Shown: in pieces, positions 1 to 64,000 of the stretch | Layout: each line of letters opens with the position of its first letter | Numbering within the stretch: position 1 is the first letter of the stretch | Assembly: GCF_913773725.1 (NCBI RefSeq) | Contig: NZ_CAJYGK010000086.1 | Location: 62,001 to 126,000 of the forward strand | Length of the DNA stretch: 64,000 bases | Origin: an uncultured Aquabacterium sp. | GTDB taxonomy: Bacteria > Pseudomonadota > Gammaproteobacteria > Burkholderiales > Burkholderiaceae_C | Reading direction: 5' to 3' | The notes under the pieces: model-generated | The model's database searches: none | The model's input: the letters and a program-made list of their open reading frames with translations, nothing else | What the model was told of the DNA's origin: nothing | Program-made: the position numbers and the translations under genes

Positions 1-84
1 TGCCCGACTCGTGGCGACATACGCCTGCTTGTGCAGCCCGGAGAGCAGCCATGCCACCCGGTGATCGACGAGGAAGGGATCCAT
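1..84 (-). CDS. Possible N-terminal fragment of a gene running off the left edge
   Basis: Reading the minus strand from the ATG at 84 gives an uninterrupted 28-codon frame to the window edge, beginning MDPFLVDHRVAWLLSG. No Shine-Dalgarno sequence is evident before the start and no family is recognisable from so short a piece. It lies in the same orientation as, and downstream of, the AraC-type gene. It may be a real start or chance; sequence to the left of the window would decide. Confidence 0.3.
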   Translation of the reverse strand, partial: MDPFLVDHRVAWLLSGLHKQAYVATSRA

Positions 85-172
85 TACAGATTTCAACTAA
101 CCGTAAATTGAATCTAAACAATCAAACGCACACGCTGCACGTTTAGAGGTAGGGCTCCTGCGGTTAGTTGAA

Positions 173-1180
173 TTATGCGCGTCCGGCCCGGTACACCGCC
201 GGCGTCTGCCCAGCCCATCGCTGGAACGCATGGATGAAGGCAGCCGATTCGGCGTAGCCCAGTTGGTGCGCCACCTCTTCGACGGACAGGCTGCTGTGCT
301 TCAGCAGGTGCCGCGCCTTGGCGTAACGCGCCTCCGCCAACAGCTCGCGAAAGCCGCGCCCGTCCTCGCTGAGCGCCCGCCGCAGGCTGCGCTCGCTCAT
401 CTCGAAGGAGCGGGCCACCTCCTCCGCAGACGGAAACGCACCGCTGAACAGACTCAGGTGGGCCAGAACCCGCTCGGCCAGGGTGTCGTCGGACTGCGCC
501 TGCATCTGCAGCTGTTGGTCGCACATGGCGCGGTACATCGCATGCCCGGAAGGATCTGCTGTGGGAAACCGCAGCTGGAGATGCTCGTTGCGCAACCAGA
601 AGCGGGCCTCATGCTCGCCGAAGCGCACGGGACAGCCAAAGTAGGCTTCGTAGGCCGCCGCTTCCGGCGGACGCGGATAGGGCATGTCGATGCGCTCGGC
701 CCGGATGTCCATGCCCAGCGTCGCCTGCATGTCACGCACCATCTTGTACGTGCCGGACACCTCGCCGTCGACCCGGAAGCGGAAGGCCTGGGGCGGCATC
801 GGCATGGGCTGCAACACCAGCGCGCTCTGCCGCTCGCCCGGCTCCATGCGAAGCGTGCCGAACAGATAGGTCAGCTTCTGGTACCGGATCCCCGTCTGGA
901 AGGCTTCGTAAGCATTGGGACAGGTCATCAACAGCATGACCAGAGGGCCGTAGCCCGCGAGCCCGTAGAACCCGCCCAGCCGCAGCCCCACCAGGGGGTC
1001 GTGCAGTCCTTCGGCCAAGTCTGCATAGATGCGCAGTTCGCGCGACCGCTCGATGCGTGTGCTCGGATCGAGCTTGTCCAGCGTGAGCCCATGCCGCTGC
1101 AGCACGGGCTCCGGGTCCTCGCCCAGCTGCTTCAGACCCTGAACCATGTAGATCAGGCCAAGAATGGATCGGGTGCTCAT
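173..1180 (-). CDS. AraC-family transcriptional regulator (arabinose-binding-like N-terminus)
   Basis: A 335-residue cytoplasmic regulator. The N-terminal ~200 residues look like the AraC_binding_2/'Arabinose_bd' sensor domain found in OruR/ArgR/MmoR-type regulators. The C-terminal ~100 residues carry two helix-turn-helix units, with the typical stretch ARYAKARHLLKHSSLSVEEV followed by LGYAESAAFIHAFQRW. It is divergent from the flavin monooxygenase gene at 1388 across a 207-bp spacer. That arrangement is typical of AraC-type activators of Baeyer-Villiger monooxygenase or hydrocarbon/alcohol catabolic genes, so it probably controls that neighbour. The inducer cannot be deduced. Confidence 0.85.
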   Translation of the reverse strand: MSTRSILGLIYMVQGLKQLGEDPEPVLQRHGLTLDKLDPSTRIERSRELRIYADLAEGLHDPLVGLRLGGFYGLAGYGPLVMLLMTCPNAYEAFQTGIRYQKLTYLFGTLRMEPGERQSALVLQPMPMPPQAFRFRVDGEVSGTYKMVRDMQATLGMDIRAERIDMPYPRPPEAAAYEAYFGCPVRFGEHEARFWLRNEHLQLRFPTADPSGHAMYRAMCDQQLQMQAQSDDTLAERVLAHLSLFSGAFPSAEEVARSFEMSERSLRRALSEDGRGFRELLAEARYAKARHLLKHSSLSVEEVAHQLGYAESAAFIHAFQRWAGQTPAVYRAGRA

Positions 1181-1387
1181 GTTGATTCAGGTCAATTAAC
1201 TGGCCTGGGTAAACCCGAAAACGGCGGGTTTCTGGCCGGAAGAATCAATTGCTCGGTCGAATCTAGCATGGCTGCCTCGGGGGTGGGCGCGCACCATCGC
1301 GCCATGTTCGGAGACACGCCCCTGATTTGTGTCCGCCTCCCTCGGCGGCACGGGCCAGGGGGCAACACACCCAGAAAAGGCCTCGCC

Positions 1388-2956
1388 ATGCAGCAGCACA
1401 CCGCACCTCAACCGATTGTTCACCACGTCGACGTCGCGATCGCCGGCGCCGGCTTTGGCGGGCTGGCCATGGCCATCCAGCTGCAAAAGCGCGGCATCCA
1501 CAGTTTCCTGATCCTGGAGAAAGCCGCCGAGGTCGGCGGCGCCTGGCGCGACAACCACTACCCCGGCGCGGCCTGCGATGTGCAGTCGCACATGTACTCC
1601 TACTCGTTCGAGAAGAAGGCCGACTGGAGCAAGCGCTACGCGCCCTGGCACGAGATCCAGCAGTACATCCTCGACACGGTCAAGAAGCACAACCTGCGCT
1701 CCAAGATCCATTTCAATCAGGAGGTGGTCAGCGCCGTGTTCAACGAAGGCACCGGCCGGTGGGTGATCAAGACCGCAGGCGGCGAAACCATCATGGCGCG
1801 GCACTGGGTGCTGGCGTCGGGCCCCCTGCACGTGCCCGCCTTCCCCGACATCAAGGGACTGGACACCTTCAAGGGCAAGGTGATGCACTCGGCGCAATGG
1901 GACCACGGCTATGACCTGCGCGGCAAACGCGTGGCGTCGCTGGGCACGGGTGGCTCGGCCATCCAGTACGTGCCCGAAATCGCGCCCAAGGTGGCGCAAC
2001 TGCATGTGTTCCAGCGCACACCGGCCTGGGTGATCCCGCGCGACGAGCGCAGCTACTCCAGCCTGCGCAAGGCCCTGTTCAAGGCCCTGCCCTTCACGCA
2101 GACGCTCCACCGCTGGCGCTGCTACTGGACGAACGAGTCACGCCTGTGGCCCATCCTGAACCCGTGGATGGCCCGCATCGGCGAAGGTCTGCTCAAGAAG
2201 TTCATTGCCTACCAGGTGAAGGATCCCGCGTTGCGCGAGAAGCTCACGCCGGACTACACGCTGGGCTGCAAGCGCATCCTGATCTCCAACAAGTGGTATC
2301 CCACGTTCAACCGCAAGAACGTCGAGCTGGTCACGGATGCCATCCAGGAGATCACGCCCGACGGCATCGTCACCCGCGATGGCAAGGAGCGCAAGCTGGA
2401 CTGCATCGTGCTGGGCACGGGCTTCGTCGTCGACCCGCGGATCTACATGAAGAACTTCGAGCTGCGCGGGTTGAACGGCCACACCGTGCAGGAAGACTGG
2501 AAGGTGAGCCCCACCAGCTACTACGGCATCACCACGGCGAACTACCCCAACATGTACCAGCTGGTAGGCCCCCACACCGGTCTGGGCCACAACTCGATCA
2601 TCTTCATGATCGAGGCGCAGGTCGACTACATCATCCAGTGCATCGAGCTGGTCAAGCGCCGCCAGGCCGACTGGATCGACGTGAAGCCCGAGGCCATGCA
2701 GCGCTTTCTGGGCGAGATGACCCGCAGCCTGAAAGGCACGGTGTGGAGCTCGGGCTGCAAGAGCTGGTATCAGACCGCCGACGGCATCAACTTCGCCATC
2801 TGGCCGAAGTCGACCTGGCGCTACTGGCTCGAGACCCGCTCGGTGCGGGAGGCCGATTACGTGTTCGGGCGGTGCCAGGCGCACGCGGCCCATACCGGTG
2901 GCACCCCTGCCGGGCTGGCCGGACAGGCCATGGCCCGGATGGGTCAGCCGCGCTGA
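1388..2956 (+). CDS. Flavin-containing Baeyer-Villiger-type monooxygenase
   Basis: A 522-residue FAD/NAD(P)H-dependent monooxygenase. The FAD Rossmann motif GAGFGG is at residues 20-25 and the NADPH Rossmann motif GTGGSA at about 186-191. Between them the Baeyer-Villiger fingerprint FxGxxxHxxxWD is intact (F161, G163, H167, W171, D172). Such enzymes insert oxygen next to a ketone to give esters or lactones; the substrate here is unknown. I start at ATG 1388, preceded by AGAAAAGG, because the upstream open frame is antisense to the AraC gene. The divergent AraC regulator is the likely controller. The gene stands alone, without an adjacent hydrolase or dehydrogenase on this side. Confidence 0.9.
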   Translation: MQQHTAPQPIVHHVDVAIAGAGFGGLAMAIQLQKRGIHSFLILEKAAEVGGAWRDNHYPGAACDVQSHMYSYSFEKKADWSKRYAPWHEIQQYILDTVKKHNLRSKIHFNQEVVSAVFNEGTGRWVIKTAGGETIMARHWVLASGPLHVPAFPDIKGLDTFKGKVMHSAQWDHGYDLRGKRVASLGTGGSAIQYVPEIAPKVAQLHVFQRTPAWVIPRDERSYSSLRKALFKALPFTQTLHRWRCYWTNESRLWPILNPWMARIGEGLLKKFIAYQVKDPALREKLTPDYTLGCKRILISNKWYPTFNRKNVELVTDAIQEITPDGIVTRDGKERKLDCIVLGTGFVVDPRIYMKNFELRGLNGHTVQEDWKVSPTSYYGITTANYPNMYQLVGPHTGLGHNSIIFMIEAQVDYIIQCIELVKRRQADWIDVKPEAMQRFLGEMTRSLKGTVWSSGCKSWYQTADGINFAIWPKSTWRYWLETRSVREADYVFGRCQAHAAHTGGTPAGLAGQAMARMGQPR

Positions 2957-2979
2957 CCGACCGGCCGATCACGGCGGAC

Positions 2980-4536
2980 TCAGGCCGGGCGGCCTTCCAC
3001 GCGGAAGACCGACACGAGGTCCGCCAGGCGGGCCGCCTGGTCCTTCATGCTGGCTGCCGCAGCGGCGGACTCCTCGACCAGCGCGGCATTCTGCTGCGTC
3101 ATGCTGTCGAGGTCGCCGACCATGCGGTTGACCTGCGAAATGCCATCCGACTGGTCCTTGGTCGCCTCCGTGATCTCCGAGATGATGCGGTTGACCTGTT
3201 CCACCGCATTGACGATGGCACCCATTGACGTGCCAGCTTCCTCCACCAGGCGGGCGCCGGCCTCGACAGACTCCACCGAGGCCCCGATGAGGGACTTGAT
3301 CTCCTTGGCCGCCTCCGCCGAACGCTGGGCCAGCAGACGCACCTCGCCCGCCACCACGGCAAAGCCGCGGCCCTGCTCACCGGCCCGGGCGGCCTCCACC
3401 GCAGCGTTCAGCGCCAGGATGTTGGTCTGGAAGGCGATGCCATCGATCACGCTGATGATGTCGACGATCTTCTGCGAGCGCTGGTTGATCTCGCCCATGG
3501 TGCTCACCACCTGGGACACCACCTCACCGCCCCGCTCGGCCGCACCCGCGGCCTGACGCGCCAGATCAGCCGCCGTGCCGGCCGATTCCGCGGTCTGCAT
3601 CACGCCGGTGGCGATCTGCTCCATGGAGGATGCAGCACCCTGCAGGCTCGAGGCCGTCTGCTCCGTGCGGTTGGACAGGTCCATGCCGCCGGAAGCCACC
3701 TCGGAGCTCGCCACGCGGATCGAATCAGTGGAGTGCCTGACTTCCTGCACGATGCCACCCAGGGAAGTTCGCATTTCTTGCAAGGAGCGCAGCACCTCGG
3801 CCACCTCGTCCTCACCCTCGATGCGAGAGGTGCGCGTGAGGTCGCCATCGGCAATCGCCCGGGTCACCTTCACGACATGGGCCAGCGGCCGGGTGACCGA
3901 CAGGGTGATGGCCCGTGCGACGAAGACACCCACCAGCACACACACCACGCCCAGCGCCACGATCGTGGTCTGGGCCGTGGCCACCTCGTCGTGCAGCGTC
4001 TGCTCGATGGCCTCCGCGCGGACCCGCTCCTGCTTGCCCAGTTCAGCAATGGCCTCGAGGTAACGCTCGACCAACGGCACCAGTTCCTTGTCGACAAAGG
4101 CGACCGCCTCGGCGTCGCCGGCCTTCAGCCGCCGGAGCGCTTCGTCACGTGCGGTGATGTACACCTTGCGGCGGGCAGCGATCTCCTGGAACGTGGCACG
4201 CTCCTGCTCCGAGGTTGCCGCGCTCTCCAGCGACTTCTGCAACTCGGTGATCTCGGCCGAGGTCTGCTTCATCAGGCCAGAGAAATGGGCCTGCACACCC
4301 TCATGGTTGCCCGACTTGGCAATGGCCAGCGTGCGGTTGGCGTTCAACATGGTGAGGCTGTGCCAGCGCGTGGCCTGGTCTGCGATGAGCCGGACCGCAG
4401 CCGCCTGCGATGCGTTGGCCCGCGTGTTCTGCAACTTGGTCCAGCCGAGCGCACAGATGCTCACGACCAGGGCGAGGACCACAGCAAAACCCAGACCCAG
4501 CCGGTGGCCCATTTTCAAGGTGTTCAGTGCTTTCAT
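2980..4536 (-). CDS. Methyl-accepting chemotaxis protein
   Basis: A 518-residue transmembrane chemoreceptor. A first membrane helix follows the start (about residues 12-32). Next come a ~150-residue helical periplasmic sensor, a second membrane helix near residue 190, a HAMP domain, and a long cytoplasmic coiled coil containing the kinase-contact tip [20 protein letters not shown] chose the start at 4536 ([10 protein letters not shown]) because the frame further upstream has no membrane or receptor character. The closest architecture is the Tar-like four-helix-bundle class common in Burkholderiales. No CheBR-docking pentapeptide is obvious at the C-terminus. The ligand is unknown. Confidence 0.92.
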
Positions 4537-4654
4537 GAATGCCGCTTTCCGCCGGGTGCTCGGCCCCGGTTTTTCAGTTTCGGACACCGCAGCGCGACTC
4601 TTGATGGGGACAACCCCCTGCAACGTGACGGCCGTCACGCAAGCTCCCATCGAC

Positions 4655-5812
4655 TCAGGGCCCAGCGAGGGCACGGCGGGAGGCGGCGGCCAGAATCAGC
4701 GCGAACAGCACGACCTGCGCCAAGGCCACCTTCAGGCTGTACGCCTGAGCCACCACACCGATGAGGGCAGGCCCGCCCATCATCCCGAGATAACCCATGG
4801 CCGACACCACCGCGATTCCGTGGGCCGGACTCACGCCGGGCACGCGGCCTGCGGCCACGAACAGCAAAGGAACGACATTGGCCAGCCCCAGCCCGACAAG
4901 GGCAAAGCCGATCAGGGCCCAGAACGCACCCGGTGCCCCCAACGCCACCCCCATGCCGCAGGCGGCCAGCAGCGCGCTGCCCCTCAGCAAGACACCTGCA
5001 TCCAACCGGGCCCGGACCCAGTCGCCCCCGAAGCGGCCGGCGGCCATCGCCCCGGAGAAGCTGGCATAAGCCCACGCTGCCTGGCCCGGCGCGGCACCCT
5101 GCTCCTGACGCAGGTAGAGCACGCTCCAGTCGTACATCGCTCCCTCGCACAGCAGGCCAAGGGCGGCCAGCACGCCCATGAAGGCCAGAGCGCCCCCACC
5201 CACCGTGAAGCTCGCCGCCCCACCATCGCCTTCGCATCCTGACTGAACCTGGCTGGCGCCCCAGCAGCCCAGCAACAGGCACACGGCGCACGACAGCCAC
5301 AGGTGGTGAAGGGGCGTCATGCCCGCCTGGAGGGCCAGGGCCCCGAAGCCGGCCCCGACCATGCCACCGGCGCTGAACATGCCGTGAAAGCCGCTCATGA
5401 CGGGTCGCCGGCTTTGCCGCTCCAGGTCGGTGGCGGCCACGTTCATGGCCACATCGAAGGTGCTCGACACCAGCCCGAACGTGAAGACCATCGCCACCAC
5501 CAGTGCGTAGGCATGCCCGATCAGGAGGAAGGCCAGCGTCATGGGGCTGATGACCGCAGCCACCCACAGCACCGTCCGCGGCCCCCATCGCCCGATGAGC
5601 CGGCCGGCCTGGGTCAGCCCCAGACAGGCCCCCACACCCATCGCCAGCATCGCCAGACCCAGCGCCTGTTCTCCCACGCCGTGGTGCACCTTCACCGTGG
5701 GCACGTGCACGCCCCAGGTGGCAAACAGGGCGCCGGCTGCAAGAAAGAGGGCCCGCACGCCGGCGGGAGAGTGGTGAAGTGCGCGCATCGGGGTGGGCAG
5801 GGCAAACGCCAT
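4655..5812 (-). CDS. MFS transporter (YbjJ-like)
   Basis: A 385-residue inner-membrane protein with about 11-12 hydrophobic helices and an MFS-type loop after helix 2 ([14 protein letters not shown]). The sequence resembles the YbjJ/'inner membrane protein' branch of the major facilitator superfamily, whose substrates are mostly unknown. ATG 5812 is used ([16 protein letters not shown]); ATG 5788 is an alternative. It is divergent from the CapA-like gene with only 65 bp between starts, so the two promoters must be packed together or overlap. Confidence 0.85.
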
Positions 5813-5877
5813 ACCTGCGAGGAGAGCCGCCTCACACCCTACACTGGATGCCGCACAGCCTCCTTCCTCGCGCAGAC

Positions 5878-7350
5878 ATGTCCTACCCTGCCCCGCCTCA
5901 TGCGACCCCTGAAGGCCGTGGCCGGCTCGCCAGACAAAGGCATACCGGTGCACTGGTGATCCTGGCAGCCATGACCCTGAGCCCCCAGCTTGCACTGGCG
6001 CAGGACGCTGTCGCGCCCGAACTGCTTTGTGTGTTGCGCATGGCGGGCCACACCCAGCAGGTGCGCGCTCCCGCTGTGTCCGATCCGCACACCGTGCAAG
6101 GCGTGGCGGTGAAGGAGCGCTTCCGGTTCAGGGCAGTGCTGCAGCCGGCCTCACCCGATGCGCCGTCTCGCGCCGCAGTGACCGTCACCGACGTCGAGTC
6201 CGAACCGGATCCGGTGGTGCTCCAGCATGTCAGCTGGACCTTGCCGGCGGCGCGACCGACGGACGTCCTGACCGCCGGTGCCGCGTGGGCCCCCACGCTC
6301 AGCGGATGGCAACGGGTGTACTCCCCCTACCTCGGTCGTGAACTGACCTGGGGCTGTGCGCTGGTTGCGGCCGGTGCCGTTCCAAAGGGCGCCGACGACG
6401 CAGATGGCACCGTGCCACCGCTCACCATCGCACCGGCCGCCGTGGCGACCGCACAGCCCGCAGGGCCCGTGGTAAGGGTCGCCTGGGTGGGCGACATCAT
6501 GCTGGCCGATGGCCCGGGCCGGCTCATCCGCCAGGGCGGCAACCCCTTCGCGCCCATGGCGGCCAGCCTGGCTCGAGCCGACCTGCGGGTCGGCAACCTG
6601 GAGTGCGTGGTTGCACGCGGCGGAAAGGCGCTCGCCAAGCCCTGGACGTTCCGGGCGCACCCGCGGGTTTTGCCGCTGCTGCAAAGACACGTCGATGTAG
6701 TGTCCCTGGCCAACAACCACTCTGGCGATTACGGCCCGGCCGCCTTCACCGAGATGCTGGACCGGCTGGATCGCGCCGGCCTGCCCTATGTGGGCGGCGG
6801 CCGGGACCGCCGGGATGCGCACCGGATCAGGGTGATCGAGCGCAAGGGCGTTCGGCTGGCCATCCTCGGCTTCAACGAGATGTTTCCCCGCCGCTTCGAA
6901 GCCGGCGATGCACACCCCGGCATCGCATGGAGTGACGATGAACAGGTGCTGCATGACATCCGCATGGCCCGCACCCAAGCGGACGTGGTGATCCCCTTCA
7001 TGCACTGGGGACAGGAGGGCAACCTCCAGGCGCACGCCCGTCAACGGGCACTGGCTCGCCGCATGATCCAGGCGGGCGCAGACGCGGTGGTCGGAGCGCA
7101 CCCGCACGTGGTGCAGGACACCGAGGTGATCGACGGCAAGCCGGTGATCTACAGCCTGGGCAACTTTGTCTTTGATGGCTTTTCCGACACGGCCAGCCGC
7201 ACGGGGGCCGTCCTGTGGATGGACCTCACACGGCAGGGGGTGACGGCCTGGCACCTGGAGACCGTGCACCTCGACCAGCAAGGCACCCCCCACCCGGCTT
7301 CGCGGTCAGGAGCGCCGACCGTGTCAGGCCTCGCGCCACGGGTCCGGTAG
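5878..7350 (+). CDS. CapA-family exported metallophosphatase-like protein
   Basis: A 490-residue protein with a signal-peptide-like start (basic residues, then LVILAAMTLSPQLALAQ). After a ~170-residue variable N-terminal domain comes a CapA/PGA_cap calcineurin-like fold. Typical motifs are VGDIMLADGPG, NLECVV, SLANNHSGDYG, FMHWGQE, and GAHPHVVQDTEVIDGKPV followed by YSLGNFVFD. CapA proteins take part in poly-gamma-glutamate capsule export, but many proteobacterial homologues sit outside capsule clusters and their role is unknown. No capB/capC lie nearby. ATG 5878 is chosen; ATG 5848 is possible. Its 3' end overlaps the convergent GntR gene by 27 bp. Confidence 0.82.
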   Translation: MSYPAPPHATPEGRGRLARQRHTGALVILAAMTLSPQLALAQDAVAPELLCVLRMAGHTQQVRAPAVSDPHTVQGVAVKERFRFRAVLQPASPDAPSRAAVTVTDVESEPDPVVLQHVSWTLPAARPTDVLTAGAAWAPTLSGWQRVYSPYLGRELTWGCALVAAGAVPKGADDADGTVPPLTIAPAAVATAQPAGPVVRVAWVGDIMLADGPGRLIRQGGNPFAPMAASLARADLRVGNLECVVARGGKALAKPWTFRAHPRVLPLLQRHVDVVSLANNHSGDYGPAAFTEMLDRLDRAGLPYVGGGRDRRDAHRIRVIERKGVRLAILGFNEMFPRRFEAGDAHPGIAWSDDEQVLHDIRMARTQADVVIPFMHWGQEGNLQAHARQRALARRMIQAGADAVVGAHPHVVQDTEVIDGKPVIYSLGNFVFDGFSDTASRTGAVLWMDLTRQGVTAWHLETVHLDQQGTPHPASRSGAPTVSGLAPRVR

Positions 7351-8133
7351 CGCATCGCCCCGCACGGCTGCACGTCGCACCGCGCGGGCTTCCCGCTCGC
7401 TTTCGTCGCGCATGCGGATCAACGTGCGCTCGACGAAGTCGATGTGGGCCTCAGCCGCCGCCCGGGCACCGGCCGGATCGTGTGCTTCGATCGCGCGGAA
7501 GATCGCCAGATGCTGTTCCAGCAGCTCGCTCGACACCGTGCCGACCGCAAACAGATTGGCGATGTTGTCGTGCACGTGGGTGCGCATCATGGTGAACAGG
7601 CTGGCCAGCAGGTGGCTGAACATGGCGTTGTGCGCTGCATCGGCAATGGCCTGATGAAATGCAGCATCTGCCTTGGACAGCGCCCCGAGATCCTTGGCCT
7701 CGTGCGCCTGCTGCAGCGTGGTGACGACCCCGCGGAGTCGGGCCACATCGGCCTCGGTGGCGCGCTCGGCGGCATAGCGGGCCGTGCTGCCTTCCAGCAT
7801 GCGCCGGAACTCGAGCACGTCGCGGCGCAGCTCCGGGTGGCTTGCCACCATGCTCTGCCATGGGCTGGAGAAGCTCGCCTCCAGCTTGTCCGAGACATAG
7901 GTGCCGCCGCCTTGCCGGCTCACCAGCAGGCCTCGTGCAGCCATCTTCTGGATGGCCTCACGCAGCGAGGGGCGCGAGACGCCCAGCCGCTCGGCCAAGG
8001 CGCGCTCGGGCGGCAAGGCATCGCCGGCCTTGAGGCTGCCCTCGAGGATCATCGATTCGAGCTGCTGGACGATGGCATCGGAAAGCCGGGGCACATTGAC
8101 CCGCTTCAAGGACTGGGGAAGGGCGTCGTTCAT
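7324..8133 (-). CDS. lldR: FadR-type GntR regulator, probable lactate-operon regulator
   Basis: A 269-residue regulator with an N-terminal winged helix-turn-helix (residues ~10-80, including ALPPERALAERLGVSRPSLREA). The C-terminal helical FCD domain has the metal/ligand histidine pattern of the LldR/PdhR/FadR group. It lies 2.3 kb from the lactate operon, on the opposite strand, with azlCD and a LysR gene between. I infer the role because the operator TGGTCTGACCA found before lldE also lies exactly on this gene's start codon. That would give autoregulation together with lactate-responsive repression. The symbol rests on this inference; PdhR- or GlcC-like roles are alternatives. Confidence 0.75.
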   Translation of the reverse strand: MNDALPQSLKRVNVPRLSDAIVQQLESMILEGSLKAGDALPPERALAERLGVSRPSLREAIQKMAARGLLVSRQGGGTYVSDKLEASFSSPWQSMVASHPELRRDVLEFRRMLEGSTARYAAERATEADVARLRGVVTTLQQAHEAKDLGALSKADAAFHQAIADAAHNAMFSHLLASLFTMMRTHVHDNIANLFAVGTVSSELLEQHLAIFRAIEAHDPAGARAAAEAHIDFVERTLIRMRDESEREARAVRRAAVRGDALPDPWREA

Positions 8134-8143
8134 GGTCTGACCA
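8133..8143. promoter_or_regulatory. GntR/LldR-type operator overlapping the regulator's start codon
   Basis: The sequence TGGTCTGACCA is a perfect TGGT-N3-ACCA dyad whose left end overlaps the start codon (8131-8133, minus strand) of the GntR gene. It has the same core as the operator at 10244-10258. Binding here would block transcription or translation initiation of the regulator, suggesting autorepression. Confidence 0.65.
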
Positions 8144-8209
8144 AAGTGCCAAGCCCCAACGATAGCAGGTCTGCCGCCAGCCCCGCGGCGCGTGTGACGC
8201 CGCGACACA

Positions 8210-8518
8210 TCACAGCTGGCGGAACAGCGCGGCCACCACCACGCCTGCGGCGATGGCAGGCAGGGGCTTCTTGAGCGCCAGCATGACGACAGCGGTCGAC
8301 AGCAGGGCGAGCCGGGCGCCACCATCCCCTCTCATCGCCATGGGCGCAAGCACCGCCACCAGCACCGAGCCCGACATGGCGGCAATGAAGCGCCTCGTGC
8401 GCTCGCCCAGCGGCACAAAGGACATGATGAAGACGCCGCCCCACCGGGTGGCCAGGGTCACGGCCGCCATGACGAGGACCACCGGGAAGGGGCCCCACGC
8501 AGCAAGGTCAATCGCCAT
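8210..8518 (-). CDS. azlD: AzlD-family branched-chain amino acid exporter small subunit
   Basis: A 102-residue, four-helix hydrophobic protein matching AzlD in size and pattern (WGGVFIMSFVPLGERTRRFI near the N-terminus). AzlD is the small partner of AzlC in export of branched-chain amino acids or analogues. The start at 8518 (MAIDLAAWGPFP) overlaps the end of azlC by 11 bp, indicating translational coupling. The longer upstream frame is within azlC and is not used. Confidence 0.88.
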   Translation of the reverse strand: MAIDLAAWGPFPVVLVMAAVTLATRWGGVFIMSFVPLGERTRRFIAAMSGSVLVAVLAPMAMRGDGGARLALLSTAVVMLALKKPLPAIAAGVVVAALFRQL

Positions 8519-9233
8519 GAGGTGCCTCCTTCCACGCAGCGCCCAGCAGGCCCCCGGCCAGCGCACCCACCACCACATGGCTGTTCTCTGGCAGGTGGCG
8601 GTAGGCAGCCAGCGACGCACAGGCCGCCACCCCCCAGATGGCGAAGGTGCGCCCGTTCTTCTCGCCCCCCACCGCCATCGCCAGCATGAAGCAGCCCATC
8701 ACCATGTCGAGCCCCCACCGGCGGGCGTCGGCAATCAGGTCGCCCACTTGCGTGCCCAACCACGTGCCCAGCACCCAGAACACCCACAGCGCGGCGCCGC
8801 CACCGAGCAGCATGCCCAGGCCCGGCTGTCCGCGGGCCAGCGCCTGCATCGACAGGGCCCAGTTGGCGTCTGACGCCAGCGTCATCAGCCCGTAGCGGCG
8901 ACCTGGTGGCAGGTCGCGAAGCCAGGGATAGAGCGACGCCCCCATCAGAAGGTGCCGTGCATTGATGGCAAACACCGTCAGGGCCATGGCCAACATCGGC
9001 ATCGCGGGCCCCCACAGATCCAGCACCGCAAACTGGGCCGTGCCCGCAAAGACCAGGGCGCTCATGCAGACCACGGAGAGGGCATCCAGACCGCGCTGGG
9101 TGGCGGCCAGACCAAAGGCGGCACCGAAGACCATCACGAACAAGGCCATGGGCACCATCTGCCGAAAGCCGGTCCACACCAGATGACGGTTCAGCTCACT
9201 TTGAGAGAGGGTAGCAGGATCGGTCGAAGTCAT
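8508..9233 (-). CDS. azlC: AzlC-family branched-chain amino acid exporter large subunit
   Basis: A 241-residue inner-membrane protein with about six to eight hydrophobic segments and the conserved AzlC signature FAINARHLLMGASLYPWL. With AzlD it forms an exporter of leucine/valine-like amino acids (YgaZH in Escherichia coli). It is the first gene of the azlCD unit and is divergent from a LysR gene at 9364 across a 130-bp spacer, which probably carries both promoters. Confidence 0.9.
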   Translation of the reverse strand: MTSTDPATLSQSELNRHLVWTGFRQMVPMALFVMVFGAAFGLAATQRGLDALSVVCMSALVFAGTAQFAVLDLWGPAMPMLAMALTVFAINARHLLMGASLYPWLRDLPPGRRYGLMTLASDANWALSMQALARGQPGLGMLLGGGAALWVFWVLGTWLGTQVGDLIADARRWGLDMVMGCFMLAMAVGGEKNGRTFAIWGVAACASLAAYRHLPENSHVVVGALAGGLLGAAWKEAPHGD

Positions 9234-9363
9234 GAGGGCATCGGCACAAGGGCAGGTGAGGATCTTCGTGCTTAGGCCTCACACTGTGATGAATTCGGGG
9301 CCTTCCGAAAAGCGCAAAATTCACATCGCTTGCATTCGATCATCGAATAGAAAGGAGCGGGCA

Positions 9364-10224
9364 ATGCTGCAGAACCTCCAGATCGACTGGCTGAAGTGCT
9401 TTGTCGCCGTGGTGGACACGGGCTCGCTGTCGAGCGCCACCGGAGAGGTGCACCGGTCGCAGTCGGCCATCAGCATGCAACTCAAGAAGCTGGAGGAAGC
9501 CGTGGGCCGTCGGTTGCTCGACCGGGGGCCACGCAAGCTGCTGCTGACTCAGGATGGCCAGATGCTGCTGGGGTACGCGCGACGCATCCTGGATCTGCAG
9601 GCCGAGGCCTTGAGCGCCTTGCATGGCGACGAGCTGACGGGTCGTGTGCGATTGGGCGTGCCGGATGACTATGCCACCCGCTACCTCACGCCGGTGCTCA
9701 AGCGCTTTGCGCCGAAGCACAGCGGGGTCGAGATCGAACTCAACTGCGAACAGTCGCCCGCCCTCATCCCGCGTGTGGCTCGGGGTGAACTCGATCTGGC
9801 GCTCGTCTCGCGCGACCACGCGCGGCGCGGGACCCTGCTGTTTCATGAGCCCATGGTCTGGGTGGGCTCGCCTCAGTTCGAGCTCTGGCGACGCGATCCG
9901 CTGCCGATCGCGGTGTACGAAGAGGCCAGCCTGGCCCGACGCGGGGCCATTCAGTCCCTGGCGCAACAGGGGCGGCGCTACAAGGTTGTCTACAACAGCT
10001 CGAGCCTGGCAGGCCAGATTGCCGCGGTGGACAGCGGGCTGGCCGTGGCCGCGCTGACGCAGTGCAGTGCCCCGCCTCACCTGCAGGTCCTCGGGGCCGC
10101 GCACGGGCTGGGCCCGCTGGCCCCCATGGAGGTGGCGGTCTATCGGAGCCGCGAATCGCGCGGCAACAAGGCCGTGGACACCCTTCACGGCCTGCTGATC
10201 CGGACGCTGAGGCAGTCGACCTGA
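9364..10224 (+). CDS. LysR-family regulator, probable azlCD controller
   Basis: A 286-residue LysR protein. The N-terminal helix-turn-helix (FVAVVDTGSLSSATGEVHRS then SAISMQLKKLEE) is followed by a periplasmic-binding-like effector domain. Start ATG 9364 follows the strong ribosome-binding site AAAGGAG; an upstream in-frame start overlapping the azlC start is less likely. Divergent placement next to azlCD suggests it controls the exporter. It ends just before the lactate operators and is unlikely to belong to that operon. The effector is unknown. Confidence 0.88.
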   Translation: MLQNLQIDWLKCFVAVVDTGSLSSATGEVHRSQSAISMQLKKLEEAVGRRLLDRGPRKLLLTQDGQMLLGYARRILDLQAEALSALHGDELTGRVRLGVPDDYATRYLTPVLKRFAPKHSGVEIELNCEQSPALIPRVARGELDLALVSRDHARRGTLLFHEPMVWVGSPQFELWRRDPLPIAVYEEASLARRGAIQSLAQQGRRYKVVYNSSSLAGQIAAVDSGLAVAALTQCSAPPHLQVLGAAHGLGPLAPMEVAVYRSRESRGNKAVDTLHGLLIRTLRQST

Positions 10225-10243
10225 TCGGGTCTACAGGCTACAA

Positions 10244-10258
10244 ATTGGTCTGACCAAT
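10244..10258. promoter_or_regulatory. LldR-type operator O1 of the lactate operon
   Basis: ATTGGTCTGACCAAT is a perfect palindrome with ATTGGT/ACCAAT arms around CTG. It matches the TGGT-N3-ACCA pattern bound by FadR-subfamily GntR regulators. Its centre (10251) lies 108 bp upstream of the second operator's centre. Confidence 0.75.
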
Positions 10259-10349
10259 CATCATTTTATCTATCGCCAGGGTTAACCCTGAATTCGGGGC
10301 GTTGACGCCCCTTTTGCGCCTCTTCTACAGTCACGCCCTGTCGACGCTA

Positions 10350-10368
10350 AAATTGGTTTGACCAATTT
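10350..10368. promoter_or_regulatory. LldR-type operator O2 of the lactate operon
   Basis: AAATTGGTTTGACCAATTT has perfect 8-bp arms (AAATTGGT/ACCAATTT) around TTG. It lies 52 bp before the lldE start. Together with O1 it makes a two-operator layout like that of Escherichia coli lldPRD, where repression by looping has been proposed. Confidence 0.78.
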
Positions 10369-10420
10369 ACAGGCTTTCTGGCCTGGGTCTCCGAGCGTCG
10401 GGCTTCACCCCACAGAGCGC

Positions 10421-11194
10421 ATGACTGCCCCGTCCGACGTCTACTTCTTCGCCACCTGCCTGGTGGACCTCTTCCTGCCCGACGCGGGCCTGGACGCCAT
10501 CACCCTGCTCGAACGAGAAGGGGTGCGCGTGCACGTGCCTCAGGGGCAGAGCTGCTGCGGCCAGCCGGCCTACACCAGCGGCCAACGCGAGGAGGCCATG
10601 ACAGTCGCCCGCGCCCAGCTCGGGCTGTTCCCGCAGACGGACTGGCCCATCGTCGTGCCCTCGGGTTCGTGCGCCGGGATGATGAAACACCACTGGCCGC
10701 AGCTGTTTGCGGGCACGCCCGATGAGGGCCGCGCCACGGCCATCGCCGCGCGCGTGGTCGAGCTCACGGACTTTCTGCTGAACACGCTGGACCTCACCCA
10801 CCGGCCGAGCTGGCCGCAACACGGCGAGCCCACGCGCGTGGCCGTGCACACCTCGTGCTCGGCCCGGCGCGAGATGGGCACCCACCAGCACGGCTGGGCC
10901 CTCGTCGACGCGCTGCCCGGCGTCGAACGCGTGGTGCACGACCACGAATCGGAATGCTGCGGCTTCGGCGGCACGTTCTCCATCCGCCACCCCGACATCT
11001 CTGGCGCCATGGTGGCCGACAAGGCTGCAGCGCTGCACGGCACGGGCGCCGCCACCTTCATCACGGCCGATGGCGGCTGCCTGCTCAACATCAACGGCAA
11101 GCTGGCCAAGTCAGAGTGCGGCAGCTTCTGTGGTCAGCACATGGCCACCTTCCTGCTGAAGCGCCTGGAAGGCGCCAAGGAGGTCAAGGCATGA
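10421..11194 (+). CDS. lldE: Lactate utilisation Fe-S protein LldE/LutA
   Basis: A 257-residue protein with two CCG (cysteine-rich) domains, shown by SCCGQPAYTSG near residue 46 and ECCGFGGTFSI near residue 183. These are iron-sulfur or quinone-contact modules of the heterodisulfide-reductase type. LldE is one of three subunits of the cytoplasmic L-lactate dehydrogenase complex LldEFG (LutABC). ATG 10421 is used, because the upstream TTG would lie inside operator O2. No strong ribosome-binding site is seen. It ends in an ATGA overlap with lldG. It is the first gene of the operon and the target of the operators upstream. Confidence 0.9.
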   Translation: MTAPSDVYFFATCLVDLFLPDAGLDAITLLEREGVRVHVPQGQSCCGQPAYTSGQREEAMTVARAQLGLFPQTDWPIVVPSGSCAGMMKHHWPQLFAGTPDEGRATAIAARVVELTDFLLNTLDLTHRPSWPQHGEPTRVAVHTSCSARREMGTHQHGWALVDALPGVERVVHDHESECCGFGGTFSIRHPDISGAMVADKAAALHGTGAATFITADGGCLLNINGKLAKSECGSFCGQHMATFLLKRLEGAKEVKA

Positions 11195-11949
11195 GCCACA
11201 CGCACGCTGACGACGCCACGCCGCGTGGCCGCATCCTCGCCCGGCTGCGCGGTGCCCTGGCCGATGCGCCCGCCGCGCACACCCCTCCGGCGGCCACGGC
11301 CGTGACTAGCCACTACGCCGGCAACACGCCGAACTGGCCCCTGACCGAACGCCTGACCCGACTCGTGAACATGATGCAGTCGGTGCAGACCGAAGTGCAC
11401 CTCGTGCGCGAAAGCGACTGGCCGGCCCGCCTGGCCTGGGTGGTGGGCGACAAGGGCGTGCGCCAGATCCTGCTGGCACCGCAGACCACCCACGGCGATC
11501 GTGCCGCCCGGGCTCTGCAGCAAGCCGGCGGCTCCGCCCGCATCCGCGCCTTCGACCGCGACATCGAGCACTGGAAGGCCGAGCTCTTCACCGACATCGA
11601 CGCCGGCTTCACCACCGTGCGCTCGGCCATCGCGGCCACCGGCAGCCTCATCCTCTGGCCCGATGCCGACGAGCCCCGCACCGTGAGCCTCGTGCCGCCG
11701 CTGCACATCGCCCTGCTGGACGGCCGCAAAGTGCACACCCACTTTCATGAGGCCATGACGGCCGAAGGCTGGGCCGCCGTCGGCATGCCGACAAACGCCC
11801 TGCTCGTGTCCGGCCCCTCCAAGACGTCCGACATCCAGCAGACCCTGGCCTATGGTGCCCACGGCCCCCGCGCCCTGGTGCTGCTGCTCATCGTGCCCGA
11901 CGAGGTCGACCTGACCGCCCTGGCCACCGCCACCGGAGCCTGCGCATGA
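11191..11949 (+). CDS. lldG: Lactate utilisation protein LldG/LutC (LUD domain)
   Basis: A 252-residue protein of the LUD (lactate utilisation, YkgG) family. The N-terminal half is variable; the conserved core includes TTVRSAIAATGSLIL and the C-terminal segment TNALLVSGPSKTSDIQQTLA. It acts with LldE and LldF in oxidation of L-lactate to pyruvate. Start and stop codons overlap both neighbours by 4 bp (ATGA at 11191 and 11946), so the three proteins are probably made in fixed ratio. Gene order here is E-G-F, unlike the E-F-G order of Shewanella and Escherichia coli. Confidence 0.9.
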   Translation: MSHTHADDATPRGRILARLRGALADAPAAHTPPAATAVTSHYAGNTPNWPLTERLTRLVNMMQSVQTEVHLVRESDWPARLAWVVGDKGVRQILLAPQTTHGDRAARALQQAGGSARIRAFDRDIEHWKAELFTDIDAGFTTVRSAIAATGSLILWPDADEPRTVSLVPPLHIALLDGRKVHTHFHEAMTAEGWAAVGMPTNALLVSGPSKTSDIQQTLAYGAHGPRALVLLLIVPDEVDLTALATATGACA

Positions 11950-13391
11950 AGCCGATCGTTCACAAACTCGAGTTCATGCCCTCGCGCGAGTTCAAGGCCC
12001 GCGCGCACGAGGCCCTGGGCAACACCGGCCAGCGTCGCAGCTTCCGCGGTGCCATGGACTTTCTGCAGGCCAAGCGCGCCGCGCAGTTCCCCGACGCTGC
12101 CGAGCTCGAGGCCCTGCGCACGCTGGGCGAAGGCATCCGCCAGCGCTGCCTGAGCAAGCTGCCCGAGCTGCTGGAAACACTCGAAGCCCGCCTGACCGCC
12201 AATGGCGTGCACGTGCACTGGGCGGAAACGCCCGAGCAGGCCAACGCCCTCATCCGTGGGCTGGTCGTGGCTGCGGGCGGCGACCTCGTGCTCAAGGGCA
12301 AGTCGATGGTGAGCGAGGAGATCGAGCTCAACCACCACCTCGCCGAACACGACATCACCGCGATCGAATCGGACATGGGCGAGTACATCGTCCAACTGGC
12401 TGGCGAAAAGCCCAGCCACATCGTCATGCCTGCCGTCCACAAGACGCGCGCGCAGATCGCCCGGCTCTTCCACGAGAAGGTGCCGGGCGCTCCTCTTACG
12501 GAGGACGTCGACGCCCTCATCCGCATCGGCCGCCACGCCATCCGTGACCTCTACCCCCAGGCCAAGGTCGGCCTGTCGGGTGTCAACTTCGCCGTGGCCG
12601 AAACCGGCACGCTGTGCCTGGTCGAGAACGAGGGCAACGGCCGCATGTGCACCACGGTGCCCGACGTGCACATCGCCATCACCGGCATCGAGAAGGTCGT
12701 CGAATTCCTGAGCGATGTACCGCCGCTCTACAGCCTGCTGACGCGCTCGGCCACCGGCCAGCCCGTCACCACGTACTTCAACATGATCAGCGGCCCCCGC
12801 CGCGACGGCGAGCGCGATGGCCCGAAGCAGGTGCACCTCGTGCTGCTGGACAACGGCCGCAGCCAGGCCTTTGCCGACGAGCAGCTGCGCGCCACCCTGC
12901 AGTGCATCCGCTGCGGTGCCTGCATGAACCACTGCCCGGTGTACGCCCGCGTCGGCGGCCATGCCTATGGCACGACCTACCCGGGCCCCATCGGCGCCAT
13001 CATCTCGCCGCACCTGCTGGGCCTGCAGAACACCAAGGACCTGCCCACCGCGTCAAGCCTGTGCGGCGCCTGCGGCGAGGTCTGCCCCGTCCGCATCCCG
13101 ATCCCCGATCTGCTGCTGCGCCTGCGCGAAGAGGCCGTGCGCGCGCCGGATCAATCGGTGAGCCACCCGCTCAAGGGCCAGGGCGCTGCGCACGACCCGC
13201 ACCTGGCAGGCGTCTGGCGTCTGTGGGCCTGGCTGCACGCCAACCCGCTGCGCTACCGCGCCTACACCTGGCTGGCCACCCGCCTGCGCGGCCTGATGCC
13301 CCGCAAGCAACTGGGCTGGACCCTGCACCGCATCGCCCTGAAGCCTGCCCCGAAGACGCTGCAAGAGCGTCTTGCCGAACGCCAACGATGA
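11946..13391 (+). CDS. lldF: Lactate utilisation Fe-S protein LldF/LutB
   Basis: A 481-residue protein with an N-terminal LUD-like domain and a C-terminal pair of [4Fe-4S] motifs: CIRCGACMNHCPVY from residue 320 and CGACGEVCPVRIP from residue 373. A helical C-terminal tail follows. It is the electron-transfer subunit of the LldEFG L-lactate dehydrogenase. It overlaps lldG by 4 bp, and its stop codon overlaps the ATG of the next gene. Length and motifs match the family well. Confidence 0.92.
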   Translation: MKPIVHKLEFMPSREFKARAHEALGNTGQRRSFRGAMDFLQAKRAAQFPDAAELEALRTLGEGIRQRCLSKLPELLETLEARLTANGVHVHWAETPEQANALIRGLVVAAGGDLVLKGKSMVSEEIELNHHLAEHDITAIESDMGEYIVQLAGEKPSHIVMPAVHKTRAQIARLFHEKVPGAPLTEDVDALIRIGRHAIRDLYPQAKVGLSGVNFAVAETGTLCLVENEGNGRMCTTVPDVHIAITGIEKVVEFLSDVPPLYSLLTRSATGQPVTTYFNMISGPRRDGERDGPKQVHLVLLDNGRSQAFADEQLRATLQCIRCGACMNHCPVYARVGGHAYGTTYPGPIGAIISPHLLGLQNTKDLPTASSLCGACGEVCPVRIPIPDLLLRLREEAVRAPDQSVSHPLKGQGAAHDPHLAGVWRLWAWLHANPLRYRAYTWLATRLRGLMPRKQLGWTLHRIALKPAPKTLQERLAERQR

Positions 13392-16318
13392 TGACCCCGC
13401 AACACCAGGCCTTTCTGGCCGACCTGTCCCGCCACCTGCCGGCCGAGCGCCTGCTGACCGACCCGCTGCGCACGCTGGCCTATGGCACGGACGCGAGCTT
13501 CTACCGCCTCGTGCCGCAGATCGTCGTGCTGGCGCGCAACGAAGCCGAAGTCGCCACGCTGCTGCGCCTGGCGCACCACCACCAGGTGGCCCTCACGCTG
13601 CGCGCAGCCGGCACCAGCCTGTCGGGCCAGGCGGTCAGTGACTCGGTGCTGGTGCTCGTCAACGAGGGGTGGACGCAGCAGGACGTGCTGGACGAAGGCG
13701 CCCGCATCCGCCTGCAGCCCGGCGTGATTGGCCAGCATGCCAACGACACGCTGCGTCCCTATGGCCGCAAGATCGGCCCGGACCCGGCCTCGATCGCCAC
13801 CGCCCGCATCGGCGGCATGGCCGCCAACAACAGCTCGGGCATGTGCTGCGGCACCCGGCAGAACAGCTACCACACGCTGCACGCGCTGCGCGTGATGCTG
13901 GCCGATGGCACCGTGCTGGACACCAGCGATCCGGCCAACGTGGCGGCCTTCCGCATCAGCCACGCCGAGTTGCTGACGGAGTTGAGCTGGCTGGCCACGC
14001 AGGCCCGCGAGAACACCGCGCTGCACGCCAAGATCCGCCACAAGTACCGCCTGAAGAACACCACCGGCTACGGCCTGAACGCGCTCATCGACTTCGATGA
14101 CCCGGTGGACATCCTCACGCACCTGATGATCGGCTCGGAAGGCACGCTCGGTTTCATCGCCAGCATCACCTACGACACCGTGCCCGATCTGGCCCACAAG
14201 GCTTCGACCCTCGTGCTGTTCGACGAGCTGGACGTGTGCTGCCGCGCCGTCACGGCGCTGAAGGAGCAGGGCCGCGTCGCCGCCGTGGAACTGGTCGACC
14301 GCCGCAGCATCGCCGCCGTGCAGGGCAAGGCTGGCATGCCGGCCTTCATGTACGGCAACCTGCCTTCGGATGCCGCCGCCCTGCTGATCGAGGTGCACGC
14401 TGGCGACGCGCAAGCCCTGCAGGCCCACATCTCGGCCGTCGACACGCTGCTGCACACCTTCTCGCCCGCCGCGCTCAGCGGCTTCTCCACCGACCCCAAG
14501 GTGTGCGACACCTACTGGGCGCTGCGCAAGGGCCTGTTCCCCGCGGTCGGTGCCGTGCGCCCCGTGGGCAGCACCTGCGTGATCGAGGACGTCGCCTTCC
14601 CCGTGGAGCGGCTGGCCGAAGGCGTGCGCGGCCTGACCGCCCTGTTCGACCGCTTCCACTACGACGAGGCCCTGGTGTTCGGTCACGCGCTCGAAGGCAA
14701 CCTGCACTTCGTGTTCGCGCCGGCCTTCGACAGCGACAGCGAAGTACGCCGATACAGCGACTTCATGGACGCCGTCAGTCAGCTGGTGGCCGTCGACTTC
14801 GGCGGCTCGCTCAAGGCCGAGCACGGCACGGGCCGCAATGTGGCGCCGTATGTGAAGCTGGAATGGGGCGAGGACGGTTATGCGCTGATGCGGTCCATCA
14901 AGCGCCTGTTCGACCCGGCAGGCCTGCTGAACCCCGATGTCATCATCAGCGACCGGGACGACGTGCACCTGGCGGATCTCAAGCGCCTGCCCGCTGCCGA
15001 CCCCATTGTCGACACCTGCATCGAATGCGGCTTCTGCGAGCCCGCCTGCCCGTCCAACGGCCTGTCGCTCACACCCCGCCAGCGCATCGTGCTGTGGCGC
15101 CGCATCCAGCAACTGCGCCGTGACGGCAGCGACCCCTCGCTGCTGGCCGAACTCGAAGCCGAGTACGGCTGGGCCGGCGTCGACACGTGCGCCGCCACCG
15201 GCATGTGCGCCACCCGTTGCCCGGTCGGCATCAACACCGGCGCACTGATGAAGCAGCTCAAGGGCCCGAGCGCCCATGCCGTCACGGCCAGCCGCATCGA
15301 GCGCAACCTCGGCACGGTGGTGGGCACCGCCCGCATGGGCCTGGGCGCCCTGCAACTGGCCCGCAGCATGGTGGGCGAGCGCGCCACACACAAGCTCAAC
15401 ACCCTGGCTCACAAGGTGATCCCGGTGTTGCCCGTTGCTCCGGCCGCCACCCCGGGCCCGGCCGCACCGCTGCCCCCCGCCCCCACGCCGGCCGCCACCG
15501 AAGACAGCCAGGTGGTCTACTACGCCAGCTGCGTGAACCGCTGCTTCGCCGAAAGCCCGCAAGGCGGCGACAACCTCGCCACCCGCACCTTCAGCCTGTT
15601 TGCCAAGGCGGGCCTCACACCGGTCTACCCGCCCAACCCGGCCACGCTGTGCTGCGGTCAACCGTTCGAGTCGGCCAACGCCACCGAAGCAGCGCAAAGC
15701 GCCCTCGCCCGCACCAACGCCGCGCTGCTCGCCGCCAGCCAGCAAGGCCGACTGCCGGTCTACCTCGACAACGCGCCCTGCTCGCTGCGCCTCATCGAAG
15801 CGCAACGTGCGGGCCAGCTCGACGCCCGGCTGCAGCTGTTCGACGCCACCCGCTTCCTGGCCGAACGCGTGCTGCCCCGCTTGGCCGTCGTGCGCCAGCT
15901 TGACCACCTCGCGGTGCACGTGCCCTGCGCCACCAGCAAGGCCGGCCAGCGCGACGCGCTGCTGCGCGTGGCCCGCGCCTGCGCCCGGCAGGTCACCGTG
16001 CCCGACATTGCCTGCTGTGGCTTTGCCGGCAGCAAGGGCTTCACGCTGCCCGAGCTGAACGCCAACGGCCTGCGCCACCTGCGCGCCGCCCTGCCCGATG
16101 CCTGCGAGCACGGTGTCTCCACCAGTCGCACCTGCCAGATCGGCCTGAGCACGCACAGCGGTCGCCCCTACGCCGGCCTCGAAGCCCTGCTCGATGACTG
16201 CACGGCGGCCCGCCCCGGTGCGGCCTTCCATTCCCCGCATCCCCATTCTTCCACCGCGACACCGAGGAGACACATGACAGAACACGCGACCACCTCTGCT
16301 CCGCTGACCCAAGACTGA
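13388..16318 (+). CDS. dld2: FAD/Fe-S D-lactate dehydrogenase, Dld-II type
   Basis: A 976-residue fusion. The N-terminal FAD_binding_4 domain (~40-180, with GGMAANNSSGMCCG) and FAD-oxidase C-terminal domain (~230-500) are followed by a ferredoxin-like pair (CIECGFCEPACPS from 544, CAATGMCATRCPVG from 601). Two CCG domains complete it (CCGQPF at 755, CCGFAGSKGF at 876). This is the architecture of Shewanella Dld-II and related D-lactate or D-2-hydroxyacid dehydrogenases, which pass electrons to quinone. Start ATG 13388 (or 13391) overlaps the lldF stop. A proline/alanine-rich linker lies around residues 680-710. Co-transcription with lldEGF and lldP supports D-lactate as substrate. Confidence 0.88.
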   Translation: MMTPQHQAFLADLSRHLPAERLLTDPLRTLAYGTDASFYRLVPQIVVLARNEAEVATLLRLAHHHQVALTLRAAGTSLSGQAVSDSVLVLVNEGWTQQDVLDEGARIRLQPGVIGQHANDTLRPYGRKIGPDPASIATARIGGMAANNSSGMCCGTRQNSYHTLHALRVMLADGTVLDTSDPANVAAFRISHAELLTELSWLATQARENTALHAKIRHKYRLKNTTGYGLNALIDFDDPVDILTHLMIGSEGTLGFIASITYDTVPDLAHKASTLVLFDELDVCCRAVTALKEQGRVAAVELVDRRSIAAVQGKAGMPAFMYGNLPSDAAALLIEVHAGDAQALQAHISAVDTLLHTFSPAALSGFSTDPKVCDTYWALRKGLFPAVGAVRPVGSTCVIEDVAFPVERLAEGVRGLTALFDRFHYDEALVFGHALEGNLHFVFAPAFDSDSEVRRYSDFMDAVSQLVAVDFGGSLKAEHGTGRNVAPYVKLEWGEDGYALMRSIKRLFDPAGLLNPDVIISDRDDVHLADLKRLPAADPIVDTCIECGFCEPACPSNGLSLTPRQRIVLWRRIQQLRRDGSDPSLLAELEAEYGWAGVDTCAATGMCATRCPVGINTGALMKQLKGPSAHAVTASRIERNLGTVVGTARMGLGALQLARSMVGERATHKLNTLAHKVIPVLPVAPAATPGPAAPLPPAPTPAATEDSQVVYYASCVNRCFAESPQGGDNLATRTFSLFAKAGLTPVYPPNPATLCCGQPFESANATEAAQSALARTNAALLAASQQGRLPVYLDNAPCSLRLIEAQRAGQLDARLQLFDATRFLAERVLPRLAVVRQLDHLAVHVPCATSKAGQRDALLRVARACARQVTVPDIACCGFAGSKGFTLPELNANGLRHLRAALPDACEHGVSTSRTCQIGLSTHSGRPYAGLEALLDDCTAARPGAAFHSPHPHSSTATPRRHMTEHATTSAPLTQD

Positions 16319-16405
16319 GCCCGGCGCCCTCCGCGCCGCACCCCTTCCCTTCAACCTGAGCGCCAGGGCTGGCCACAAGCCCGCCTGCGCGCGAAAGCGC
16401 TTTCC

Positions 16406-18097
16406 ATGACCACCTGGATCCAGAACTACGCCCCCTTGGGCAGCCTGGGCCTGTCGGCCGCCGTCGCCGTCCTGCCCGTGGTGTTCTTCTTTGTCGCCCT
16501 CGCGGTGTTCCGCCTCAAGGGCCACGTGGCCGGCACCATCACGGTCGCCATCAGCCTGGCCGTGGCCATCCTCGGCTATGGCATGCCGGCCGACATGGCC
16601 TTCGCCGCCGCGGGCTACGGCTTCCTCTACGGCCTGTGGCCCATCGCGTGGATCATCATCACCGCGGTATTCCTCTACAAGATCACCGTCAAGACCGGCC
16701 AGTTCGACGTCATCCGCGCGTCGGTGCTGTCCATCACCGATGACCAGCGCCTGCAGATGCTGCTTGTGGGCTTCGCCTTCGGTGCCTTCCTGGAGGGCGC
16801 AGCCGGCTTTGGCGCCCCGGTGGCCATCACCGCCGCGCTGCTGGTGGGCCTCGGCTTCAACCCGCTGTATGCCGCCGGCCTGTGCCTGATCGCCAACACC
16901 GCCCCGGTGGCCTTCGGCGCCATGGGCATCCCCATCCTCGTGGCCGGCAAGGTCACCGGCATCGACCCGTTTGCCATCGGTCAGATGACCGGCCGCCAGC
17001 TCCCGCTGCTGTCGGTGTTCGTGCCGTTCTGGCTGGTGTTCATGATGAACGGCTTCAAGGGCATCCGTGACACGTGGCCGGCCATCCTGGTCGCTGGTGG
17101 CTCGTTCGCCGTCACCCAGTTCATCACCGCCAACTACGTCGGCCCCGAGCTGCCGGACATCACCTCGGCCCTCGTGAGCCTCATCTGCCTGACGCTGTTC
17201 CTGAAGGTCTGGCAGCCGCGCGAGAGCTTCCGCTTCGCAACCGCGGGTGACGGCGTCGGCGCCTCGGCCGTGGGTGGCGCGGTGCTCCAAGGTGGCCCCG
17301 CACGCGGCCGCGCCTCGGGCTACACCGCCGGCCAGATCCTCAAGGCCTGGTCGCCCTTCATCATCCTCACGGTCATCGTCACCCTCTGGTCGATCAAGCC
17401 CTTCAAGGCCCTGTTCGACAAGACCGGCCCGCTGGCCAGCTGGGTGTTCAAGTTCGAAGTGCCGCACCTGCACAACCTGGTGATCAAGTCGGCCCCCATC
17501 GTGGCCGAAGCCAAGCCCTACGAAGCCATCTACAAGCTCGACCTGTTCTCGGCCACCGGCACCGCGATCCTGATCGCTGCGCTGTTGACCGCAGTCGTCC
17601 TGCGCTTCAAGCCGCGTGACTGCGTCGAGACCTTTGTCGAGGTGCTCAATGAACTGAAGCGCCCCATCCTGTCGATCGGCATGGTGCTGGCCTTCGCGTT
17701 CGTGGCCAACTACTCGGGCCTGTCCAGCACGCTGGCCCTGGTGCTGGCCGGCACCGGCGCGGCCTTCCCGTTCTTCTCGCCCTTCCTGGGCTGGCTGGGC
17801 GTGTTCCTGACCGGCTCCGACACCTCGTCGAACGCGCTGTTCTGTTCGCTGCAGGCCACCACGGCCCACCAGGTCGGCGTGTCCGACACACTCCTGGTGG
17901 CGGCCAACACCACCGGCGGCGTGACGGGCAAGATGATCTCGCCACAGTCGATCGCCGTCGCGTGTGCCGCTGTGGGCCTGGTCGGCAAGGAATCGGACCT
18001 GTTCCGCTTCACCCTGAAGCACAGCCTGTTCTTCGCCTTCCTGGTGGGCCTGATCACCATGGCGCAGGCCTACTGGCTGACCTGGATGATTCCCTGA
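16406..18097 (+). CDS. lldP: Lactate permease LldP
   Basis: A 563-residue inner-membrane protein with about 12-14 helices and clear LldP/GlcA family features: [34 protein letters not shown], and near the end [15 protein letters not shown]. It imports lactate (and often glycolate) with protons. It follows dld-II after an 87-bp gap and is the last gene of the operon, ending 24 bp before a strong terminator. Confidence 0.94.
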
Positions 18098-18120
18098 CGC
18101 CTCGTAGATCGACACCGTCC

Positions 18121-18145
18121 AAGGGCTGCCATCGGCAGCCCTTTT
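18121..18145 (+). terminator. Rho-independent terminator of the lactate operon
   Basis: A perfect 10-bp stem AAGGGCTGCC/GGCAGCCCTT closes on an ATC loop and runs into TTTTT. It lies 24 bp after the lldP stop codon. Confidence 0.92.
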
Positions 18146-18289
18146 TCATGGCGTCACAACGCGCGCAGCCCGCCAGGGTCCACGGCACGGCTTAACCACA
18201 CCTTAAGCCTCAGCAGACCCGAAGGACGTTGCCTTGCGCGGCGTCTGCGCTGCCTAGACTGGCCCGGGTTCACACTCCCGCCGGTCTTC

Positions 18290-18841
18290 ATGCAAGCTCC
18301 TTCTCCCACACGCTGGCCCGTGGCCATCGTCGTCGTCCACTGGCTGACCCTGGCCCTGTGGATCGTGGCTGTCGGCGCCGTTCTCGCTCGCGAAGGCCTC
18401 GACGATCCCGCGTTGCGCCGCACGCTGATGCTCGCGCACCGCACGGCCGGTGTGCTCGTGCTGCTGGCCACCGCGCTCCGTGCGGCCGTGCGTCTGCGTG
18501 CCGCCCGGCCCGCGCACAATCTGCCCGCCCTCACTGCCCGCCTGGCGGCTGCGGGGCATGCCGTCCTGTACCTCGCGCTCCTTGCGGTGCCGCTCACCGG
18601 GGCGCTGCTCAGCGCCCTGCACGACGGCGCTGTCCGCCTGCTCGGCCTCACGCTGCCATCGCCCTTCGCGCGCGACCGTGACCTCGCCGAGCTGCTCGAA
18701 CCTGTACACACCACCGCCGCATGGGCCATGGTGGCCCTCGTCGTCGCGCACGCCGCCACCGCCCTGTGGCACCACTTCGTCCGGCGCGATCAGGTGCTCC
18801 GGTCCATGACCCTGCCCGGGGCGCCCCCCCGCCCCCACTAA
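18290..18841 (+). CDS. Cytochrome b561-family protein
   Basis: A 183-residue membrane protein with four hydrophobic helices and histidines placed as in bacterial cytochrome b561 (H17 in the first helix, HRTAG before the second, GHAVLYLAL in the third, HTTAAWAMVALVVAHAATAL in the fourth). These ligands bind two b hemes. Family members shuttle electrons between the quinone pool and periplasmic partners, or remove superoxide. It lies 21 bp upstream of the Cyc2-like gene on the same strand, so it could be the membrane electron partner of that cytochrome-porin. Confidence 0.85.
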   Translation: MQAPSPTRWPVAIVVVHWLTLALWIVAVGAVLAREGLDDPALRRTLMLAHRTAGVLVLLATALRAAVRLRAARPAHNLPALTARLAAAGHAVLYLALLAVPLTGALLSALHDGAVRLLGLTLPSPFARDRDLAELLEPVHTTAAWAMVALVVAHAATALWHHFVRRDQVLRSMTLPGAPPRPH

Positions 18842-18862
18842 CCCACCGAGGAGGACCATCCC

Positions 18863-20149
18863 ATGTCGACCCATCTGAAGCGATGGCTGTGGCGGCTCAG
18901 TGCCGCCGTCACCGTGTTGTCTGTCGCAGCACCTGCTTGGGCCGTGCCCAGCTTTGCCCGCCAGACCGGACAGGACTGCGTGGCCTGCCACATTGGCGGC
19001 TACGGCCCGCAGCTCACGCCCTACGGCATCCGCTTCAAGCTCGGCGGCTACACCGACTCCGATGGCAAGGGTGGCAAGGTGCCGCTGTCGGGCATGGTCG
19101 TCGCCAGCTACAACCAGTTCAAGAACGACGACGGCAAGGACACGAGCAAGACCCGGATGTCCGAGGCCTCCATCTTCCTGGCAGGCCGCCTCACCGACCA
19201 GATCGGCGCCTTCGTCCAGGCCACGCACGATGGCATCGAGCGGCACTCGGCCATCGACCAGGCCGACATCCGCTACGCCACGCCCCTGACCCTGTACGGC
19301 AAGGACGCCATCCTCGGCGTTTCCGTGAACAACAACCCCACCGTGCAGGACCCGTTCAACACCTTGCCCGTCTGGAGCTTCCCGTACACCAGCTCGCCCT
19401 ACGGCAACGCCATGGGCGCCGAATTCCAGGGCCTGGGCGGCGTCGAACAACGCGTGATGGGCACAAGCGCCTACGCCTTCGTCGACAACCGCTGGTATGG
19501 CGAGCTGGGTCTCTACAACACCATCTCGCCCGGCGTGCAATCCAGGCTGGGCCTGGGACACGCTGATGGCCAGGAACTCGGCCGTCTGCGCAACGCGCCC
19601 TACTGGCGCCTGGGCTACATGCGAGACCTGCGCACGCAGGCCTTCTCCGTGGGTCTGTTCGGCTTCGATGGCACGCTCAAGGACCGCAGCTCGGGCGACC
19701 GCCTGGCGCGCTTCAAGGATCTGGGCGTGGACGCCAGCTACCAATTCCTCGGCACACGCGAGCACGTGGCCACCGTCAACACCAGCTACATCCGCGAGCG
19801 CAGCACCGATGCCGAAGGCGCGCGCAACACCCAGCGTGACTGGCGCCTGAGCACCTCGTACCACTTCCAGAACACCTACGGTGGCACCATCGGCTACTTC
19901 CGCGGCACCAGTGCGAATGGCGAGGCTGGCAACCGCGGCATGCTCTACCAGCTCGACTGGACCCCGTGGGGCAAGGAGTCGTCGTGGATGTCGCCATGGG
20001 CCAACCTGCGCGTGGGTCTGCAGTACGTGGCCTACCGCCGTTACGTTCAAGGCACGACGGACGAGGCCACGGGCGAGACCTCGTATGCGCCGGTCGGCCG
20101 GCCACGTGACAAGAACACCGTGAGTGTGTTCGCATGGACCTCGTTCTGA
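18863..20149 (+). CDS. Cyc2-like fused monoheme cytochrome-outer-membrane porin
   Basis: A 428-residue exported protein. A signal peptide (cleavage near AWA-VP, residue 27) is followed at once by one c-type heme site, C39-x-x-C42-H43, inside FARQTGQDCVACHIGGYG. The next stretch, LTPYGIRFKLGGYT, leads into ~370 residues of alternating polar/hydrophobic strands ending in phenylalanine (FAWTSF), as expected for a beta-barrel. The heme-then-barrel layout and the FARQTG...CH...FK..GYT pattern resemble Cyc2 of iron oxidisers. A role in electron transfer across the outer membrane is inferred. A strong GAGGAGG site precedes ATG 18863. It sits between cytochrome b561 and cytochrome c genes. Confidence 0.78.
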   Translation: MSTHLKRWLWRLSAAVTVLSVAAPAWAVPSFARQTGQDCVACHIGGYGPQLTPYGIRFKLGGYTDSDGKGGKVPLSGMVVASYNQFKNDDGKDTSKTRMSEASIFLAGRLTDQIGAFVQATHDGIERHSAIDQADIRYATPLTLYGKDAILGVSVNNNPTVQDPFNTLPVWSFPYTSSPYGNAMGAEFQGLGGVEQRVMGTSAYAFVDNRWYGELGLYNTISPGVQSRLGLGHADGQELGRLRNAPYWRLGYMRDLRTQAFSVGLFGFDGTLKDRSSGDRLARFKDLGVDASYQFLGTREHVATVNTSYIRERSTDAEGARNTQRDWRLSTSYHFQNTYGGTIGYFRGTSANGEAGNRGMLYQLDWTPWGKESSWMSPWANLRVGLQYVAYRRYVQGTTDEATGETSYAPVGRPRDKNTVSVFAWTSF

Positions 20150-20163
20150 CACCGCGAGGCCGC

Positions 20164-20547
20164 ATGCAGCCACACCGATCTGCCCTCATCCTGCTGGCTC
20201 TGAACGCGGGCATCGCCCTGGCCCACGCGGCACCGGGCGACGCCGGCCGCGGTGCCGGCGTGTTCGACAGCCAGTGCGCCGAATGCCACAGCCTCAAGGA
20301 AGGCAAGAACAAGAAGGGCCCTAGCCTGTTCGCCTCCTTCGGCCGCAAGGCAGGCACCGTCGCCGACTTCGTCTACTCCGAGCCCATGAAGCAGAGTGGC
20401 ATCGTCTGGACCGCCGACCGCCTGGCGGCCTACCTGGCGTCTCCGAAGACCGTCGTCCCCGGCGGCAAGATGAAGCTCGACGAGCCCATCAACCAGCAGG
20501 ACATCGCCGACGTGATCGCCTTCCTGGCGATACCGCGCGCCCATTGA
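20164..20547 (+). CDS. Periplasmic class I cytochrome c
   Basis: A 127-residue protein with a signal peptide (LALNAGIALAHA) and a single heme site C38-A-E-C41-H42. The body resembles mitochondrial/c2-type cytochromes (GPSLFASFGRKAGT, then a methionine ligand at M103 in GGKMKL). ATG 20164 is 14 bp after the porin-cytochrome stop; a longer start at 20134 would overlap that gene. It is a plausible periplasmic acceptor for electrons from the upstream Cyc2-like protein. A hairpin with a T-run follows 60 bp downstream and probably ends this three-gene unit. Confidence 0.88.
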   Translation: MQPHRSALILLALNAGIALAHAAPGDAGRGAGVFDSQCAECHSLKEGKNKKGPSLFASFGRKAGTVADFVYSEPMKQSGIVWTADRLAAYLASPKTVVPGGKMKLDEPINQQDIADVIAFLAIPRAH

Positions 20548-20610
20548 CCCCGGCCCTGCCACGTCGCCCCCTGGCGGATTCAACCAGGCCGGCCTCAGGA
20601 AAACCCTGAG

Positions 20611-20650
20611 CAAGGGAAACTTGCCCGCGGCATGAGCGGGTTTTCCCTTG
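20611..20650 (+). terminator. Nested hairpin terminator
   Basis: An inner stem CCCGC/GCGGG (20624-20628 with 20636-20640) is followed by TTTT. It is enclosed by an outer 9-bp pairing CAAGGGAAA/TTTCCCTTG (20611-20619 with 20642-20650). The inner hairpin with its T-run looks like an intrinsic terminator for the cytochrome cassette. Confidence 0.65.
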
Positions 20651-20717
20651 GTTTTACGCGCCCGCGCCCTGCTCGATGGCGCCGCGTGCTCTCCGGCGCT
20701 GCCAGCGGCCGTGTCAC

Positions 20718-20734
20718 TGCTTCAGGCTGGAGCA
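20718..20734. promoter_or_regulatory. Upstream activator dyad TGCTTCA-GGC-TGGAGCA
   Basis: A 7-3-7 dyad with one mismatch, preceded by GTGTCAC. The same element, TGCTCCA-CGC-TGGAGCA preceded by GTGTCACA, lies at 33504-33520. Both sit upstream of sigma-54-type promoters, here about 140 bp before the -12 element. It is a candidate binding site for an enhancer-binding activator. Confidence 0.6.
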
Positions 20735-20851
20735 GTGTGCAACGTACAAGGTGGCACAGTTTCTTGGGTAAACCCTGCGCCCGGCGCTCGCCAAAGCCGC
20801 TTCAATTCCCTCCACTGTGTCAGCCATGCGCGTTTGACCAGCAAAACGAAC

Positions 20852-20867
20852 TGGCACGGGCCTTGCC
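20852..20867 (+). promoter_or_regulatory. Sigma-54 (RpoN) promoter of the first PQQ dehydrogenase
   Basis: TGGCACGGGCCTTGCC matches the -24/-12 consensus TGGCACG-N4-TTGC, with the required GG-N10-GC spacing. The predicted start of transcription is near 20877, 34 bp before the ATG at 20911. Confidence 0.75.
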
Positions 20868-20910
20868 CTCAGCACACCTCGTCCTTCCCCCCAACACTGA
20901 GGAGACTCGA

Positions 20911-22647
20911 ATGAAGTTGAAGACCCTTTCCCTGTTGATGGCCGCCGGCCTGGCCTCGTTTGCCGGCCACACCGCGGTCACCGACGCCATGCTGGCCAAC
21001 GACGCCAAGACCACCGGCGACGTGCTCTCCTGGGGCATCGGCACCGAAGGTCAACGCTTCTCGCCGCTCAAGACCATCAACACCAAGAACGTGGGCAAGC
21101 TGGTCCCGGCCTGGTCGTTCTCGTTCGGTGGTGAAAAGCAGCGCGGTCAGGAATCGCAACCGCTGGTCCACAACGGCAAGATGTTCGTGACCGGTTCGTA
21201 CTCGCGCATCTACGCGCTGGACGTCAAGACCGGCAAGAAGCTGTGGAAGTACGAGCACCGTCTGCCTGAAGGCATCATGCCCTGCTGCGACGTGATCAAC
21301 CGCGGCGCCGCCCTGTACGACAACCTGGTGATCTTCGCGACCCTGGACGCCCAGCTGGTTGCCCTGAACCAGGAAACCGGTGAAGTCGTCTGGAAGGAAA
21401 AGATCGACGACTACGCCGCCGGCTACTCGGCCTCGGCCGCGCCGCTGATCGCCGAAGGCCTGCTGCTGACCGGCGTGTCCGGTGGTGAATTCGGTATCGT
21501 GGGTCGTGTGGAAGCCCGCAACCCCAAGACCGGTGACCTGGTCTGGGTGCGTCCGACGGTGGAAGGCCACATGGGCTACACCTACGACAAGGACGGCAAC
21601 AAGAAGGAAAACGGCATCTCGGGCACCCGCAACGCCACCTGGACCGGTGACCTGTGGAAGACCGGCGGCGCAGCCACCTGGCTGGGCGGCACCTATGACG
21701 CCAAGACGGGTCTGGCCTACTTCGGCACCGGCAACCCGGCTCCGTGGAACAGCCACACCCGCAAGGGCGACAACCTGTTCTCGTCGGCCACCGTCGCCAT
21801 CGACGTGAAGACCGGCCAGATCAAGTGGCACTACCAGACCACCCCGCACGACGGCTGGGACTTCGACGGTGTGAACGAGTTCGTCACCTTCGACCTGAAC
21901 GGCAAGCGCATGGGCGCCAAGGCCGACCGCAACGGCTTCTTCTACGTGCTGGACGCCACCAACGGCAAGCTGGAAAACGCCTTCCCGTTCGTCAAGAAGA
22001 TCACCTGGGCCAAGGGCATCGACCTGAAGACCGGCCGTCCGATCGAGAACCCGGAAAGCCGTCCGGGTGACCCGGCTGCCGGCGACGGCAAGAAGGGCAA
22101 GACCGTGTTCAGCGCCCCGTCCTTCCTGGGCGGCAAGAACCAGATGCCGATGGCCTACAGCCCGAACACCGGCCTGTTCTACGTGCCGGCCAACGAATGG
22201 GGCATGGACATCTGGAACGAGCCGATCGGCTACAAGAAGGGTGCTGCGTTCCTGGGCGCCGGCTTCACCATCAAGACCGTGTTCGACGACTACATCGGCG
22301 CCATGCGTGCCGTGGACCCGAAGACGGGCAAGATCGTCTGGGAAGTCAAGAACAACGCCCCGCTGTGGGGTGGTGTGCTGACGACCGCTGGCGACCTGGT
22401 GTTCTGGGGCACGCCGGAAGGCTACCTGCAGGCCGCCGACGCCAAGACCGGCAAGATCCTGTGGAAGTTCCAGACGGGTTCTGGCGTGGTTGCACCTCCC
22501 GTGACCTGGGAAGACAAGGGCGAGCAGTACGTCGCCGTGGTCTCGGGTTGGGGCGGCGCCGTGCCTCTGTGGGGCGGCGAAGTGGCCAAGAAGGTCAACT
22601 TCCTGGAGCAAGGCGGCTCGGTCTGGGTCTTCAAGCTCGTGAAGTGA
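20911..22647 (+). CDS. PQQ-dependent alcohol dehydrogenase, lanthanide-type active site
   Basis: A 578-residue periplasmic quinoprotein with a signal peptide ([20 protein letters not shown]) and an eight-bladed propeller of repeats such as [14 protein letters not shown]. Adjacent cysteines C125-C126 form the PQQ-contact disulfide. The catalytic aspartate is D317 in [11 protein letters not shown]. The residue two further on is D319, the extra aspartate that in XoxF, ExaF and PedH marks lanthanide-dependent enzymes. It oxidises primary alcohols and probably aldehydes, passing electrons to cytochrome c. ATG 20911 has the ribosome-binding site GGAGAC. A sigma-54 promoter precedes it and a strong terminator follows, so it is transcribed alone. 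Confidence 0.93.
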
Positions 22648-22689
22648 TCTGGTTCCATCCAGAGCCCTGAGACCCAGGGCTCCTTCCAG

Positions 22690-22726
22690 AGGCCTCGGCG
22701 TTCCTCCACCGCCGGGGCCTTTTTTT
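22690..22726 (+). terminator. Rho-independent terminator after the first PQQ dehydrogenase
   Basis: An 11-bp stem AGGCCTCGGCG/CGCCGGGGCCT with one U-G pair and a 9-base loop is followed by seven T residues. Confidence 0.92.
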
Positions 22727-22872
22727 CGTCTGTGCAGGGCGCATGACCCGCACCCGGCCGCTGCGAAAAAAAAGCGCACACCCTCTCGCGGGAATCGAGC
22801 AGCGCCCACGATCTGATTGCCGGCAGCTTTTATCTCGTACGCGATGACATCAGGCACAGCGCAGACTTCAAA

Positions 22873-23177
22873 TTGAACCCGGTGACCTGCAAGGCATCCG
22901 ACGTGCTTTTGCACGGCAATGGCCACCAATATGCCAAAAGCCATTTTCTGGCCTCGCTGTCACTTGCAAAAAGGCATCCCGACAGGCCTGTGTTACCAAC
23001 GTCTGTCGGTTTCTGGAAGCCCTCGAGCAGGACCTGTCCGAGGTGTGGGATCACCCGCTTCCGGTGGTGGCGGCCTGCCTGACGAAGTACGACACTGACG
23101 ATCTGGTGTTCGCCAACCTGCCCGACATCGAACTGCCAACCCGGAGAATGTCGCTGTGCCCCCGGGGACACCGGTGA
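22873..23177 (+). pseudogene. Possible frameshifted gene remnant of unknown family
   Basis: One frame is open from about 22746 and reads protein-like up to roughly 22985, with only a TTG (22873) as possible start. A second frame then reads CRFLEALEQDLSEVWDHPLP and continues with charged and hydrophobic alternation to a TGA at 23175, with the high third-position GC of neighbouring genes. A shift of frame near 22985 would join them. No family is recognised. It could be a decayed gene, a sequencing indel, or chance. Confidence 0.25.
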
Positions 23178-23215
23178 GGTCCCCCGATCGACGGTGCAGC
23201 AGACGCCAGAGACGG

Positions 23216-23280
23216 TGTCGTGCCGACTGTCGTGCTGGACTGTCGTGCTGGTGTCGCCTGCTGTCGTGCCCGTGTCGTGG
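23216..23280. repeat. Six helically phased TGTCGTGC-like direct repeats
   Basis: TGTCGTGC or close variants begin at 23216, 23228, 23241, 23252 (variant), 23262 and 23273, i.e. every 10-13 bp, about one DNA turn. The array ends ~50 bp before the start of the XRE-type regulator gene. It may be a multi-site operator, possibly for that regulator itself. There are too few copies, and they are too closely packed, for CRISPR. Confidence 0.6.
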
Positions 23281-23332
23281 CACCCACCTGTCACTTGAGC
23301 CAAGCTATGGGACGTGACAACAAGGACTCCTG

Positions 23333-23803
23333 ATGAACGTTCAAAAACTGCGTCTGCAACGAGGTTGGTCCCAGCAGCAGCTTGCCGACCTGAGTGGCCT
23401 CAGCACCCGCACCATCCAGCGCATCGAAAATGGCCAACCGGCAAGCGCCGAGTCCTTGAAATCACTGGCGTCGGTCTTCGAGATCGACTTTTCATCTCTC
23501 TCCAGTGAGCAAGACATGGCCGTCCCCCCCACCGCCTCCAGGCTTGACGAACAACTGGCGCTTGCCAAGGTGCGCAAACTGCGTGCTTTTTACATCCACC
23601 TGTTGAGGTACGTCGTGGCCATCGCCGTCCTGGCCGTCATCAACCTCGCGACGCATCCCACCAGGCTGTGGTTCATCTGGCCCGCCATGGGCTGGGGTAT
23701 CGCAATCCTCTTCCGTGCGGCGGCCACCTTCGAATTCCTCCCCTTCTTCGGCGCGGAATGGGAGCGAAAACAGGTGGAAAAGCACCTGGGTCGGCCGCTT
23801 TGA
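23333..23803 (+). CDS. XRE-type regulator fused to a 2TM domain
   Basis: A 156-residue protein. The N-terminal helix-turn-helix (LRLQRGWSQQQLADLSGLST then RTIQRIENG) is of the Cro/XRE class. After a linker, the C-terminal ~75 residues contain two hydrophobic helices of the 2TM (YrkL/'2TM domain') type. It would be a membrane-anchored DNA-binding protein. Its promoter region carries the phased TGTCGTGC repeats. The next gene is a membrane methyltransferase 127 bp downstream on the same strand. Targets are unknown. Confidence 0.8.
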   Translation: MNVQKLRLQRGWSQQQLADLSGLSTRTIQRIENGQPASAESLKSLASVFEIDFSSLSSEQDMAVPPTASRLDEQLALAKVRKLRAFYIHLLRYVVAIAVLAVINLATHPTRLWFIWPAMGWGIAILFRAAATFEFLPFFGAEWERKQVEKHLGRPL

Positions 23804-23930
23804 TTCAAGGCCGCTGCCCCGAATATTCTGCAAGGGCGTCTCATTGAAAAAGGACGAGATGCGACGCACCATGCGGGTCCATCTCAATTCGTCCGACCAC
23901 ATATGCCGGCATTTCCAAAAGCAGCCGAAC

Positions 23931-24524
23931 ATGAACAATCCATCTGAAGTGGTTTTCCGTGTCGCGGTCGGTGTGGTCGTGGTCACGTGGTTTGCCGTAC
24001 GCGGCCATTTTCAGAAAAAGGTCGGCAGCAGCAAAAAGATCTCGTCTCACCACGGACGGCGCGAAAAGCGCTCCTACATGCTGGTGAGCGTGTCCTTTCT
24101 GCCCATCCTTCTTTATGTATTCACGTCCCCGTTCAGCTTCGCACACATCGCCATTCCAAGCTGGCTGCGCTGGGCAGGCCTGATCTCGGGGTTGTCGGCG
24201 AGCGGCCTGTTCGCGTGGACCCATTTCGCACTGGGCAGGAACTGGTCGGGCCTGCTGGAGATCGCCAAGGACCATGAGCTGGTGACGGGCGGACCCTACC
24301 GGTTTGTGCGCCACCCGATGTACTCGGCTTTTTTTCTGATGGGGATCGGCGTCCTGCTGCTGTCCTCGAACTGGCTGGTCGGTGGCCTCAACCTGGCCGC
24401 CGTGACCGCCATGTACCTTGTCCGGGTCGCCGACGAAGAAGCGATGATGCTGGGTCACTTCGGTCAGAGCTACCAGACCTACATGGACCACACCGGCCGG
24501 GTGTTCCCCCGGTTGAGGACCTGA
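23931..24524 (+). CDS. Membrane methyltransferase of the isoprenylcysteine/phospholipid methyltransferase family
   Basis: A 197-residue integral membrane protein with about four to five helices. The C-terminal half has the ICMT/PEMT-like motif GPYRFVRHPMYSAFFLMGIG, followed by a conserved EE near the end (VADEEAMM), which forms the SAM site in this family. Bacterial members often have unknown acceptors (isoprenoid, lipid or small thiol). ATG 23931 (MNNPSEVVF) is chosen. The upstream open frame overlaps the XRE gene and lacks family similarity. Confidence 0.82.
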   Translation: MNNPSEVVFRVAVGVVVVTWFAVRGHFQKKVGSSKKISSHHGRREKRSYMLVSVSFLPILLYVFTSPFSFAHIAIPSWLRWAGLISGLSASGLFAWTHFALGRNWSGLLEIAKDHELVTGGPYRFVRHPMYSAFFLMGIGVLLLSSNWLVGGLNLAAVTAMYLVRVADEEAMMLGHFGQSYQTYMDHTGRVFPRLRT

Positions 24525-24731
24525 CTGGAGAGTCAGGTCGAAGGAAGTCACATACGGCGGCATCGTGGTCACCGCGGGCGGCCAGAAGCCTCCGGGACGG
24601 AACACGAGGTCTCTGCGCCGCGCTTCCAACGCATCACCGCTTCTCGAAGCGTTCGTTACCCGCCATTAGCATCCATCCCGTCGGCCGCTGCCTACACTGA
24701 CTGTCCCGCAACCTTTTCGCTGTCCAGCCTC

Positions 24732-25154
24732 ATGAAACTTCCGACTGCCGCCGCCATCGCGCTCGCCCTCTCCAGTGGTTTCGCCCACGCGGCCGAAGTG
24801 CCCGACAGCCTGATCGAGAAGACGCTCGGCATCACCGGGGTCAAGCACGAGAAGGTCACACAGACGAAGTACGGCATGACCTACTCGGATGTCTCGTACA
24901 AGACGCAAAACGGCGAAACGCTGCTGGTGTTGCGGCTGGGAACTGCCGAGCAATACGCCTTCTGGAAGCAGGCGGCCGGCCCCGCCCTGCAACCCGTGTC
25001 GGGTATCGGCGCAGAAGCGTTCCAGATCAAGAAGCCCAAAACCCTGTGTGCAAAGAGCCAGGCCACCGCTGCGTGCGCCACCCCGGATTACTTTCTGAAG
25101 AGCCCCAAGATCACCGACGAGCATCTCCAGATCATCGTCAAGGCAGCCCTGTAA
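24732..25154 (+). CDS. Exported small protein of unknown function
   Basis: A 140-residue protein with a clear signal peptide (MKLPTAAAIALALSSGFAHA) and a mature part of ~120 residues containing two cysteines (in LCAKSQATAACATPDYF) that could form a disulfide. I do not recognise the family. It lies 18 bp upstream of the NarL-type sensor kinase on the same strand, so it may be co-transcribed and could act as a periplasmic sensor accessory. That is inference from position only. Confidence 0.7.
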   Translation: MKLPTAAAIALALSSGFAHAAEVPDSLIEKTLGITGVKHEKVTQTKYGMTYSDVSYKTQNGETLLVLRLGTAEQYAFWKQAAGPALQPVSGIGAEAFQIKKPKTLCAKSQATAACATPDYFLKSPKITDEHLQIIVKAAL

Positions 25155-25172
25155 GAGCGCGGTTTTTCTTCT

Positions 25173-26165
25173 ATGGTGTCGGCCATGGAAGAAGACCACA
25201 CCCCCGACACCGAGCCCCCCGCCCCGTCCTCCACCGCCGCGCGAGACGCCATGCTCGTGCTGTGTGCGGTGCTTGTCTACTTCGCCCTGGCAACGCGTTT
25301 CGAGGCGTTCGAGTACGTGCTCGGCTTCACACGAGGCTATGAACACTGGCAGATCGACGAGTTGCCGATGACCGCCCTGGTGCTTGCGCTCGGGATGAGC
25401 TGGTACTCCTGGAATCGCACCACCGAGTCCCGTGCCGCCCTGCAAGGACGCATCCAGGCTCAGCGCCACGCACAGGCCCTGCTGCAGGACAACCGGCGGC
25501 TGTCCCAGGCATTGCTGCGCATTCAGGACGAAGAGCGCCGGGCCCTGGCCCGCGAACTGCACGACGAGTTCGGCCAGAGCTGCACGGCCATCCGCGCCGA
25601 TGCCAGCTACATTCTGCAGCGCAGCGAGGACCCGGACATCGGGGACAGCGCACAGCGCATCACCGAATCAGCCGCCCGCCTGAACCTGCTCGTGCGCGAC
25701 ATGCTGGGCCGCCTGCGACCGCCCGACCTCGACAGCCTGGGCCTGGAGGCCGCGCTGCAGACCCTGTGCGAGCGCTGGGAGCAACAGACCGGCATTCCGT
25801 GCAGCCTGATCCCGAGAGGCCTGCAGCAGCCCATCCCGGACGAGGTGGCCGTGGCCCTGTACCGCCTGGTACAGGAGGCGCTCACCAACGTGGCACGACA
25901 CGCGGAAGCCACTTACGTGCATGTGAGCACACAGGTGGACAAGCGCGCAGACGGCACTGCCCGCCGGGTCGGGCTGCGCATTGAAGACGATGGCCGCGGC
26001 CTGCCAAGCGAGTTCTCGCCCGGGCAGCAGGGCTACGGCCTCGTCGGGATGCGGGAACGGGTTTCTTCGCTCGATGGGACCATCGCGTTCCGGCCGGTTT
26101 CCAAACAGGGCTTGCGCATCGAGGTCGAGATCCCGGTGGGCGGCCCGGACAAGGAGGGCCGATGA
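25173..26165 (+). CDS. NarL/UhpB-type sensor histidine kinase
   Basis: A 330-residue kinase. Two N-terminal membrane helices (~26-42 and 64-80) flank a short periplasmic loop. A coiled segment leads to the HisKA_3 box RALARELHDEFGQSCTAIRA with phospho-acceptor H130. The C-terminal ATPase domain has the N-box EALTNVARHAEAT and the G-box EDDGRGLPSEF...GYGLVGMRERV. ATG 25185 is an alternative start. No regulator gene is adjacent. The likely partner is the LuxR-type regulator at 29622, beyond the convergent dehydrogenase operon, and AgmR/PedR-like control of PQQ enzymes is plausible. Confidence 0.88.
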   Translation: MVSAMEEDHTPDTEPPAPSSTAARDAMLVLCAVLVYFALATRFEAFEYVLGFTRGYEHWQIDELPMTALVLALGMSWYSWNRTTESRAALQGRIQAQRHAQALLQDNRRLSQALLRIQDEERRALARELHDEFGQSCTAIRADASYILQRSEDPDIGDSAQRITESAARLNLLVRDMLGRLRPPDLDSLGLEAALQTLCERWEQQTGIPCSLIPRGLQQPIPDEVAVALYRLVQEALTNVARHAEATYVHVSTQVDKRADGTARRVGLRIEDDGRGLPSEFSPGQQGYGLVGMRERVSSLDGTIAFRPVSKQGLRIEVEIPVGGPDKEGR

Positions 26166-26197
26166 GGCCGACCGGATCCCCCCCCTGCGCGCCATGC

Positions 26198-26686
26198 TCA
26201 CGGCCTGGCATCGGCCGGCGCTGGCGCCTCCAGGAATGTGCGCACGGCCCACAAGGCCTCGGGCGTCAACGCCTCGCGCCACGCGGGCATGTGGGTCACC
26301 CCCAGCTTCACCTTGCCCTCCATCACCGACTTGTAGAAATAATGGTCCGCATCGCCCTGGCAGCGCGATCTGAGCGACACATCCGCGATTCGCTGACAGA
26401 AGCGCCCCACGATCCGAAGCGCAGGCGCGGGCCCCAGCCGGTTGGCATCGGCGCCATGGCACACCGCGCAGGACTGGTTGTAGACACTGCGCCCGACCTG
26501 AACGATCACGGCACGGTCAGGGTGGTGGCGATAGGGGTTGCCTTCCATGCCCGCGGTCACGGGCGGCAGCAAGGCGGCATCGAACACAGGCGGCATGGGC
26601 GAAGGCGTGGCGCAGACGAACCCGGCCCACGCCGCCATCGTCAGCGCACAGGCCCCCCTCAGCAAGCGGCGTGCTGTCATGCTCAT
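26198..26686 (-). CDS. Periplasmic cytochrome c linked to the calcium-type dehydrogenase
   Basis: A 162-residue exported protein with a signal peptide (residues 1-26) and a single heme site C73-A-V-C76-H77. A predicted methionine ligand lies in the GVTHMPAWREAL segment. It resembles cytochromes c550 that accept electrons from PQQ-alcohol dehydrogenases. Its ATG at 26686 overlaps the stop of the upstream pentapeptide-repeat gene (ATGA), so the two are translationally coupled. It is the last gene of a three-gene operon led by the PQQ dehydrogenase. Confidence 0.85.
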   Translation of the reverse strand: MSMTARRLLRGACALTMAAWAGFVCATPSPMPPVFDAALLPPVTAGMEGNPYRHHPDRAVIVQVGRSVYNQSCAVCHGADANRLGPAPALRIVGRFCQRIADVSLRSRCQGDADHYFYKSVMEGKVKLGVTHMPAWREALTPEALWAVRTFLEAPAPADARP

Positions 26687-27288
26687 TTCCACTCCTCCTG
26701 AGGCGGGCATCCGAGGCAGCCCGTGAAGTCGGAATCCGGGAAGATGGTGTAGCGAAGGAAGTTGCCCTCGAACGTCGCTCCACGCAGGTTGGTCGTCACG
26801 AACTTGCCCTCCTGCAGGTTGGCGCCCACGATGCGCGCCCCGGCCAGCCACGCAAACTGGAAGCGGGCCATCTCGAGGTTGGCCCCGGTGAAGTCGGCCT
26901 CGGTGAAGTCGCTGCGCATCAGCCGGGCCTGTTCGAGGTCGGCGCCGACGAAGCGCGCCCGCCGGAACGTCGCTGCGGGCGCGTTGACATGGTTCAACTT
27001 CGCCGCGGTCAGGTCGGCGTCGTCCAGCCGTGCGCCCGCCAGGTTGGCCGCATGCAGATCGGCTCGCACGAGCATCGCGCCGGTCAGATCCGCTCCGACC
27101 AGATTGGCACCGGCAAGACGGGCATGCCGCAAGTCGGCACCGGGGCACCGGGTGTAGGGCCAGATGGGACAGCCGTTGACGACCATCGGCTCGAAGGCCG
27201 CGTTCTCCGCTGCGGGCGGGGCGGCCCGCAGGCCCGCGGAGGACAGCGCGGCCGCCACGACGAGCAGACGCAGGATGCAGGAAGCCAT
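26683..27288 (-). CDS. Exported pentapeptide-repeat protein
   Basis: A 201-residue protein with a signal peptide (MASCILRLLVVAAALSSAG). About 20 A(D/N)LxxA-type pentapeptide repeats follow, from RHARLAGANLVGADLTGAML through ANLEMARFQFAWLAGARIVG, and build a right-handed quadrilateral beta-helix. Cysteine pairs at both ends (NGCPIWPYTRCPG and GCLGCPP) may cap the helix by disulfides. It lies between the calcium-type PQQ dehydrogenase and its cytochrome gene and overlaps the latter by 4 bp. A scaffold or docking role in the periplasm is inferred; no such function is established to my knowledge. Confidence 0.85.
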   Translation of the reverse strand: MASCILRLLVVAAALSSAGLRAAPPAAENAAFEPMVVNGCPIWPYTRCPGADLRHARLAGANLVGADLTGAMLVRADLHAANLAGARLDDADLTAAKLNHVNAPAATFRRARFVGADLEQARLMRSDFTEADFTGANLEMARFQFAWLAGARIVGANLQEGKFVTTNLRGATFEGNFLRYTIFPDSDFTGCLGCPPQEEWK

Positions 27289-27361
27289 GGGTACTCCTGT
27301 ATGGGACAGGCAACAAAGCAGGGCCACCGGCCCCGCTTCTCCACGAAGACTCAGACGTGGC

Positions 27362-29239
27362 TCACTTTCTGACCTTCGGCAGCTTGAAGGCCCAGAACGA
27401 CCCGCCTTGGGTCACCTGCTTGGTCAACGCAGCCATGTCACCGCCCCACAGCGGCACGGCGCCCCCGAAGCCGCTGGACACCCCGATGTACTGCTCGCCA
27501 TCGGTCTCCCACGTGACGGGCACCGACACAATGCCGGAGCCGGTCTGGAACTTCCACAATTCCTTGCCGGTCTTCGCATCGAATGCCTTGACGTAGCCAT
27601 CGGTCGTGCCCGTGAAGACGAGGTTGCCCGCGGTCGTCAGCGTACCCGCCCACAGCGGGAACTGCTCCTTGTGCTCCCATGCAATCTTCCCGGTCTTGGG
27701 ATCGATCGCCCGCAGGATGCCCACATGGTCATCGAACAGCCGCTTGATCCGGAAGCCCTGCCCCAGGTAAGCCGAGCCGGCCTTGTAGGTCAGGTGCTCG
27801 GTCCAGTAGTCCATGGCCCAGTGGTTGGCCGGGATGTAGAACAGGCCCGTGTCGGGGCTGTAGGACATGGGGTGCCAGTTGGTGCCCCCGAGGAACGGCG
27901 GCGACACGAAGACGGTCTCACCCTTCTCCTGGCCATCCTTGGGCTGAGGTGGGCGGTTGCCCGTTTCCACCGGGCGCCCCGTCTTGAGATCGATGCTCTT
28001 GGCCCAGGTGATGCCGTCCACGAAAGGCCATGCACCGATCAGCGAGGTGGGCTTGTTGGGGTAGCCGCTCCCCGTGGCCAGCTTGGTCCGGTCTGTGACG
28101 TAAAAGAAGCCGTTGCGGTCGGCGTGGGCGCCGGCCTTGACCAGGTTGCCGTTCTTGTCCTTGTATTCGAACAGGACGATGGAATTGTTGCCCGAGAAGT
28201 CCCAGGCATCGTTAGGCGTATGCTGGTAGAAGCCCTTCAATTCGCCGTTGGCGGCGTCCACGTAGGCCTGGCCCGAGGTGAACAGGCTGTCCCAGTTGCG
28301 CGGGTCATCCCCCTCTTTCGTCCGCTTCCATGTGTTCCATGGCGCAGGATTGCCGGCACCGATCACAATGGTGTTGGTCTCGACGTCGAAGCTGGCGGTC
28401 TGCCAGGGAGCTCCACCTCCGTGGCTCCATGCCTCTACCAGCTTTCCTTCCTTGTCACGGGGCCACGAAGGCGCCTTCGGGTCCCCCGTGTATGAGCTGT
28501 CCTTGCCGTTGAGACGACCCTTGTGGCCTTCCACGAAGGGGCGAGCCCACACTTCTTCTCCGGTCTCCGGATCCCGCGCAAAGAGCCATCCCACCACGCC
28601 GAACTCGTCTCCGGATGAACCGTGAATGAGCAAAACGCGGCCCGTCTTCTGGTCCTTCACCACGAACGGTGCGCCAGTCATGGTGTAGCCCACCTTGTGA
28701 TCCGCGAACTTCTCCTTCCAGATCAACTTGCCGGTGTCCTTGTCCAGCGCGATGATCCCGGCATCGAGCGTGCCGACAAACAGCTTGTTGCCGTAGATGG
28801 CTGCGCCACGGTTGACCACATCGCAGCAGGGCCGGATGTCATCCGGCAGACGGGCCTCATACTCCCACAGGCGCTTGCCCGTGCGGACATCCACCGCAAA
28901 AACCCGGGAGTAGGAAGCAGTGATGTAGGCCACACCATCGTGAACGATCGCCTGTCCTTCCTGACCCCGCTGCTTCTCTCCCCCGAACGAAAAGCTCCAC
29001 GCCGGCACGATGCCCGCAACGTTGTCCTTGTGAATCTTCTTGAGCGGACTGTATCGCTGAGCCTTCATGCCCATGCCATAAGTGAGCACATCGGTGGTCG
29101 TCTTGTCGTCGTTGACGATGTCTTCCCAGGTCACCTTCTTGGCTTCGGCAGCCGCGCTGGCGCAAAGGCAGGCAACGACCATCGCGGAAAGGACGGTGCG
29201 TGGCTTGCTTCGATGAAGAGCAGGCTTCATGGACTTCAT
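27362..29239 (-). CDS. PQQ-dependent alcohol dehydrogenase, calcium-type active site (ExaA/PedE-like)
   Basis: A 625-residue periplasmic quinoprotein with a signal peptide ending near CASAAAEA. It has the propeller repeats and the disulfide pair in RPCCDVVNRG. The catalytic aspartate is D347 in TPNDAWDFSG; two residues on is S349, as in calcium-dependent ethanol dehydrogenases of the ExaA/PedE class. The length is also typical of that class. It oxidises ethanol and other primary alcohols and feeds cytochrome c. ATG 29239 is preceded by GGAGACCGACC. It is followed by the pentapeptide-repeat and cytochrome genes and is divergent from a LuxR-type response regulator. Confidence 0.94.
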   Translation of the reverse strand: MKSMKPALHRSKPRTVLSAMVVACLCASAAAEAKKVTWEDIVNDDKTTTDVLTYGMGMKAQRYSPLKKIHKDNVAGIVPAWSFSFGGEKQRGQEGQAIVHDGVAYITASYSRVFAVDVRTGKRLWEYEARLPDDIRPCCDVVNRGAAIYGNKLFVGTLDAGIIALDKDTGKLIWKEKFADHKVGYTMTGAPFVVKDQKTGRVLLIHGSSGDEFGVVGWLFARDPETGEEVWARPFVEGHKGRLNGKDSSYTGDPKAPSWPRDKEGKLVEAWSHGGGAPWQTASFDVETNTIVIGAGNPAPWNTWKRTKEGDDPRNWDSLFTSGQAYVDAANGELKGFYQHTPNDAWDFSGNNSIVLFEYKDKNGNLVKAGAHADRNGFFYVTDRTKLATGSGYPNKPTSLIGAWPFVDGITWAKSIDLKTGRPVETGNRPPQPKDGQEKGETVFVSPPFLGGTNWHPMSYSPDTGLFYIPANHWAMDYWTEHLTYKAGSAYLGQGFRIKRLFDDHVGILRAIDPKTGKIAWEHKEQFPLWAGTLTTAGNLVFTGTTDGYVKAFDAKTGKELWKFQTGSGIVSVPVTWETDGEQYIGVSSGFGGAVPLWGGDMAALTKQVTQGGSFWAFKLPKVRK

Positions 29240-29329
29240 GGTCGGTCTCCAGTGTGTTTGTGACGGTGAACACGTGTGCGGGTGCACACCAACCGTTCAA
29301 ACGCACCTCCCATGCCCGTCAGAGCCCGA

Positions 29330-29351
29330 TTCAAGGAATTCTTCCCTTGAA
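29330..29351. promoter_or_regulatory. Dyad TTCAAGG-N8-CCTTGAA upstream of the calcium-type dehydrogenase
   Basis: Perfect 7-bp arms flank AATTCTTC, with a further overlapping CTTCCC/GGGAAG pairing to the right. It lies about 90-110 bp upstream of the dehydrogenase start, a suitable position for a LuxR-type regulator site. Confidence 0.4.
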
Positions 29352-29550
29352 GAACGGGAAGCCTTCCTGACATGATCGCCAACCGCGTACCAGGGCGAGG
29401 ATTTCCATCAAAGTGGCCAGCCGTTCCGCATGCCCGGCACCGAGAACGCTACGCTCTTTATGTGGCTCATCAGATGAGCTTGGGTGGTAACCCGTATTTC
29501 TGATCCGCTGCTCCCTCGGTCGTTGTGGCAAGCGCATGCATTCCGAGACA

Positions 29551-29599
29551 GTCTTTGCTTCAAAGTGAGACGGTGCTGTGCAGCGGTTGAAGCAAAGAC
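29551..29599. promoter_or_regulatory. 13-bp perfect inverted repeat in the response-regulator leader
   Basis: GTCTTTGCTTCAA (29551-29563) pairs exactly with TTGAAGCAAAGAC (29587-29599) across a 23-base loop. The right arm ends 5 bp before ATG 29604 and 23 bp before ATG 29622. It could be an autoregulatory operator or an mRNA hairpin limiting translation. Confidence 0.6.
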
Positions 29600-29621
29600 A
29601 GAGATGGAGAGAGATGACGAC

Positions 29622-30251
29622 ATGACGATCAACGTGATGCTGGTCGACGACCACGCCGTTGTGCGCGCGGGATACAAGCGCCTGATCGACAACGAGCCCG
29701 GCCTGCGCGTGATCGCAGAGGCCGAATGCATCGCGGACGCCCAGGAAGCCATGCGCGCACACGAGATCAACGTGGTGGTCATGGACCTCGCCTTGAGAGG
29801 TGAGAGTGGCATTGAAGGCATCAGGCGGCTGGGTGGCCGCTATCCGCACCTGCGCATCATGGTCTTCAGCATGTACGACCACTGCGTGTATGTGACGCAG
29901 GCTCTGAGGTATGGTGCACTGGGCTATGTCACCAAGTACGCCAGACCCATGGAGATGCTGTCTGCGCTGCGCAAAGTGGCCTCCGGTCAACGCGCGCTGT
30001 CGTCCGATATCGTCGAGCGCCTGGCCCAGCATGCCGCAGGGGGAAGCTCACCGCTGCACGACCTGACCCCCCGGGAGTTCGAGATACTGCGCATGACAGC
30101 CAACGGGCTGACGCCCAACGACATCGCCGTGCAGATCCGGCTGAGCCCGAAGACCATCTTCAATCAACTGTCCGTCATCCGCGCGAAGCTGAACGTCCGG
30201 TCCGACATCCAGCTTTACCGGTTGGCCCTCGAAGAGGGCCTGGTGGACTGA
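29622..30251 (+). CDS. LuxR/NarL-family response regulator
   Basis: A 209-residue regulator with a receiver domain (acidic pair D9-D10, phospho-acceptor D55 in VVVMDLALRGESG) and a C-terminal LuxR helix-turn-helix (LTPREFEILRMTANGLTPND). ATG 29622 gives the usual MTINVMLVDDH start; ATG 29604 would add six residues. It is divergent from the calcium-type PQQ dehydrogenase. It is therefore a candidate AgmR/ExaE/PedR-like regulator of that enzyme, probably paired with the kinase at 25173. The leader inverted repeat suggests autoregulation. Confidence 0.88.
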   Translation: MTINVMLVDDHAVVRAGYKRLIDNEPGLRVIAEAECIADAQEAMRAHEINVVVMDLALRGESGIEGIRRLGGRYPHLRIMVFSMYDHCVYVTQALRYGALGYVTKYARPMEMLSALRKVASGQRALSSDIVERLAQHAAGGSSPLHDLTPREFEILRMTANGLTPNDIAVQIRLSPKTIFNQLSVIRAKLNVRSDIQLYRLALEEGLVD

Positions 30252-30263
30252 ACGCCGGCAAGT

Positions 30264-31256
30264 TCAGATCTGCCGCAACCCGGGCGTGGTGCCCACGTTG
30301 CCCTGCTTGTCGACCCACATCACGTCCACGCCCCATTGCCTGGCGATCTGGTCGACCTGTTCGGGGCCCGCCACGAAGAAGACCTTGGTCAATGCGTCGG
30401 CCAGGGCCCCGCTCGGCGCCGCCACGGTGACACCGGAGAGCGCCAGCGGCGAGCGTCCTGTGCGGGGATCGAAGATGTGGTGATACCGATAGTCCGGCGT
30501 GAAGGTGGTGAGGCTGTCCGACGAAGTGGCCAGTGCACGCCCATCCGAGACCAACCGGGTCAGGAAGCGCGACTCGTCCCGAGGGTCTGCAACCCCCAGC
30601 ACCCACGGCACCTGACGGACGCTGCGACCCACGGGCAGCCACTCCCCGGTGTCAATCAAGGCATGGGCCACACCATAGGACTGCAGCAGCGCCTTGACGC
30701 GATCGGCCGCATGCCCTTGGGCGATGCCATTGAGGGTGACGCCCATGCCTTTCTGAGCAAGGCGGATGCGGTCCGGCTCCACGTGCATCTTGCGCCAGCC
30801 GACCAGCGCCCGCGCTGCCGCCAGGCGCCGGTCGTCCGGCACGCCGCCTTGCCCCCGGGCGCCATCGAAGGCCTCCCACAGCGGCTGGACGGTGACGTCG
30901 AACTTGCCGTCACACCGCGCCGAAATCGATTGCGCCACTTCCAGCACCTTGACCAGCTCCGACGGCGGCTTGCGCAGCTCTCCCTTGGCATTGAGCTGCC
31001 GCACCGCGCTGTCTTCGCGGAACAGGCTCAGGATCTGATCAAGGTGCTGCAGCAAGGACACGGACTCGTCCAGCGCATCGGCCAGGGCGCCAATGTCCGT
31101 GTGGGCGGCCTTGATCGTCAACGTGGTGCCGAATCCCTGTAGCCGACGCTCCCGCCAGACCAGTTCGGTGGTGGCAGGGGCGGTGTGACCGGTACCCAGC
31201 GCCCAGAGTGTCCCCAGGCCCATGGCCTGACAAAGGCGACGACGCGACGTGTTCAT
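30264..31256 (-). CDS. apbE: ApbE-family FAD:protein FMN transferase
   Basis: A 330-residue exported protein with a twin-arginine-like or Sec signal (TSRRRLCQAMGLGTLWALG). The ApbE core includes GKFDVTVQPLWEAF, GVTLNGIAQGHAADRV, IDTGEWLPVG (usually DxGG in other members) and the C-terminal DALTKVFFV Mg-binding segment. ApbE attaches FMN to a threonine of exported FMN-binding domains. Its start overlaps the stop of the NosR-like gene by 4 bp, making T164 of that protein the obvious target. Confidence 0.88.
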   Translation of the reverse strand: MNTSRRRLCQAMGLGTLWALGTGHTAPATTELVWRERRLQGFGTTLTIKAAHTDIGALADALDESVSLLQHLDQILSLFREDSAVRQLNAKGELRKPPSELVKVLEVAQSISARCDGKFDVTVQPLWEAFDGARGQGGVPDDRRLAAARALVGWRKMHVEPDRIRLAQKGMGVTLNGIAQGHAADRVKALLQSYGVAHALIDTGEWLPVGRSVRQVPWVLGVADPRDESRFLTRLVSDGRALATSSDSLTTFTPDYRYHHIFDPRTGRSPLALSGVTVAAPSGALADALTKVFFVAGPEQVDQIARQWGVDVMWVDKQGNVGTTPGLRQI

Positions 31257-33391
31257 GCCACCTGCTCCTTGATTGTTCTGATGGGTATGGTCTGTCCCTT
31301 GCGCGCACTGATCAATGGGGCACAACGCGTATCGCTGTCGTGAATCGCCACGCAGTCCATGCACTGGAAGCACTCGTTGTAGTCAATCTGCCCCTGCGGC
31401 TCGATCGCCTGGTAGGCGCAGCGGTGACGGCAGGTCTGGCAGGGCTGGCCACACTCGGCGCGACGGGGGATCCAGCGGGTCAGGCGCAGACGACCGAACA
31501 CCGCCATCGTGGCGCCCAGCGGGCACAGGTATCGGCAGTACCCCTTGTAGACGAACACGCTGAGCAGCACCATGGCCACGGCCCACACCACAAAGGGCCA
31601 GTTGCGCACAAAACCCAAGGTGATGGCCGTCTTGAACGGCTCGACCTCGACCGCCGTGTCCACCAGGTTGGAGCCGGGGATCAGGGCCAGCCCCACGATC
31701 CCGGCCAACACGGCGTACTTCACATTCTTCAAGCGCCGGTCCCATACCCGGGATACCGTGCGGCGCTTCAACCGCTTGTGGATGCCCAGGAAGCCGGCAA
31801 GCTGGCTGACCAGATCCTGGAGGGCCCCGAAGGGGCACAGCCAGCCGCAGAACGTCCCACGCCCCCAGACGAAAAAGGTCACCGCCGCATAGGCCCACAG
31901 CGACACGGTCATCGGGTCATACAGGAGGAAGCCGAGGCTGCGGCCATTGACGATCGCCTGGATCACGCCCGTGAGGTTGACGATCGAAAGCTGCCCTTGA
32001 GCGAACCACCCGATGAAGCCCAGGGTGTAAAGCAGGTAGGCGTTGCGCACCCAGCGCATGCGGCGCTCGTCGCGCACCAGCCAGGCCGGGCGGGCCAACA
32101 TCACCGACAGCAAAGCCAGGCCCGCTGCCAGAACGCCCAGTTCCGTCTTCCGCCCGCTCCAGCTCGTCTTCCAGCTCTGCTGCTCGTTGCCGGACGGGAT
32201 CGCGTAGTCCTCGGGAAGGAGCACTTCCATGTCGAACTCCTTGCGAACCTTTTCCGGCAGGATCAACCCCTTTTCTCTCGTCACGCTCAGCGCGAACTTC
32301 ATGGGCTGAGTCGGATCCAGGCTGGCCTGACTGATCACCTTGAAGACCTTCCAATGCACGTCTTCACCCTGCCAGGAGGCCGGCAGCCGGATCTTGTCAT
32401 CGACATCCAGATCGCGCAGTTCGATCGGAAGACCTCCCTGGCTGAGCGTCAGGCGGCTCGGAACGGCTCCGCCCTGGTAGTCCTCGCCCACGAAGCTGTA
32501 ACGGCCCCGGGTGGCCACCAGGAAGGCGTGATCGCCAGGCTCGATCCAGTTCTGAAGGTAGCGCCACCCCTTTTCCGTCAGGACGTTGCGCCCGACGGTG
32601 GGCACATTCAGGTGCAGGACCATCCACTCGGTGAAGCGGCCGTTCGGATCACGCCGGGCTTCCTCATCCTGCCCCTCTCCGGCCGTCCCGGCAAACGCAG
32701 CCTCGACATCCCGGTTGCGCAGAGCCTGGCGCGTGACCAGGCCGGCGCGTTGCAAGGCATCGAAATCCAGTGTCTCGAAGACATCCTCGCGGATGCGCCC
32801 GATCAGCGACGGGTCCCGCCCCTCGGAAAAACCCATCTTCGCGCGGGCCACCGCCAGCGCAGAGGACATCAGGCTCTGGTTCACGATCCGGACCGACGCG
32901 GTCGCCTTGGCGACCCCATCGATGACCACGTTGGCGCTGCCCTCCTGCCCGTCCCGCTTGGCGCGGCTGTCGATCTTCACGTGCTGCTTGAGGTTCAGCC
33001 CCTTGTATTGCGCCACGAACTTGTCCAGCGGCTCGGGGCCCAGCCCATCCAGAAACACCGGCTCGTGTTGTGACAGCACCCGGACATCCCGGAACTCCCC
33101 TCGCGCATCCAGCAACACCAGCAGGTTCACGGGTGTACCAGAGAAGCCCGGCAGCGGGGCCAGGTCGATCGACTCGAAGGCATAGCCCACGAGCACCGTC
33201 TCGGTTGCTTCCTGCTTGTAGATGGGCCACACAGGCAGGGCCTTGTCCTTCTCACCCACGATCAGGGGCAAAGGAAAGGCGCTCTTCATCGATGCGGCAT
33301 CCATCACACCGGCGCCAGCCACGTGTGGCGTCAAGCACATCCACAGCGCGAACAGGCATGCCGCAGCCAGCCGCCAGAACGGGGTACCCAT
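31253..33391 (-). CDS. NosR-like membrane flavo/iron-sulfur protein
   Basis: A 712-residue inner-membrane protein. A signal-like helix is followed by a periplasmic FMN-binding domain whose flavinylation motif is DGVAKATAS (threonine 164). About six membrane helices follow, then two CxxxCP motifs (FCGWLCPFG, YCRYLCPLG) and cytoplasmic Fe-S cysteine clusters (CGQPCQTCRHRC, CFQCMDC). NosR moves electrons between quinol and periplasmic acceptors for nitrous oxide reduction, but no nos genes are here. In this setting it probably links quinone to the PQQ/cytochrome branch. ATG 33391 has GAGG eight bases upstream and is preferred over 33406. A sigma-54-type promoter lies just upstream. Confidence 0.85.
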   Translation of the reverse strand: MGTPFWRLAAACLFALWMCLTPHVAGAGVMDAASMKSAFPLPLIVGEKDKALPVWPIYKQEATETVLVGYAFESIDLAPLPGFSGTPVNLLVLLDARGEFRDVRVLSQHEPVFLDGLGPEPLDKFVAQYKGLNLKQHVKIDSRAKRDGQEGSANVVIDGVAKATASVRIVNQSLMSSALAVARAKMGFSEGRDPSLIGRIREDVFETLDFDALQRAGLVTRQALRNRDVEAAFAGTAGEGQDEEARRDPNGRFTEWMVLHLNVPTVGRNVLTEKGWRYLQNWIEPGDHAFLVATRGRYSFVGEDYQGGAVPSRLTLSQGGLPIELRDLDVDDKIRLPASWQGEDVHWKVFKVISQASLDPTQPMKFALSVTREKGLILPEKVRKEFDMEVLLPEDYAIPSGNEQQSWKTSWSGRKTELGVLAAGLALLSVMLARPAWLVRDERRMRWVRNAYLLYTLGFIGWFAQGQLSIVNLTGVIQAIVNGRSLGFLLYDPMTVSLWAYAAVTFFVWGRGTFCGWLCPFGALQDLVSQLAGFLGIHKRLKRRTVSRVWDRRLKNVKYAVLAGIVGLALIPGSNLVDTAVEVEPFKTAITLGFVRNWPFVVWAVAMVLLSVFVYKGYCRYLCPLGATMAVFGRLRLTRWIPRRAECGQPCQTCRHRCAYQAIEPQGQIDYNECFQCMDCVAIHDSDTRCAPLISARKGQTIPIRTIKEQVA

Positions 33392-33434
33392 TGTTTGTCG
33401 CCTCATTGTGTTTGTTATGGGGAGCGGCCTTTTC

Positions 33435-33450
33435 AGCAAGCCATGTGCCG
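33435..33450 (-). promoter_or_regulatory. Sigma-54-type promoter of the NosR-ApbE operon
   Basis: On the minus strand CGGCACATGGCTTGCT has the GG-N10-GC spacing and a consensus TTGCT -12 box; only the first -24 base departs (C for T). Transcription would start near 33425, about 34 bp before ATG 33391. Confidence 0.62.
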
Positions 33451-33503
33451 TGACGAAATGACCGATTTCATGGCGGTTGTAACGGTTTCCCCGGGGTGTC
33501 ACA

Positions 33504-33520
33504 TGCTCCACGCTGGAGCA
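33504..33520. promoter_or_regulatory. Upstream activator dyad TGCTCCA-CGC-TGGAGCA
   Basis: A perfect 7-3-7 inverted repeat, preceded by GTGTCACA. It matches the element upstream of the lanthanide-type dehydrogenase (20718-20734), including the GTGTCAC prefix. Its centre is ~63 bp from the minus-strand -24 box and ~150 bp from the plus-strand one. Confidence 0.68.
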
Positions 33521-33663
33521 CACTGGGGTGGCCCCTTGGGTGCAAACCCGCGGTACGTTGTGTCATGTGTCCCGTGACACCTCTGCGAACAAAGCCCGGT
33601 CAATGGCGCCGATTCACATGGCGTATCAGGGTTAGCCCTCGGCTTTCGGGCTGGATCGGCCGG

Positions 33664-33679
33664 TGGCATGGCCTTTGCG
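33664..33679 (+). promoter_or_regulatory. Sigma-54 promoter of the cytochrome c550/XoxJ-like genes
   Basis: TGGCATGGCCTTTGCG matches TGGCACG-N4-TTGC with GG-N10-GC spacing and one departure (T for C). Transcription would start near 33690, about 36 bp before ATG 33726. Confidence 0.72.
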
Positions 33680-33725
33680 AAAACAGCCCCCATCGTTTGA
33701 CCCCCCGGACCCTGGAGACAAGACC

Positions 33726-34205
33726 ATGACCGACCGCACCGCCCGCTGGCTTCGCCGTTCCGCCCTCGCCGTTTTCCTCGCCAGCAGCAGCCTTGCCGCC
33801 ATGGCCCATGGCGATGTGGTGCCCCATGCCGTCGACACCACCGGCCTGCCTGACCTCGGGAAAGAGTGGCTCGCCACCAACCCGTACATCGGCGACAAGA
33901 AGGCCATCGAAATCGGCTCGTCGGCCTTCGGCCAGAACTGCGCCCGCTGCCACGGCATCGACGCCATCTCGGGCGGCATCGCGCCCGACCTGCGCAAGCT
34001 GGACAACGAGTGCGCCACGCAATCGAACCCGCGCAAGCGCGAAGCCTGCCTGGCCGAAGTCGACAACTACTTCCTGACCACCGTGCGCAATGGTCGGACC
34101 CGCAACGGCGCCGTGTACATGCCGCCGTTCGAAGGCATCCTGAACCAGGAAGCCATCTGGGCCATCAAGAGCTACCTGGTCTCGCGCCGCGAGAAGCCGT
34201 TCTGA
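33726..34205 (+). CDS. pedF: Cytochrome c550, PedF family
   Basis: A 159-residue periplasmic cytochrome with a signal peptide ending AMAHG. It has the family start HGDVVPHAVDTTGLPDLG and one heme site C72-A-R-C75-H76. Two further cysteines (in DNECATQS and REACLAEVD) probably form a disulfide, and a methionine ligand lies in VYMPPFEGIL. PedF accepts electrons from PQQ-alcohol dehydrogenases and passes them to a terminal oxidase. It has its own sigma-54 promoter and is followed 167 bp downstream by the XoxJ-like gene. Confidence 0.9.
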   Translation: MTDRTARWLRRSALAVFLASSSLAAMAHGDVVPHAVDTTGLPDLGKEWLATNPYIGDKKAIEIGSSAFGQNCARCHGIDAISGGIAPDLRKLDNECATQSNPRKREACLAEVDNYFLTTVRNGRTRNGAVYMPPFEGILNQEAIWAIKSYLVSRREKPF

Positions 34206-34303
34206 TCGGCCGCTGAACGCAGCGTGGCCCGCTGGCTCATCACATGAGACAGCGCGCGAACACCTCACAGCCCGTCTGCTGCAAAGCGCGGGTTGTCCCT
34301 CAC

Positions 34304-34329
34304 GGGCCTGGCCTTCCTCTGCCAGGCCC
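34304..34329 (+). promoter_or_regulatory. Perfect intercistronic hairpin between pedF and the XoxJ-like gene
   Basis: GGGCCTGGC pairs with GCCAGGCCC around an 8-base loop, with TTTT a few bases further on. It may be a partial terminator or an mRNA-processing/stability element that sets the ratio of the two gene products. Confidence 0.5.
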
Positions 34330-34372
34330 ATCGTGTTTTCAGTGCCTGAAAGACAGCAATAAGGAGACAGTC

Positions 34373-35236
34373 ATGCATGCAACCGATCGTCGCGCAGTCC
34401 TCCGCAAGTTGGCCCTCGCTGGGCTGGCTGGCACGGGCGCGCTGGGCCTGCCCGGCCTGGCCCGGGCCGAAAGCGGCAACCTCGACAAGATCAAGGAACG
34501 CGGCGTGCTCACCGTGGCGGTGTACGACGACCTCCCTCCGTTCAGCACCGACAAGGGTCTCGGCGGCATCGACGCCCTGATCGCCCAGGCCATTGCGGCG
34601 CAACTGGGCGTCAAGGCCAAGTTGCTGCCTTTCCCCGGCGGGGAAGACATGGAAGACGATCTGCGCTTCATGGTGTGGAAAGGCCACTACCTTGGCTATG
34701 GTCCGGCCGACGTGATGCTGCACGTGCCCGTGGAGCGACCGCTGATGAACGCCAATCCGCAGGTCACCATCTTCGCGCCGTACTGGCGCGAGCGCGTGAT
34801 GCTGGCCCGCAACCGCGAGCTGGTACCCGCCGTGGAAAGCCTGGACGCGCTCAAGCCCTATGACATCGGTGTCTCGGGCCAGACCCTGGCTGGCTGGCTG
34901 ATGGCCAATGCGGACGGCGGGGCCCTTCAGCCGCGTCTGCGCACGACCTACAAGGATGGCGTGGCGGCCGCACAGGCCCTGCTCAAGGGCGAGGTGCAGG
35001 TGGTGGGCGGCATGAATTCCGAGTTGCTCCACGTTCTGGGGCAGGACAAGCGCTTCGCCGTCGAGCCCTTGCCTTCGCCACGCGTCTCGCGCGATGGCTG
35101 GGCCATCGGCTGCGCCGTGAAGCGCGACGCAGAGCCGCTGGCCCAGGCTGTGGCAACGGCCATGAGCACCCTGTCGGATTCCGGTGAGCTGCGCAAGATC
35201 TTCCAGACTGCTCAGCTGGAGTGGCGCCGGCCCTGA
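34373..35236 (+). CDS. XoxJ/MoxJ-like periplasmic substrate-binding protein of the quinoprotein system
   Basis: A 287-residue exported protein. The N-terminus (TDRRAVLRKLALAGLAG) has a twin-arginine-like signal. The mature part is a family 3 periplasmic-binding fold (DKIKERGVLTVAVYDDLPPF, then GGIDALIAQAIAAQLG). Proteins of this kind sit next to methanol and ethanol quinoproteins (MoxJ/XoxJ) and are thought to help enzyme maturation or activation, not nutrient uptake; no ABC permease is nearby. Start 34373 has AAGGAG upstream. It is the last gene of this cluster on the plus strand. Confidence 0.83.
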   Translation: MHATDRRAVLRKLALAGLAGTGALGLPGLARAESGNLDKIKERGVLTVAVYDDLPPFSTDKGLGGIDALIAQAIAAQLGVKAKLLPFPGGEDMEDDLRFMVWKGHYLGYGPADVMLHVPVERPLMNANPQVTIFAPYWRERVMLARNRELVPAVESLDALKPYDIGVSGQTLAGWLMANADGGALQPRLRTTYKDGVAAAQALLKGEVQVVGGMNSELLHVLGQDKRFAVEPLPSPRVSRDGWAIGCAVKRDAEPLAQAVATAMSTLSDSGELRKIFQTAQLEWRRP

Positions 35237-35260
35237 GACCGGGTCAGCCGGTTCGGCCGG

Positions 35261-36415
35261 TCAGGTGGCGGCAGGCAGACCCAGCCGCCACAACGACGTG
35301 ACCTCTCTGGCCCGCGCCTGGTGGAGCGGGTCGGAAGCGTCGCGCGACTTGGGGTGCACCGGCCGGGCATCGACGCGGCCCTTGACCGTCAACCCGCCCG
35401 CTTCGATCCAACCGAGCAGCTCCTCCCGGCTGCGTAGCCCGAGGTGCTCGGCCAGATCGGACAGGATCAACCAGCCTTCGCCGTCGGGGCGAAGGTGCGC
35501 CCCCAGCCCCTGCAGGAAGCCCCGCAGCATGCGGCTGTCCGGGTCATACACCGCCTGCTCGACCACCGAGGTCGGGTGCCCTGGCAACCACGGCGGGTTG
35601 CACACCACGAGAGCCGCCTGCCCCTGAGGAAACAGGTCGGTCTGCACCAGGGTCACCGCATCCTGCAGGCCCAGACGGCTCAGGTTGTCTCGCGCACAGT
35701 CGAGCGCCTGCCGTGACAGGTCGGTGGCCACGATGGGCTGCACACCACGGCGTGCGAGCACCGCCGCGAGCACGCCCGTGCCGGTGCCGATGTCGAACGC
35801 GGGCCCGGGCGGGGGCAAGGCGGCCTGCGCGACCAGGTCGACGTACTCTCCGCGCACCGGTGAGAAGACGCCATGGTGAGGGTGGATGCGCCCCTGCACG
35901 GCCCCGACCTGCACCCCGCTCTTGCGCCATTCGTGGGCTCCGATCAGCCCGAGCAGGTCACGCAGGGGCAGCACATAGGGCTGATCCGTCTCACCGAAGA
36001 CGGCACCGCAGGCCATGCGCACGTCGGGCGCCCGACGCAGCGGGCAGACATGGTGCGCCCCGAAAGGCAGCAGCACCATGCCCAGAACCCGCGCACGATG
36101 ACCCTGCGCACGCCGGTGCGCCAGAAAGGCCGCACGAGCCGCCTCCGGCCCCTCGCCGGAGACGGGCTGCGGACCGGGGCGGCGCTTGTCCAGCCGCCGC
36201 TGCAGGGCCTGCAGCAGATGGCGGGCGTTCTGGAAGTCACCTTGCCACAGCAGGGCCGTGCCTTCGCAGGCCAGCTTGTAGGCACGGTCCGCCGGCAGCG
36301 TGTCGTCTGCCACCGCCACGCGCCGAGGCGGAGGCAGACCGGCCACCGACCGCCAGTGCGCCTGGTGGTCGCCGCCTTCGTCCGACCAATGAATGAGGGG
36401 GGTGTCTTGCTGCAT
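35261..36415 (-). CDS. Class I SAM-dependent methyltransferase (RlmG/PrmC-like)
   Basis: A 384-residue cytoplasmic enzyme with a ~190-residue N-terminal domain. The methyltransferase core has the SAM motif DIGTGTGVLAAVLARRG and the catalytic NPPWLPG, which belongs to the (N/D)PPY/W class modifying exocyclic amines of rRNA bases or glutamine amides. The closest named relatives by pattern are the 'methyltransferase small' proteins; the actual substrate is uncertain. It is convergent with the XoxJ-like gene (24-bp gap) and divergent from the DUF47-Pit genes. Confidence 0.8.
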   Translation of the reverse strand: MQQDTPLIHWSDEGGDHQAHWRSVAGLPPPRRVAVADDTLPADRAYKLACEGTALLWQGDFQNARHLLQALQRRLDKRRPGPQPVSGEGPEAARAAFLAHRRAQGHRARVLGMVLLPFGAHHVCPLRRAPDVRMACGAVFGETDQPYVLPLRDLLGLIGAHEWRKSGVQVGAVQGRIHPHHGVFSPVRGEYVDLVAQAALPPPGPAFDIGTGTGVLAAVLARRGVQPIVATDLSRQALDCARDNLSRLGLQDAVTLVQTDLFPQGQAALVVCNPPWLPGHPTSVVEQAVYDPDSRMLRGFLQGLGAHLRPDGEGWLILSDLAEHLGLRSREELLGWIEAGGLTVKGRVDARPVHPKSRDASDPLHQARAREVTSLWRLGLPAAT

Positions 36416-36551
36416 CGCCGCCTTTCGAGCCCCGCAGTGTAGGCCGCCCTCGACAGGGCTTCTCTCGCGGTGATCTCCCGTTTACCGCCGGACCACGGAT
36501 AAAATGACGGTTCTGTGTCAAAACCATGTCGTCAGTGCGACATGCGCGATC

Positions 36552-37200
36552 ATGATCTTTGGAAAACTGCTGCCCCGTGAGGGCAATTTTTTTTGAGCTG
36601 TTCAACCAGCACGCCACCCACCTGGTTGCAGCGGCCCACGCGTTCTCGAAGCTGGTTCACCACTACAACGACCTGCAGCTGCGCGAGAAGTACAACATCG
36701 AGGTCGACAACGCCGAAGGCGCAGCGGATCAGGTCACCAAGGAAGTGAACCGCCTGCTGCACACCACCTTCATCACGCCGATCGATCGCGAGCAGATCCA
36801 CTCCCTGATCAACACGATGGACGACGTGGCCGACCTGATGCAGGATGCCGCCGAGACCATGGCCCTGTACGACGTGCGCCGGATGACCGACGAGATCGTG
36901 CGCCTGACGGACCTGTGCGTGAAGAGCTGCGAGCGCCTGAAGGATGCCGTCAACCTGTTGGACGACATCGGCGATGCCAAGACGGCCAGCGCCGCACTGA
37001 AGACCTGCGAGGAGATCGACCAGCTCGAATCGGACGCCGATCGCGTGATGCGCGCGGCCATGAGCAAGCTCTTTCGGGACGAGCCGGACGTGCGTGAGGT
37101 CATCAAGCTCAAGGCGATCTACGAACTGCTGGAAACCGTCACCGACAAGTGCGAGGACGTCGCCAAGCTGATCGAGGGCGTGATCCTCGAGAACTCCTGA
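36552..37200 (+). CDS. DUF47 (PhoU-like) phosphate transport accessory protein, frameshifted at a T8 run
   Basis: From 36559 or 36577 to 37200 one frame encodes ~205-213 residues of a helical DUF47/PhoU-like protein (KTCEEIDQLESDADRVMRAA, CEDVAKLIEGVILENS) that partners Pit transporters. The family's usual N-terminus, MIFGKLLPREGNFF, is present from ATG 36552 but in another frame. It hits TGA right after a run of eight T (36587-36594); seven T would join it exactly to ELFNQHATHL. This is therefore an indel, a sequencing error, or a slippage site. The pit gene follows 17 bp downstream. Without the fusion, translation could start at TTG 36559 or GTG 36577. Confidence 0.85.
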
Positions 37201-37217
37201 TCGGGGCGGAGTCCAAC

Positions 37218-38228
37218 ATGGCAACCATGCAGGTGGCCCTGTGGGTCATCGCAGCGCTCGTGCTTCTGGCGCTGCTCTTCGATTTCATGAACGGCTTTCA
37301 CGACGCGGCGAACTCGATCGCCACCGTCGTGTCGACCGGTGTGCTGCGCCCGACGCAGGCCGTGGTGTTCGCGGCGTTCTTCAACTTCGTCGCCATCTTC
37401 ATCTTCCACCTCAGCGTGGCCGCGACTGTCGGCAAGGGCATTGCCGATGCCGGGGTCGTGGACGTGCACGTGGTGTTCGGCGCACTGACGGGTGCCATCA
37501 CCTGGAACGTGATCACCTGGTACTACGGCATCCCGAGCAGTTCGTCCCACGCACTGATCGGCGGCATCGTGGGCGCGGTGATCGCCAAGGCCGGTGCGGG
37601 GGCCCTGATCGCCACCGGCATCATCCGGACCGTGACCTTCATCTTCGTCTCGCCGCTGCTGGGCTTCACGCTTGGCTCGCTGATGATGGTGCTCGTCGCA
37701 TGGGTCTGCCGCCGCACCCCGCCCTCCAAGGTGGACCGGTGGTTCCGGCGGCTGCAGCTGCTGTCGGCCGGGGCGTACAGCCTGGGCCATGGCGGCAACG
37801 ATGCGCAGAAGACGATCGGCATCATCTGGATGCTGTTGATTTCCACGGGCTACGCTGCGGCCGGAGACACGTCTCCGCCGATGTGGGTGATCGTGTCGTG
37901 TTACGCCGCGATCGGCGCCGGCACCATGTTCGGGGGTTGGCGCATCGTCAAGACCATGGGGCAGAAGATCACCAAGCTCAAGCCGGTGGGTGGTTTCTGT
38001 GCCGAAACCGGCGGGGCCCTCACGTTGTTCCTGGCCACGGCCATCGGCGTGCCGGTTTCCACGACGCACACCATCACCGGCGCCATTGTCGGTGTCGGCT
38101 CGGTCCAGCGAGCCAGTGCCGTGCGCTGGGGCGTGGCAGGCAACATCGTGTGGGCCTGGATCTTCACGATCCCGGCTTCGGCCACCGTGGCGGCCATCGC
38201 CTACTGGTTGAGCCTGACGCTGTTCTGA
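37218..38228 (+). CDS. pit: Low-affinity inorganic phosphate transporter, Pit family
   Basis: A 336-residue inner-membrane protein with about ten helices and the two Pit signature repeats: FDFMNGFHDAANSIATVVST near the N-terminus and GGNDAQKTIGI in the middle. It also has GIPSSSSHALIGGIVGA and its second copy VPVSTTHTITGAIVGVG. It transports metal-phosphate with protons. The upstream DUF47 gene is its usual partner. ATG 37218 (MATMQVALW) is chosen. A hairpin terminator follows the stop codon. Confidence 0.95.
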   Translation: MATMQVALWVIAALVLLALLFDFMNGFHDAANSIATVVSTGVLRPTQAVVFAAFFNFVAIFIFHLSVAATVGKGIADAGVVDVHVVFGALTGAITWNVITWYYGIPSSSSHALIGGIVGAVIAKAGAGALIATGIIRTVTFIFVSPLLGFTLGSLMMVLVAWVCRRTPPSKVDRWFRRLQLLSAGAYSLGHGGNDAQKTIGIIWMLLISTGYAAAGDTSPPMWVIVSCYAAIGAGTMFGGWRIVKTMGQKITKLKPVGGFCAETGGALTLFLATAIGVPVSTTHTITGAIVGVGSVQRASAVRWGVAGNIVWAWIFTIPASATVAAIAYWLSLTLF

Positions 38229-38247
38229 CGGGCTTGCCCTCTTCCCG

Positions 38248-38270
38248 AAAGGCCGCGCATGCGGCCTTTT
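38248..38270 (+). terminator. Rho-independent terminator after pit
   Basis: The stem AAAGGCCGC/GCGGCCTTT around GCAT continues into TTTT and CCTTTTT. It lies 20 bp after the pit stop codon. Confidence 0.9.
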
Positions 38271-38316
38271 CCTTTTTCCCGGTTACCCGGATCGAAGCAA
38301 GCCCGCCGGCCGAGCT

Positions 38317-38910
38317 TCATCCCTGCTTGGGTCGCCCCTTCTTGATGGGCGCCAGGGCGGCCAGCGCCGCCTTCAGCCGGGCATCGCTGAGCCCGACGAG
38401 CGCGTGCAACGCGGCGCGCAAGACCTCGCTTTTCTTCACGGGCTGCTTCCACTCCAGTGCACGGGCCTTGATCCGCTCGATGAGGGCGAAATCGTCACTC
38501 GGCATCGTGAACGAGTCGCGCACCATTTTCACCTTGGCCGAAGGGGGCTTGGCAGGCGCAGCGGGGGCAGTCGGCTCGGCCGCCTTACGGGCTGCCTTGG
38601 ACGGCTTGTCCTCCTTCACGGGCTTGGCCCCTTTGCTGGTCTTGACCGTTTTCGCGGCTTTGGTCGGCTTGGCGGCAGGCGGCACGGGGTCGACCTGCTG
38701 ATCGGCGACCGTTCGCGCGGCCTTCTTTCCCGCGGCGGCAGTCGCGGTCTTCGACGCGGCGGCCCGTCTGGAGGCCGCTTTCGGCTTGCCGGCCGGCGTG
38801 GGCGCCGACACATCCGCCGGGGTGTCCGGCAAATCGACGCTGACGGGCACCCCTGCAACCGGCTCAGCGGGCGTGGGCCGGGACGCGGCGGGATCAGGCT
38901 TGGGGGACAT
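38317..38910 (-). CDS. Alanine/lysine/proline-rich protein with ribbon-helix-helix-like C-terminus
   Basis: A 197-residue basic protein. Residues 1-125 are low-complexity (runs of Ala, Lys, Pro, Thr such as AAKPTKAAKTVKTSKGAKPV), similar to histone H1-like tails in betaproteobacteria. The C-terminal ~70 residues are ordered: VRDSFTMPSDDFALIERIKA followed by KSEVLRAALHAL looks like a ribbon-helix-helix DNA-binding fold. It probably binds DNA, with the tail adding non-specific contact. It is divergent from the PhoU-like gene at 39105, with an AT-rich promoter-like stretch (TATAAATAATAT) near 38945. Confidence 0.7.
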   Translation of the reverse strand: MSPKPDPAASRPTPAEPVAGVPVSVDLPDTPADVSAPTPAGKPKAASRRAAASKTATAAAGKKAARTVADQQVDPVPPAAKPTKAAKTVKTSKGAKPVKEDKPSKAARKAAEPTAPAAPAKPPSAKVKMVRDSFTMPSDDFALIERIKARALEWKQPVKKSEVLRAALHALVGLSDARLKAALAALAPIKKGRPKQG

Positions 38911-39104
38911 GGCGAAACATCCTTTCGGTGACAAGACGATGAAATAGTATAAATAATATGCCTCATTTGCTGACGGGGCACCGCAGTGGCCTGCCGTCGG
39001 CCTGCTCGAGCGATGTGATCCAGCTCAAGTCGGGCGCCCGGCTGCCACGGCTTCGTCACATGCCATGCACACACTCAGGCCCAGACCAAGGCAGGAGAAC
39101 CGTG

Positions 39105-41051
39105 ATGCAGAAGAACCGCGCCATTGCCTCGCTCGGACACCGAGGACTGCTGATGCCCGTGTGGGTCAAAGCCGCCCTGGCCGCCAACGACCGCCTCAAG
39201 GTCTACCTGACGGTCCTGCAGGCGTGCTCGGCCCATGCAGACCATCCGGATCGGGAAGCACTGGATCTGGCGAACGAGCTGCAGGCCGCCGGCCTCGACC
39301 ACGCCACATGGCTGCACGAGCTGCCTGCTTCCGCCAGCCGAGTCGATGGCGTGCTGCTCGTTCCCGAGCTGCCCACCCTGATTCATGCCCTGGCGGAAGA
39401 CCTGACCCTCATGGCGCGGCCAGTGCTGGAGGCCAGCACCACGGACGCCGAGCCGCACGCCAGGGTGCAGCACTGGCAGGCGTGGCTGGCGGAACGCCAG
39501 GGAGATCAGCTCGACGCGGTGCAGCTGCACCACCTGACCCACGGACAGCGGTCCGACGGCGACAGCCTGCACCTGCTGGTCATGGACCTGCACAAGGCCA
39601 TCAACCAGCTTGCGGCCGAGCTTGCCAGCGAAGTGATCGACGGGGCGCATGTCTGGCAGATCGAGGATGCGGACCGGCCCTTGATCCAGGCCTTCATGCG
39701 GGGGCTGAATCGCACCATGCCGCTGAAGTTCGACCATCCCGGGCTGGACACGGCGGCCACGCGAGACGGGCCACGGCTGCTGCTGCAGAACGACATCGGC
39801 ACCAACGATGCGCATGTACTTGTCATCCAGGTGGTGCAGCGCACGGTCACGCTGACCTATTCCGATCTGCATCGCAGCCGCTTTGCGTTCTTCCAGGCGC
39901 TGCTGATGCCGCTGGGGGCGACCTGGTCGGGCGTCGCGCCGCGGCAGTCGGCCGACCTGAATGGCGGCAAGGCCTACACCGTGGGCACCGCCCGCTTCGA
40001 GCCAGACAGCGATGCCGCGCTGGAAGCCACGCTCGAGGGGCTGGGCGCACGCATCGTCTACCTGATCGACTGGAACCGGGCCCGCAAGCGCCTGCTCCAT
40101 TTCGTGGACAAGGTGGGCGCGGTGGCGGTGCTGACAGCAGCGGCTGAAGCCGAGGCCGGTCACATGGGCTGGCTGAAGGCAGGAGGAGAGCACCTCATCT
40201 GGCAGGCCATGCAGGACGTGGACCGAGGTGCCTTCCGCATCGGAGACCGTCTGGACGACATCCTGGGTGCCGAGCCTGCACAGCACTTTCTGAGCGACAT
40301 GCTGGTTCGCGCCAGCGCGGCCTTGCGCCGCAACGAACCCGCCGCGCTGCTGGCCGACGAAGCCCGCGCCCTTCTGGCACGGCTCGTTCACCAGCGGGGG
40401 GCCGGGTTCGACCTGCTGGAGGAGCACGCAGGCTGGTGTCATGCCCTGGCGCAAGGCGTCAGTGACCTGCTGCTCCTCGACCATGATGGCCTGCGCGCCG
40501 GTGCCGCCGATCTGGCCGCCCGCGCCAAGGCGTGGGAGCGCCGCGCCGACCACCTCGTGATGCAGGCCCGTCAGGAAGCCGAGCGGCGCCCACGCTGGCA
40601 GGCGGTGGTACAGCTGCTGTCCTTGTCGGACGATGTGGCCGACGCGCTCGAGGAGGCCGCGTTCCTGCTCGGCCTGATCGCCGACCGTTCTCAGCAGGAA
40701 TGGCGCGCCGAGGTGCGGCAGGCGCTGTCGCGGCTGGCCCAGACGGTGCTTCAGGCAGTGCAGGAGCACGTCAAGGCCCTGACGATCGCGCGCACGCTGG
40801 ACCACGCCAGCGAAACAGGCGACATGGACGCCTTCCTGGCTGCGACCTGGAACGTGCTGCGCGCCGAACGGCAGTGCGACGAGCTGCTGCGGCATGCGCG
40901 CCGGCAGATCGTTGCTTCCGTCCAGGCAGCGCCGGCCCTGATGCTGGCCAACGACCTGGCCCTCACGCTGGAACTGGCGTCGGACCGCCTGCTGGCCGTC
41001 GGCCACGCACTGCGCACATCGGTGCTGGACCGCACCGTCCGGGGAGACTGA
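39105..41051 (+). CDS. Large protein with a PhoU-like C-terminus, partner of the ATP-grasp protein
   Basis: A 648-residue soluble protein. I recognise no known domain in residues 1-420, though it is well ordered and rich in alpha helix. The last ~210 residues resemble PhoU/DUF47 helical bundles (LLSLSDDVADALEEAAFLLG, HASETGDMDAFL). ATG 39105 follows GGAG. One base separates its stop from the next ATG, so it is tightly coupled to the ATP-grasp/phosphohistidine gene. It lies close to pit-DUF47, again a phosphate-related context. Its biochemical role is unknown; it may be the acceptor or regulator of the phosphotransfer protein downstream. Confidence 0.72.
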   Translation: MQKNRAIASLGHRGLLMPVWVKAALAANDRLKVYLTVLQACSAHADHPDREALDLANELQAAGLDHATWLHELPASASRVDGVLLVPELPTLIHALAEDLTLMARPVLEASTTDAEPHARVQHWQAWLAERQGDQLDAVQLHHLTHGQRSDGDSLHLLVMDLHKAINQLAAELASEVIDGAHVWQIEDADRPLIQAFMRGLNRTMPLKFDHPGLDTAATRDGPRLLLQNDIGTNDAHVLVIQVVQRTVTLTYSDLHRSRFAFFQALLMPLGATWSGVAPRQSADLNGGKAYTVGTARFEPDSDAALEATLEGLGARIVYLIDWNRARKRLLHFVDKVGAVAVLTAAAEAEAGHMGWLKAGGEHLIWQAMQDVDRGAFRIGDRLDDILGAEPAQHFLSDMLVRASAALRRNEPAALLADEARALLARLVHQRGAGFDLLEEHAGWCHALAQGVSDLLLLDHDGLRAGAADLAARAKAWERRADHLVMQARQEAERRPRWQAVVQLLSLSDDVADALEEAAFLLGLIADRSQQEWRAEVRQALSRLAQTVLQAVQEHVKALTIARTLDHASETGDMDAFLAATWNVLRAERQCDELLRHARRQIVASVQAAPALMLANDLALTLELASDRLLAVGHALRTSVLDRTVRGD

Positions 41052-41052
41052 C

Positions 41053-42648
41053 ATGCACGGACCGGATCTTCCGCTTTTTCTGATCGGGTGCGGCCCCAGC
41101 ACGCCGGACGCCAGCCCCCAGACCATGGGTTTCAAGGCCTGGAACCTGCTGCAAATGGCCGAGATGGGGTTGCCCGTGCCCCCCTGTCTGGTGCTGGGCA
41201 CACCGTGGTGCCGGGACACCGCATCCCGTGCGGCCGCCGCCCGGCCGGCCACCTGGCGCGATGCGCTGTCGGCCCTGGAAGCACGCACTGGCCTGCAACT
41301 GGGGCACCGGCGTCACCCCTTGCTGCTCTCGGTTCGTTCGGGCGCCCCGATCTCGATGCCAGGGATGATGGAAACGCTGCTCAACGTCGGGTTGTGCGAC
41401 GCCACGGTCCCGGGCCTGCTGAGCCGCACCGGCAACCCTCGGCTTGTGTGGGATGCCTATCGGCGCCTCGTGGCCACCTTCGGTGAGGTCGTCGCGGGCC
41501 TCGACGCCCACCTGTTCCAGACACAGACCGAGACGCTGGCCGGCTCGCGCCCCGATCAGGATCTGGATTTCAGCGAATTGCGAACCCTGACGCAGCGCCA
41601 TCTGGCCCTGTACCGGGAGCAGACAGGCGCGGCCTTTCCCCAGGACCCGGAGGCTCAGCTGGCCCAGGCCATCGAGGCCGTGCTGCATTCGTGGGACGCC
41701 CCGAAGGCCGTGCACTACCGGGAAGCCCATGGGATCGCGAACGACATCGGTACCGCAGTGACGATGCAGGCCATGGTGTTCGGCAACGCCGGCGGACGCT
41801 CGGGTGCAGGGGTCGGATTCACCCGCAACCCGTCGACGGGCGAGCCGGGCCTCTGGGTGGACTTTCTGTTCAACGCACAGGGTGAGGACGTGGTGTCCGG
41901 CCGGCAAAGCGCACACGGTCACGCACGCCTCGCAGCCGTCCTGCCGCTGGCGTGGCAGCATCTGTGCGACGCCAGCAAGCGCCTGGAAGACGCCTTGTGC
42001 GACATGCAGGACTTCGAGTTCACCGTGCAGGATGGTCAGCTGTGGATGCTGCAGACCCGTAGCGGCAAGCGCAGTCCGCTGGCGACCGCACGCATCGCCC
42101 TCGACATGCTGGACGAAGGTCGCATCACCCCAGAGGAGGCCGCGCGCCGCACGGCTCACCTCACGGAGGCGATGTTGCAGTCCACGCGCGTGGTCGGCTC
42201 GGGCGGGGATGCGCTCGCACCCGCTGCGCGGGGTGTGGCGGCCTCACCGGGCGTGGTCATCGGAGAGCTTGCGCTGGATGAGTCGCGGATCCGGGCCCGT
42301 CAGCACGCCGGGGTCGACCAGCTTCTCGTGCGCGCCGAAGCCGACACCAGCGACATCGCGGCCCTCGAGCAGGCGGCGGGCCTGCTGACACAACGGGGAG
42401 CACGCACCTCTCACGCCGCCGTCGTGGCCCGGCAGCTGGCCAAGACCTGCGTGGTGGGGTGCGAGGGGCTCCGGATCGACCTCGGATCCCGCTCCATCAC
42501 ACTGGGCGGGCAGCGTCTTTCGGAAGGCGACATCCTGACGCTGGATGGCCAGACGGGCTGCGTCTATGTCGGCACCGCACGCACCGAGGTGGACGTGCCC
42601 CATGCGTTGCTGGACAGGCTGCACGCACTGCGCAGCCGACCGGCCTGA
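41053..42648 (+). CDS. PPDK-like protein lacking the PEP-binding barrel (ATP-grasp plus phosphohistidine domain)
   Basis: A 531-residue cytoplasmic protein. The N-terminal ~380 residues match the pyruvate phosphate dikinase ATP-grasp domain (GFKAWNLLQMAEMGLPVP, LLSVRSGAPISMPGMMET, NDIGTAVTMQAMVFGN, GVGFTRNPSTGE). The C-terminal part is the swivelling phosphohistidine domain with TSHAAVVARQLAKTCVVG and H454. The ~350-residue C-terminal TIM barrel that binds PEP/pyruvate in PPDK is absent, so it cannot be a normal dikinase. It could phosphorylate another acceptor, perhaps its tightly coupled upstream partner. It is convergent with selO, 4 bp away. Confidence 0.85.
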   Translation: MHGPDLPLFLIGCGPSTPDASPQTMGFKAWNLLQMAEMGLPVPPCLVLGTPWCRDTASRAAAARPATWRDALSALEARTGLQLGHRRHPLLLSVRSGAPISMPGMMETLLNVGLCDATVPGLLSRTGNPRLVWDAYRRLVATFGEVVAGLDAHLFQTQTETLAGSRPDQDLDFSELRTLTQRHLALYREQTGAAFPQDPEAQLAQAIEAVLHSWDAPKAVHYREAHGIANDIGTAVTMQAMVFGNAGGRSGAGVGFTRNPSTGEPGLWVDFLFNAQGEDVVSGRQSAHGHARLAAVLPLAWQHLCDASKRLEDALCDMQDFEFTVQDGQLWMLQTRSGKRSPLATARIALDMLDEGRITPEEAARRTAHLTEAMLQSTRVVGSGGDALAPAARGVAASPGVVIGELALDESRIRARQHAGVDQLLVRAEADTSDIAALEQAAGLLTQRGARTSHAAVVARQLAKTCVVGCEGLRIDLGSRSITLGGQRLSEGDILTLDGQTGCVYVGTARTEVDVPHALLDRLHALRSRPA

Positions 42649-42652
42649 CGGC

Positions 42653-44161
42653 TCAGGTGCCGCAGAACGTGCGGTAGCACGCCGTGACCTGGGCCGGAGC
42701 AGGCTGGCCGAAGACCGCGTTGTCGGGTGTCTCGTCGAAGGGGCGAGCCAGGGCCGCCAGCAGCCGATCGAACGGCTCCAGGTCGTCACGCTCGAAGGCC
42801 GCGGTCAGTGCCGCTTCCACCTGGTGGTTGCGGGGGATCACGAAGGGGTTGACACGGCGCATGGCGTCCGCCCGCTCGGCGGCGGACACGGGCTCGCTCG
42901 CACAACGCGCCTGCCAGCGCACCAGCCAGTCCGTCAGCGCATCAGGCTCCGACATCAAGGCCTGCAGGCCGCTCGGGTCACCGTCGGCCGCGTCCGCCAG
43001 GCGGCGCCACGCCAGCGTGAAGTCCACCTGCTGGCGACGCAGCAAGTCCAGCCAGTCCTGCACCAGCGCGCGATCGCCCGTCTCGTCCTCCGGCCGTGCG
43101 AGCTGCAGCCCCAGCTTGGCGCGCTGCCCACGCAGCAGGGCCGCCTCGTACTGTGCCGGAAAGTCGTCCAGCACCTCGGTGGCCTGCGCCACCCCTTCCC
43201 GCACGGCCGCCTCCGACGGGTCCGCCACGATCAACGGCAACAACGCCTCGGCCAGTCGAGCGAGGTTCCAGCGGGCAATCGCGGGCTGGTTGCCATAGGC
43301 GTAGCGCCCGCGCTCGTCGATCGAACTGAAGACGGTGTCCGGGTCATACGCCTCCAGAAAGGCACAAGGCCCGTAGTCGATCGTCTCGCCCGAGATCGCC
43401 ATGTTGTCGGTGTTCATCACCCCATGAATGAAGCCGACGTTCATCCACTGGGCCATCAGTTCGGCCTGCCGCGCCACCACGCGACGCAACAAGGCCAGGT
43501 CGCGCTCCGGCGCATCACGCAGGTCGGGGTCATGTCGGGCGATGGCGTAATCCGCCAGCCGTCGCAAGGCCTTGCCATCCCCACGGGACGACAGGAACTC
43601 GAAGGTGCCGACCCGCAGGTGGCTGGCGGCCACGCGGGTCAGGACCGCACCGGGCAGCACGCGCTCACGGTAGACCGACTCGCCCGTGGCCACGACGGCC
43701 AACGCCCGCGTGCTGGGAATGCCCAGTGCATGCATGGCCTCCCCCATGAGGGCCTCGCGCAGCATCGGGCCGACAGCCGCCTTGCCGTCCCCCCCGCGCG
43801 AAAACGGCGTGCGGCCCGAGCCCTTGAACGCGATGTCCCGTCGATGGCCACGGGCATCGATCACCTCGCCGAGCAACAGCGCCCGGCCGTCCCCGAGTTG
43901 AGGCGAAAAGTGACCGAACTGGTGGCCGGCGTACGCCTGGGCCAGCGGCTCGGCGCCCGCCGGCACGGCATTGCCAGCCAGCATGGCAACACCTTCTTCG
44001 CCCGCCAGAGGGACGGCGTCCAGACCGAGCTCGTCGGCCAGCGGCCGGTTCAGGAACAGCAGCCGCGGCGCGGTCACCGTGTCAGGCTGGCAGCGGGCGT
44101 ACAGGCCCTCCAGGTCACGGGCGTAGCTGTTGTCGAAACGGAAGTCGAGGGAGGCGGACAT
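42653..44161 (-). CDS. selO: Protein adenylyltransferase SelO (YdiU)
   Basis: A 502-residue pseudokinase-fold enzyme that transfers AMP to protein Ser/Thr/Tyr residues and takes part in redox stress responses. The sequence shows YAGHQFGHFSPQLGDGRALL near residue 80, KGSGRTPFSRGGDGKA (nucleotide-binding), MNTDNMAISGETIDYGPCAF (metal-binding Asn/Asp) and the usual C-terminus CYRTFCGT, where the cysteine aligns with the selenocysteine of animal SelO. ATG 44161 is chosen. Length is typical. Confidence 0.94.
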   Translation of the reverse strand: MSASLDFRFDNSYARDLEGLYARCQPDTVTAPRLLFLNRPLADELGLDAVPLAGEEGVAMLAGNAVPAGAEPLAQAYAGHQFGHFSPQLGDGRALLLGEVIDARGHRRDIAFKGSGRTPFSRGGDGKAAVGPMLREALMGEAMHALGIPSTRALAVVATGESVYRERVLPGAVLTRVAASHLRVGTFEFLSSRGDGKALRRLADYAIARHDPDLRDAPERDLALLRRVVARQAELMAQWMNVGFIHGVMNTDNMAISGETIDYGPCAFLEAYDPDTVFSSIDERGRYAYGNQPAIARWNLARLAEALLPLIVADPSEAAVREGVAQATEVLDDFPAQYEAALLRGQRAKLGLQLARPEDETGDRALVQDWLDLLRRQQVDFTLAWRRLADAADGDPSGLQALMSEPDALTDWLVRWQARCASEPVSAAERADAMRRVNPFVIPRNHQVEAALTAAFERDDLEPFDRLLAALARPFDETPDNAVFGQPAPAQVTACYRTFCGT

Positions 44162-44251
44162 GGCGGCACGGCGGATCGGGCGGACGAGCCGGAAGTATGC
44201 GCACATCCCGCTGTGGTGTCCGGACCCTCACCCCATGACCCTGTGGCCGCA

Positions 44252-46180
44252 TCAGGCGGCGGCCAGGCGGAAGGCGTTCACCGCGTGAACAAGGTCCATC
44301 GCCTGGTTGCGCAGGCTCTCGGCCGCTGCCGCACTTTCCTCCACCAGCGCCGCGTTCTGCTGCGTCGTGGCATCCATCTGGGTGACGGCCAGGCCGATCT
44401 GGCTCACGCCGGCCTTCTGCTCTTCGCTGGCCGAACGAATCTCACCCATGATGTCGGCCACGCGCTGAACCGAGGTCACGATGGCCGTCATGGCCTCACC
44501 GGCCGCTTCGGCGTGACTGCGCCCATCCTGTGCGCTCTCAGCGCTGGCAGCGATCAGGCTCTTGACCTCGCGAGCCGCCTCGGCGCTGCGTGAGGCGAGC
44601 AGGCGGACTTCGCTGGCCACCACGGCAAAACCACGGCCGTGTTCACCGGCCCGCGCGGCCTCCACCGCCGCATTGAGGGCGAGGATGTTGGTCTGGAACG
44701 CAATGCCATCGATCACGCCGATGATGTCATTGACCCGGCGCGCATGGTCGTCGATGCTGCGCATGCTGGCCACCACGCTTTCAACGATCTGGCCGCCCTG
44801 CACCGCCGAGGCGTTGGCTGCCTGCGTGAGCGCATCGGCCTGTGCCGCGCTGTCGGCGTTCTGCCGCACGGTGGCGCCCAGCTGCTCCATCGATGACGCG
44901 GTCTGTGCCAGCGCGCTGGCCTGCTGTTCCGTTCGCTGCGACAGGTCCCCGTTGCCCTGGGCGATCTGCTGGCTCGCGCTGGCCACACATTCGGCGTTGG
45001 CCCGCACGGCTCCCACGGTGGACGACAGGTGTTCGGTCATGCGGTCCAGCGCACGAATCAGCGTGCCGACCTCGTCGCGGTGAACGGAGGTGACGCGGCG
45101 CGTCAGATCCCCTTCGGCCACCGCCGTGGCCACCTCGACCGCCTGGGCCATGGCTCGGGTTGTCGAGCGCGTGGTCGACAGCATCAGTGCGGCACCCGCC
45201 GACGCCAGCACACCCAGCACGCCCAGGACCGTCAGCATGCGGTGGCGTGTGGCATCGGCATTGGCCTGCAACTTGGCCTCGAGCGCGCCGAATGCAGCAT
45301 CTACCAGCGCGAACTGGGTATCGATGACGTCTGTGGTCCGGGCAAAGTAATCGGCTGGCGGGTGGCGCAGTTGTTCAGCATGGATCAGGGCGCTGTCGAC
45401 CAGGGCCACACCGCGCTCGCCTGCCTGCACGGCGGCATCGATGCGGGCCTTGAGCAAGGTGCCGATCCCGGCATCCTGCCGGACCGCCTCGTCCAGCGCA
45501 CGCCGCGCCTGCGCCAGGTTGTCCTTCATGGCACCAGCCAGGGCCGACACGCTCGCCCGCTCGTCGGCCGTGGCCTCGCCGTGGGTCAGCAGCAGGGTGC
45601 CGCGCGCGCGCATCTGCCCGAGGTTTTCGGTGAGGCTGGGCAGGTACTCCAGCACGGCCCGCTGCAGCTGGTAGCCTGCTGGCTGCTCATGGATGGCGAT
45701 GCCGGTCAGCCGGGCAATGTCCTGCACGAGCGCGCGCTGGGCAGACACCAGTTCGGTGTGCAACCGAAAGCTCTCCGCGCCGCTCACGGTCCTGGCGGTC
45801 ACGGCCTGTGCCACGGTGCGCCAGTCCCGCGCGATCTTCCGCGCCGCCTCTCGCGCCTCGCCATGGTCGAGCTTCTCCACCGCGGCCAGCATCGCATCGG
45901 CCGCGGCGTCGGCCTCACGCTGACGTGTCAGCCGCGGTTCAGGCTGCTGCTCCTTGCCGCCCAGAAACAGCGCCGACAGCCCGCGGTGCTGCTGCGTCAG
46001 ACGCATCAATCGCAGCAGGCTGCCCGCGGGTGCCAGGCCTTCCACCTCCAGGTGCGCCCGATCGATCGCCCGCAGGTCGGCACGGATCAGCAACGCCGAC
46101 GGCACGATCATCATCAGCGCAGCCAGCGCGGACAGCAACAGGAACTTGTGGGCAAGGCGGAGGTCGTTGATGGATCGCAT
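44252..46180 (-). CDS. Methyl-accepting chemotaxis protein with nitrate/nitrite-sensor-like domain
   Basis: A 642-residue chemoreceptor. An N-terminal membrane helix (~10-30) is followed by a ~280-residue periplasmic all-helical domain whose start, [18 protein letters not shown], resembles the NIT domain. A second membrane helix near 320, HAMP, and a signalling coiled coil with [19 protein letters not shown] follow. NIT-containing receptors may sense nitrate or nitrite, which would suit the nitrate respiration genes 10 kb away; this is inference. ATG 46180 is preferred over 46219. Confidence 0.88.
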
Positions 46181-46321
46181 GGTCAGGGCTCGGCTCACGA
46201 CGGGCGTCGTGCTTCTCAAGCCCCGGACTGTAGGGAGACCGATTCGGTCCCGCTGTCAGGAGTTCTGGACAGTGTTCGCTGCCCTGACCCCTGTCAAAAG
46301 GCTTTCCCGGTCAAACGTGAC

Positions 46322-47329
46322 TTACGCAACATCCATGTGCTGCGCGCGCACGGCCAGCACCTCGGGCAGCCGCGCCAGGAAGACCGGGACCAGGGCCGGA
46401 TCGAAATGGGTGCCGGCATCGAGCCGAAGCCGCTCCACCGCCTCCTCGACCGGCCAGGCTTTCTTGTAAGGCCGCGCCGTGGTCAAGGCGTCGAACACGT
46501 CGGCGATGGCCACGATGCGGGCCTCGATGGGGATGGCTTCTCCGGCCAGCCCATAGGGGTAGCCCGAGCCATCCCACTTCTCATGGTGGCTCTCGGCAAT
46601 GCGACGCGCCATGCGCAGCACCGACGACGGGTGGTCGCCGATGATCTCGCCGCCAATGAGCGGGTGGCGCTTCATGGCGGCCCACTCCTCCGGGGTCAGC
46701 GGGCCGGGCTTCTGCAGGATCGCGTCGGCAATCCCGATCTTGCCGATGTCGTGCATGGGCGCCGCGTTGAGCAGTTCCTCGGCCTGCACCGCGCTCCAGC
46801 CCAGCCCCAGCGCCAGGATGCGGGCGTAGTGGCTCATGCGGACCACATGCAGCCCGGTCTCGTTGTCCTTGTACTCAGCGGCACGCCCCAGTCGCTGAAT
46901 GATCTGCAACCGGGTCTCGCGCAACTCCTCGACACGCACCAGCGAGAGGTGCGTCCGGACCCGCGCCCGCACAATGGGCGGGCTGACCGGCTTGGTGATG
47001 TAGTCCACCGCGCCCAGTTCGAAACCCCGCGCTTCGTCGCCCACCTCGGCCATGGCCGTCACGAAGATGACGGGGATGCCTGCCGTCACGGGGTCGGTCT
47101 TGAGCTGGGCGCACACGTCGTGCCCGGTGAGGCCGGGCATCATCACGTCGAGCAGCACGAGCTGCGGCTGCTCCTGTCGGGCCAGCTCCAGCGCCTTCTG
47201 GCCGTCACGGGCAAACAGCAGTTGGTAGTCGGCCTGCAGGATCTGGCGCAGGACCTGCAGGTTGGTCGGCTCGTCATCCACCACAAGGATCACGGGCTTG
47301 GCGGTGTCGGTCGGCTGGGTCATGATCAT
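46322..47329 (-). CDS. Response regulator with HD-GYP cyclic-di-GMP phosphodiesterase output
   Basis: A 335-residue protein. The N-terminal receiver has VVDDEPTN and the phospho-acceptor aspartate in LVLLDVMMPGLTG. The C-terminal HD-GYP domain has the metal HD in PMHDIGKIG, HHEKWDGSGYPYGL (GYP motif) and later metal ligands (ADVFDALTTARPYK). Such enzymes hydrolyse cyclic-di-GMP under phosphorelay control. Its start overlaps the stop of the hybrid kinase gene by 4 bp, so that kinase is the likely phosphodonor. Confidence 0.94.
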   Translation of the reverse strand: MIMTQPTDTAKPVILVVDDEPTNLQVLRQILQADYQLLFARDGQKALELARQEQPQLVLLDVMMPGLTGHDVCAQLKTDPVTAGIPVIFVTAMAEVGDEARGFELGAVDYITKPVSPPIVRARVRTHLSLVRVEELRETRLQIIQRLGRAAEYKDNETGLHVVRMSHYARILALGLGWSAVQAEELLNAAPMHDIGKIGIADAILQKPGPLTPEEWAAMKRHPLIGGEIIGDHPSSVLRMARRIAESHHEKWDGSGYPYGLAGEAIPIEARIVAIADVFDALTTARPYKKAWPVEEAVERLRLDAGTHFDPALVPVFLARLPEVLAVRAQHMDVA

Positions 47330-50300
47330 GCAGCTTGGAGGCGCGCCGTCAGGTCGTCGCGCAGATGGTCAACCTGGGTCTGTGCCGCGTCGAAATCGAA
47401 GTCGTCCACGGCCTGGATCAGGCGCTTCAGGTCGTCGGGATGCCAGATACCCTGTGCCTCCTGCGGCAACCGTTCCAGTACCACATCCAGTCGGTCGCCC
47501 CGACCGAACCCGTCGTGCAGCTGTCGCAGCAGGCTCAGCAGACGCTCGGCCTCGGCGGAATCCGGCGTCCGCAAGGCCCCCGTCCCGACATCGGTGGACA
47601 GGGCCTCTTCTTCGCCGGCGCTGTAGTACACCGCCAGCAGGGTTTCACGCAGCACGCCGAGCAAGGCCATCCACGCCGGATGCCAGCCGGCCTGGCCCTC
47701 GCTGCCGACGGCCGCACGGGCATCCCGCTCGAGCTGCGCCGCAGCGGCCTGAAGGGCAGGCAGGCCCAGGTTGGCCGCCACACCCTTGAGCCGATGGCCG
47801 GCGTTCTCGGCCGCGTCGGCTTCCGGGGTTGACTGGGGATTCTGCTCGGCCAGCCAGGTGCGTTTGGCTTCGCCAAACTGGCTCAGTGCATGAGCCAGCG
47901 CCTTGGCATCACCCCAACGCCGCAGCCCCGCTTCCATGTCCACCAGGGGCAACAAGGTGGCATCGCCCCCGGCCCCCGCGCCTTCCGGATCGGCTCCATC
48001 GTAAACGGCGCTGTGCGCATGCAAAGCCAGTGCCGTGTGCCCGGTCACACGGGCTACCTCCCGCATGAGCGCGTCGAGCTCGACCGGCTTGAAAGCGAAC
48101 CCGTCCATACCGGCATCGGCTGCGTTCTGTCGGTCTTCCTGGAAGACGCTTGCGCTCAAGGCAACCACCGGTGTGCGGCTCAGGCCCAGCAGGGTCTCGC
48201 GTTCCCGCAGGCGGCGAGTGGCCTCGAAGCCGTCGAGCTCCGGCATTTGCAGGTCCATCAGGATCAGGTCGAAGCGGGTCTGATCGCAGCATGCCAGCGC
48301 AGTCAACCCGTTGTCGGCCTCGGTCACGGTGTGGCCATGCCGGGCCAGCAGCACGCTCAACAGGCTACGGTTTTCAGGCACGTCGTCCACCACCAGCACG
48401 TGCATGGGCGGCAGCGCCGTGGGGGCCTGGGTCACCATCGCGGGCAGCGTGCCCATCGGTGCGGCGTGCAATGGCAGGCGCACGGTGAAGGTGGTGCCCA
48501 CGCCCAACGTGCTCTCCACGTCAATTGTGCCCCCCATCAGGTCGACCAACTGGCGGCTGATCGTGGTGCCCAGTCCGGTCCCCCCGTAGCGTCGGCTCAT
48601 GGAGGCGTCTGCCTGGGTGAAAGCGTCGAAGATGTGGTTCACGCGGTCCGGCGCGATGCCGATGCCGGTGTCCCGCACCGCGAGCGTCAGGTAGGCACCA
48701 TCCCGGCGGGCCCGCAGCGTGACACTGCCGTGCTCCGTGAACTTCACGGCATTGCCGACCAGATTGAGCAGCACCTGCTTGAGACGATGGCCGTCGCCCA
48801 TGACCACAGCAGGGATGGTCGGGTCGAAGTCGAGCGAGAGGTTCAGCCCCTTCTTGCGGGCCTGCAGCCGCTGCTCCTCCACCACCTGATGCAGCAGTTC
48901 TGGCAGATCGTAGGGCAGCGATTCGAGCACCACGGCACCCCGCTCCAGCTTGGACGTATCCAGGATGTCGTTGAGCAGCACAAGCAGCGATCTGGCGGCA
49001 TTGCGCACCGTCTGCAGGTGCTGGCGCGCATCTGCAGACAGTTCGCCGCCCAGCACCACGTCGGTGAAGCCGAGGATCGCATTCATGGGCGTGCGGATCT
49101 CATGGCTCATGTTCGCCAGGATGGCCGATCGGATCTGCACGGCCTCCTCGGCCCGGGCCTTTGCGCTGCGCAAGGCCTCTTCCATCTCGTGGCGGTCGGT
49201 GAAGTCCAGGATCACGCCGTCCACCCACAGGATGCCGTCGTCGTTGTCATCGCGCACCGCACGGCCGTGGCTCCACATCCAGCGCGTCGAGCCGTCCCGA
49301 TGTCGCAACTGGAACTCGACCTGAAAGGGCTGGCCCAGATCGATCGCCCGCCGCACCTCGTGCGTGATGCGCGCGGCGTCGTCGGCAGTGACCAGCTCGG
49401 CAAAGCGGATGCGCGGTGATTCACCGATGAAGTCGGCAGCGGGGTATCCCGTCAGGTTCAGCGCGGCGTCACTGAGGAAATCCAGTGGCCAGCCCGGCTC
49501 GGGCCGGACACGGAAGGTCAGCCCGGGCAGATTGCCGATCAGCGAGCGCAAGCGCTGCTCGCTATGGCGCAAGGCCTTCTCCATCTCCACGCGCTCGCTG
49601 ACATCCGAGAAGGAGGACACGTAGACCAACCGGCCGTTGACCTCTGCCTGGCGCACCACCACGCGCACCGGCACCATCCCACCCGTCCGGCGCGGCACCT
49701 TCATCAGGTACTCGCGACCATCTGCGAAGCCTTGTGCAAAAACCCCGAAGTTCTCCAGGGCTTGAGCGCGCATGGATTCCGGCATCAGCGCCACACAGCT
49801 GCGCCCGACCACCTCGTCGCGAGTGACGCCGAAGATCTTTTCGGCTGCGACGTTGAAGTCGGCGATGGTGCCGCGCGCGTCCACCACCACCATGCCATCC
49901 AGGCCCGTGGCAAACACAGCCCGCAGCTCTCCGGTGCTGTGCTGCAGCGCCTCGAGCAGGTCGCGGTAGCGCATCAACCCCGCCGCTGCGGCAACCAGGC
50001 CGGTTCCCACGACGGTGACGAGGGCAACGCCCAACGCCATGGGCAACGGGTTGACCAGAGCCAGCCCGTCAACGGCCGGACGCTCGCCGATGAAGCGGGC
50101 CGCGGCCATGCCGGTGTAGTGCATGCCGGCCATGGCGAGACCCATGGTGCAGCCGGCCAGCAAGGTGCTGGTGAGGTGGCTGACACGCAGGTGCCGGTTC
50201 AACCCGAACCGGACCCACAAGGCCAGGATGGCGAGCCCCACCGCCACCACGAGCGACACACCGAACATCCAGGGGTCGTAGCGCAGCACCGCGCTCATCT

Positions 50301-50736
50301 CCATGGCAGCCATGCCAAGGTAATGCATGGTGCCGATGCCACCGCCCACCAAGGCACCGCCCACGACCAGTTGCGCCCGGCTGATGTCTTCCCGGCGAAG
50401 CAGGCCCAGGGCCACGCGGGAAGCCGCAATCGCCGGCAGGATGGACAACAGGGTGGGACCGGCCGCGTACCGGACGGGCAGGCACAACTCGAAGGCCAGC
50501 ATCCCCACGAAATGCATGGCCCACACACCGCCCCCCAGGCTGACGCTGCCCGCAGCCAGGAGCATCCGCGCAGCGCGATCGTCTGCTTCGCGCGCCTGCC
50601 AGGCGGCCTGCAAGGCCATGGATGACGAGAACACCGCCACAGCCACGGACAAGGCGACCAGCCAGGGATTGAACTGGCCGGACAGCAGCAGGCCGGGATC
50701 GACCTCCCAGGCAAAGAAGGGATGCAACGGTGGCAT
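47326..50736 (-). CDS. MHYT-PAS hybrid sensor histidine kinase with receiver and HPt domains
   Basis: A 1136-residue membrane kinase. The N-terminal seven-helix MHYT sensor carries MHFVGM, MHYLGM and MHYTGM motifs, thought to bind copper and sense O2, CO or NO. Two PAS domains follow, then HisKA (SHEIRTPMNAILGFTDVV), an HATPase, a receiver (VVDDVPENRSLL, LILMDLQMPELDGFEATR) and a C-terminal HPt domain (GHRLKGVAANLG). Phosphate can therefore travel His-Asp-His before reaching the overlapping HD-GYP response regulator. ATG 50736 (MPPLHPFFAWEVDPG) is chosen. Confidence 0.93.
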   Translation of the reverse strand: MPPLHPFFAWEVDPGLLLSGQFNPWLVALSVAVAVFSSSMALQAAWQAREADDRAARMLLAAGSVSLGGGVWAMHFVGMLAFELCLPVRYAAGPTLLSILPAIAASRVALGLLRREDISRAQLVVGGALVGGGIGTMHYLGMAAMEMSAVLRYDPWMFGVSLVVAVGLAILALWVRFGLNRHLRVSHLTSTLLAGCTMGLAMAGMHYTGMAAARFIGERPAVDGLALVNPLPMALGVALVTVVGTGLVAAAAGLMRYRDLLEALQHSTGELRAVFATGLDGMVVVDARGTIADFNVAAEKIFGVTRDEVVGRSCVALMPESMRAQALENFGVFAQGFADGREYLMKVPRRTGGMVPVRVVVRQAEVNGRLVYVSSFSDVSERVEMEKALRHSEQRLRSLIGNLPGLTFRVRPEPGWPLDFLSDAALNLTGYPAADFIGESPRIRFAELVTADDAARITHEVRRAIDLGQPFQVEFQLRHRDGSTRWMWSHGRAVRDDNDDGILWVDGVILDFTDRHEMEEALRSAKARAEEAVQIRSAILANMSHEIRTPMNAILGFTDVVLGGELSADARQHLQTVRNAARSLLVLLNDILDTSKLERGAVVLESLPYDLPELLHQVVEEQRLQARKKGLNLSLDFDPTIPAVVMGDGHRLKQVLLNLVGNAVKFTEHGSVTLRARRDGAYLTLAVRDTGIGIAPDRVNHIFDAFTQADASMSRRYGGTGLGTTISRQLVDLMGGTIDVESTLGVGTTFTVRLPLHAAPMGTLPAMVTQAPTALPPMHVLVVDDVPENRSLLSVLLARHGHTVTEADNGLTALACCDQTRFDLILMDLQMPELDGFEATRRLRERETLLGLSRTPVVALSASVFQEDRQNAADAGMDGFAFKPVELDALMREVARVTGHTALALHAHSAVYDGADPEGAGAGGDATLLPLVDMEAGLRRWGDAKALAHALSQFGEAKRTWLAEQNPQSTPEADAAENAGHRLKGVAANLGLPALQAAAAQLERDARAAVGSEGQAGWHPAWMALLGVLRETLLAVYYSAGEEEALSTDVGTGALRTPDSAEAERLLSLLRQLHDGFGRGDRLDVVLERLPQEAQGIWHPDDLKRLIQAVDDFDFDAAQTQVDHLRDDLTARLQAA

Positions 50737-50947
50737 GGCGACGGGACGTACGTGGACACGGTGGAGTGTCCAGCACAAGCCGCCGCGCCATACGGCATAA
50801 AAGCGCAGAAACCCCGCCCTTCATGCCGCAGTGCACGGTGCGCAGGACGGCGTAGCAAGACCAAATGCACGCTGTACTTGTATCATTGTGTAACCGACCG
50901 CACACTGATGACCTCGCGGCGCCGTCTGGCGCACCCGCTCCCGCTCC

Positions 50948-53806
50948 ATGATCGACTCAGAAAACCGCCGCCGCCGGCGCGCCGTCCTGGCGCTGGGCGC
51001 GGGTGGCGGCGCCCTCGCCCTGCTGATGGGAGGCGCCGCGGCATTGCCGACCTCCGCCATCGAGCCCTTGATGGACGACTTGCCCGCCCTGTTGGTGCTG
51101 TTGCGCTTTCTGAGCATCATGCTGGCGTGCCTGACGGTGACGACTGCCTGGTACGCATTGCGGCGAGAGCGCTCGGACATGGCAGGCCTGATGCTCGCGG
51201 GCTTCACGCCGGTGGCCGGCGCGCTGTTCCTGCTGACCCTGAGTCCCCTCGGCCTGCTGCCCTGGTTGCCCTTCAGCCCGCACGTCGACGGCTTCCTCCG
51301 TGTCACGGGGCGCGCCGCAGAGGTGCTGACGCTGCTGGCCGTGGCGGCCCGCATCGGCCTGCCGCTGAGCCGGCGCGCCGCGCTCGCGACAGGCGGGTTG
51401 GTGCTGCTGTCCGTCGTCGCGCTGAGCGCTGCCCTGGCCCATGAAACCCAGCCAGAGCCGGCCTTGCTGCTCTTCACACTCGGATGGTTGCTCTTCGGCC
51501 TCAATGCGGTCGCGGGCGTCACCCATGTCTGGCGCTACCTGCGGTCGCACGAAACCCGCCACCGCTGCTTTGCGGCCGCCTGCATCTTCGCTGGTCTGGC
51601 CGAAGTGGCGCTCCTCTCGCACGCAGAGGGCGTGGTCCGGTTGCTGGCCGAGGTCAGCCGCGTCTTCGCCTTCGTCATGGTCTACCGGGGGGTGTTCACC
51701 GCCAGCGTGGCCGCGCCCTACGCCCGGCTCGAGCAGTCCGAAGCCACCATCCAGCGTCAGCAGGAGCAGCTCAACACCCTGTTTCGCAATGTGCCAGTGG
51801 GGCTGGCGCAGCTGGACCGGGAACTGCGCTACCGCTACGTCAACCCGACCCTGGCCCACCACCTGCACGCCGTGCCGGAACAGCTGACCGACACCCACTG
51901 GCGGGCCGCGCTGCCCCCCCAGTGGCAGCAACCCGTCGGCGCACATCTGCACGAGACCCTGGAGGGCAAACGCACCGAGTTCGAGTTCGAGTATGGCGGC
52001 GAAGAGGGTGACCCGCGTCATGCCAACGCCATCATGGTGCCCGAGCGGGCCGACAACGGGGCCATCGAAGGCGTGCTGGCCATTTTCACCGACCAGACAG
52101 AACGGGAGCGAGCCCGTCGCCAGCTGGCGGAATCCGTGCGAGAGGTCTCCGAGTTGAAGGCCGCGCTGGACGCCCATGCCATTGTGGCCGTCACCGACGC
52201 AAACGGCGTGATCACCCGCGTGAACGACAAGTTCTGCATCATCTCGAAGTACCGCCGAAGCGAGCTGCTGGGCAGCACGCACCGCATCATCAACTCGGGG
52301 CACCATCCCGCCTCGTTCTTCGACAACCTCTGGAAGACCATCAGCTCCGGCATGGTCTGGACAGGTGAGATCTGCAACCGCGCGAAGGACGGCTCGCTGT
52401 ACTGGGTCTACACAACCATCGTGCCGTTCGTGGGCGAGGAAGGCATACCGGTCCAGTACATCTCGATCCGGGCCGACATCACGGAGCGCAAGCGGGCGGA
52501 GCAGGAAGCACAGCACATGGCCCTGTACGACGCGCTGACCGGCCTGCCCAACCGGCGCCTGATGGGCGACCGGCTGCGGGATGCGATCTCAGCGTCGCAA
52601 CGATCCGGCCAGCATGGGGCCTTGCTGCTGCTGGACCTGGACAACTTCAAGCAGATCAACGACACGCTGGGGCACGACCAGGGAGATGCCCTGCTGCAGC
52701 AGGTCGGAGACCGCCTGCTGTTCAGCGTGCGCCAGGCCGACACCGTGGCCCGCATGGGCGGAGACGAGTTCGTGATCGTGCTGTCCGATCTGGGCAAGGG
52801 GGTGCGCGAGTCGGCCCTCGGGGTCGAGGCGGTCAGCGAGAAGATCCGCACTGAACTGGCTGCACCTTTCCAGCTCGATGGCCTCACGGTGAACGTGACC
52901 GGCAGCCTGGGTGCGGTCCTGTTCCGTGGGCAGGACGAGCGGGAAGACAAGCTGCTCAAGCGCGCCGACATGGCGCTCTACCGTGCGAAGGCTCAGGGCC
53001 GCAACCGCCTGAGCCTGTTTGACCCCGCCCTGGAAGCGGCGGTGCTGTCACAGGCCAGCATGCTGCAGGACCTGCGCCAGGCGCTGCCACGAGGGCAACT
53101 GGCCCTGCACGCTCAGCCCATCGTGGACCAGACGGGCCGTGTGCGCAGCCAGGAGATGCTGTTGCGCTGGCATCACCCCTCGCGCGGCATCGTTCCCCCG
53201 ACCCAGTTCATTCCGCTCGCGGAGCAGCATGGCCTGATCCTCGACATCGGCAACTGGGTACTGCAGCAGACCTGTGCCCTGCTGGCCGACTGGCAGTGCG
53301 ATCCGTCGCGCTGTCGCTGGACCGCGGCGGTCAACGTCAGCGTGCGGCAGTTGCGCGATGCCGGCTTCGTGGACAGCGTGCGCCAGGCACTGCAGGAAAC
53401 TGGCGCGCCCGCCCATCGTCTGAGGCTGGAGCTGACGGAAAGCACCCTGCTCACCGATGTCGACGAGACGATTGCCAAGATGGCCGAGCTGCGGGCCATG
53501 GGCGTGCACTTTGCGCTGGACGACTTCGGGACCGGCTACTCCTCGCTGAGCTACCTGCGCCGCCTGCCCCTCGATGAACTCAAGATCGACCGCAGCTTCG
53601 TGGCCGACGTGACGGACGACCCGAACGATGGCGTGATCGCCCGCACCATCATCTCGCTGGCGAACAGCCTGGGTCTGAGTGCGGTGGCCGAAGGGGTGGA
53701 AACAGCCGAACAGTTCGCCTTCCTGAAGGCCCTGGGCTGCGATGCCTTCCAGGGCTACTACTTCGGCCGCCCCGAGCCGGTCCTGTCCGCCGAGGCGACC
53801 GCCTGA
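50948..53806 (+). CDS. Membrane GGDEF-EAL cyclic-di-GMP enzyme with PAS domains
   Basis: A 952-residue protein. The N-terminal ~250 residues form seven or eight helices of the MASE3 kind (RVFAFVMVYRGVFTASVAAPY). Two PAS domains follow. The GGDEF domain has an intact active site at 604-608 (RMGGDEFVIVL) and an RxxD inhibitory-site motif just before it (RQAD). The EAL domain has EMLLRW from E736 in place of EALLRW, plus DDFGTGYSSLSYL, LKIDRSF and AEGVETAEQF, so it is probably active. It is divergent from the MHYT kinase; the two loci could make and break the same messenger. Confidence 0.93.
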   Translation: MIDSENRRRRRAVLALGAGGGALALLMGGAAALPTSAIEPLMDDLPALLVLLRFLSIMLACLTVTTAWYALRRERSDMAGLMLAGFTPVAGALFLLTLSPLGLLPWLPFSPHVDGFLRVTGRAAEVLTLLAVAARIGLPLSRRAALATGGLVLLSVVALSAALAHETQPEPALLLFTLGWLLFGLNAVAGVTHVWRYLRSHETRHRCFAAACIFAGLAEVALLSHAEGVVRLLAEVSRVFAFVMVYRGVFTASVAAPYARLEQSEATIQRQQEQLNTLFRNVPVGLAQLDRELRYRYVNPTLAHHLHAVPEQLTDTHWRAALPPQWQQPVGAHLHETLEGKRTEFEFEYGGEEGDPRHANAIMVPERADNGAIEGVLAIFTDQTERERARRQLAESVREVSELKAALDAHAIVAVTDANGVITRVNDKFCIISKYRRSELLGSTHRIINSGHHPASFFDNLWKTISSGMVWTGEICNRAKDGSLYWVYTTIVPFVGEEGIPVQYISIRADITERKRAEQEAQHMALYDALTGLPNRRLMGDRLRDAISASQRSGQHGALLLLDLDNFKQINDTLGHDQGDALLQQVGDRLLFSVRQADTVARMGGDEFVIVLSDLGKGVRESALGVEAVSEKIRTELAAPFQLDGLTVNVTGSLGAVLFRGQDEREDKLLKRADMALYRAKAQGRNRLSLFDPALEAAVLSQASMLQDLRQALPRGQLALHAQPIVDQTGRVRSQEMLLRWHHPSRGIVPPTQFIPLAEQHGLILDIGNWVLQQTCALLADWQCDPSRCRWTAAVNVSVRQLRDAGFVDSVRQALQETGAPAHRLRLELTESTLLTDVDETIAKMAELRAMGVHFALDDFGTGYSSLSYLRRLPLDELKIDRSFVADVTDDPNDGVIARTIISLANSLGLSAVAEGVETAEQFAFLKALGCDAFQGYYFGRPEPVLSAEATA

Positions 53807-53809
53807 GCC

Positions 53810-54064
53810 TCAACCGCCTGTCACGGGCGGGAAAAAGGCCACTTCGGCGCCCTCGGCCACCGGCTGGCTGTCGTCACAGAGTTCATGGTTGCACGACGAA
53901 CGGATGCCGGCCGTCAAGACCAGAGACTCGGCGTGCAAGGGGCTGCGTGCCATCAAGGCAAGCCGGACACCGCCCACGGTCGGGTGCGCCAGTTCGTGCA
54001 GGGCCACGGTGTCGTGCTCGCCCAGCTTTTCGCGCAACGAAGCGAAGTATCGGATGGTGATCAT
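53810..54064 (-). CDS. moaD: Molybdopterin synthase small subunit MoaD
   Basis: An 84-residue ubiquitin-fold protein starting MITIRYFASLREKLG and ending PPVTGG, with the terminal di-glycine that is thiocarboxylated to donate sulfur for molybdopterin. It completes a minus-strand unit moaA-narX-moaD, 24 bp after narX, and supplies cofactor for the nitrate reductase. It ends 3 bp from the convergent GGDEF-EAL gene. moaE is not in the window. Confidence 0.92.
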   Translation of the reverse strand: MITIRYFASLREKLGEHDTVALHELAHPTVGGVRLALMARSPLHAESLVLTAGIRSSCNHELCDDSQPVAEGAEVAFFPPVTGG

Positions 54065-54088
54065 GGGTGAAAGATAAGGGTTGGGGGC

Positions 54089-56059
54089 TCAGAAGGCCTG
54101 CCTCAGGCTCAGGACCACCCGCGTGCCTTCCTGACCGGACTGCACCGCCAGGCCGGCACCGATGCGATCGGCTCGCTCGCGCATGATGCTGATGCCCACA
54201 TGGGTGGAATCCGGGGCGGCCTGGTCCACGTCGAAGCCATGGCCATCGTCGCGCACGGTGATCTGCCAGTTCGGCTGGGCCACGACGTCGAGCCAGACCT
54301 CCGTGGCGCCCGCGTGCTTGCGCACGTTCGACAACGCCTCCTGCACGATGTGCAGAACCTGGATCTGCACATCGGCCGGCAGTGGCACGCCATCGTCCTC
54401 ATAGCTGAAATGGGTGCGCAATCCCGCCTGGATCTCGAACTTGGACAGGGTTTCACGCAGAGCCATATCGAGTCGCCCGCTGTCGGTCCGCACCCGGAAG
54501 TGCAGCAGCAGTTCACGGACGTCACTGTAGCTTTCCTTGATGCCCGCATCCAGCTCGGCCAGGGTCTGGGCGATGGCGGCATCGTCCCGCCGCGCCATCG
54601 CCGTGCGCAGCAGCCCCATCTGGATCTTCAGAAAGGCCAGCGACTGCGCAATCGAGTCGTGCAACTCCTGCGCCAGCAGCTTGCGCTCGCTGGCCACGGC
54701 CGACTCACGATCGAGTGCGGCCATGCGCAGGCTTTCCATGGCACCGGCCAGGTGACTGCCCAGCGCCTCGAAGAGGTGGTGGTCCTCGCTGCCCAGGGCC
54801 ACGTCCTGCCGGTAGAACAGCTCGATCTCGCCCAGCAGCCGATGCTGCAGGTTCAGGGGAATGGTCACCAGGGTGGTGTAGCCCTCGTCGGCACAACGGC
54901 GCTTGAGCTTGGCAGCCTCCGGATCCCGCAGCCCGCCTTCGGTCAGGATGGGGATGACGCGGACACGGGCCGTCACACCGGGCTGCGGCCGCTCGCCGCA
55001 GAAGCAGGCGCCCGTCAGCACGCACTGCTCCTCCTCGGTCAGGATGCGGGGAAGGCTGTCGCTTGCCAGCAGCATGTAGCGGTCGTTGGCCTCATCAGAC
55101 CAGCGAATGGCCACGGCGTCGGCTCCGGCAATCGCACGCATTTTGCGCGCGAAGCCCTCGCCCAGGGCGCGCAGGGTGTCGGCCGAAGCCACAAAGGTCG
55201 ACACGTCGTAGAGCGCCTGCAGTCGGGCCTGCTCGGCCCGCAGCTTGCGCGTCTTCTCGGTCACTTTGGCTTCCAGATCGCCATACGAGGCGGCCAGGCG
55301 CTCGGTCATGCGGTTGAAGCCCAGTGCCAGCTCACCGAGTTCGTCGGCCGCTCCCGGCGGCACCCGCACCGCGAAATCACCCTGCTCCACGCGCTGCAGT
55401 GCGCTGCGCAGGTTGGCCACCGGCTCCAGCACCACCACATGGCTCGCATACAGAATGGCCAGGGCGCTGAGCACCGCCAGAATCATCATGACGAGCTGGA
55501 AGGTGTGAAGGGCCACCGTCCGGGTTTCCAGCCGCTGCTCGATGGCGGACACCAGGGTGTCGACCTCACCGACAAACGGCTCCACCGCGAGGGTGCCCGG
55601 CGCGGGCCCTTCATCGAGCTGCTGGACGACCTGCGCCCGCAAGGCTCCCCAGCTGCGCTGGACACGCACCAGGTGCTCACGCACCTCGGCACTCCCCGGG
55701 ACGGTCAGGGGGCGTTGCGGGTCGCCCTCCAGCAACAGGGCCAGACTGCCATCCAGCTGGGCCAGGCTGTCGCGCACCCGTGCAGCAGCATCGCCGGGCA
55801 CCCCCGCCTGCTGCTCGCGCAGGCTCAGCGCCATCTGGTAGGAGCGCATGCGCATGCGCCCAGCCTCATTGATGGCCGCCGCCCCCCCTTCGAGCTGCCA
55901 GGTGACCCACATCGACAGCCCAACGGTGAAGAGGGCCACCCCCAGGAACACCGCGCCGATGGCCGCCAGCTTGCGGGCCAGCGTCAGGCCGGTGGTCTGC
56001 GAGAGGCTGGACGACTCGGCGGCGGCGCGGGCAGCAGGGTCATGAGAGGAAATCGCCAT
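54089..56059 (-). CDS. narX: Nitrate/nitrite sensor histidine kinase NarX
   Basis: A 656-residue membrane kinase. Two membrane helices (~31-55 and ~215-240) bracket a periplasmic domain with the nitrate-binding P-box INEAGRMRMRSYQMAL (from residue 63). HAMP, a cysteine-containing GAF-like central module (CVLTGACFCGE) and a HisKA_3/HATPase core (LLAQELHDSIAQSLAFLKIQ; VRDDGHGFDV) follow. It senses nitrate and phosphorylates NarL, encoded divergently. ATG 56059 lies 16 bp after moaA. Confidence 0.94.
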   Translation of the reverse strand: MAISSHDPAARAAAESSSLSQTTGLTLARKLAAIGAVFLGVALFTVGLSMWVTWQLEGGAAAINEAGRMRMRSYQMALSLREQQAGVPGDAAARVRDSLAQLDGSLALLLEGDPQRPLTVPGSAEVREHLVRVQRSWGALRAQVVQQLDEGPAPGTLAVEPFVGEVDTLVSAIEQRLETRTVALHTFQLVMMILAVLSALAILYASHVVVLEPVANLRSALQRVEQGDFAVRVPPGAADELGELALGFNRMTERLAASYGDLEAKVTEKTRKLRAEQARLQALYDVSTFVASADTLRALGEGFARKMRAIAGADAVAIRWSDEANDRYMLLASDSLPRILTEEEQCVLTGACFCGERPQPGVTARVRVIPILTEGGLRDPEAAKLKRRCADEGYTTLVTIPLNLQHRLLGEIELFYRQDVALGSEDHHLFEALGSHLAGAMESLRMAALDRESAVASERKLLAQELHDSIAQSLAFLKIQMGLLRTAMARRDDAAIAQTLAELDAGIKESYSDVRELLLHFRVRTDSGRLDMALRETLSKFEIQAGLRTHFSYEDDGVPLPADVQIQVLHIVQEALSNVRKHAGATEVWLDVVAQPNWQITVRDDGHGFDVDQAAPDSTHVGISIMRERADRIGAGLAVQSGQEGTRVVLSLRQAF

Positions 56060-56075
56060 GAGGTCGGGTCGTGCG

Positions 56076-57065
56076 TCATCCACCCGTCTGCGCCATGAAA
56101 CGAACAATCTGTTCGGGGCGATCCCTGAACTCGTGCCGCTCGGGCTTGCGCGCCACCGCGTCGTGGATGGCCTCGCGCAGCGCGGTGTCGCTGGCACCGG
56201 CACGGAGCAGCCGGCCCAGGGGCACTTGGTCATTCTGCCCCAGGCAGAGGTAGAGCGTGCCATCGACCCCCAGGCGGACCCGGTTGCAAGTGGTGCAGAA
56301 GTGCTGGCTCATGGGCGTGATGACGCCAAAGCTCATGCCACTGACGGGGTCGAGCCAGTATCGGGCCGGTCCACCGCCCGCGCCGCGACCACCATGCAAC
56401 TGGGGCACCAGATCCCAGCGTCGCGCCAGCTCTTCGCCGAGGGCGGTCAGATCGCGCCCCGGTGTGGCCCGGCCCGTGTCGCCCACGGGCATGGGCTCGA
56501 TCAGGCGCAGGATCAGACCATGGCGTTGCGCATAGCGGACCATGTCCTCGATCTCGTGGTCGTTGACGCCCTGCTGCACGACCATGTTGAGCTTGATGGG
56601 CGCGAAACCCGCCTGCACCGCCGCGTCGATGCCGTGCAGCACCTCATCAAGGCAATCCCGTCCCGTGATGCGCGCCACACATCCGCGGTCCAGGCTGTCC
56701 AGGCTGATGTTGAGGCGATCCACGCCGGCGTCACGCAGTGAGCGGGCCATGCGGTCCAGCCGGGTCGCGTTCGTGGAGATCGACAGATCGATCAGGCCGG
56801 GCAAGGCCTTGAGCCCGGACGCCAGTTCTGTCACGCCGCGGCGCAGCAGCGGCTCGCCACCGGTCAGACGCACGCGCCGGACGCCCGCCTCGACGAACAG
56901 ACCAACCAGTCGCTGCATCTCGTCGAGACGCAACCAGTGCGCCGGCTCCTCGAAGCCTTTGAACGATTGCGGCAGGCAATAGGTGCAGCGCAGGTCACAA
57001 CGATCGGTGACCGAGACACGCAGGTAGTCGATCACACGGCCGAACGGGTCGATGAGGGCAGGCAT
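56076..57065 (-). CDS. moaA: GTP 3',8-cyclase MoaA (molybdenum cofactor biosynthesis)
   Basis: A 329-residue radical-SAM enzyme that starts molybdenum cofactor synthesis from GTP. The SAM cluster C23-x3-C27-x2-C30 is present (RCDLRCTYC). The GTP-side cluster CTTCNRVRLGVDGTLYLC keeps CxxC-x13-C, and the conserved C-terminal double glycine is present (AQTGG). It is the first gene of moaA-narX-moaD, divergent from narL over ~150 bp. ATG 57065 gives the normal MoaA start; the longer frame runs antisense to narL. Confidence 0.95.
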   Translation of the reverse strand: MPALIDPFGRVIDYLRVSVTDRCDLRCTYCLPQSFKGFEEPAHWLRLDEMQRLVGLFVEAGVRRVRLTGGEPLLRRGVTELASGLKALPGLIDLSISTNATRLDRMARSLRDAGVDRLNISLDSLDRGCVARITGRDCLDEVLHGIDAAVQAGFAPIKLNMVVQQGVNDHEIEDMVRYAQRHGLILRLIEPMPVGDTGRATPGRDLTALGEELARRWDLVPQLHGGRGAGGGPARYWLDPVSGMSFGVITPMSQHFCTTCNRVRLGVDGTLYLCLGQNDQVPLGRLLRAGASDTALREAIHDAVARKPERHEFRDRPEQIVRFMAQTGG

Positions 57066-57143
57066 GGCACAAAACGGGCTGGCAGCGCCAACGGTGGCAT
57101 GCCGCAGTCTAGGCAGAGGTCCGCGCCGTGCCCATCCTTCCGT

Positions 57144-57150
57144 AGGAGTA
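57144..57150 (-). promoter_or_regulatory. NarL heptamer in the moaA/narL divergent promoter
   Basis: On the minus strand TACTCCT matches the NarL heptamer TACYYMT exactly. It lies between moaA (57065) and narL (57214), where autoregulation by NarL would be expected. A single heptamer without a clear 7-2-7 partner is weak evidence. Confidence 0.4.
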
Positions 57151-57213
57151 GTTCCTGGATGAAGGCCTTCCGTGGCGGACAATCGCCGCTCCATCTCCAC
57201 TTCGCTGCAGACC

Positions 57214-57927
57214 ATGCCCATCCGCCTGCTGGTGGTCGACGACCACACCCTGTTCCGTCGCGGCCTGATCGCCCTGCTCGGCGCCGCCGACGACCTCACG
57301 GTGGTGGCCGAGGCCGGCGATGCCGGCGAGGCCCTGCGCCATGTGCAAGCCCACGCTCCCGACGTCGTGCTGCTGGACAACCACCTGCCCGGCGTGCACG
57401 GGGTCGACGCGCTGCCCCAGTTGCTGGCCCATGCGCCAGCACCGCGGGTGCTGATGCTCACTGTCAGCGAGGATGCGGATGACCTGGTCCACGCCCTGTC
57501 TCGCGGCGCCAGCGGCTACCTGCTCAAGACGGTGGACGGCGACGACCTGGTCGATGCGATCCGACGCGTGCACCGAGGCGAATCGGTGGTTTCACCCGAG
57601 ATGACCGTCAAGCTCGTGGCCGCCTACCGCCAGGCCACGCAGGCCGCCCAGACACCGCCTTCGGCAGGGGTTCCGGCCCCCGAGGCTGTCCTGCCGGAGC
57701 CCACCGACACCGATGCCGCCCCCCACCCGCTGGCCAAGCTCTCGCCACGCGAACGCGACATCCTGCGCGAGATCGCCCGCGGCGCCAGCAACAAGGAAAT
57801 CGGCCGCAAGCTCGACATTGCCGAGACCACGGTGAAGATCCACGTGCAGCACATCCTGCGCAAGCTGAACCTCACTTCGCGGGTGCAGGCCGCGGTGCTG
57901 GCCTCATCTGATCCAGATCAAACCTGA
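57214..57927 (+). CDS. narL: Nitrate/nitrite response regulator NarL
   Basis: A 237-residue LuxR-family regulator. The receiver has D9-D10 and phospho-acceptor D55 (VVLLDNHLPGVHG). A proline-rich linker (~145-175) leads to the DNA-binding domain LSPRERDILREIARGASNKE...DIAETTVKIHVQHILRKL. Divergence from narX and position directly before narK1 identify it. The GTG at 57172 would add 14 residues; ATG 57214 fits the family start. An FNR-type site overlaps its last codons. Confidence 0.93.
   Translation: MPIRLLVVDDHTLFRRGLIALLGAADDLTVVAEAGDAGEALRHVQAHAPDVVLLDNHLPGVHGVDALPQLLAHAPAPRVLMLTVSEDADDLVHALSRGASGYLLKTVDGDDLVDAIRRVHRGESVVSPEMTVKLVAAYRQATQAAQTPPSAGVPAPEAVLPEPTDTDAAPHPLAKLSPRERDILREIARGASNKEIGRKLDIAETTVKIHVQHILRKLNLTSRVQAAVLASSDPDQT
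57908..57921. promoter_or_regulatory. FNR/ANR box upstream of narK1
   Basis: CTGATCCAGATCAA matches TTGAT-N4-ATCAA with one mismatch. It overlaps the end of narL and lies ~113 bp before the narK1 start, so anaerobic induction of narK1-narK2-narG is likely. Confidence 0.65.
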
Positions 57928-58027
57928 CCGCCGGACTACGCCGATCGAACGACCCCACCTGATCCACAGAAGGATACCGACGCCCGCCTGATATTCCGAC
58001 ACTGCCGACATGGAAAAGGAGTCGACC

Positions 58028-59296
58028 ATGTCGAGCAGTAACAGGAGGGCCATCTCGGTTCTCGTCGTGAGCACGCTGGCTTTCACCGTGTGCTTCATGG
58101 TGTGGATGATGTTCGGGGTCATCGGGATCCCGCTGAAGAAGCAGCTGGGCCTGTCTGCCACGCAGTTCGGCCTGCTCACCGCCACGCCGGTGCTGACCGG
58201 CTCGCTGGTGCGTGTGCCACTGGGCATCTGGACCGACCGCTTCGGTGGCCGCATCGTGCTGTTCATCACGATGCTCGCCTGTGTCGTGCCGATCTGGCTG
58301 ATGGCCTATGCCACCGAGTACTGGCACTTCCTGGTGCTGGGCCTGTTCGTCGGTCTGGCCGGCGGCTCGTTCTCGGTCGGCACACCGTACGTGGCCCGCT
58401 GGTTCCCCAAGAACCAGCAAGGCTTCGCGATGGGCGTGTTCGGCGCCGGCAACTCGGGTGCCGCCGTTAACAAGTTCGTCGCGCCCGTCATCGTGGTGGC
58501 CCTGGGCTGGACGATGGTGCCGCAGGTGTACGCGGCCATCATGCTGGGCACGGCGCTGATCTTCTGGTTCGGCAGCGCTCACGACCCGGCCCACCTGGTG
58601 CCGCCGACCAAGGGGGGCTTTGCCGCCCAACTCAAGGCCCTGAAGGACCCGCGCGTGCTCAAGTACTGCCAGTACTACAGCATCGTGTTCGGCGGCTATG
58701 TGGGCCTGTCGCTGTGGATGGTGCAGTACTACGTCGGTGAATACGGGCTCGATCTGCGCGTCGCCGCCCTGCTGGCCGCGTGCTTCTCGCTGCCCGGCGG
58801 TGTGCTGCGCGCCATCGGCGGCTGGCTGTCCGACAAGCACGGCGCGCACAAGGTGACCTGGTGGGTGATGTGGGTGAGCTGGATCTGCCTGTTCCTGCTG
58901 AGCTACCCGCAGACCGACTTCACCATTCAGACCCTCAACGGCCCGCAGACCTTCCACATCGGCCTGAACGTCTACACCTTCACCGCGCTGATGTTCATCC
59001 TGGGCATTGCCTGGGCCTTCGGCAAGGCCAGCGTCTTCAAGTACATCAGCAACGACTACCCCCAGAACATCGGCGCCATCAGCGGCATCGTCGGGCTGGC
59101 CGGCGGCATGGGCGGCTTCATCCTGCCCATCCTCTTCGGCTATCTGCTTGACCTCACGGGCGTCCGCTCCAGCGCCTTCATGCTGCTCTACGGCGTGGTC
59201 TGGGTCTCGCTGATCTGGATGTACCTGACCGAAGTGCGCACCCGCGACGTGCTGGGTGGCGAACCGCAAGGCGCCGTTGCCGGCAGCCGCTCCTGA
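58028..59296 (+). CDS. narK1: Nitrate/nitrite transporter NarK1
   Basis: A 422-residue MFS protein with 12 helices and the nitrate/nitrite porter motifs (GLFVGLAGGSFSVGTPYVAR, GAGNSGAAVNKF, and GIVGLAGGMGGFILPI). NarK1-type proteins act as nitrate/proton symporters. ATG 58028 is preceded by AAGGAG at ideal spacing and is preferred to ATG 58010. The gene opens the nar operon, 24 bp upstream of narK2. Confidence 0.93.
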   Translation: MSSSNRRAISVLVVSTLAFTVCFMVWMMFGVIGIPLKKQLGLSATQFGLLTATPVLTGSLVRVPLGIWTDRFGGRIVLFITMLACVVPIWLMAYATEYWHFLVLGLFVGLAGGSFSVGTPYVARWFPKNQQGFAMGVFGAGNSGAAVNKFVAPVIVVALGWTMVPQVYAAIMLGTALIFWFGSAHDPAHLVPPTKGGFAAQLKALKDPRVLKYCQYYSIVFGGYVGLSLWMVQYYVGEYGLDLRVAALLAACFSLPGGVLRAIGGWLSDKHGAHKVTWWVMWVSWICLFLLSYPQTDFTIQTLNGPQTFHIGLNVYTFTALMFILGIAWAFGKASVFKYISNDYPQNIGAISGIVGLAGGMGGFILPILFGYLLDLTGVRSSAFMLLYGVVWVSLIWMYLTEVRTRDVLGGEPQGAVAGSRS

Positions 59297-59320
59297 TTTC
59301 TCCTGAACAAGGACCTCACC

Positions 59321-60775
59321 ATGGCCATTCAAGCAAGCACGGCGGGCGCCAAGTCCCGCCCGGGCTCGACGCTGACCGTCTGGACGCCCGAAGACAAGGC
59401 CTTCTGGGCCTCGCAAGGGCAGGCGATCGCCAAGCTCAACCTCTGGATCTCGGTGCCTGCACTGTTCCTGGCCTTCGCGGTCTGGCAGCTGTGGAGCGTC
59501 GTGGCAGTGAACCTGCCGCAGATGGGCTTCCAGTACTCGACCAACCAGCTGTTCTGGCTGGCCGCAGCACCGGCGCTGTCGGGCGCCACGCTGCGCATCT
59601 TCTATTCGTTCATGGTGCCGGTGTTCGGTGGCCGCCGCTGGACGGCCATCTCGACCGCCTCGCTGCTGATCCCCGCCATCGGCATCGGCGTGGCCGTGCA
59701 GGACCCGACCACGCCCTACCCGACCATGCTGATCCTCGCGCTGCTGTGCGGCCTGGGTGGCGGCAACTTCTCGTCGTCGATGGCCAACATCAGCTTCTTC
59801 TTCCCGAAGGAGCGCAAGGGCTCGGCCCTGGGCGTCAACGCCGGCCTGGGCAACCTGGGGGTCTCGGTGGTGCAGTTCCTTAGCCCCATCATCATCTCGG
59901 TGGGCGTGTTCGGCTTCCTGGGCGGTGACTCGCAGCACATCGTCAACAAGGCCGGCCAGCAGGTCGAGGTGTGGGCGCAGAACGCCGCCTTCGTGTGGGT
60001 GCCCTGGATCATCCTGGCGGCGCTCGCATCGTGGTTCTTCATGAACGACATCGCCGATGCCAAGGCCTCGTTCGCCACGCAGGCCGCCATCTTCCGCAAC
60101 AAGCACAACTGGCTGATGTGCGTGCTGTACCTCGGCACCTTCGGCTCCTTCATCGGCTACGCCGCGGGCTTTCCGCTGCTGATCAAGTCGCAGTTCAAGG
60201 ACGTCAACCCCCTGGCCTACGCCTGGATCGGCCCACTCGTCGGCGCCCTGATCCGTCCGGTGGGCGGCTGGCTGGCCGACAAGCTCGGCGGTGCGCGCGT
60301 GACCTTCTGGAACTTCATCGTGATGGCCGCAGCCGTGGTCGGCGTGCTCTGCTTCCTGCCCAAAACCACGGGCAGCGCCTGGGCCCTGCCCTTCGGCCCG
60401 CATGAGGGCAGCTTCACCGGCTTCTTCCTGATGTTCCTGGTGCTGTTCCTGACCACGGGCATCGGCAACGGTTCGACCTTCCGCATGATCCCCGTGATCT
60501 TCCTGAACCTGAAGACCCGTCGCGTGCCCCGCAACGACGAAGTGGCCCAGGCCGCTGCCCTGAAGGAAGCCAACACCGAAGCCGCGGCCGTGCTGGGCTT
60601 CACCGCAGCGTTTGCGGCCTACGGCGGCTTCTTCATCCCCAAGAGCTACGGCTCGGCCATCGCCGCCACCGGCGGCCCCGAGCTGGCCCTGGTTGCGTTC
60701 ATCGCCTTCTACCTGCTGTGCATCGGCCTGACCTGGTGGTACTACGCCCGCCGCGACGCCGAACTGCCCTGCTGA
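59321..60775 (+). CDS. narK2: Nitrate/nitrite antiporter NarK2
   Basis: A 484-residue MFS protein with the second type of nitrate porter signature (CGLGGGNFSSSMANISFFFP, NAGLGNLGVSVVQFLSP, FAAYGGFFIPKSYG). NarK2 exchanges nitrite for nitrate. Tandem or fused narK1-narK2 is common in beta- and gammaproteobacterial nar operons. It lies 30 bp before narG. Confidence 0.94.
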   Translation: MAIQASTAGAKSRPGSTLTVWTPEDKAFWASQGQAIAKLNLWISVPALFLAFAVWQLWSVVAVNLPQMGFQYSTNQLFWLAAAPALSGATLRIFYSFMVPVFGGRRWTAISTASLLIPAIGIGVAVQDPTTPYPTMLILALLCGLGGGNFSSSMANISFFFPKERKGSALGVNAGLGNLGVSVVQFLSPIIISVGVFGFLGGDSQHIVNKAGQQVEVWAQNAAFVWVPWIILAALASWFFMNDIADAKASFATQAAIFRNKHNWLMCVLYLGTFGSFIGYAAGFPLLIKSQFKDVNPLAYAWIGPLVGALIRPVGGWLADKLGGARVTFWNFIVMAAAVVGVLCFLPKTTGSAWALPFGPHEGSFTGFFLMFLVLFLTTGIGNGSTFRMIPVIFLNLKTRRVPRNDEVAQAAALKEANTEAAAVLGFTAAFAAYGGFFIPKSYGSAIAATGGPELALVAFIAFYLLCIGLTWWYYARRDAELPC

Positions 60776-60805
60776 TCCCCCTTCTTCTCCAAAAGAGCCA
60801 AGAAC

Positions 60806-63800
60806 ATGAGCCACTTTCTGGACCGACTGACCTTCTTCTCGCAAGCGAAGGAAGGCTTTGCCGACGGCCACGGCATCACCACGGGCGAAGACCGCACCTG
60901 GGAAGACGCCTACCGTCACCGCTGGCAGCACGACAAGATCGTGCGCTCCACCCACGGCGTGAACTGCACGGGCTCCTGCTCGTGGAAGGTGTACGTCAAG
61001 GGCGGCATCGTCACCTGGGAAACCCAGCAGACGGACTACCCGCGCACCCGCCCGGACCTGCCCAACCACGAACCCCGTGGCTGCGCCCGCGGCGCCTCGT
61101 ACAGCTGGTACCTCTACAGCGCCAACCGGGTCAAGCACCCGATGGTGCGCGGTGAGCTGCTCAAGCAGTGGCGTGCCGCCCGCACCGTGGCCAAGACCCC
61201 GGTCGACGCCTGGGCCACGCTGATGGCCAACGAAGAGACCCGCCGCAGCTGGCAGAAGCAGCGCGGCCTGGGCGGCTTCGTGCGCACCACCTGGGACGAG
61301 GTCAACGAAATCATCGCCTCGGCCAACGTTTACACCATCAAGCAGCACGGCCCGGACCGCATCATCGGCTTCTCGCCGATTCCCGCGATGTCGATGGTGT
61401 CGTATGCCGCTGGCAGCCGGTATCTCAGCCTGATCGGTGGCGTGTGCATGTCGTTCTACGACTGGTACTGCGACCTGCCGCCGGCCAGCCCGCAGATCTG
61501 GGGTGAGCAGACCGACGTGCCCGAATCGGCTGACTGGTACAACTCGAACTACATCATCGCCTGGGGCTCCAACGTGCCCCAGACCCGCACGCCCGACGCC
61601 CACTTCTTCACCGAGGTGCGCTACAAGGGTGCGAAGACCGTGGCCGTCACGCCCGACTATTCCGAAGTCGCCAAGCTGGCCGACATCTGGATGCACCCCA
61701 AGCAGGGCACCGACGCCGCCGTGGCCATGGCCATGGGCCACACCATCCTGCGCGAGTTCTACGTCGAAAAGCGCAGCCCCTATTTCGACGACTACGCCCG
61801 CCGCTACACCGACCTGCCGATGCTGGTCATGCTCAAGGAGCAAGACACCCCGGCCGGCAAGGCCCTGGTGCCGCACCGCTACCTGCGCGCCAGCGACCTG
61901 AACGACCAGGCCGTGCAGGGCAGCAACCCCGAGTGGAAGACCCTCGCCTACGACGGCGAAGGCCGTGTCGTGGTGCCGCAAGGCTCGATCGGCTTCCGCT
62001 GGGGCGCCGAAGGCCGCGCAGATCAGGGCAAGTGGAACCTGGAGGCCAAGGAGGCCGTCGAGGGCCGTGAGGTCAAGCTCAAGCTGTCCGTGCTGGAAGA
62101 CGAACAGCATGCCGAGACGCAAAAGACCGACGTGCAGACCGTCGCCTTCCCGTACTTCGGCGGCATCGACTCGCCGGGCTTTCCGAGCAACAAGCAGGGC
62201 GACGTGCTGCTGCGCAACGTGCCGATGCAGCGCATCACCGTGCAGGAAGCGGGCCAGAACCGCGAGGTCTGGGTGGCCACCGTGTACGACCTGCAACTGG
62301 CCAGCTACGGTGTCTTCCGTGGCCTGACCGACCGCAACGGCCAGCTGGTCGACAGCGGCGCGAAGAGCCTCGACGACAACGTTCCTTACACCCCGGCCTG
62401 GCAGGAGCAGATCACCGGCACGCCGCGTGACCAGGTGCTGACCGTGGCCCGCCAGTTCGCCGACAACGCCGACAAGACCAGGGGCAGGTCCATGGTCATC
62501 ATCGGCGCGGCCATGAACCACTGGTACCACTGCGACATGAACTACCGCGGCATCATCAACATGCTGATGATGTGCGGCTGCATCGGCCAGTCCGGCGGCG
62601 GCTGGGCTCACTATGTGGGCCAGGAAAAGCTGCGCCCGCAGACCGGCTGGACGGCCCTGGCCTTCGCGCTCGACTGGTCGCGCCCGCCGCGCCAGCAGAA
62701 CTCCACCAGCTTCTTCTACGCGCACACCGACCAGTGGCGCTATGAAAAGCTCGGCGTGGAAGAGGTGCTCTCGCCGCTGGCCGACAAGTCGCAGTTCGGC
62801 GGCAGCATGATCGACTACAACGTGCGCGCCGAGCGCATGGGCTGGCTGCCCTCCGCCCCCCAGCTGCAGACCAACCCGCTGCAGGTGGTCAAGGACGCCG
62901 CCGCCGCCGGCCTCGATCCAAAGGATCACGTGGTGAGCGGCCTGAAGAACGGCTCGCTCAAGCTGTCGTGCCACGACCCGGATCACCCCGCCAACTGGCC
63001 GCGCAACATGTTCGTGTGGCGCTCCAACATCCTGGGCTCGTCGGGCAAGGGCCACGAGTACTTCCTCAAGCACCTGCTGGGCACCACCCACGGCGTGCAG
63101 GGCAAGGACCTGGGCGCGGATGAAGCCAAGCCGACCGAGGTGGTCTGGCACGACCAGGCGCCCGAAGGCAAGCTCGACCTGCTGGTCACGCTCGACTTCC
63201 GCATGAGCACCACCTGTCTGTACTCGGACATCGTGCTGCCCACCGCCACCTGGTACGAGAAGAACGACCTCAACACCAGCGACATGCACCCCTTCATCCA
63301 CCCGCTGTCCACCGCGGTGGACCCGGCGTGGGAAGCCCGCTCGGACTGGGAGATCTACAAGGGCTTTGCGAAGAAGTTCAGCGAAGTCTGCGTGAGCCAC
63401 CTGGGCGTGGAGAAGGAAGTGGTGCTGACCCCGCTGATGCACGACTCGCCGGCCGAGCTGGCGCAGCCCTTCGGCGTGCAGGACTGGAAGCGTGGCGAGA
63501 TCGACCTGATCCCGGGCAAGACCGCACCGCAGGTCACCGTGGTCGAACGCGACTACCCCAACACGTTCAAGCGCTTCACCTCGCTCGGCCCCTTGATGAA
63601 CAAGCTGGGCAACGGCGGCAAGGGCATCGGCTGGAACACGCAGGATGAAGTGCACCAGCTGGGTGAACTCAACGGCACCGTGCGCGACGAAGGCGTCAGC
63701 AAGGGCCTGCCGAAGATCGAGACCGACATTGACGCCGCCGAGGTGGTGATGATGCTGGCGCCCGAGACCAACGGCCACGTTGCCGTCAAGGCCTGGGACG

Positions 63801-64000
63801 CGCTGTCCAAGCAGACTGGCCGGGAGCACGCGCACCTGGCCCTGCACCGCGAAGACGAAAAGATCCGCTTCCGCGACATCCAGGCTCAGCCGCGCAAGAT
63901 CATCTCGTCGCCGACCTGGTCGGGGCTCGAGAGCGAGAAGGTCTCGTACAACGCCGGCTACACCAACGTGCACGAGCTGATCCCATGGCGCACCCTCACC
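60806..64000 (+). CDS. narG: Respiratory nitrate reductase alpha subunit NarG (partial, runs off the right edge)
   Basis: 1065 codons are present, open to the window end; full NarG is about 1220-1250 residues. The N-terminus (MSHFLDRLTFFSQ) is typical. The FS0 [4Fe-4S] site has H50, C54 and C58 (HGVNCTGSCSW). The molybdenum-ligand aspartate is probably D243 in SADWYNSNYIIAWGSN. The last codons (NAGYTNVHELIPWRTLT) also fit NarG. With NarH and NarI it reduces nitrate in the cytoplasm using quinol. No frameshift is seen. Confidence 0.96.
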   Translation, partial: MSHFLDRLTFFSQAKEGFADGHGITTGEDRTWEDAYRHRWQHDKIVRSTHGVNCTGSCSWKVYVKGGIVTWETQQTDYPRTRPDLPNHEPRGCARGASYSWYLYSANRVKHPMVRGELLKQWRAARTVAKTPVDAWATLMANEETRRSWQKQRGLGGFVRTTWDEVNEIIASANVYTIKQHGPDRIIGFSPIPAMSMVSYAAGSRYLSLIGGVCMSFYDWYCDLPPASPQIWGEQTDVPESADWYNSNYIIAWGSNVPQTRTPDAHFFTEVRYKGAKTVAVTPDYSEVAKLADIWMHPKQGTDAAVAMAMGHTILREFYVEKRSPYFDDYARRYTDLPMLVMLKEQDTPAGKALVPHRYLRASDLNDQAVQGSNPEWKTLAYDGEGRVVVPQGSIGFRWGAEGRADQGKWNLEAKEAVEGREVKLKLSVLEDEQHAETQKTDVQTVAFPYFGGIDSPGFPSNKQGDVLLRNVPMQRITVQEAGQNREVWVATVYDLQLASYGVFRGLTDRNGQLVDSGAKSLDDNVPYTPAWQEQITGTPRDQVLTVARQFADNADKTRGRSMVIIGAAMNHWYHCDMNYRGIINMLMMCGCIGQSGGGWAHYVGQEKLRPQTGWTALAFALDWSRPPRQQNSTSFFYAHTDQWRYEKLGVEEVLSPLADKSQFGGSMIDYNVRAERMGWLPSAPQLQTNPLQVVKDAAAAGLDPKDHVVSGLKNGSLKLSCHDPDHPANWPRNMFVWRSNILGSSGKGHEYFLKHLLGTTHGVQGKDLGADEAKPTEVVWHDQAPEGKLDLLVTLDFRMSTTCLYSDIVLPTATWYEKNDLNTSDMHPFIHPLSTAVDPAWEARSDWEIYKGFAKKFSEVCVSHLGVEKEVVLTPLMHDSPAELAQPFGVQDWKRGEIDLIPGKTAPQVTVVERDYPNTFKRFTSLGPLMNKLGNGGKGIGWNTQDEVHQLGELNGTVRDEGVSKGLPKIETDIDAAEVVMMLAPETNGHVAVKAWDALSKQTGREHAHLALHREDEKIRFRDIQAQPRKIISSPTWSGLESEKVSYNAGYTNVHELIPWRTLT

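Follow-up and report, generated by a model that had tools for sequence, protein, structure and literature searches.

Paired upstream dyads and sigma-54-type promoters predict an enhancer-binding-protein regulon for quinoprotein alcohol oxidation in an uncultured Aquabacterium

The window analysed here is a stretch of 64,000 nucleotides from the genome of an uncultured Aquabacterium sp. The genes of the module that concern us are given below with their positions in the window.

20911-22647, plus strand, ADH1, a PQQ alcohol dehydrogenase of the PedH/ExaF type (TIGR03075, 766 bits; WDFDG, DxD)
25173-26165, histidine kinase (HK) of a local NarL-type two-component system
27362-29287, minus strand, ADH2, a second dehydrogenase (WDFSG)
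29484-30251, response regulator (RR), NarL-type
30264-31373, minus strand, ApbE-like FAD:protein FMN transferase (89 bits, cut-off 498)
31253-33391, minus strand, NosR-like membrane protein with a 4Fe-4S domain (NF046105, 557 bits, cut-off 1000)
33726-34205, plus strand, cytochrome c550 PedF (TIGR04494, 191.5 bits, cut-off 122)
34244-35236, plus strand, XoxJ-like periplasmic binding protein (weak SBP_bac_3 match plus linkage)

The best solved chains for ADH1 are 6zcv and 6zcw, and the metal-site motif WDFDG is common in the alignment to ADH1 and 6zcv, which we take to be PedH. An extra aspartate at the metal site (the DxD rule) marks lanthanide-type alcohol dehydrogenases; the PedH/lanthanide label of ADH1 follows from this rule, and the sequence suggests that the enzyme is probably rare-earth-dependent. 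The NosR-like protein is labelled as such only, since its NF046105 score lies below the cut-off. The XoxJ-like gene, which adjoins pedF in many loci (best 80 of 591 named loci), is probably co-transcribed with it. The start of pedF lies at 33726, a correction to the initial annotation of this DNA.

The intergenic regions contain the following predicted regulatory elements, among them two dyads that we read as upstream activating sequences (UAS) of an enhancer-binding protein (EBP).

20717-20735 (dyad proper 20718-20734), no strand, UAS dyad 1, TGCTTCAGGCTGGAGCA, with arms CTGCTTCA-GGC-TGGAGCAG; putative binding site of the EBP in front of ADH1, 18.5 bits
20765-20775, plus strand, second shared element TGGGTAAACCC, lying between dyad 1 and the -24/-12 element and invariant in five genus sequences
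20816-20822, plus strand, TGTGTCA, possible auxiliary half-site
20852-20866, plus strand, -24/-12 element TGGCACGGGCCTTGC of ADH1, exact TGGCAY-N5-TTGC spacing
29303-29317, minus strand, possible degenerate -24/-12 element GGGCATGGGAGGTGC, putatively for ADH2
29555-29573, no strand, possible weak third dyad upstream of ADH2 and the RR, 11.2 bits
33436-33450, minus strand, -24/-12-like element CGGCACATGGCTTGC of the NosR-like gene, one mismatch in the -24 box
33503-33521 (dyad proper 33504-33520), no strand, UAS dyad 2, TGCTCCACGCTGGAGCA, with arms ATGCTCCA-CGC-TGGAGCAC; between divergent promoters, 13.0 bits
33537-33549, plus strand, second shared element TGGGTGCAAACCC, in the NosR/PedF intergenic region
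33559-33565, plus strand, TGTGTCA, possible auxiliary half-site
33664-33678, plus strand, -24/-12 element TGGCATGGCCTTTGC of pedF, exact TGGCAY-N5-TTGC spacing

Both dyads were found in the sequence where the initial annotation had placed them, and the sigma-54 promoter that it had called near-perfect, at 20852 behind dyad 1, is an exact match to the pattern. Its placement of dyad 2 between two outward sigma-54 promoters is right for the pedF side, where the element is exact, but the element facing NosR-ApbE is imperfect. This -24/-12-like element is kept in all four of the genus sequences aligned, with one or two changes in G012, G065, and G036. The distance from the dyad centre to the -24 box is 126 bp at ADH1, 152 bp at PedF, 134 bp at a PqqU-like receptor gene elsewhere in the genome, and 62 bp at NosR. 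The GTGTCAC prefix that had been described as shared does precede both dyads of the window, directly adjacent at site 1 and separated by a single additional base at site 2, but it is conserved in only 2 of 84 aligned sites and was ruled out as a general part of the site.

Motif scans of the genome (4,507,128 bases) used the reversed pattern as a control. TGCTYCAN3TGGAGCA is present at two places, both in the window, and the wider TGYTYCAN3TGRARCA likewise at two, both in the window; the reversed control gave 0 in each case. Random scatter of the dyad through the genome, which had been named as an argument against a regulon, is thus not seen, and neither pattern has a match outside the window's two sites. 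On its own, the promoter pattern says little, since TGGCAYN5YTGC has 99 sites in the genome, the ADH1 and pedF elements included, versus 43 for the reversed pattern. Each of these 99 strict promoter-like sites was read together with the 260 bp upstream of it, at a dyad threshold of 12 bits; the motif model and the thresholds were built for this analysis. Dyads of at least 12 bits occur at three of the 99, namely ADH1 (18.5 bits), the PqqU-like gene (17.4 bits), and PedF (13.0 bits), and the next best scores 10.3 bits. With a position weight matrix trained without the window's genus, the matches of at least 12 bits in the window are exactly dyads 1 and 2, and the next in rank, at 29555 with 11.2 bits, is located between ADH2 and the RR. 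Isolated dyads do occur (11 matches of at least 12 bits in 358 kb of the organism's own sequence, overlapping stretches being counted more than once), so that selectivity comes from the pairing with a promoter.

The genome's third such pair belongs to a gene for a TonB receptor (L155:10855-13161) that is convergent to L011, the gene of the candidate activator considered below. The receptor is filed as a PqqU-like relative only, since it scores 594 bits with NF041535 against a cut-off of 1200. Of the 80 ADH1 loci compared (best 80 of 591), 23 have relatives with 36% to 55% identity. Dyad and promoter are both found upstream of this gene in four genomes, and in G036 a dyad is there but a strict promoter is not. 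PQQ auxotrophy was considered as an explanation of the receptor and ruled out, since the genome has a pqqE match over the cut-off.

For conservation outside the genus, we compared the best 80 of 591 loci from named genomes, nearly all Betaproteobacteria by their titles; the window and its genus add six ADH1 rows, for a total of 86, with G036 counted twice. In 63 of these 86 rows, the 500 bp upstream of ADH1 contain TGGCAY-N5-YTGC (57 of the 80 named loci, a strict match being missing in the other 23). For PedF the count is 29 of 37 rows, 27 of these named, and for NosR 3 of 22 (both from the best 80 of 591 loci plus the genus); for ADH2 it is none of 5. De novo motif finding with a palindromic zero-or-one-site EM procedure, applied to 87 promoters from named loci with the window's genus removed, returned the consensus cTGttcCA-N3-TGgaaCAg. 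This is the same dyad as in the window, and the log-likelihood gain was 517 versus 37 to 46 in five shuffled sets; the best 8-bp palindromes taken promoter by promoter gave no clear consensus. In held-out tests, a matrix trained on ADH1 promoters gives at least 12 bits for 22 of 27 PedF promoters (0.7% of shuffles), and one trained on PedF does so for 37 of 57 ADH1 promoters (0.2% of shuffles). Conservation in orthologous promoters, which the initial annotation had proposed to check, is thus evident far outside the genus by EM, weight matrix, and held-out tests. The exact motif is poorly conserved (TGCTNCAN3TGNAGCA is present in only 12 of 61 genomes of relatives), an objection that we set aside because the arm bases drift and most genus members are without ADH1.

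Dyads and promoters are also paired within the named loci (best 80 of 591). A dyad is present within 260 bp upstream at 125 of 224 sigma-54-like sites, a count that is partly circular since the matrix was derived from the same loci, and downstream at 6; reversed-pattern control sites have one upstream in 0 of 36 cases. The 80 loci contain 288 dyads of at least 12 bits, versus 28 in all in plain shuffles of the set, and 159 of the 288 are without such a promoter within 260 bp. At least one promoter-plus-dyad pair is present in 67 of the loci and none in 13, within the stretch examined. The longest open reading frame downstream of a pair is most often ADH1 (50 pairs), followed by PedF (15), an EBP gene (8), XoxJ (6), NosR (3), and the PqqU-like receptor and a cytochrome b561 (1 each); 38 had no match and 3 pairs had no open reading frame. 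Among the 38 are one family of 16, which by eye is an aldehyde dehydrogenase, and another of 6, by eye a beta-propeller protein, and some of the others are in the wrong frame.

Inside the genus, the region upstream of ADH1 retains the right arm TGGAGCA, the TGGGTAAACCC block, and TGTGTCAG invariant in five sequences, and variation in the promoter stays within TGGCAY-N5-TTGC; the left arm of dyad 1 has drifted in G061. In the NosR/PedF intergenic region, TGCTCCAC, GTGCAAACCC, CATGTGCC, and TGGCATGGCCTTTGCG are invariant in four genus sequences, and dyad 2 scores 11.6 bits in G012 and 11.8 bits in G065. It is extremely improbable that chance or hairpin formation accounts for the dyads, and random matching in GC-rich DNA for the sigma-54 boxes. 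The ratio of 99 to 43 control sites does indicate that many TGGCAYN5YTGC boxes are noise, but the independent rediscovery of the dyad in other genera, the held-out tests, and the footprints within the genus amount to a signal beyond chance.

Two further elements accompany the dyads. TGTGTCA is present in all three regulon promoters (ADH1, PedF, and PqqU-like). It lies within 260 bp at 5 of the 97 strict sites outside the window, the PqqU-like promoter included, and thus at 4 of the 96 others, and it occurs in 12 of the 87 promoters of other genera versus 1.6 in shuffles; we read it as a possible auxiliary half-site. The second element, TGGGTN1-4AACCC, occurs four times in the window versus 0.27 expected, in the ADH1, ADH2/RR, and NosR/PedF intergenic regions. 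This distribution is what control by the local NarL-type two-component system might look like, with the dyad as the site of the response regulator and sigma-54 possibly participating. It would resemble the PedS2/PedR2 system, and a precedent is reported in exaA of Azospirillum brasilense, which is sigma-54-dependent and has a LuxR-type regulator (J Bacteriol 2017, as cited in the accessible part of PMC6115532). We nevertheless regard such control as very unlikely: the dyad is kept in many loci that have no such response regulator in the stretch examined, where AcoR-type EBP genes are often found (best 80 of 591). TGGGT-N-AACCC would be the better candidate for a response-regulator site, yet in other genera it appears at two promoters only (L079 and L081), and in the genome it is not enriched (25 versus 24 for the reversed control).

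The weak third dyad raises the question of ADH2. Between ADH2 and the response regulator, four genomes have a dyad of 11.2 (window), 13.3, 14.4, and 18.2 bits, three of them with a degenerate GGGCATGRGAGGTGC; the degenerate element of ADH2 reads GGGCATGAGAGGTGC in G012 and G065. A dyad of at least 10 bits is present upstream in seven of the eight ADH2-type regions read (window 11.2, L057 13.3, L061 14.4, L063 18.2, L095 13.3, L145 15.8, and L065 17.6 bits), and L081 has none of that score. One of the regions, L065 in genome G024, has a strict promoter. Because of these upstream dyads, the strict promoter at L065, and the degenerate GGGCATGRGAGGTGC, ADH2 may be a weaker member of the regulon. 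The gene exaC was considered as a target and rejected; TGGCACGGGCCATGC is present, yet the upstream dyad never exceeds 8.7 bits.

The initial annotation had reported no sigma-54 activator gene in the window, and indeed the genome's 17 PF00158 matches, of which 12 are strong, all lie outside it, the nearest being a NorR-like gene, so labelled by eye, at C86:141653. Two rpoN loci score over the cut-off. Three of the 12 strong genes (L011, L014, and L015) are AcoR-type by inspection. L011 (G000:C53:134693-137257) encodes an 855-residue GAF-(PAS-like)-AAA+-Fis protein with PF01590, PF00158, and PF02954 (HTH_8) over cut-off and GAFTGA in its sequence. Among the best 80 of 591 named loci, 36 have an intact AcoR-type EBP gene in the same stretch as ADH1; these genes are often divergent from pedF, and in 8 cases the EBP gene itself carries a dyad-promoter pair. 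We constructed a tree of 47 EBP rows, including 37 cluster-linked EBPs, five L011-type rows, L014, and L015, with long branches flagged. L011, its four genus orthologues, and 36 of the 37 cluster-linked EBPs fall into one group of 41 rows (support 85/90), which does not include L014, L015, or one cluster-linked EBP, L145. By their neighbours in the comparisons, ADH1 and the EBP suggest that the bacterium may be a Sphaerotilaceae-like member of the Burkholderiales. Of 42 genus genomes, five have a full-length orthologue of L011, and precisely these five also have ADH1 with at least 84% identity, although these are not five independent events since the five genomes may be one clade. In a sixth genome, G024, the EBP is more distant, and the dehydrogenase next to it is closer to ADH2 (75%) than to ADH1 (50%). 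The prediction of an EBP encoded elsewhere thus agrees with a matching AcoR-type EBP outside the window that tracks the dehydrogenase and groups with the cluster-linked EBPs. L011 is a strong candidate for the activator reading the dyads, its binding being predicted from co-occurrence and adjacency.

Since the recognition helices of the three AcoR-type proteins are nearly identical by eye, L014 or L015 could also bind the dyad. It is unlikely, however, that the reader of the dyad is L015, the neighbour of exaC, or L014, which has a TMAO-demethylase gene in its vicinity, and that L011 serves something else. L015 does lie beside an alcohol-pathway gene, that for the ExaC aldehyde dehydrogenase, and an AcoR-ExaC pair is predicted for ethanol catabolism in R. 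solanacearum (accessible part of PMC4676750). Yet L015 is present in 32 of the 42 genus genomes regardless of ADH1 and lies outside the cluster-linked EBP group, the exaC promoter region beside it has no dyad above 8.7 bits, and in the neighbourhoods of L014 and L015 no promoter matching the pattern used is accompanied by a dyad.

The core of the initial annotation, a shared upstream activating dyad with sigma-54 promoters and an EBP encoded elsewhere, is supported, because the tests at the sequence level that could speak against it came out in its favour. The sites, their conservation, the kinship and co-occurrence of the EBP, and the third promoter were computed, and we consider it likely, with a probability of about 0.8, that the dyads are the UAS of an AcoR-type EBP (L011 being the best candidate) that switches on the quinoprotein alcohol-oxidation module. 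In sigma-54 systems, an inducer-bound EBP on its UAS loops to the polymerase in the closed complex and remodels it. For binding, looping, transcription, and inducer at this locus we infer a corresponding course, in which the C53 EBP, on sensing its inducer, would oligomerise on the dyad, loop across 60 to 150 bp to the sigma-54 polymerase poised on TGGCAY-N5-TTGC, and drive promoter opening by ATP hydrolysis. The targets would be the PedH/ExaF-type dehydrogenase, cytochrome c550 PedF, the XoxJ-like protein, and the PqqU-like TonB receptor, probably also NosR-ApbE, and perhaps, more weakly, ADH2. By analogy, an alcohol or aldehyde signal for the EBP is plausible, because the available text on BmoR and on Ralstonia describes alcohol sensing by BmoR, a need for rpoN1 in growth on ethanol, and the predicted AcoR-ExaC pair. 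Metal input, if any, could come through the two-component system or TGGGT-N-AACCC; direct sensing of metal by the EBP is without support here.

AcoR of Cupriavidus/Ralstonia is reportedly an EBP acting with sigma-54. By the motif rule, a DxD and a DxS dehydrogenase share one cluster both here and, as far as the accessible sources go, in Pseudomonas putida. The related PedE/PedH enzymes and c550 are a further likeness to P. putida, in which PedS2/PedR2 is a two-component rare-earth switch, whereas the accessible parts of the sources describe no EBP circuit for pedE/pedH (PMC6115532, PMC12997753). In R. solanacearum, rpoN1 is needed for growth on ethanol and the predicted pair likewise combines an AcoR-homologous EBP with sigma-54, but the predicted target is an acetaldehyde dehydrogenase, as opposed to a PedH-type dehydrogenase, cytochrome c550, and TonB receptor here (PMC4676750, in part). 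The exaC neighbour in the present genome is a different EBP, L015, not L011. BmoR of Thauera butanivorans is an alcohol-responsive sigma-54 activator (accessible parts of PMC8899819 and PMC6366067), and the inverted-repeat UAS of Pbmo, 193 bp upstream of -24/-12, is likened to our dyads by its description (PMC8899819, in part). Unlike the EBP proposed here, BmoR regulates an alkane monooxygenase, and removal of the repeat left activation wild-type-like (PMC8899819, same part). A. brasilense exaA resembles ADH1 as a sigma-54-dependent quinoprotein alcohol dehydrogenase gene, but its partner is a LuxR-type regulator and not an AcoR-type EBP (as cited in the accessible part of PMC6115532). An insect-symbiosis region of Burkholderia contains, besides a PQQ-ADH and PQQ genes, a Fis-family regulator dependent on sigma-54, and several of these are upregulated in symbiosis; the region is likened to this cluster by gene content, and the accessible part of the paper describes no binding site or regulon (PMC9088363). 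The partly accessible matches listed in the open-access literature hold no description of the dyad motif, of the EBP-dehydrogenase pair, or of rare-earth-type ADH switching outside Pseudomonas. EBP regulons are a known kind of system, and the combination of motif, EBP, and target set is new relative to those matches.

A broader proposal for the Burkholderiales, which we hold as tentative and rather doubtful, is that one sigma-54/AcoR-type activator with its own conserved enhancer code would control quinoprotein alcohol oxidation of the rare-earth type, as an alternative to the PedS2/PedR2 switch of Pseudomonas. Its regulon would include a TonB receptor for a cofactor (PQQ or a metal chelate), ADH2, as the calcium-type dehydrogenase, would be reached through a weaker dyad and promoter, and in this genus TGGGT-N-AACCC, placed between enhancer and promoter, would contribute another input, perhaps from metal. 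The question is open to direct tests, with the enhancer motif defined, a candidate activator located, and the list of targets short. The finding also links to the need for rpoN1 in ethanol growth of Ralstonia and to the symbiosis-upregulated PQQ-ADH region, as far as the accessible text on each extends. With a receptor gene among its predicted targets, the regulon would couple synthesis of the enzyme to uptake of cofactor or metal.

The heptamer TGTGTCA is common to all three promoters of the predicted regulon (those of the PedH/ExaF-type dehydrogenase ADH1, PedF, and the PqqU-like TonB receptor gene) and is present at exaC as well.

window 20816 and 33559, TGTGTCA
L155, upstream of the PqqU-like gene, TGTGTCA
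L156 (exaC region), near 9315, TGTGTCA

It matches one half-site of the dyad, the predicted enhancer-binding protein (EBP) site. Outside the three regulon promoters, 4 of the 96 strict sigma-54-like sites carry it. An AcoR-type EBP and two rpoN genes are encoded elsewhere in the genome.

C94:43660-45795, AcoR-type EBP (L015) adjoining exaC
C101:3118-4626, rpoN
C19:11381-12796, rpoN

In the sigma-54 contact loop of L015, GAFPGA replaces GAFTGA, a substitution that may impair or alter activation.

Gene order upstream of ADH1 differs within the genus. Between lctP and the first dyad, the window contains three genes.

window 18290-20547, genes for a cytochrome b561-like protein, an unnamed protein of 428 aa that contains a CVACH motif, and a cytochrome c

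In G061, G012, G065, and G036, lctP lies directly upstream of ADH1, with no gene between. Judged from gene order, this difference is an insertion or loss adjoining the predicted enhancer. A further dyad, weak in the window, is matched in position by dyads of 13 to 18 bits in three genomes of the genus.

window 29303-29573, weak dyad (11.2 bits) and degenerate sigma-54-like element between the second (DxS) dehydrogenase, ADH2, and the response regulator
window 26683-27327, pentapeptide-repeat protein adjoining ADH2
window 46322-50778, hybrid kinase and response regulator downstream of the cluster

The pentapeptide-repeat protein keeps its place beside the DxS dehydrogenase in stretches L081, L095, and L145. 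The hybrid kinase and response regulator have below-cut-off matches to NahK/ErcS and NosR-family response regulator models; control of ethanol oxidation in Pseudomonas involves ErcS-type kinases.

Three intergenic regions of the cluster also share a palindrome-like element, TGGGTN1-4AACCC, found four times in the window versus 0.27 expected.

window 20765, ADH1 intergenic region
window 29481, ADH2/response regulator intergenic region
window 33537, NosR/PedF intergenic region

Genome-wide the element is not enriched, and outside the genus only two promoters were found to carry it. It is possibly a binding site of the local response regulator.
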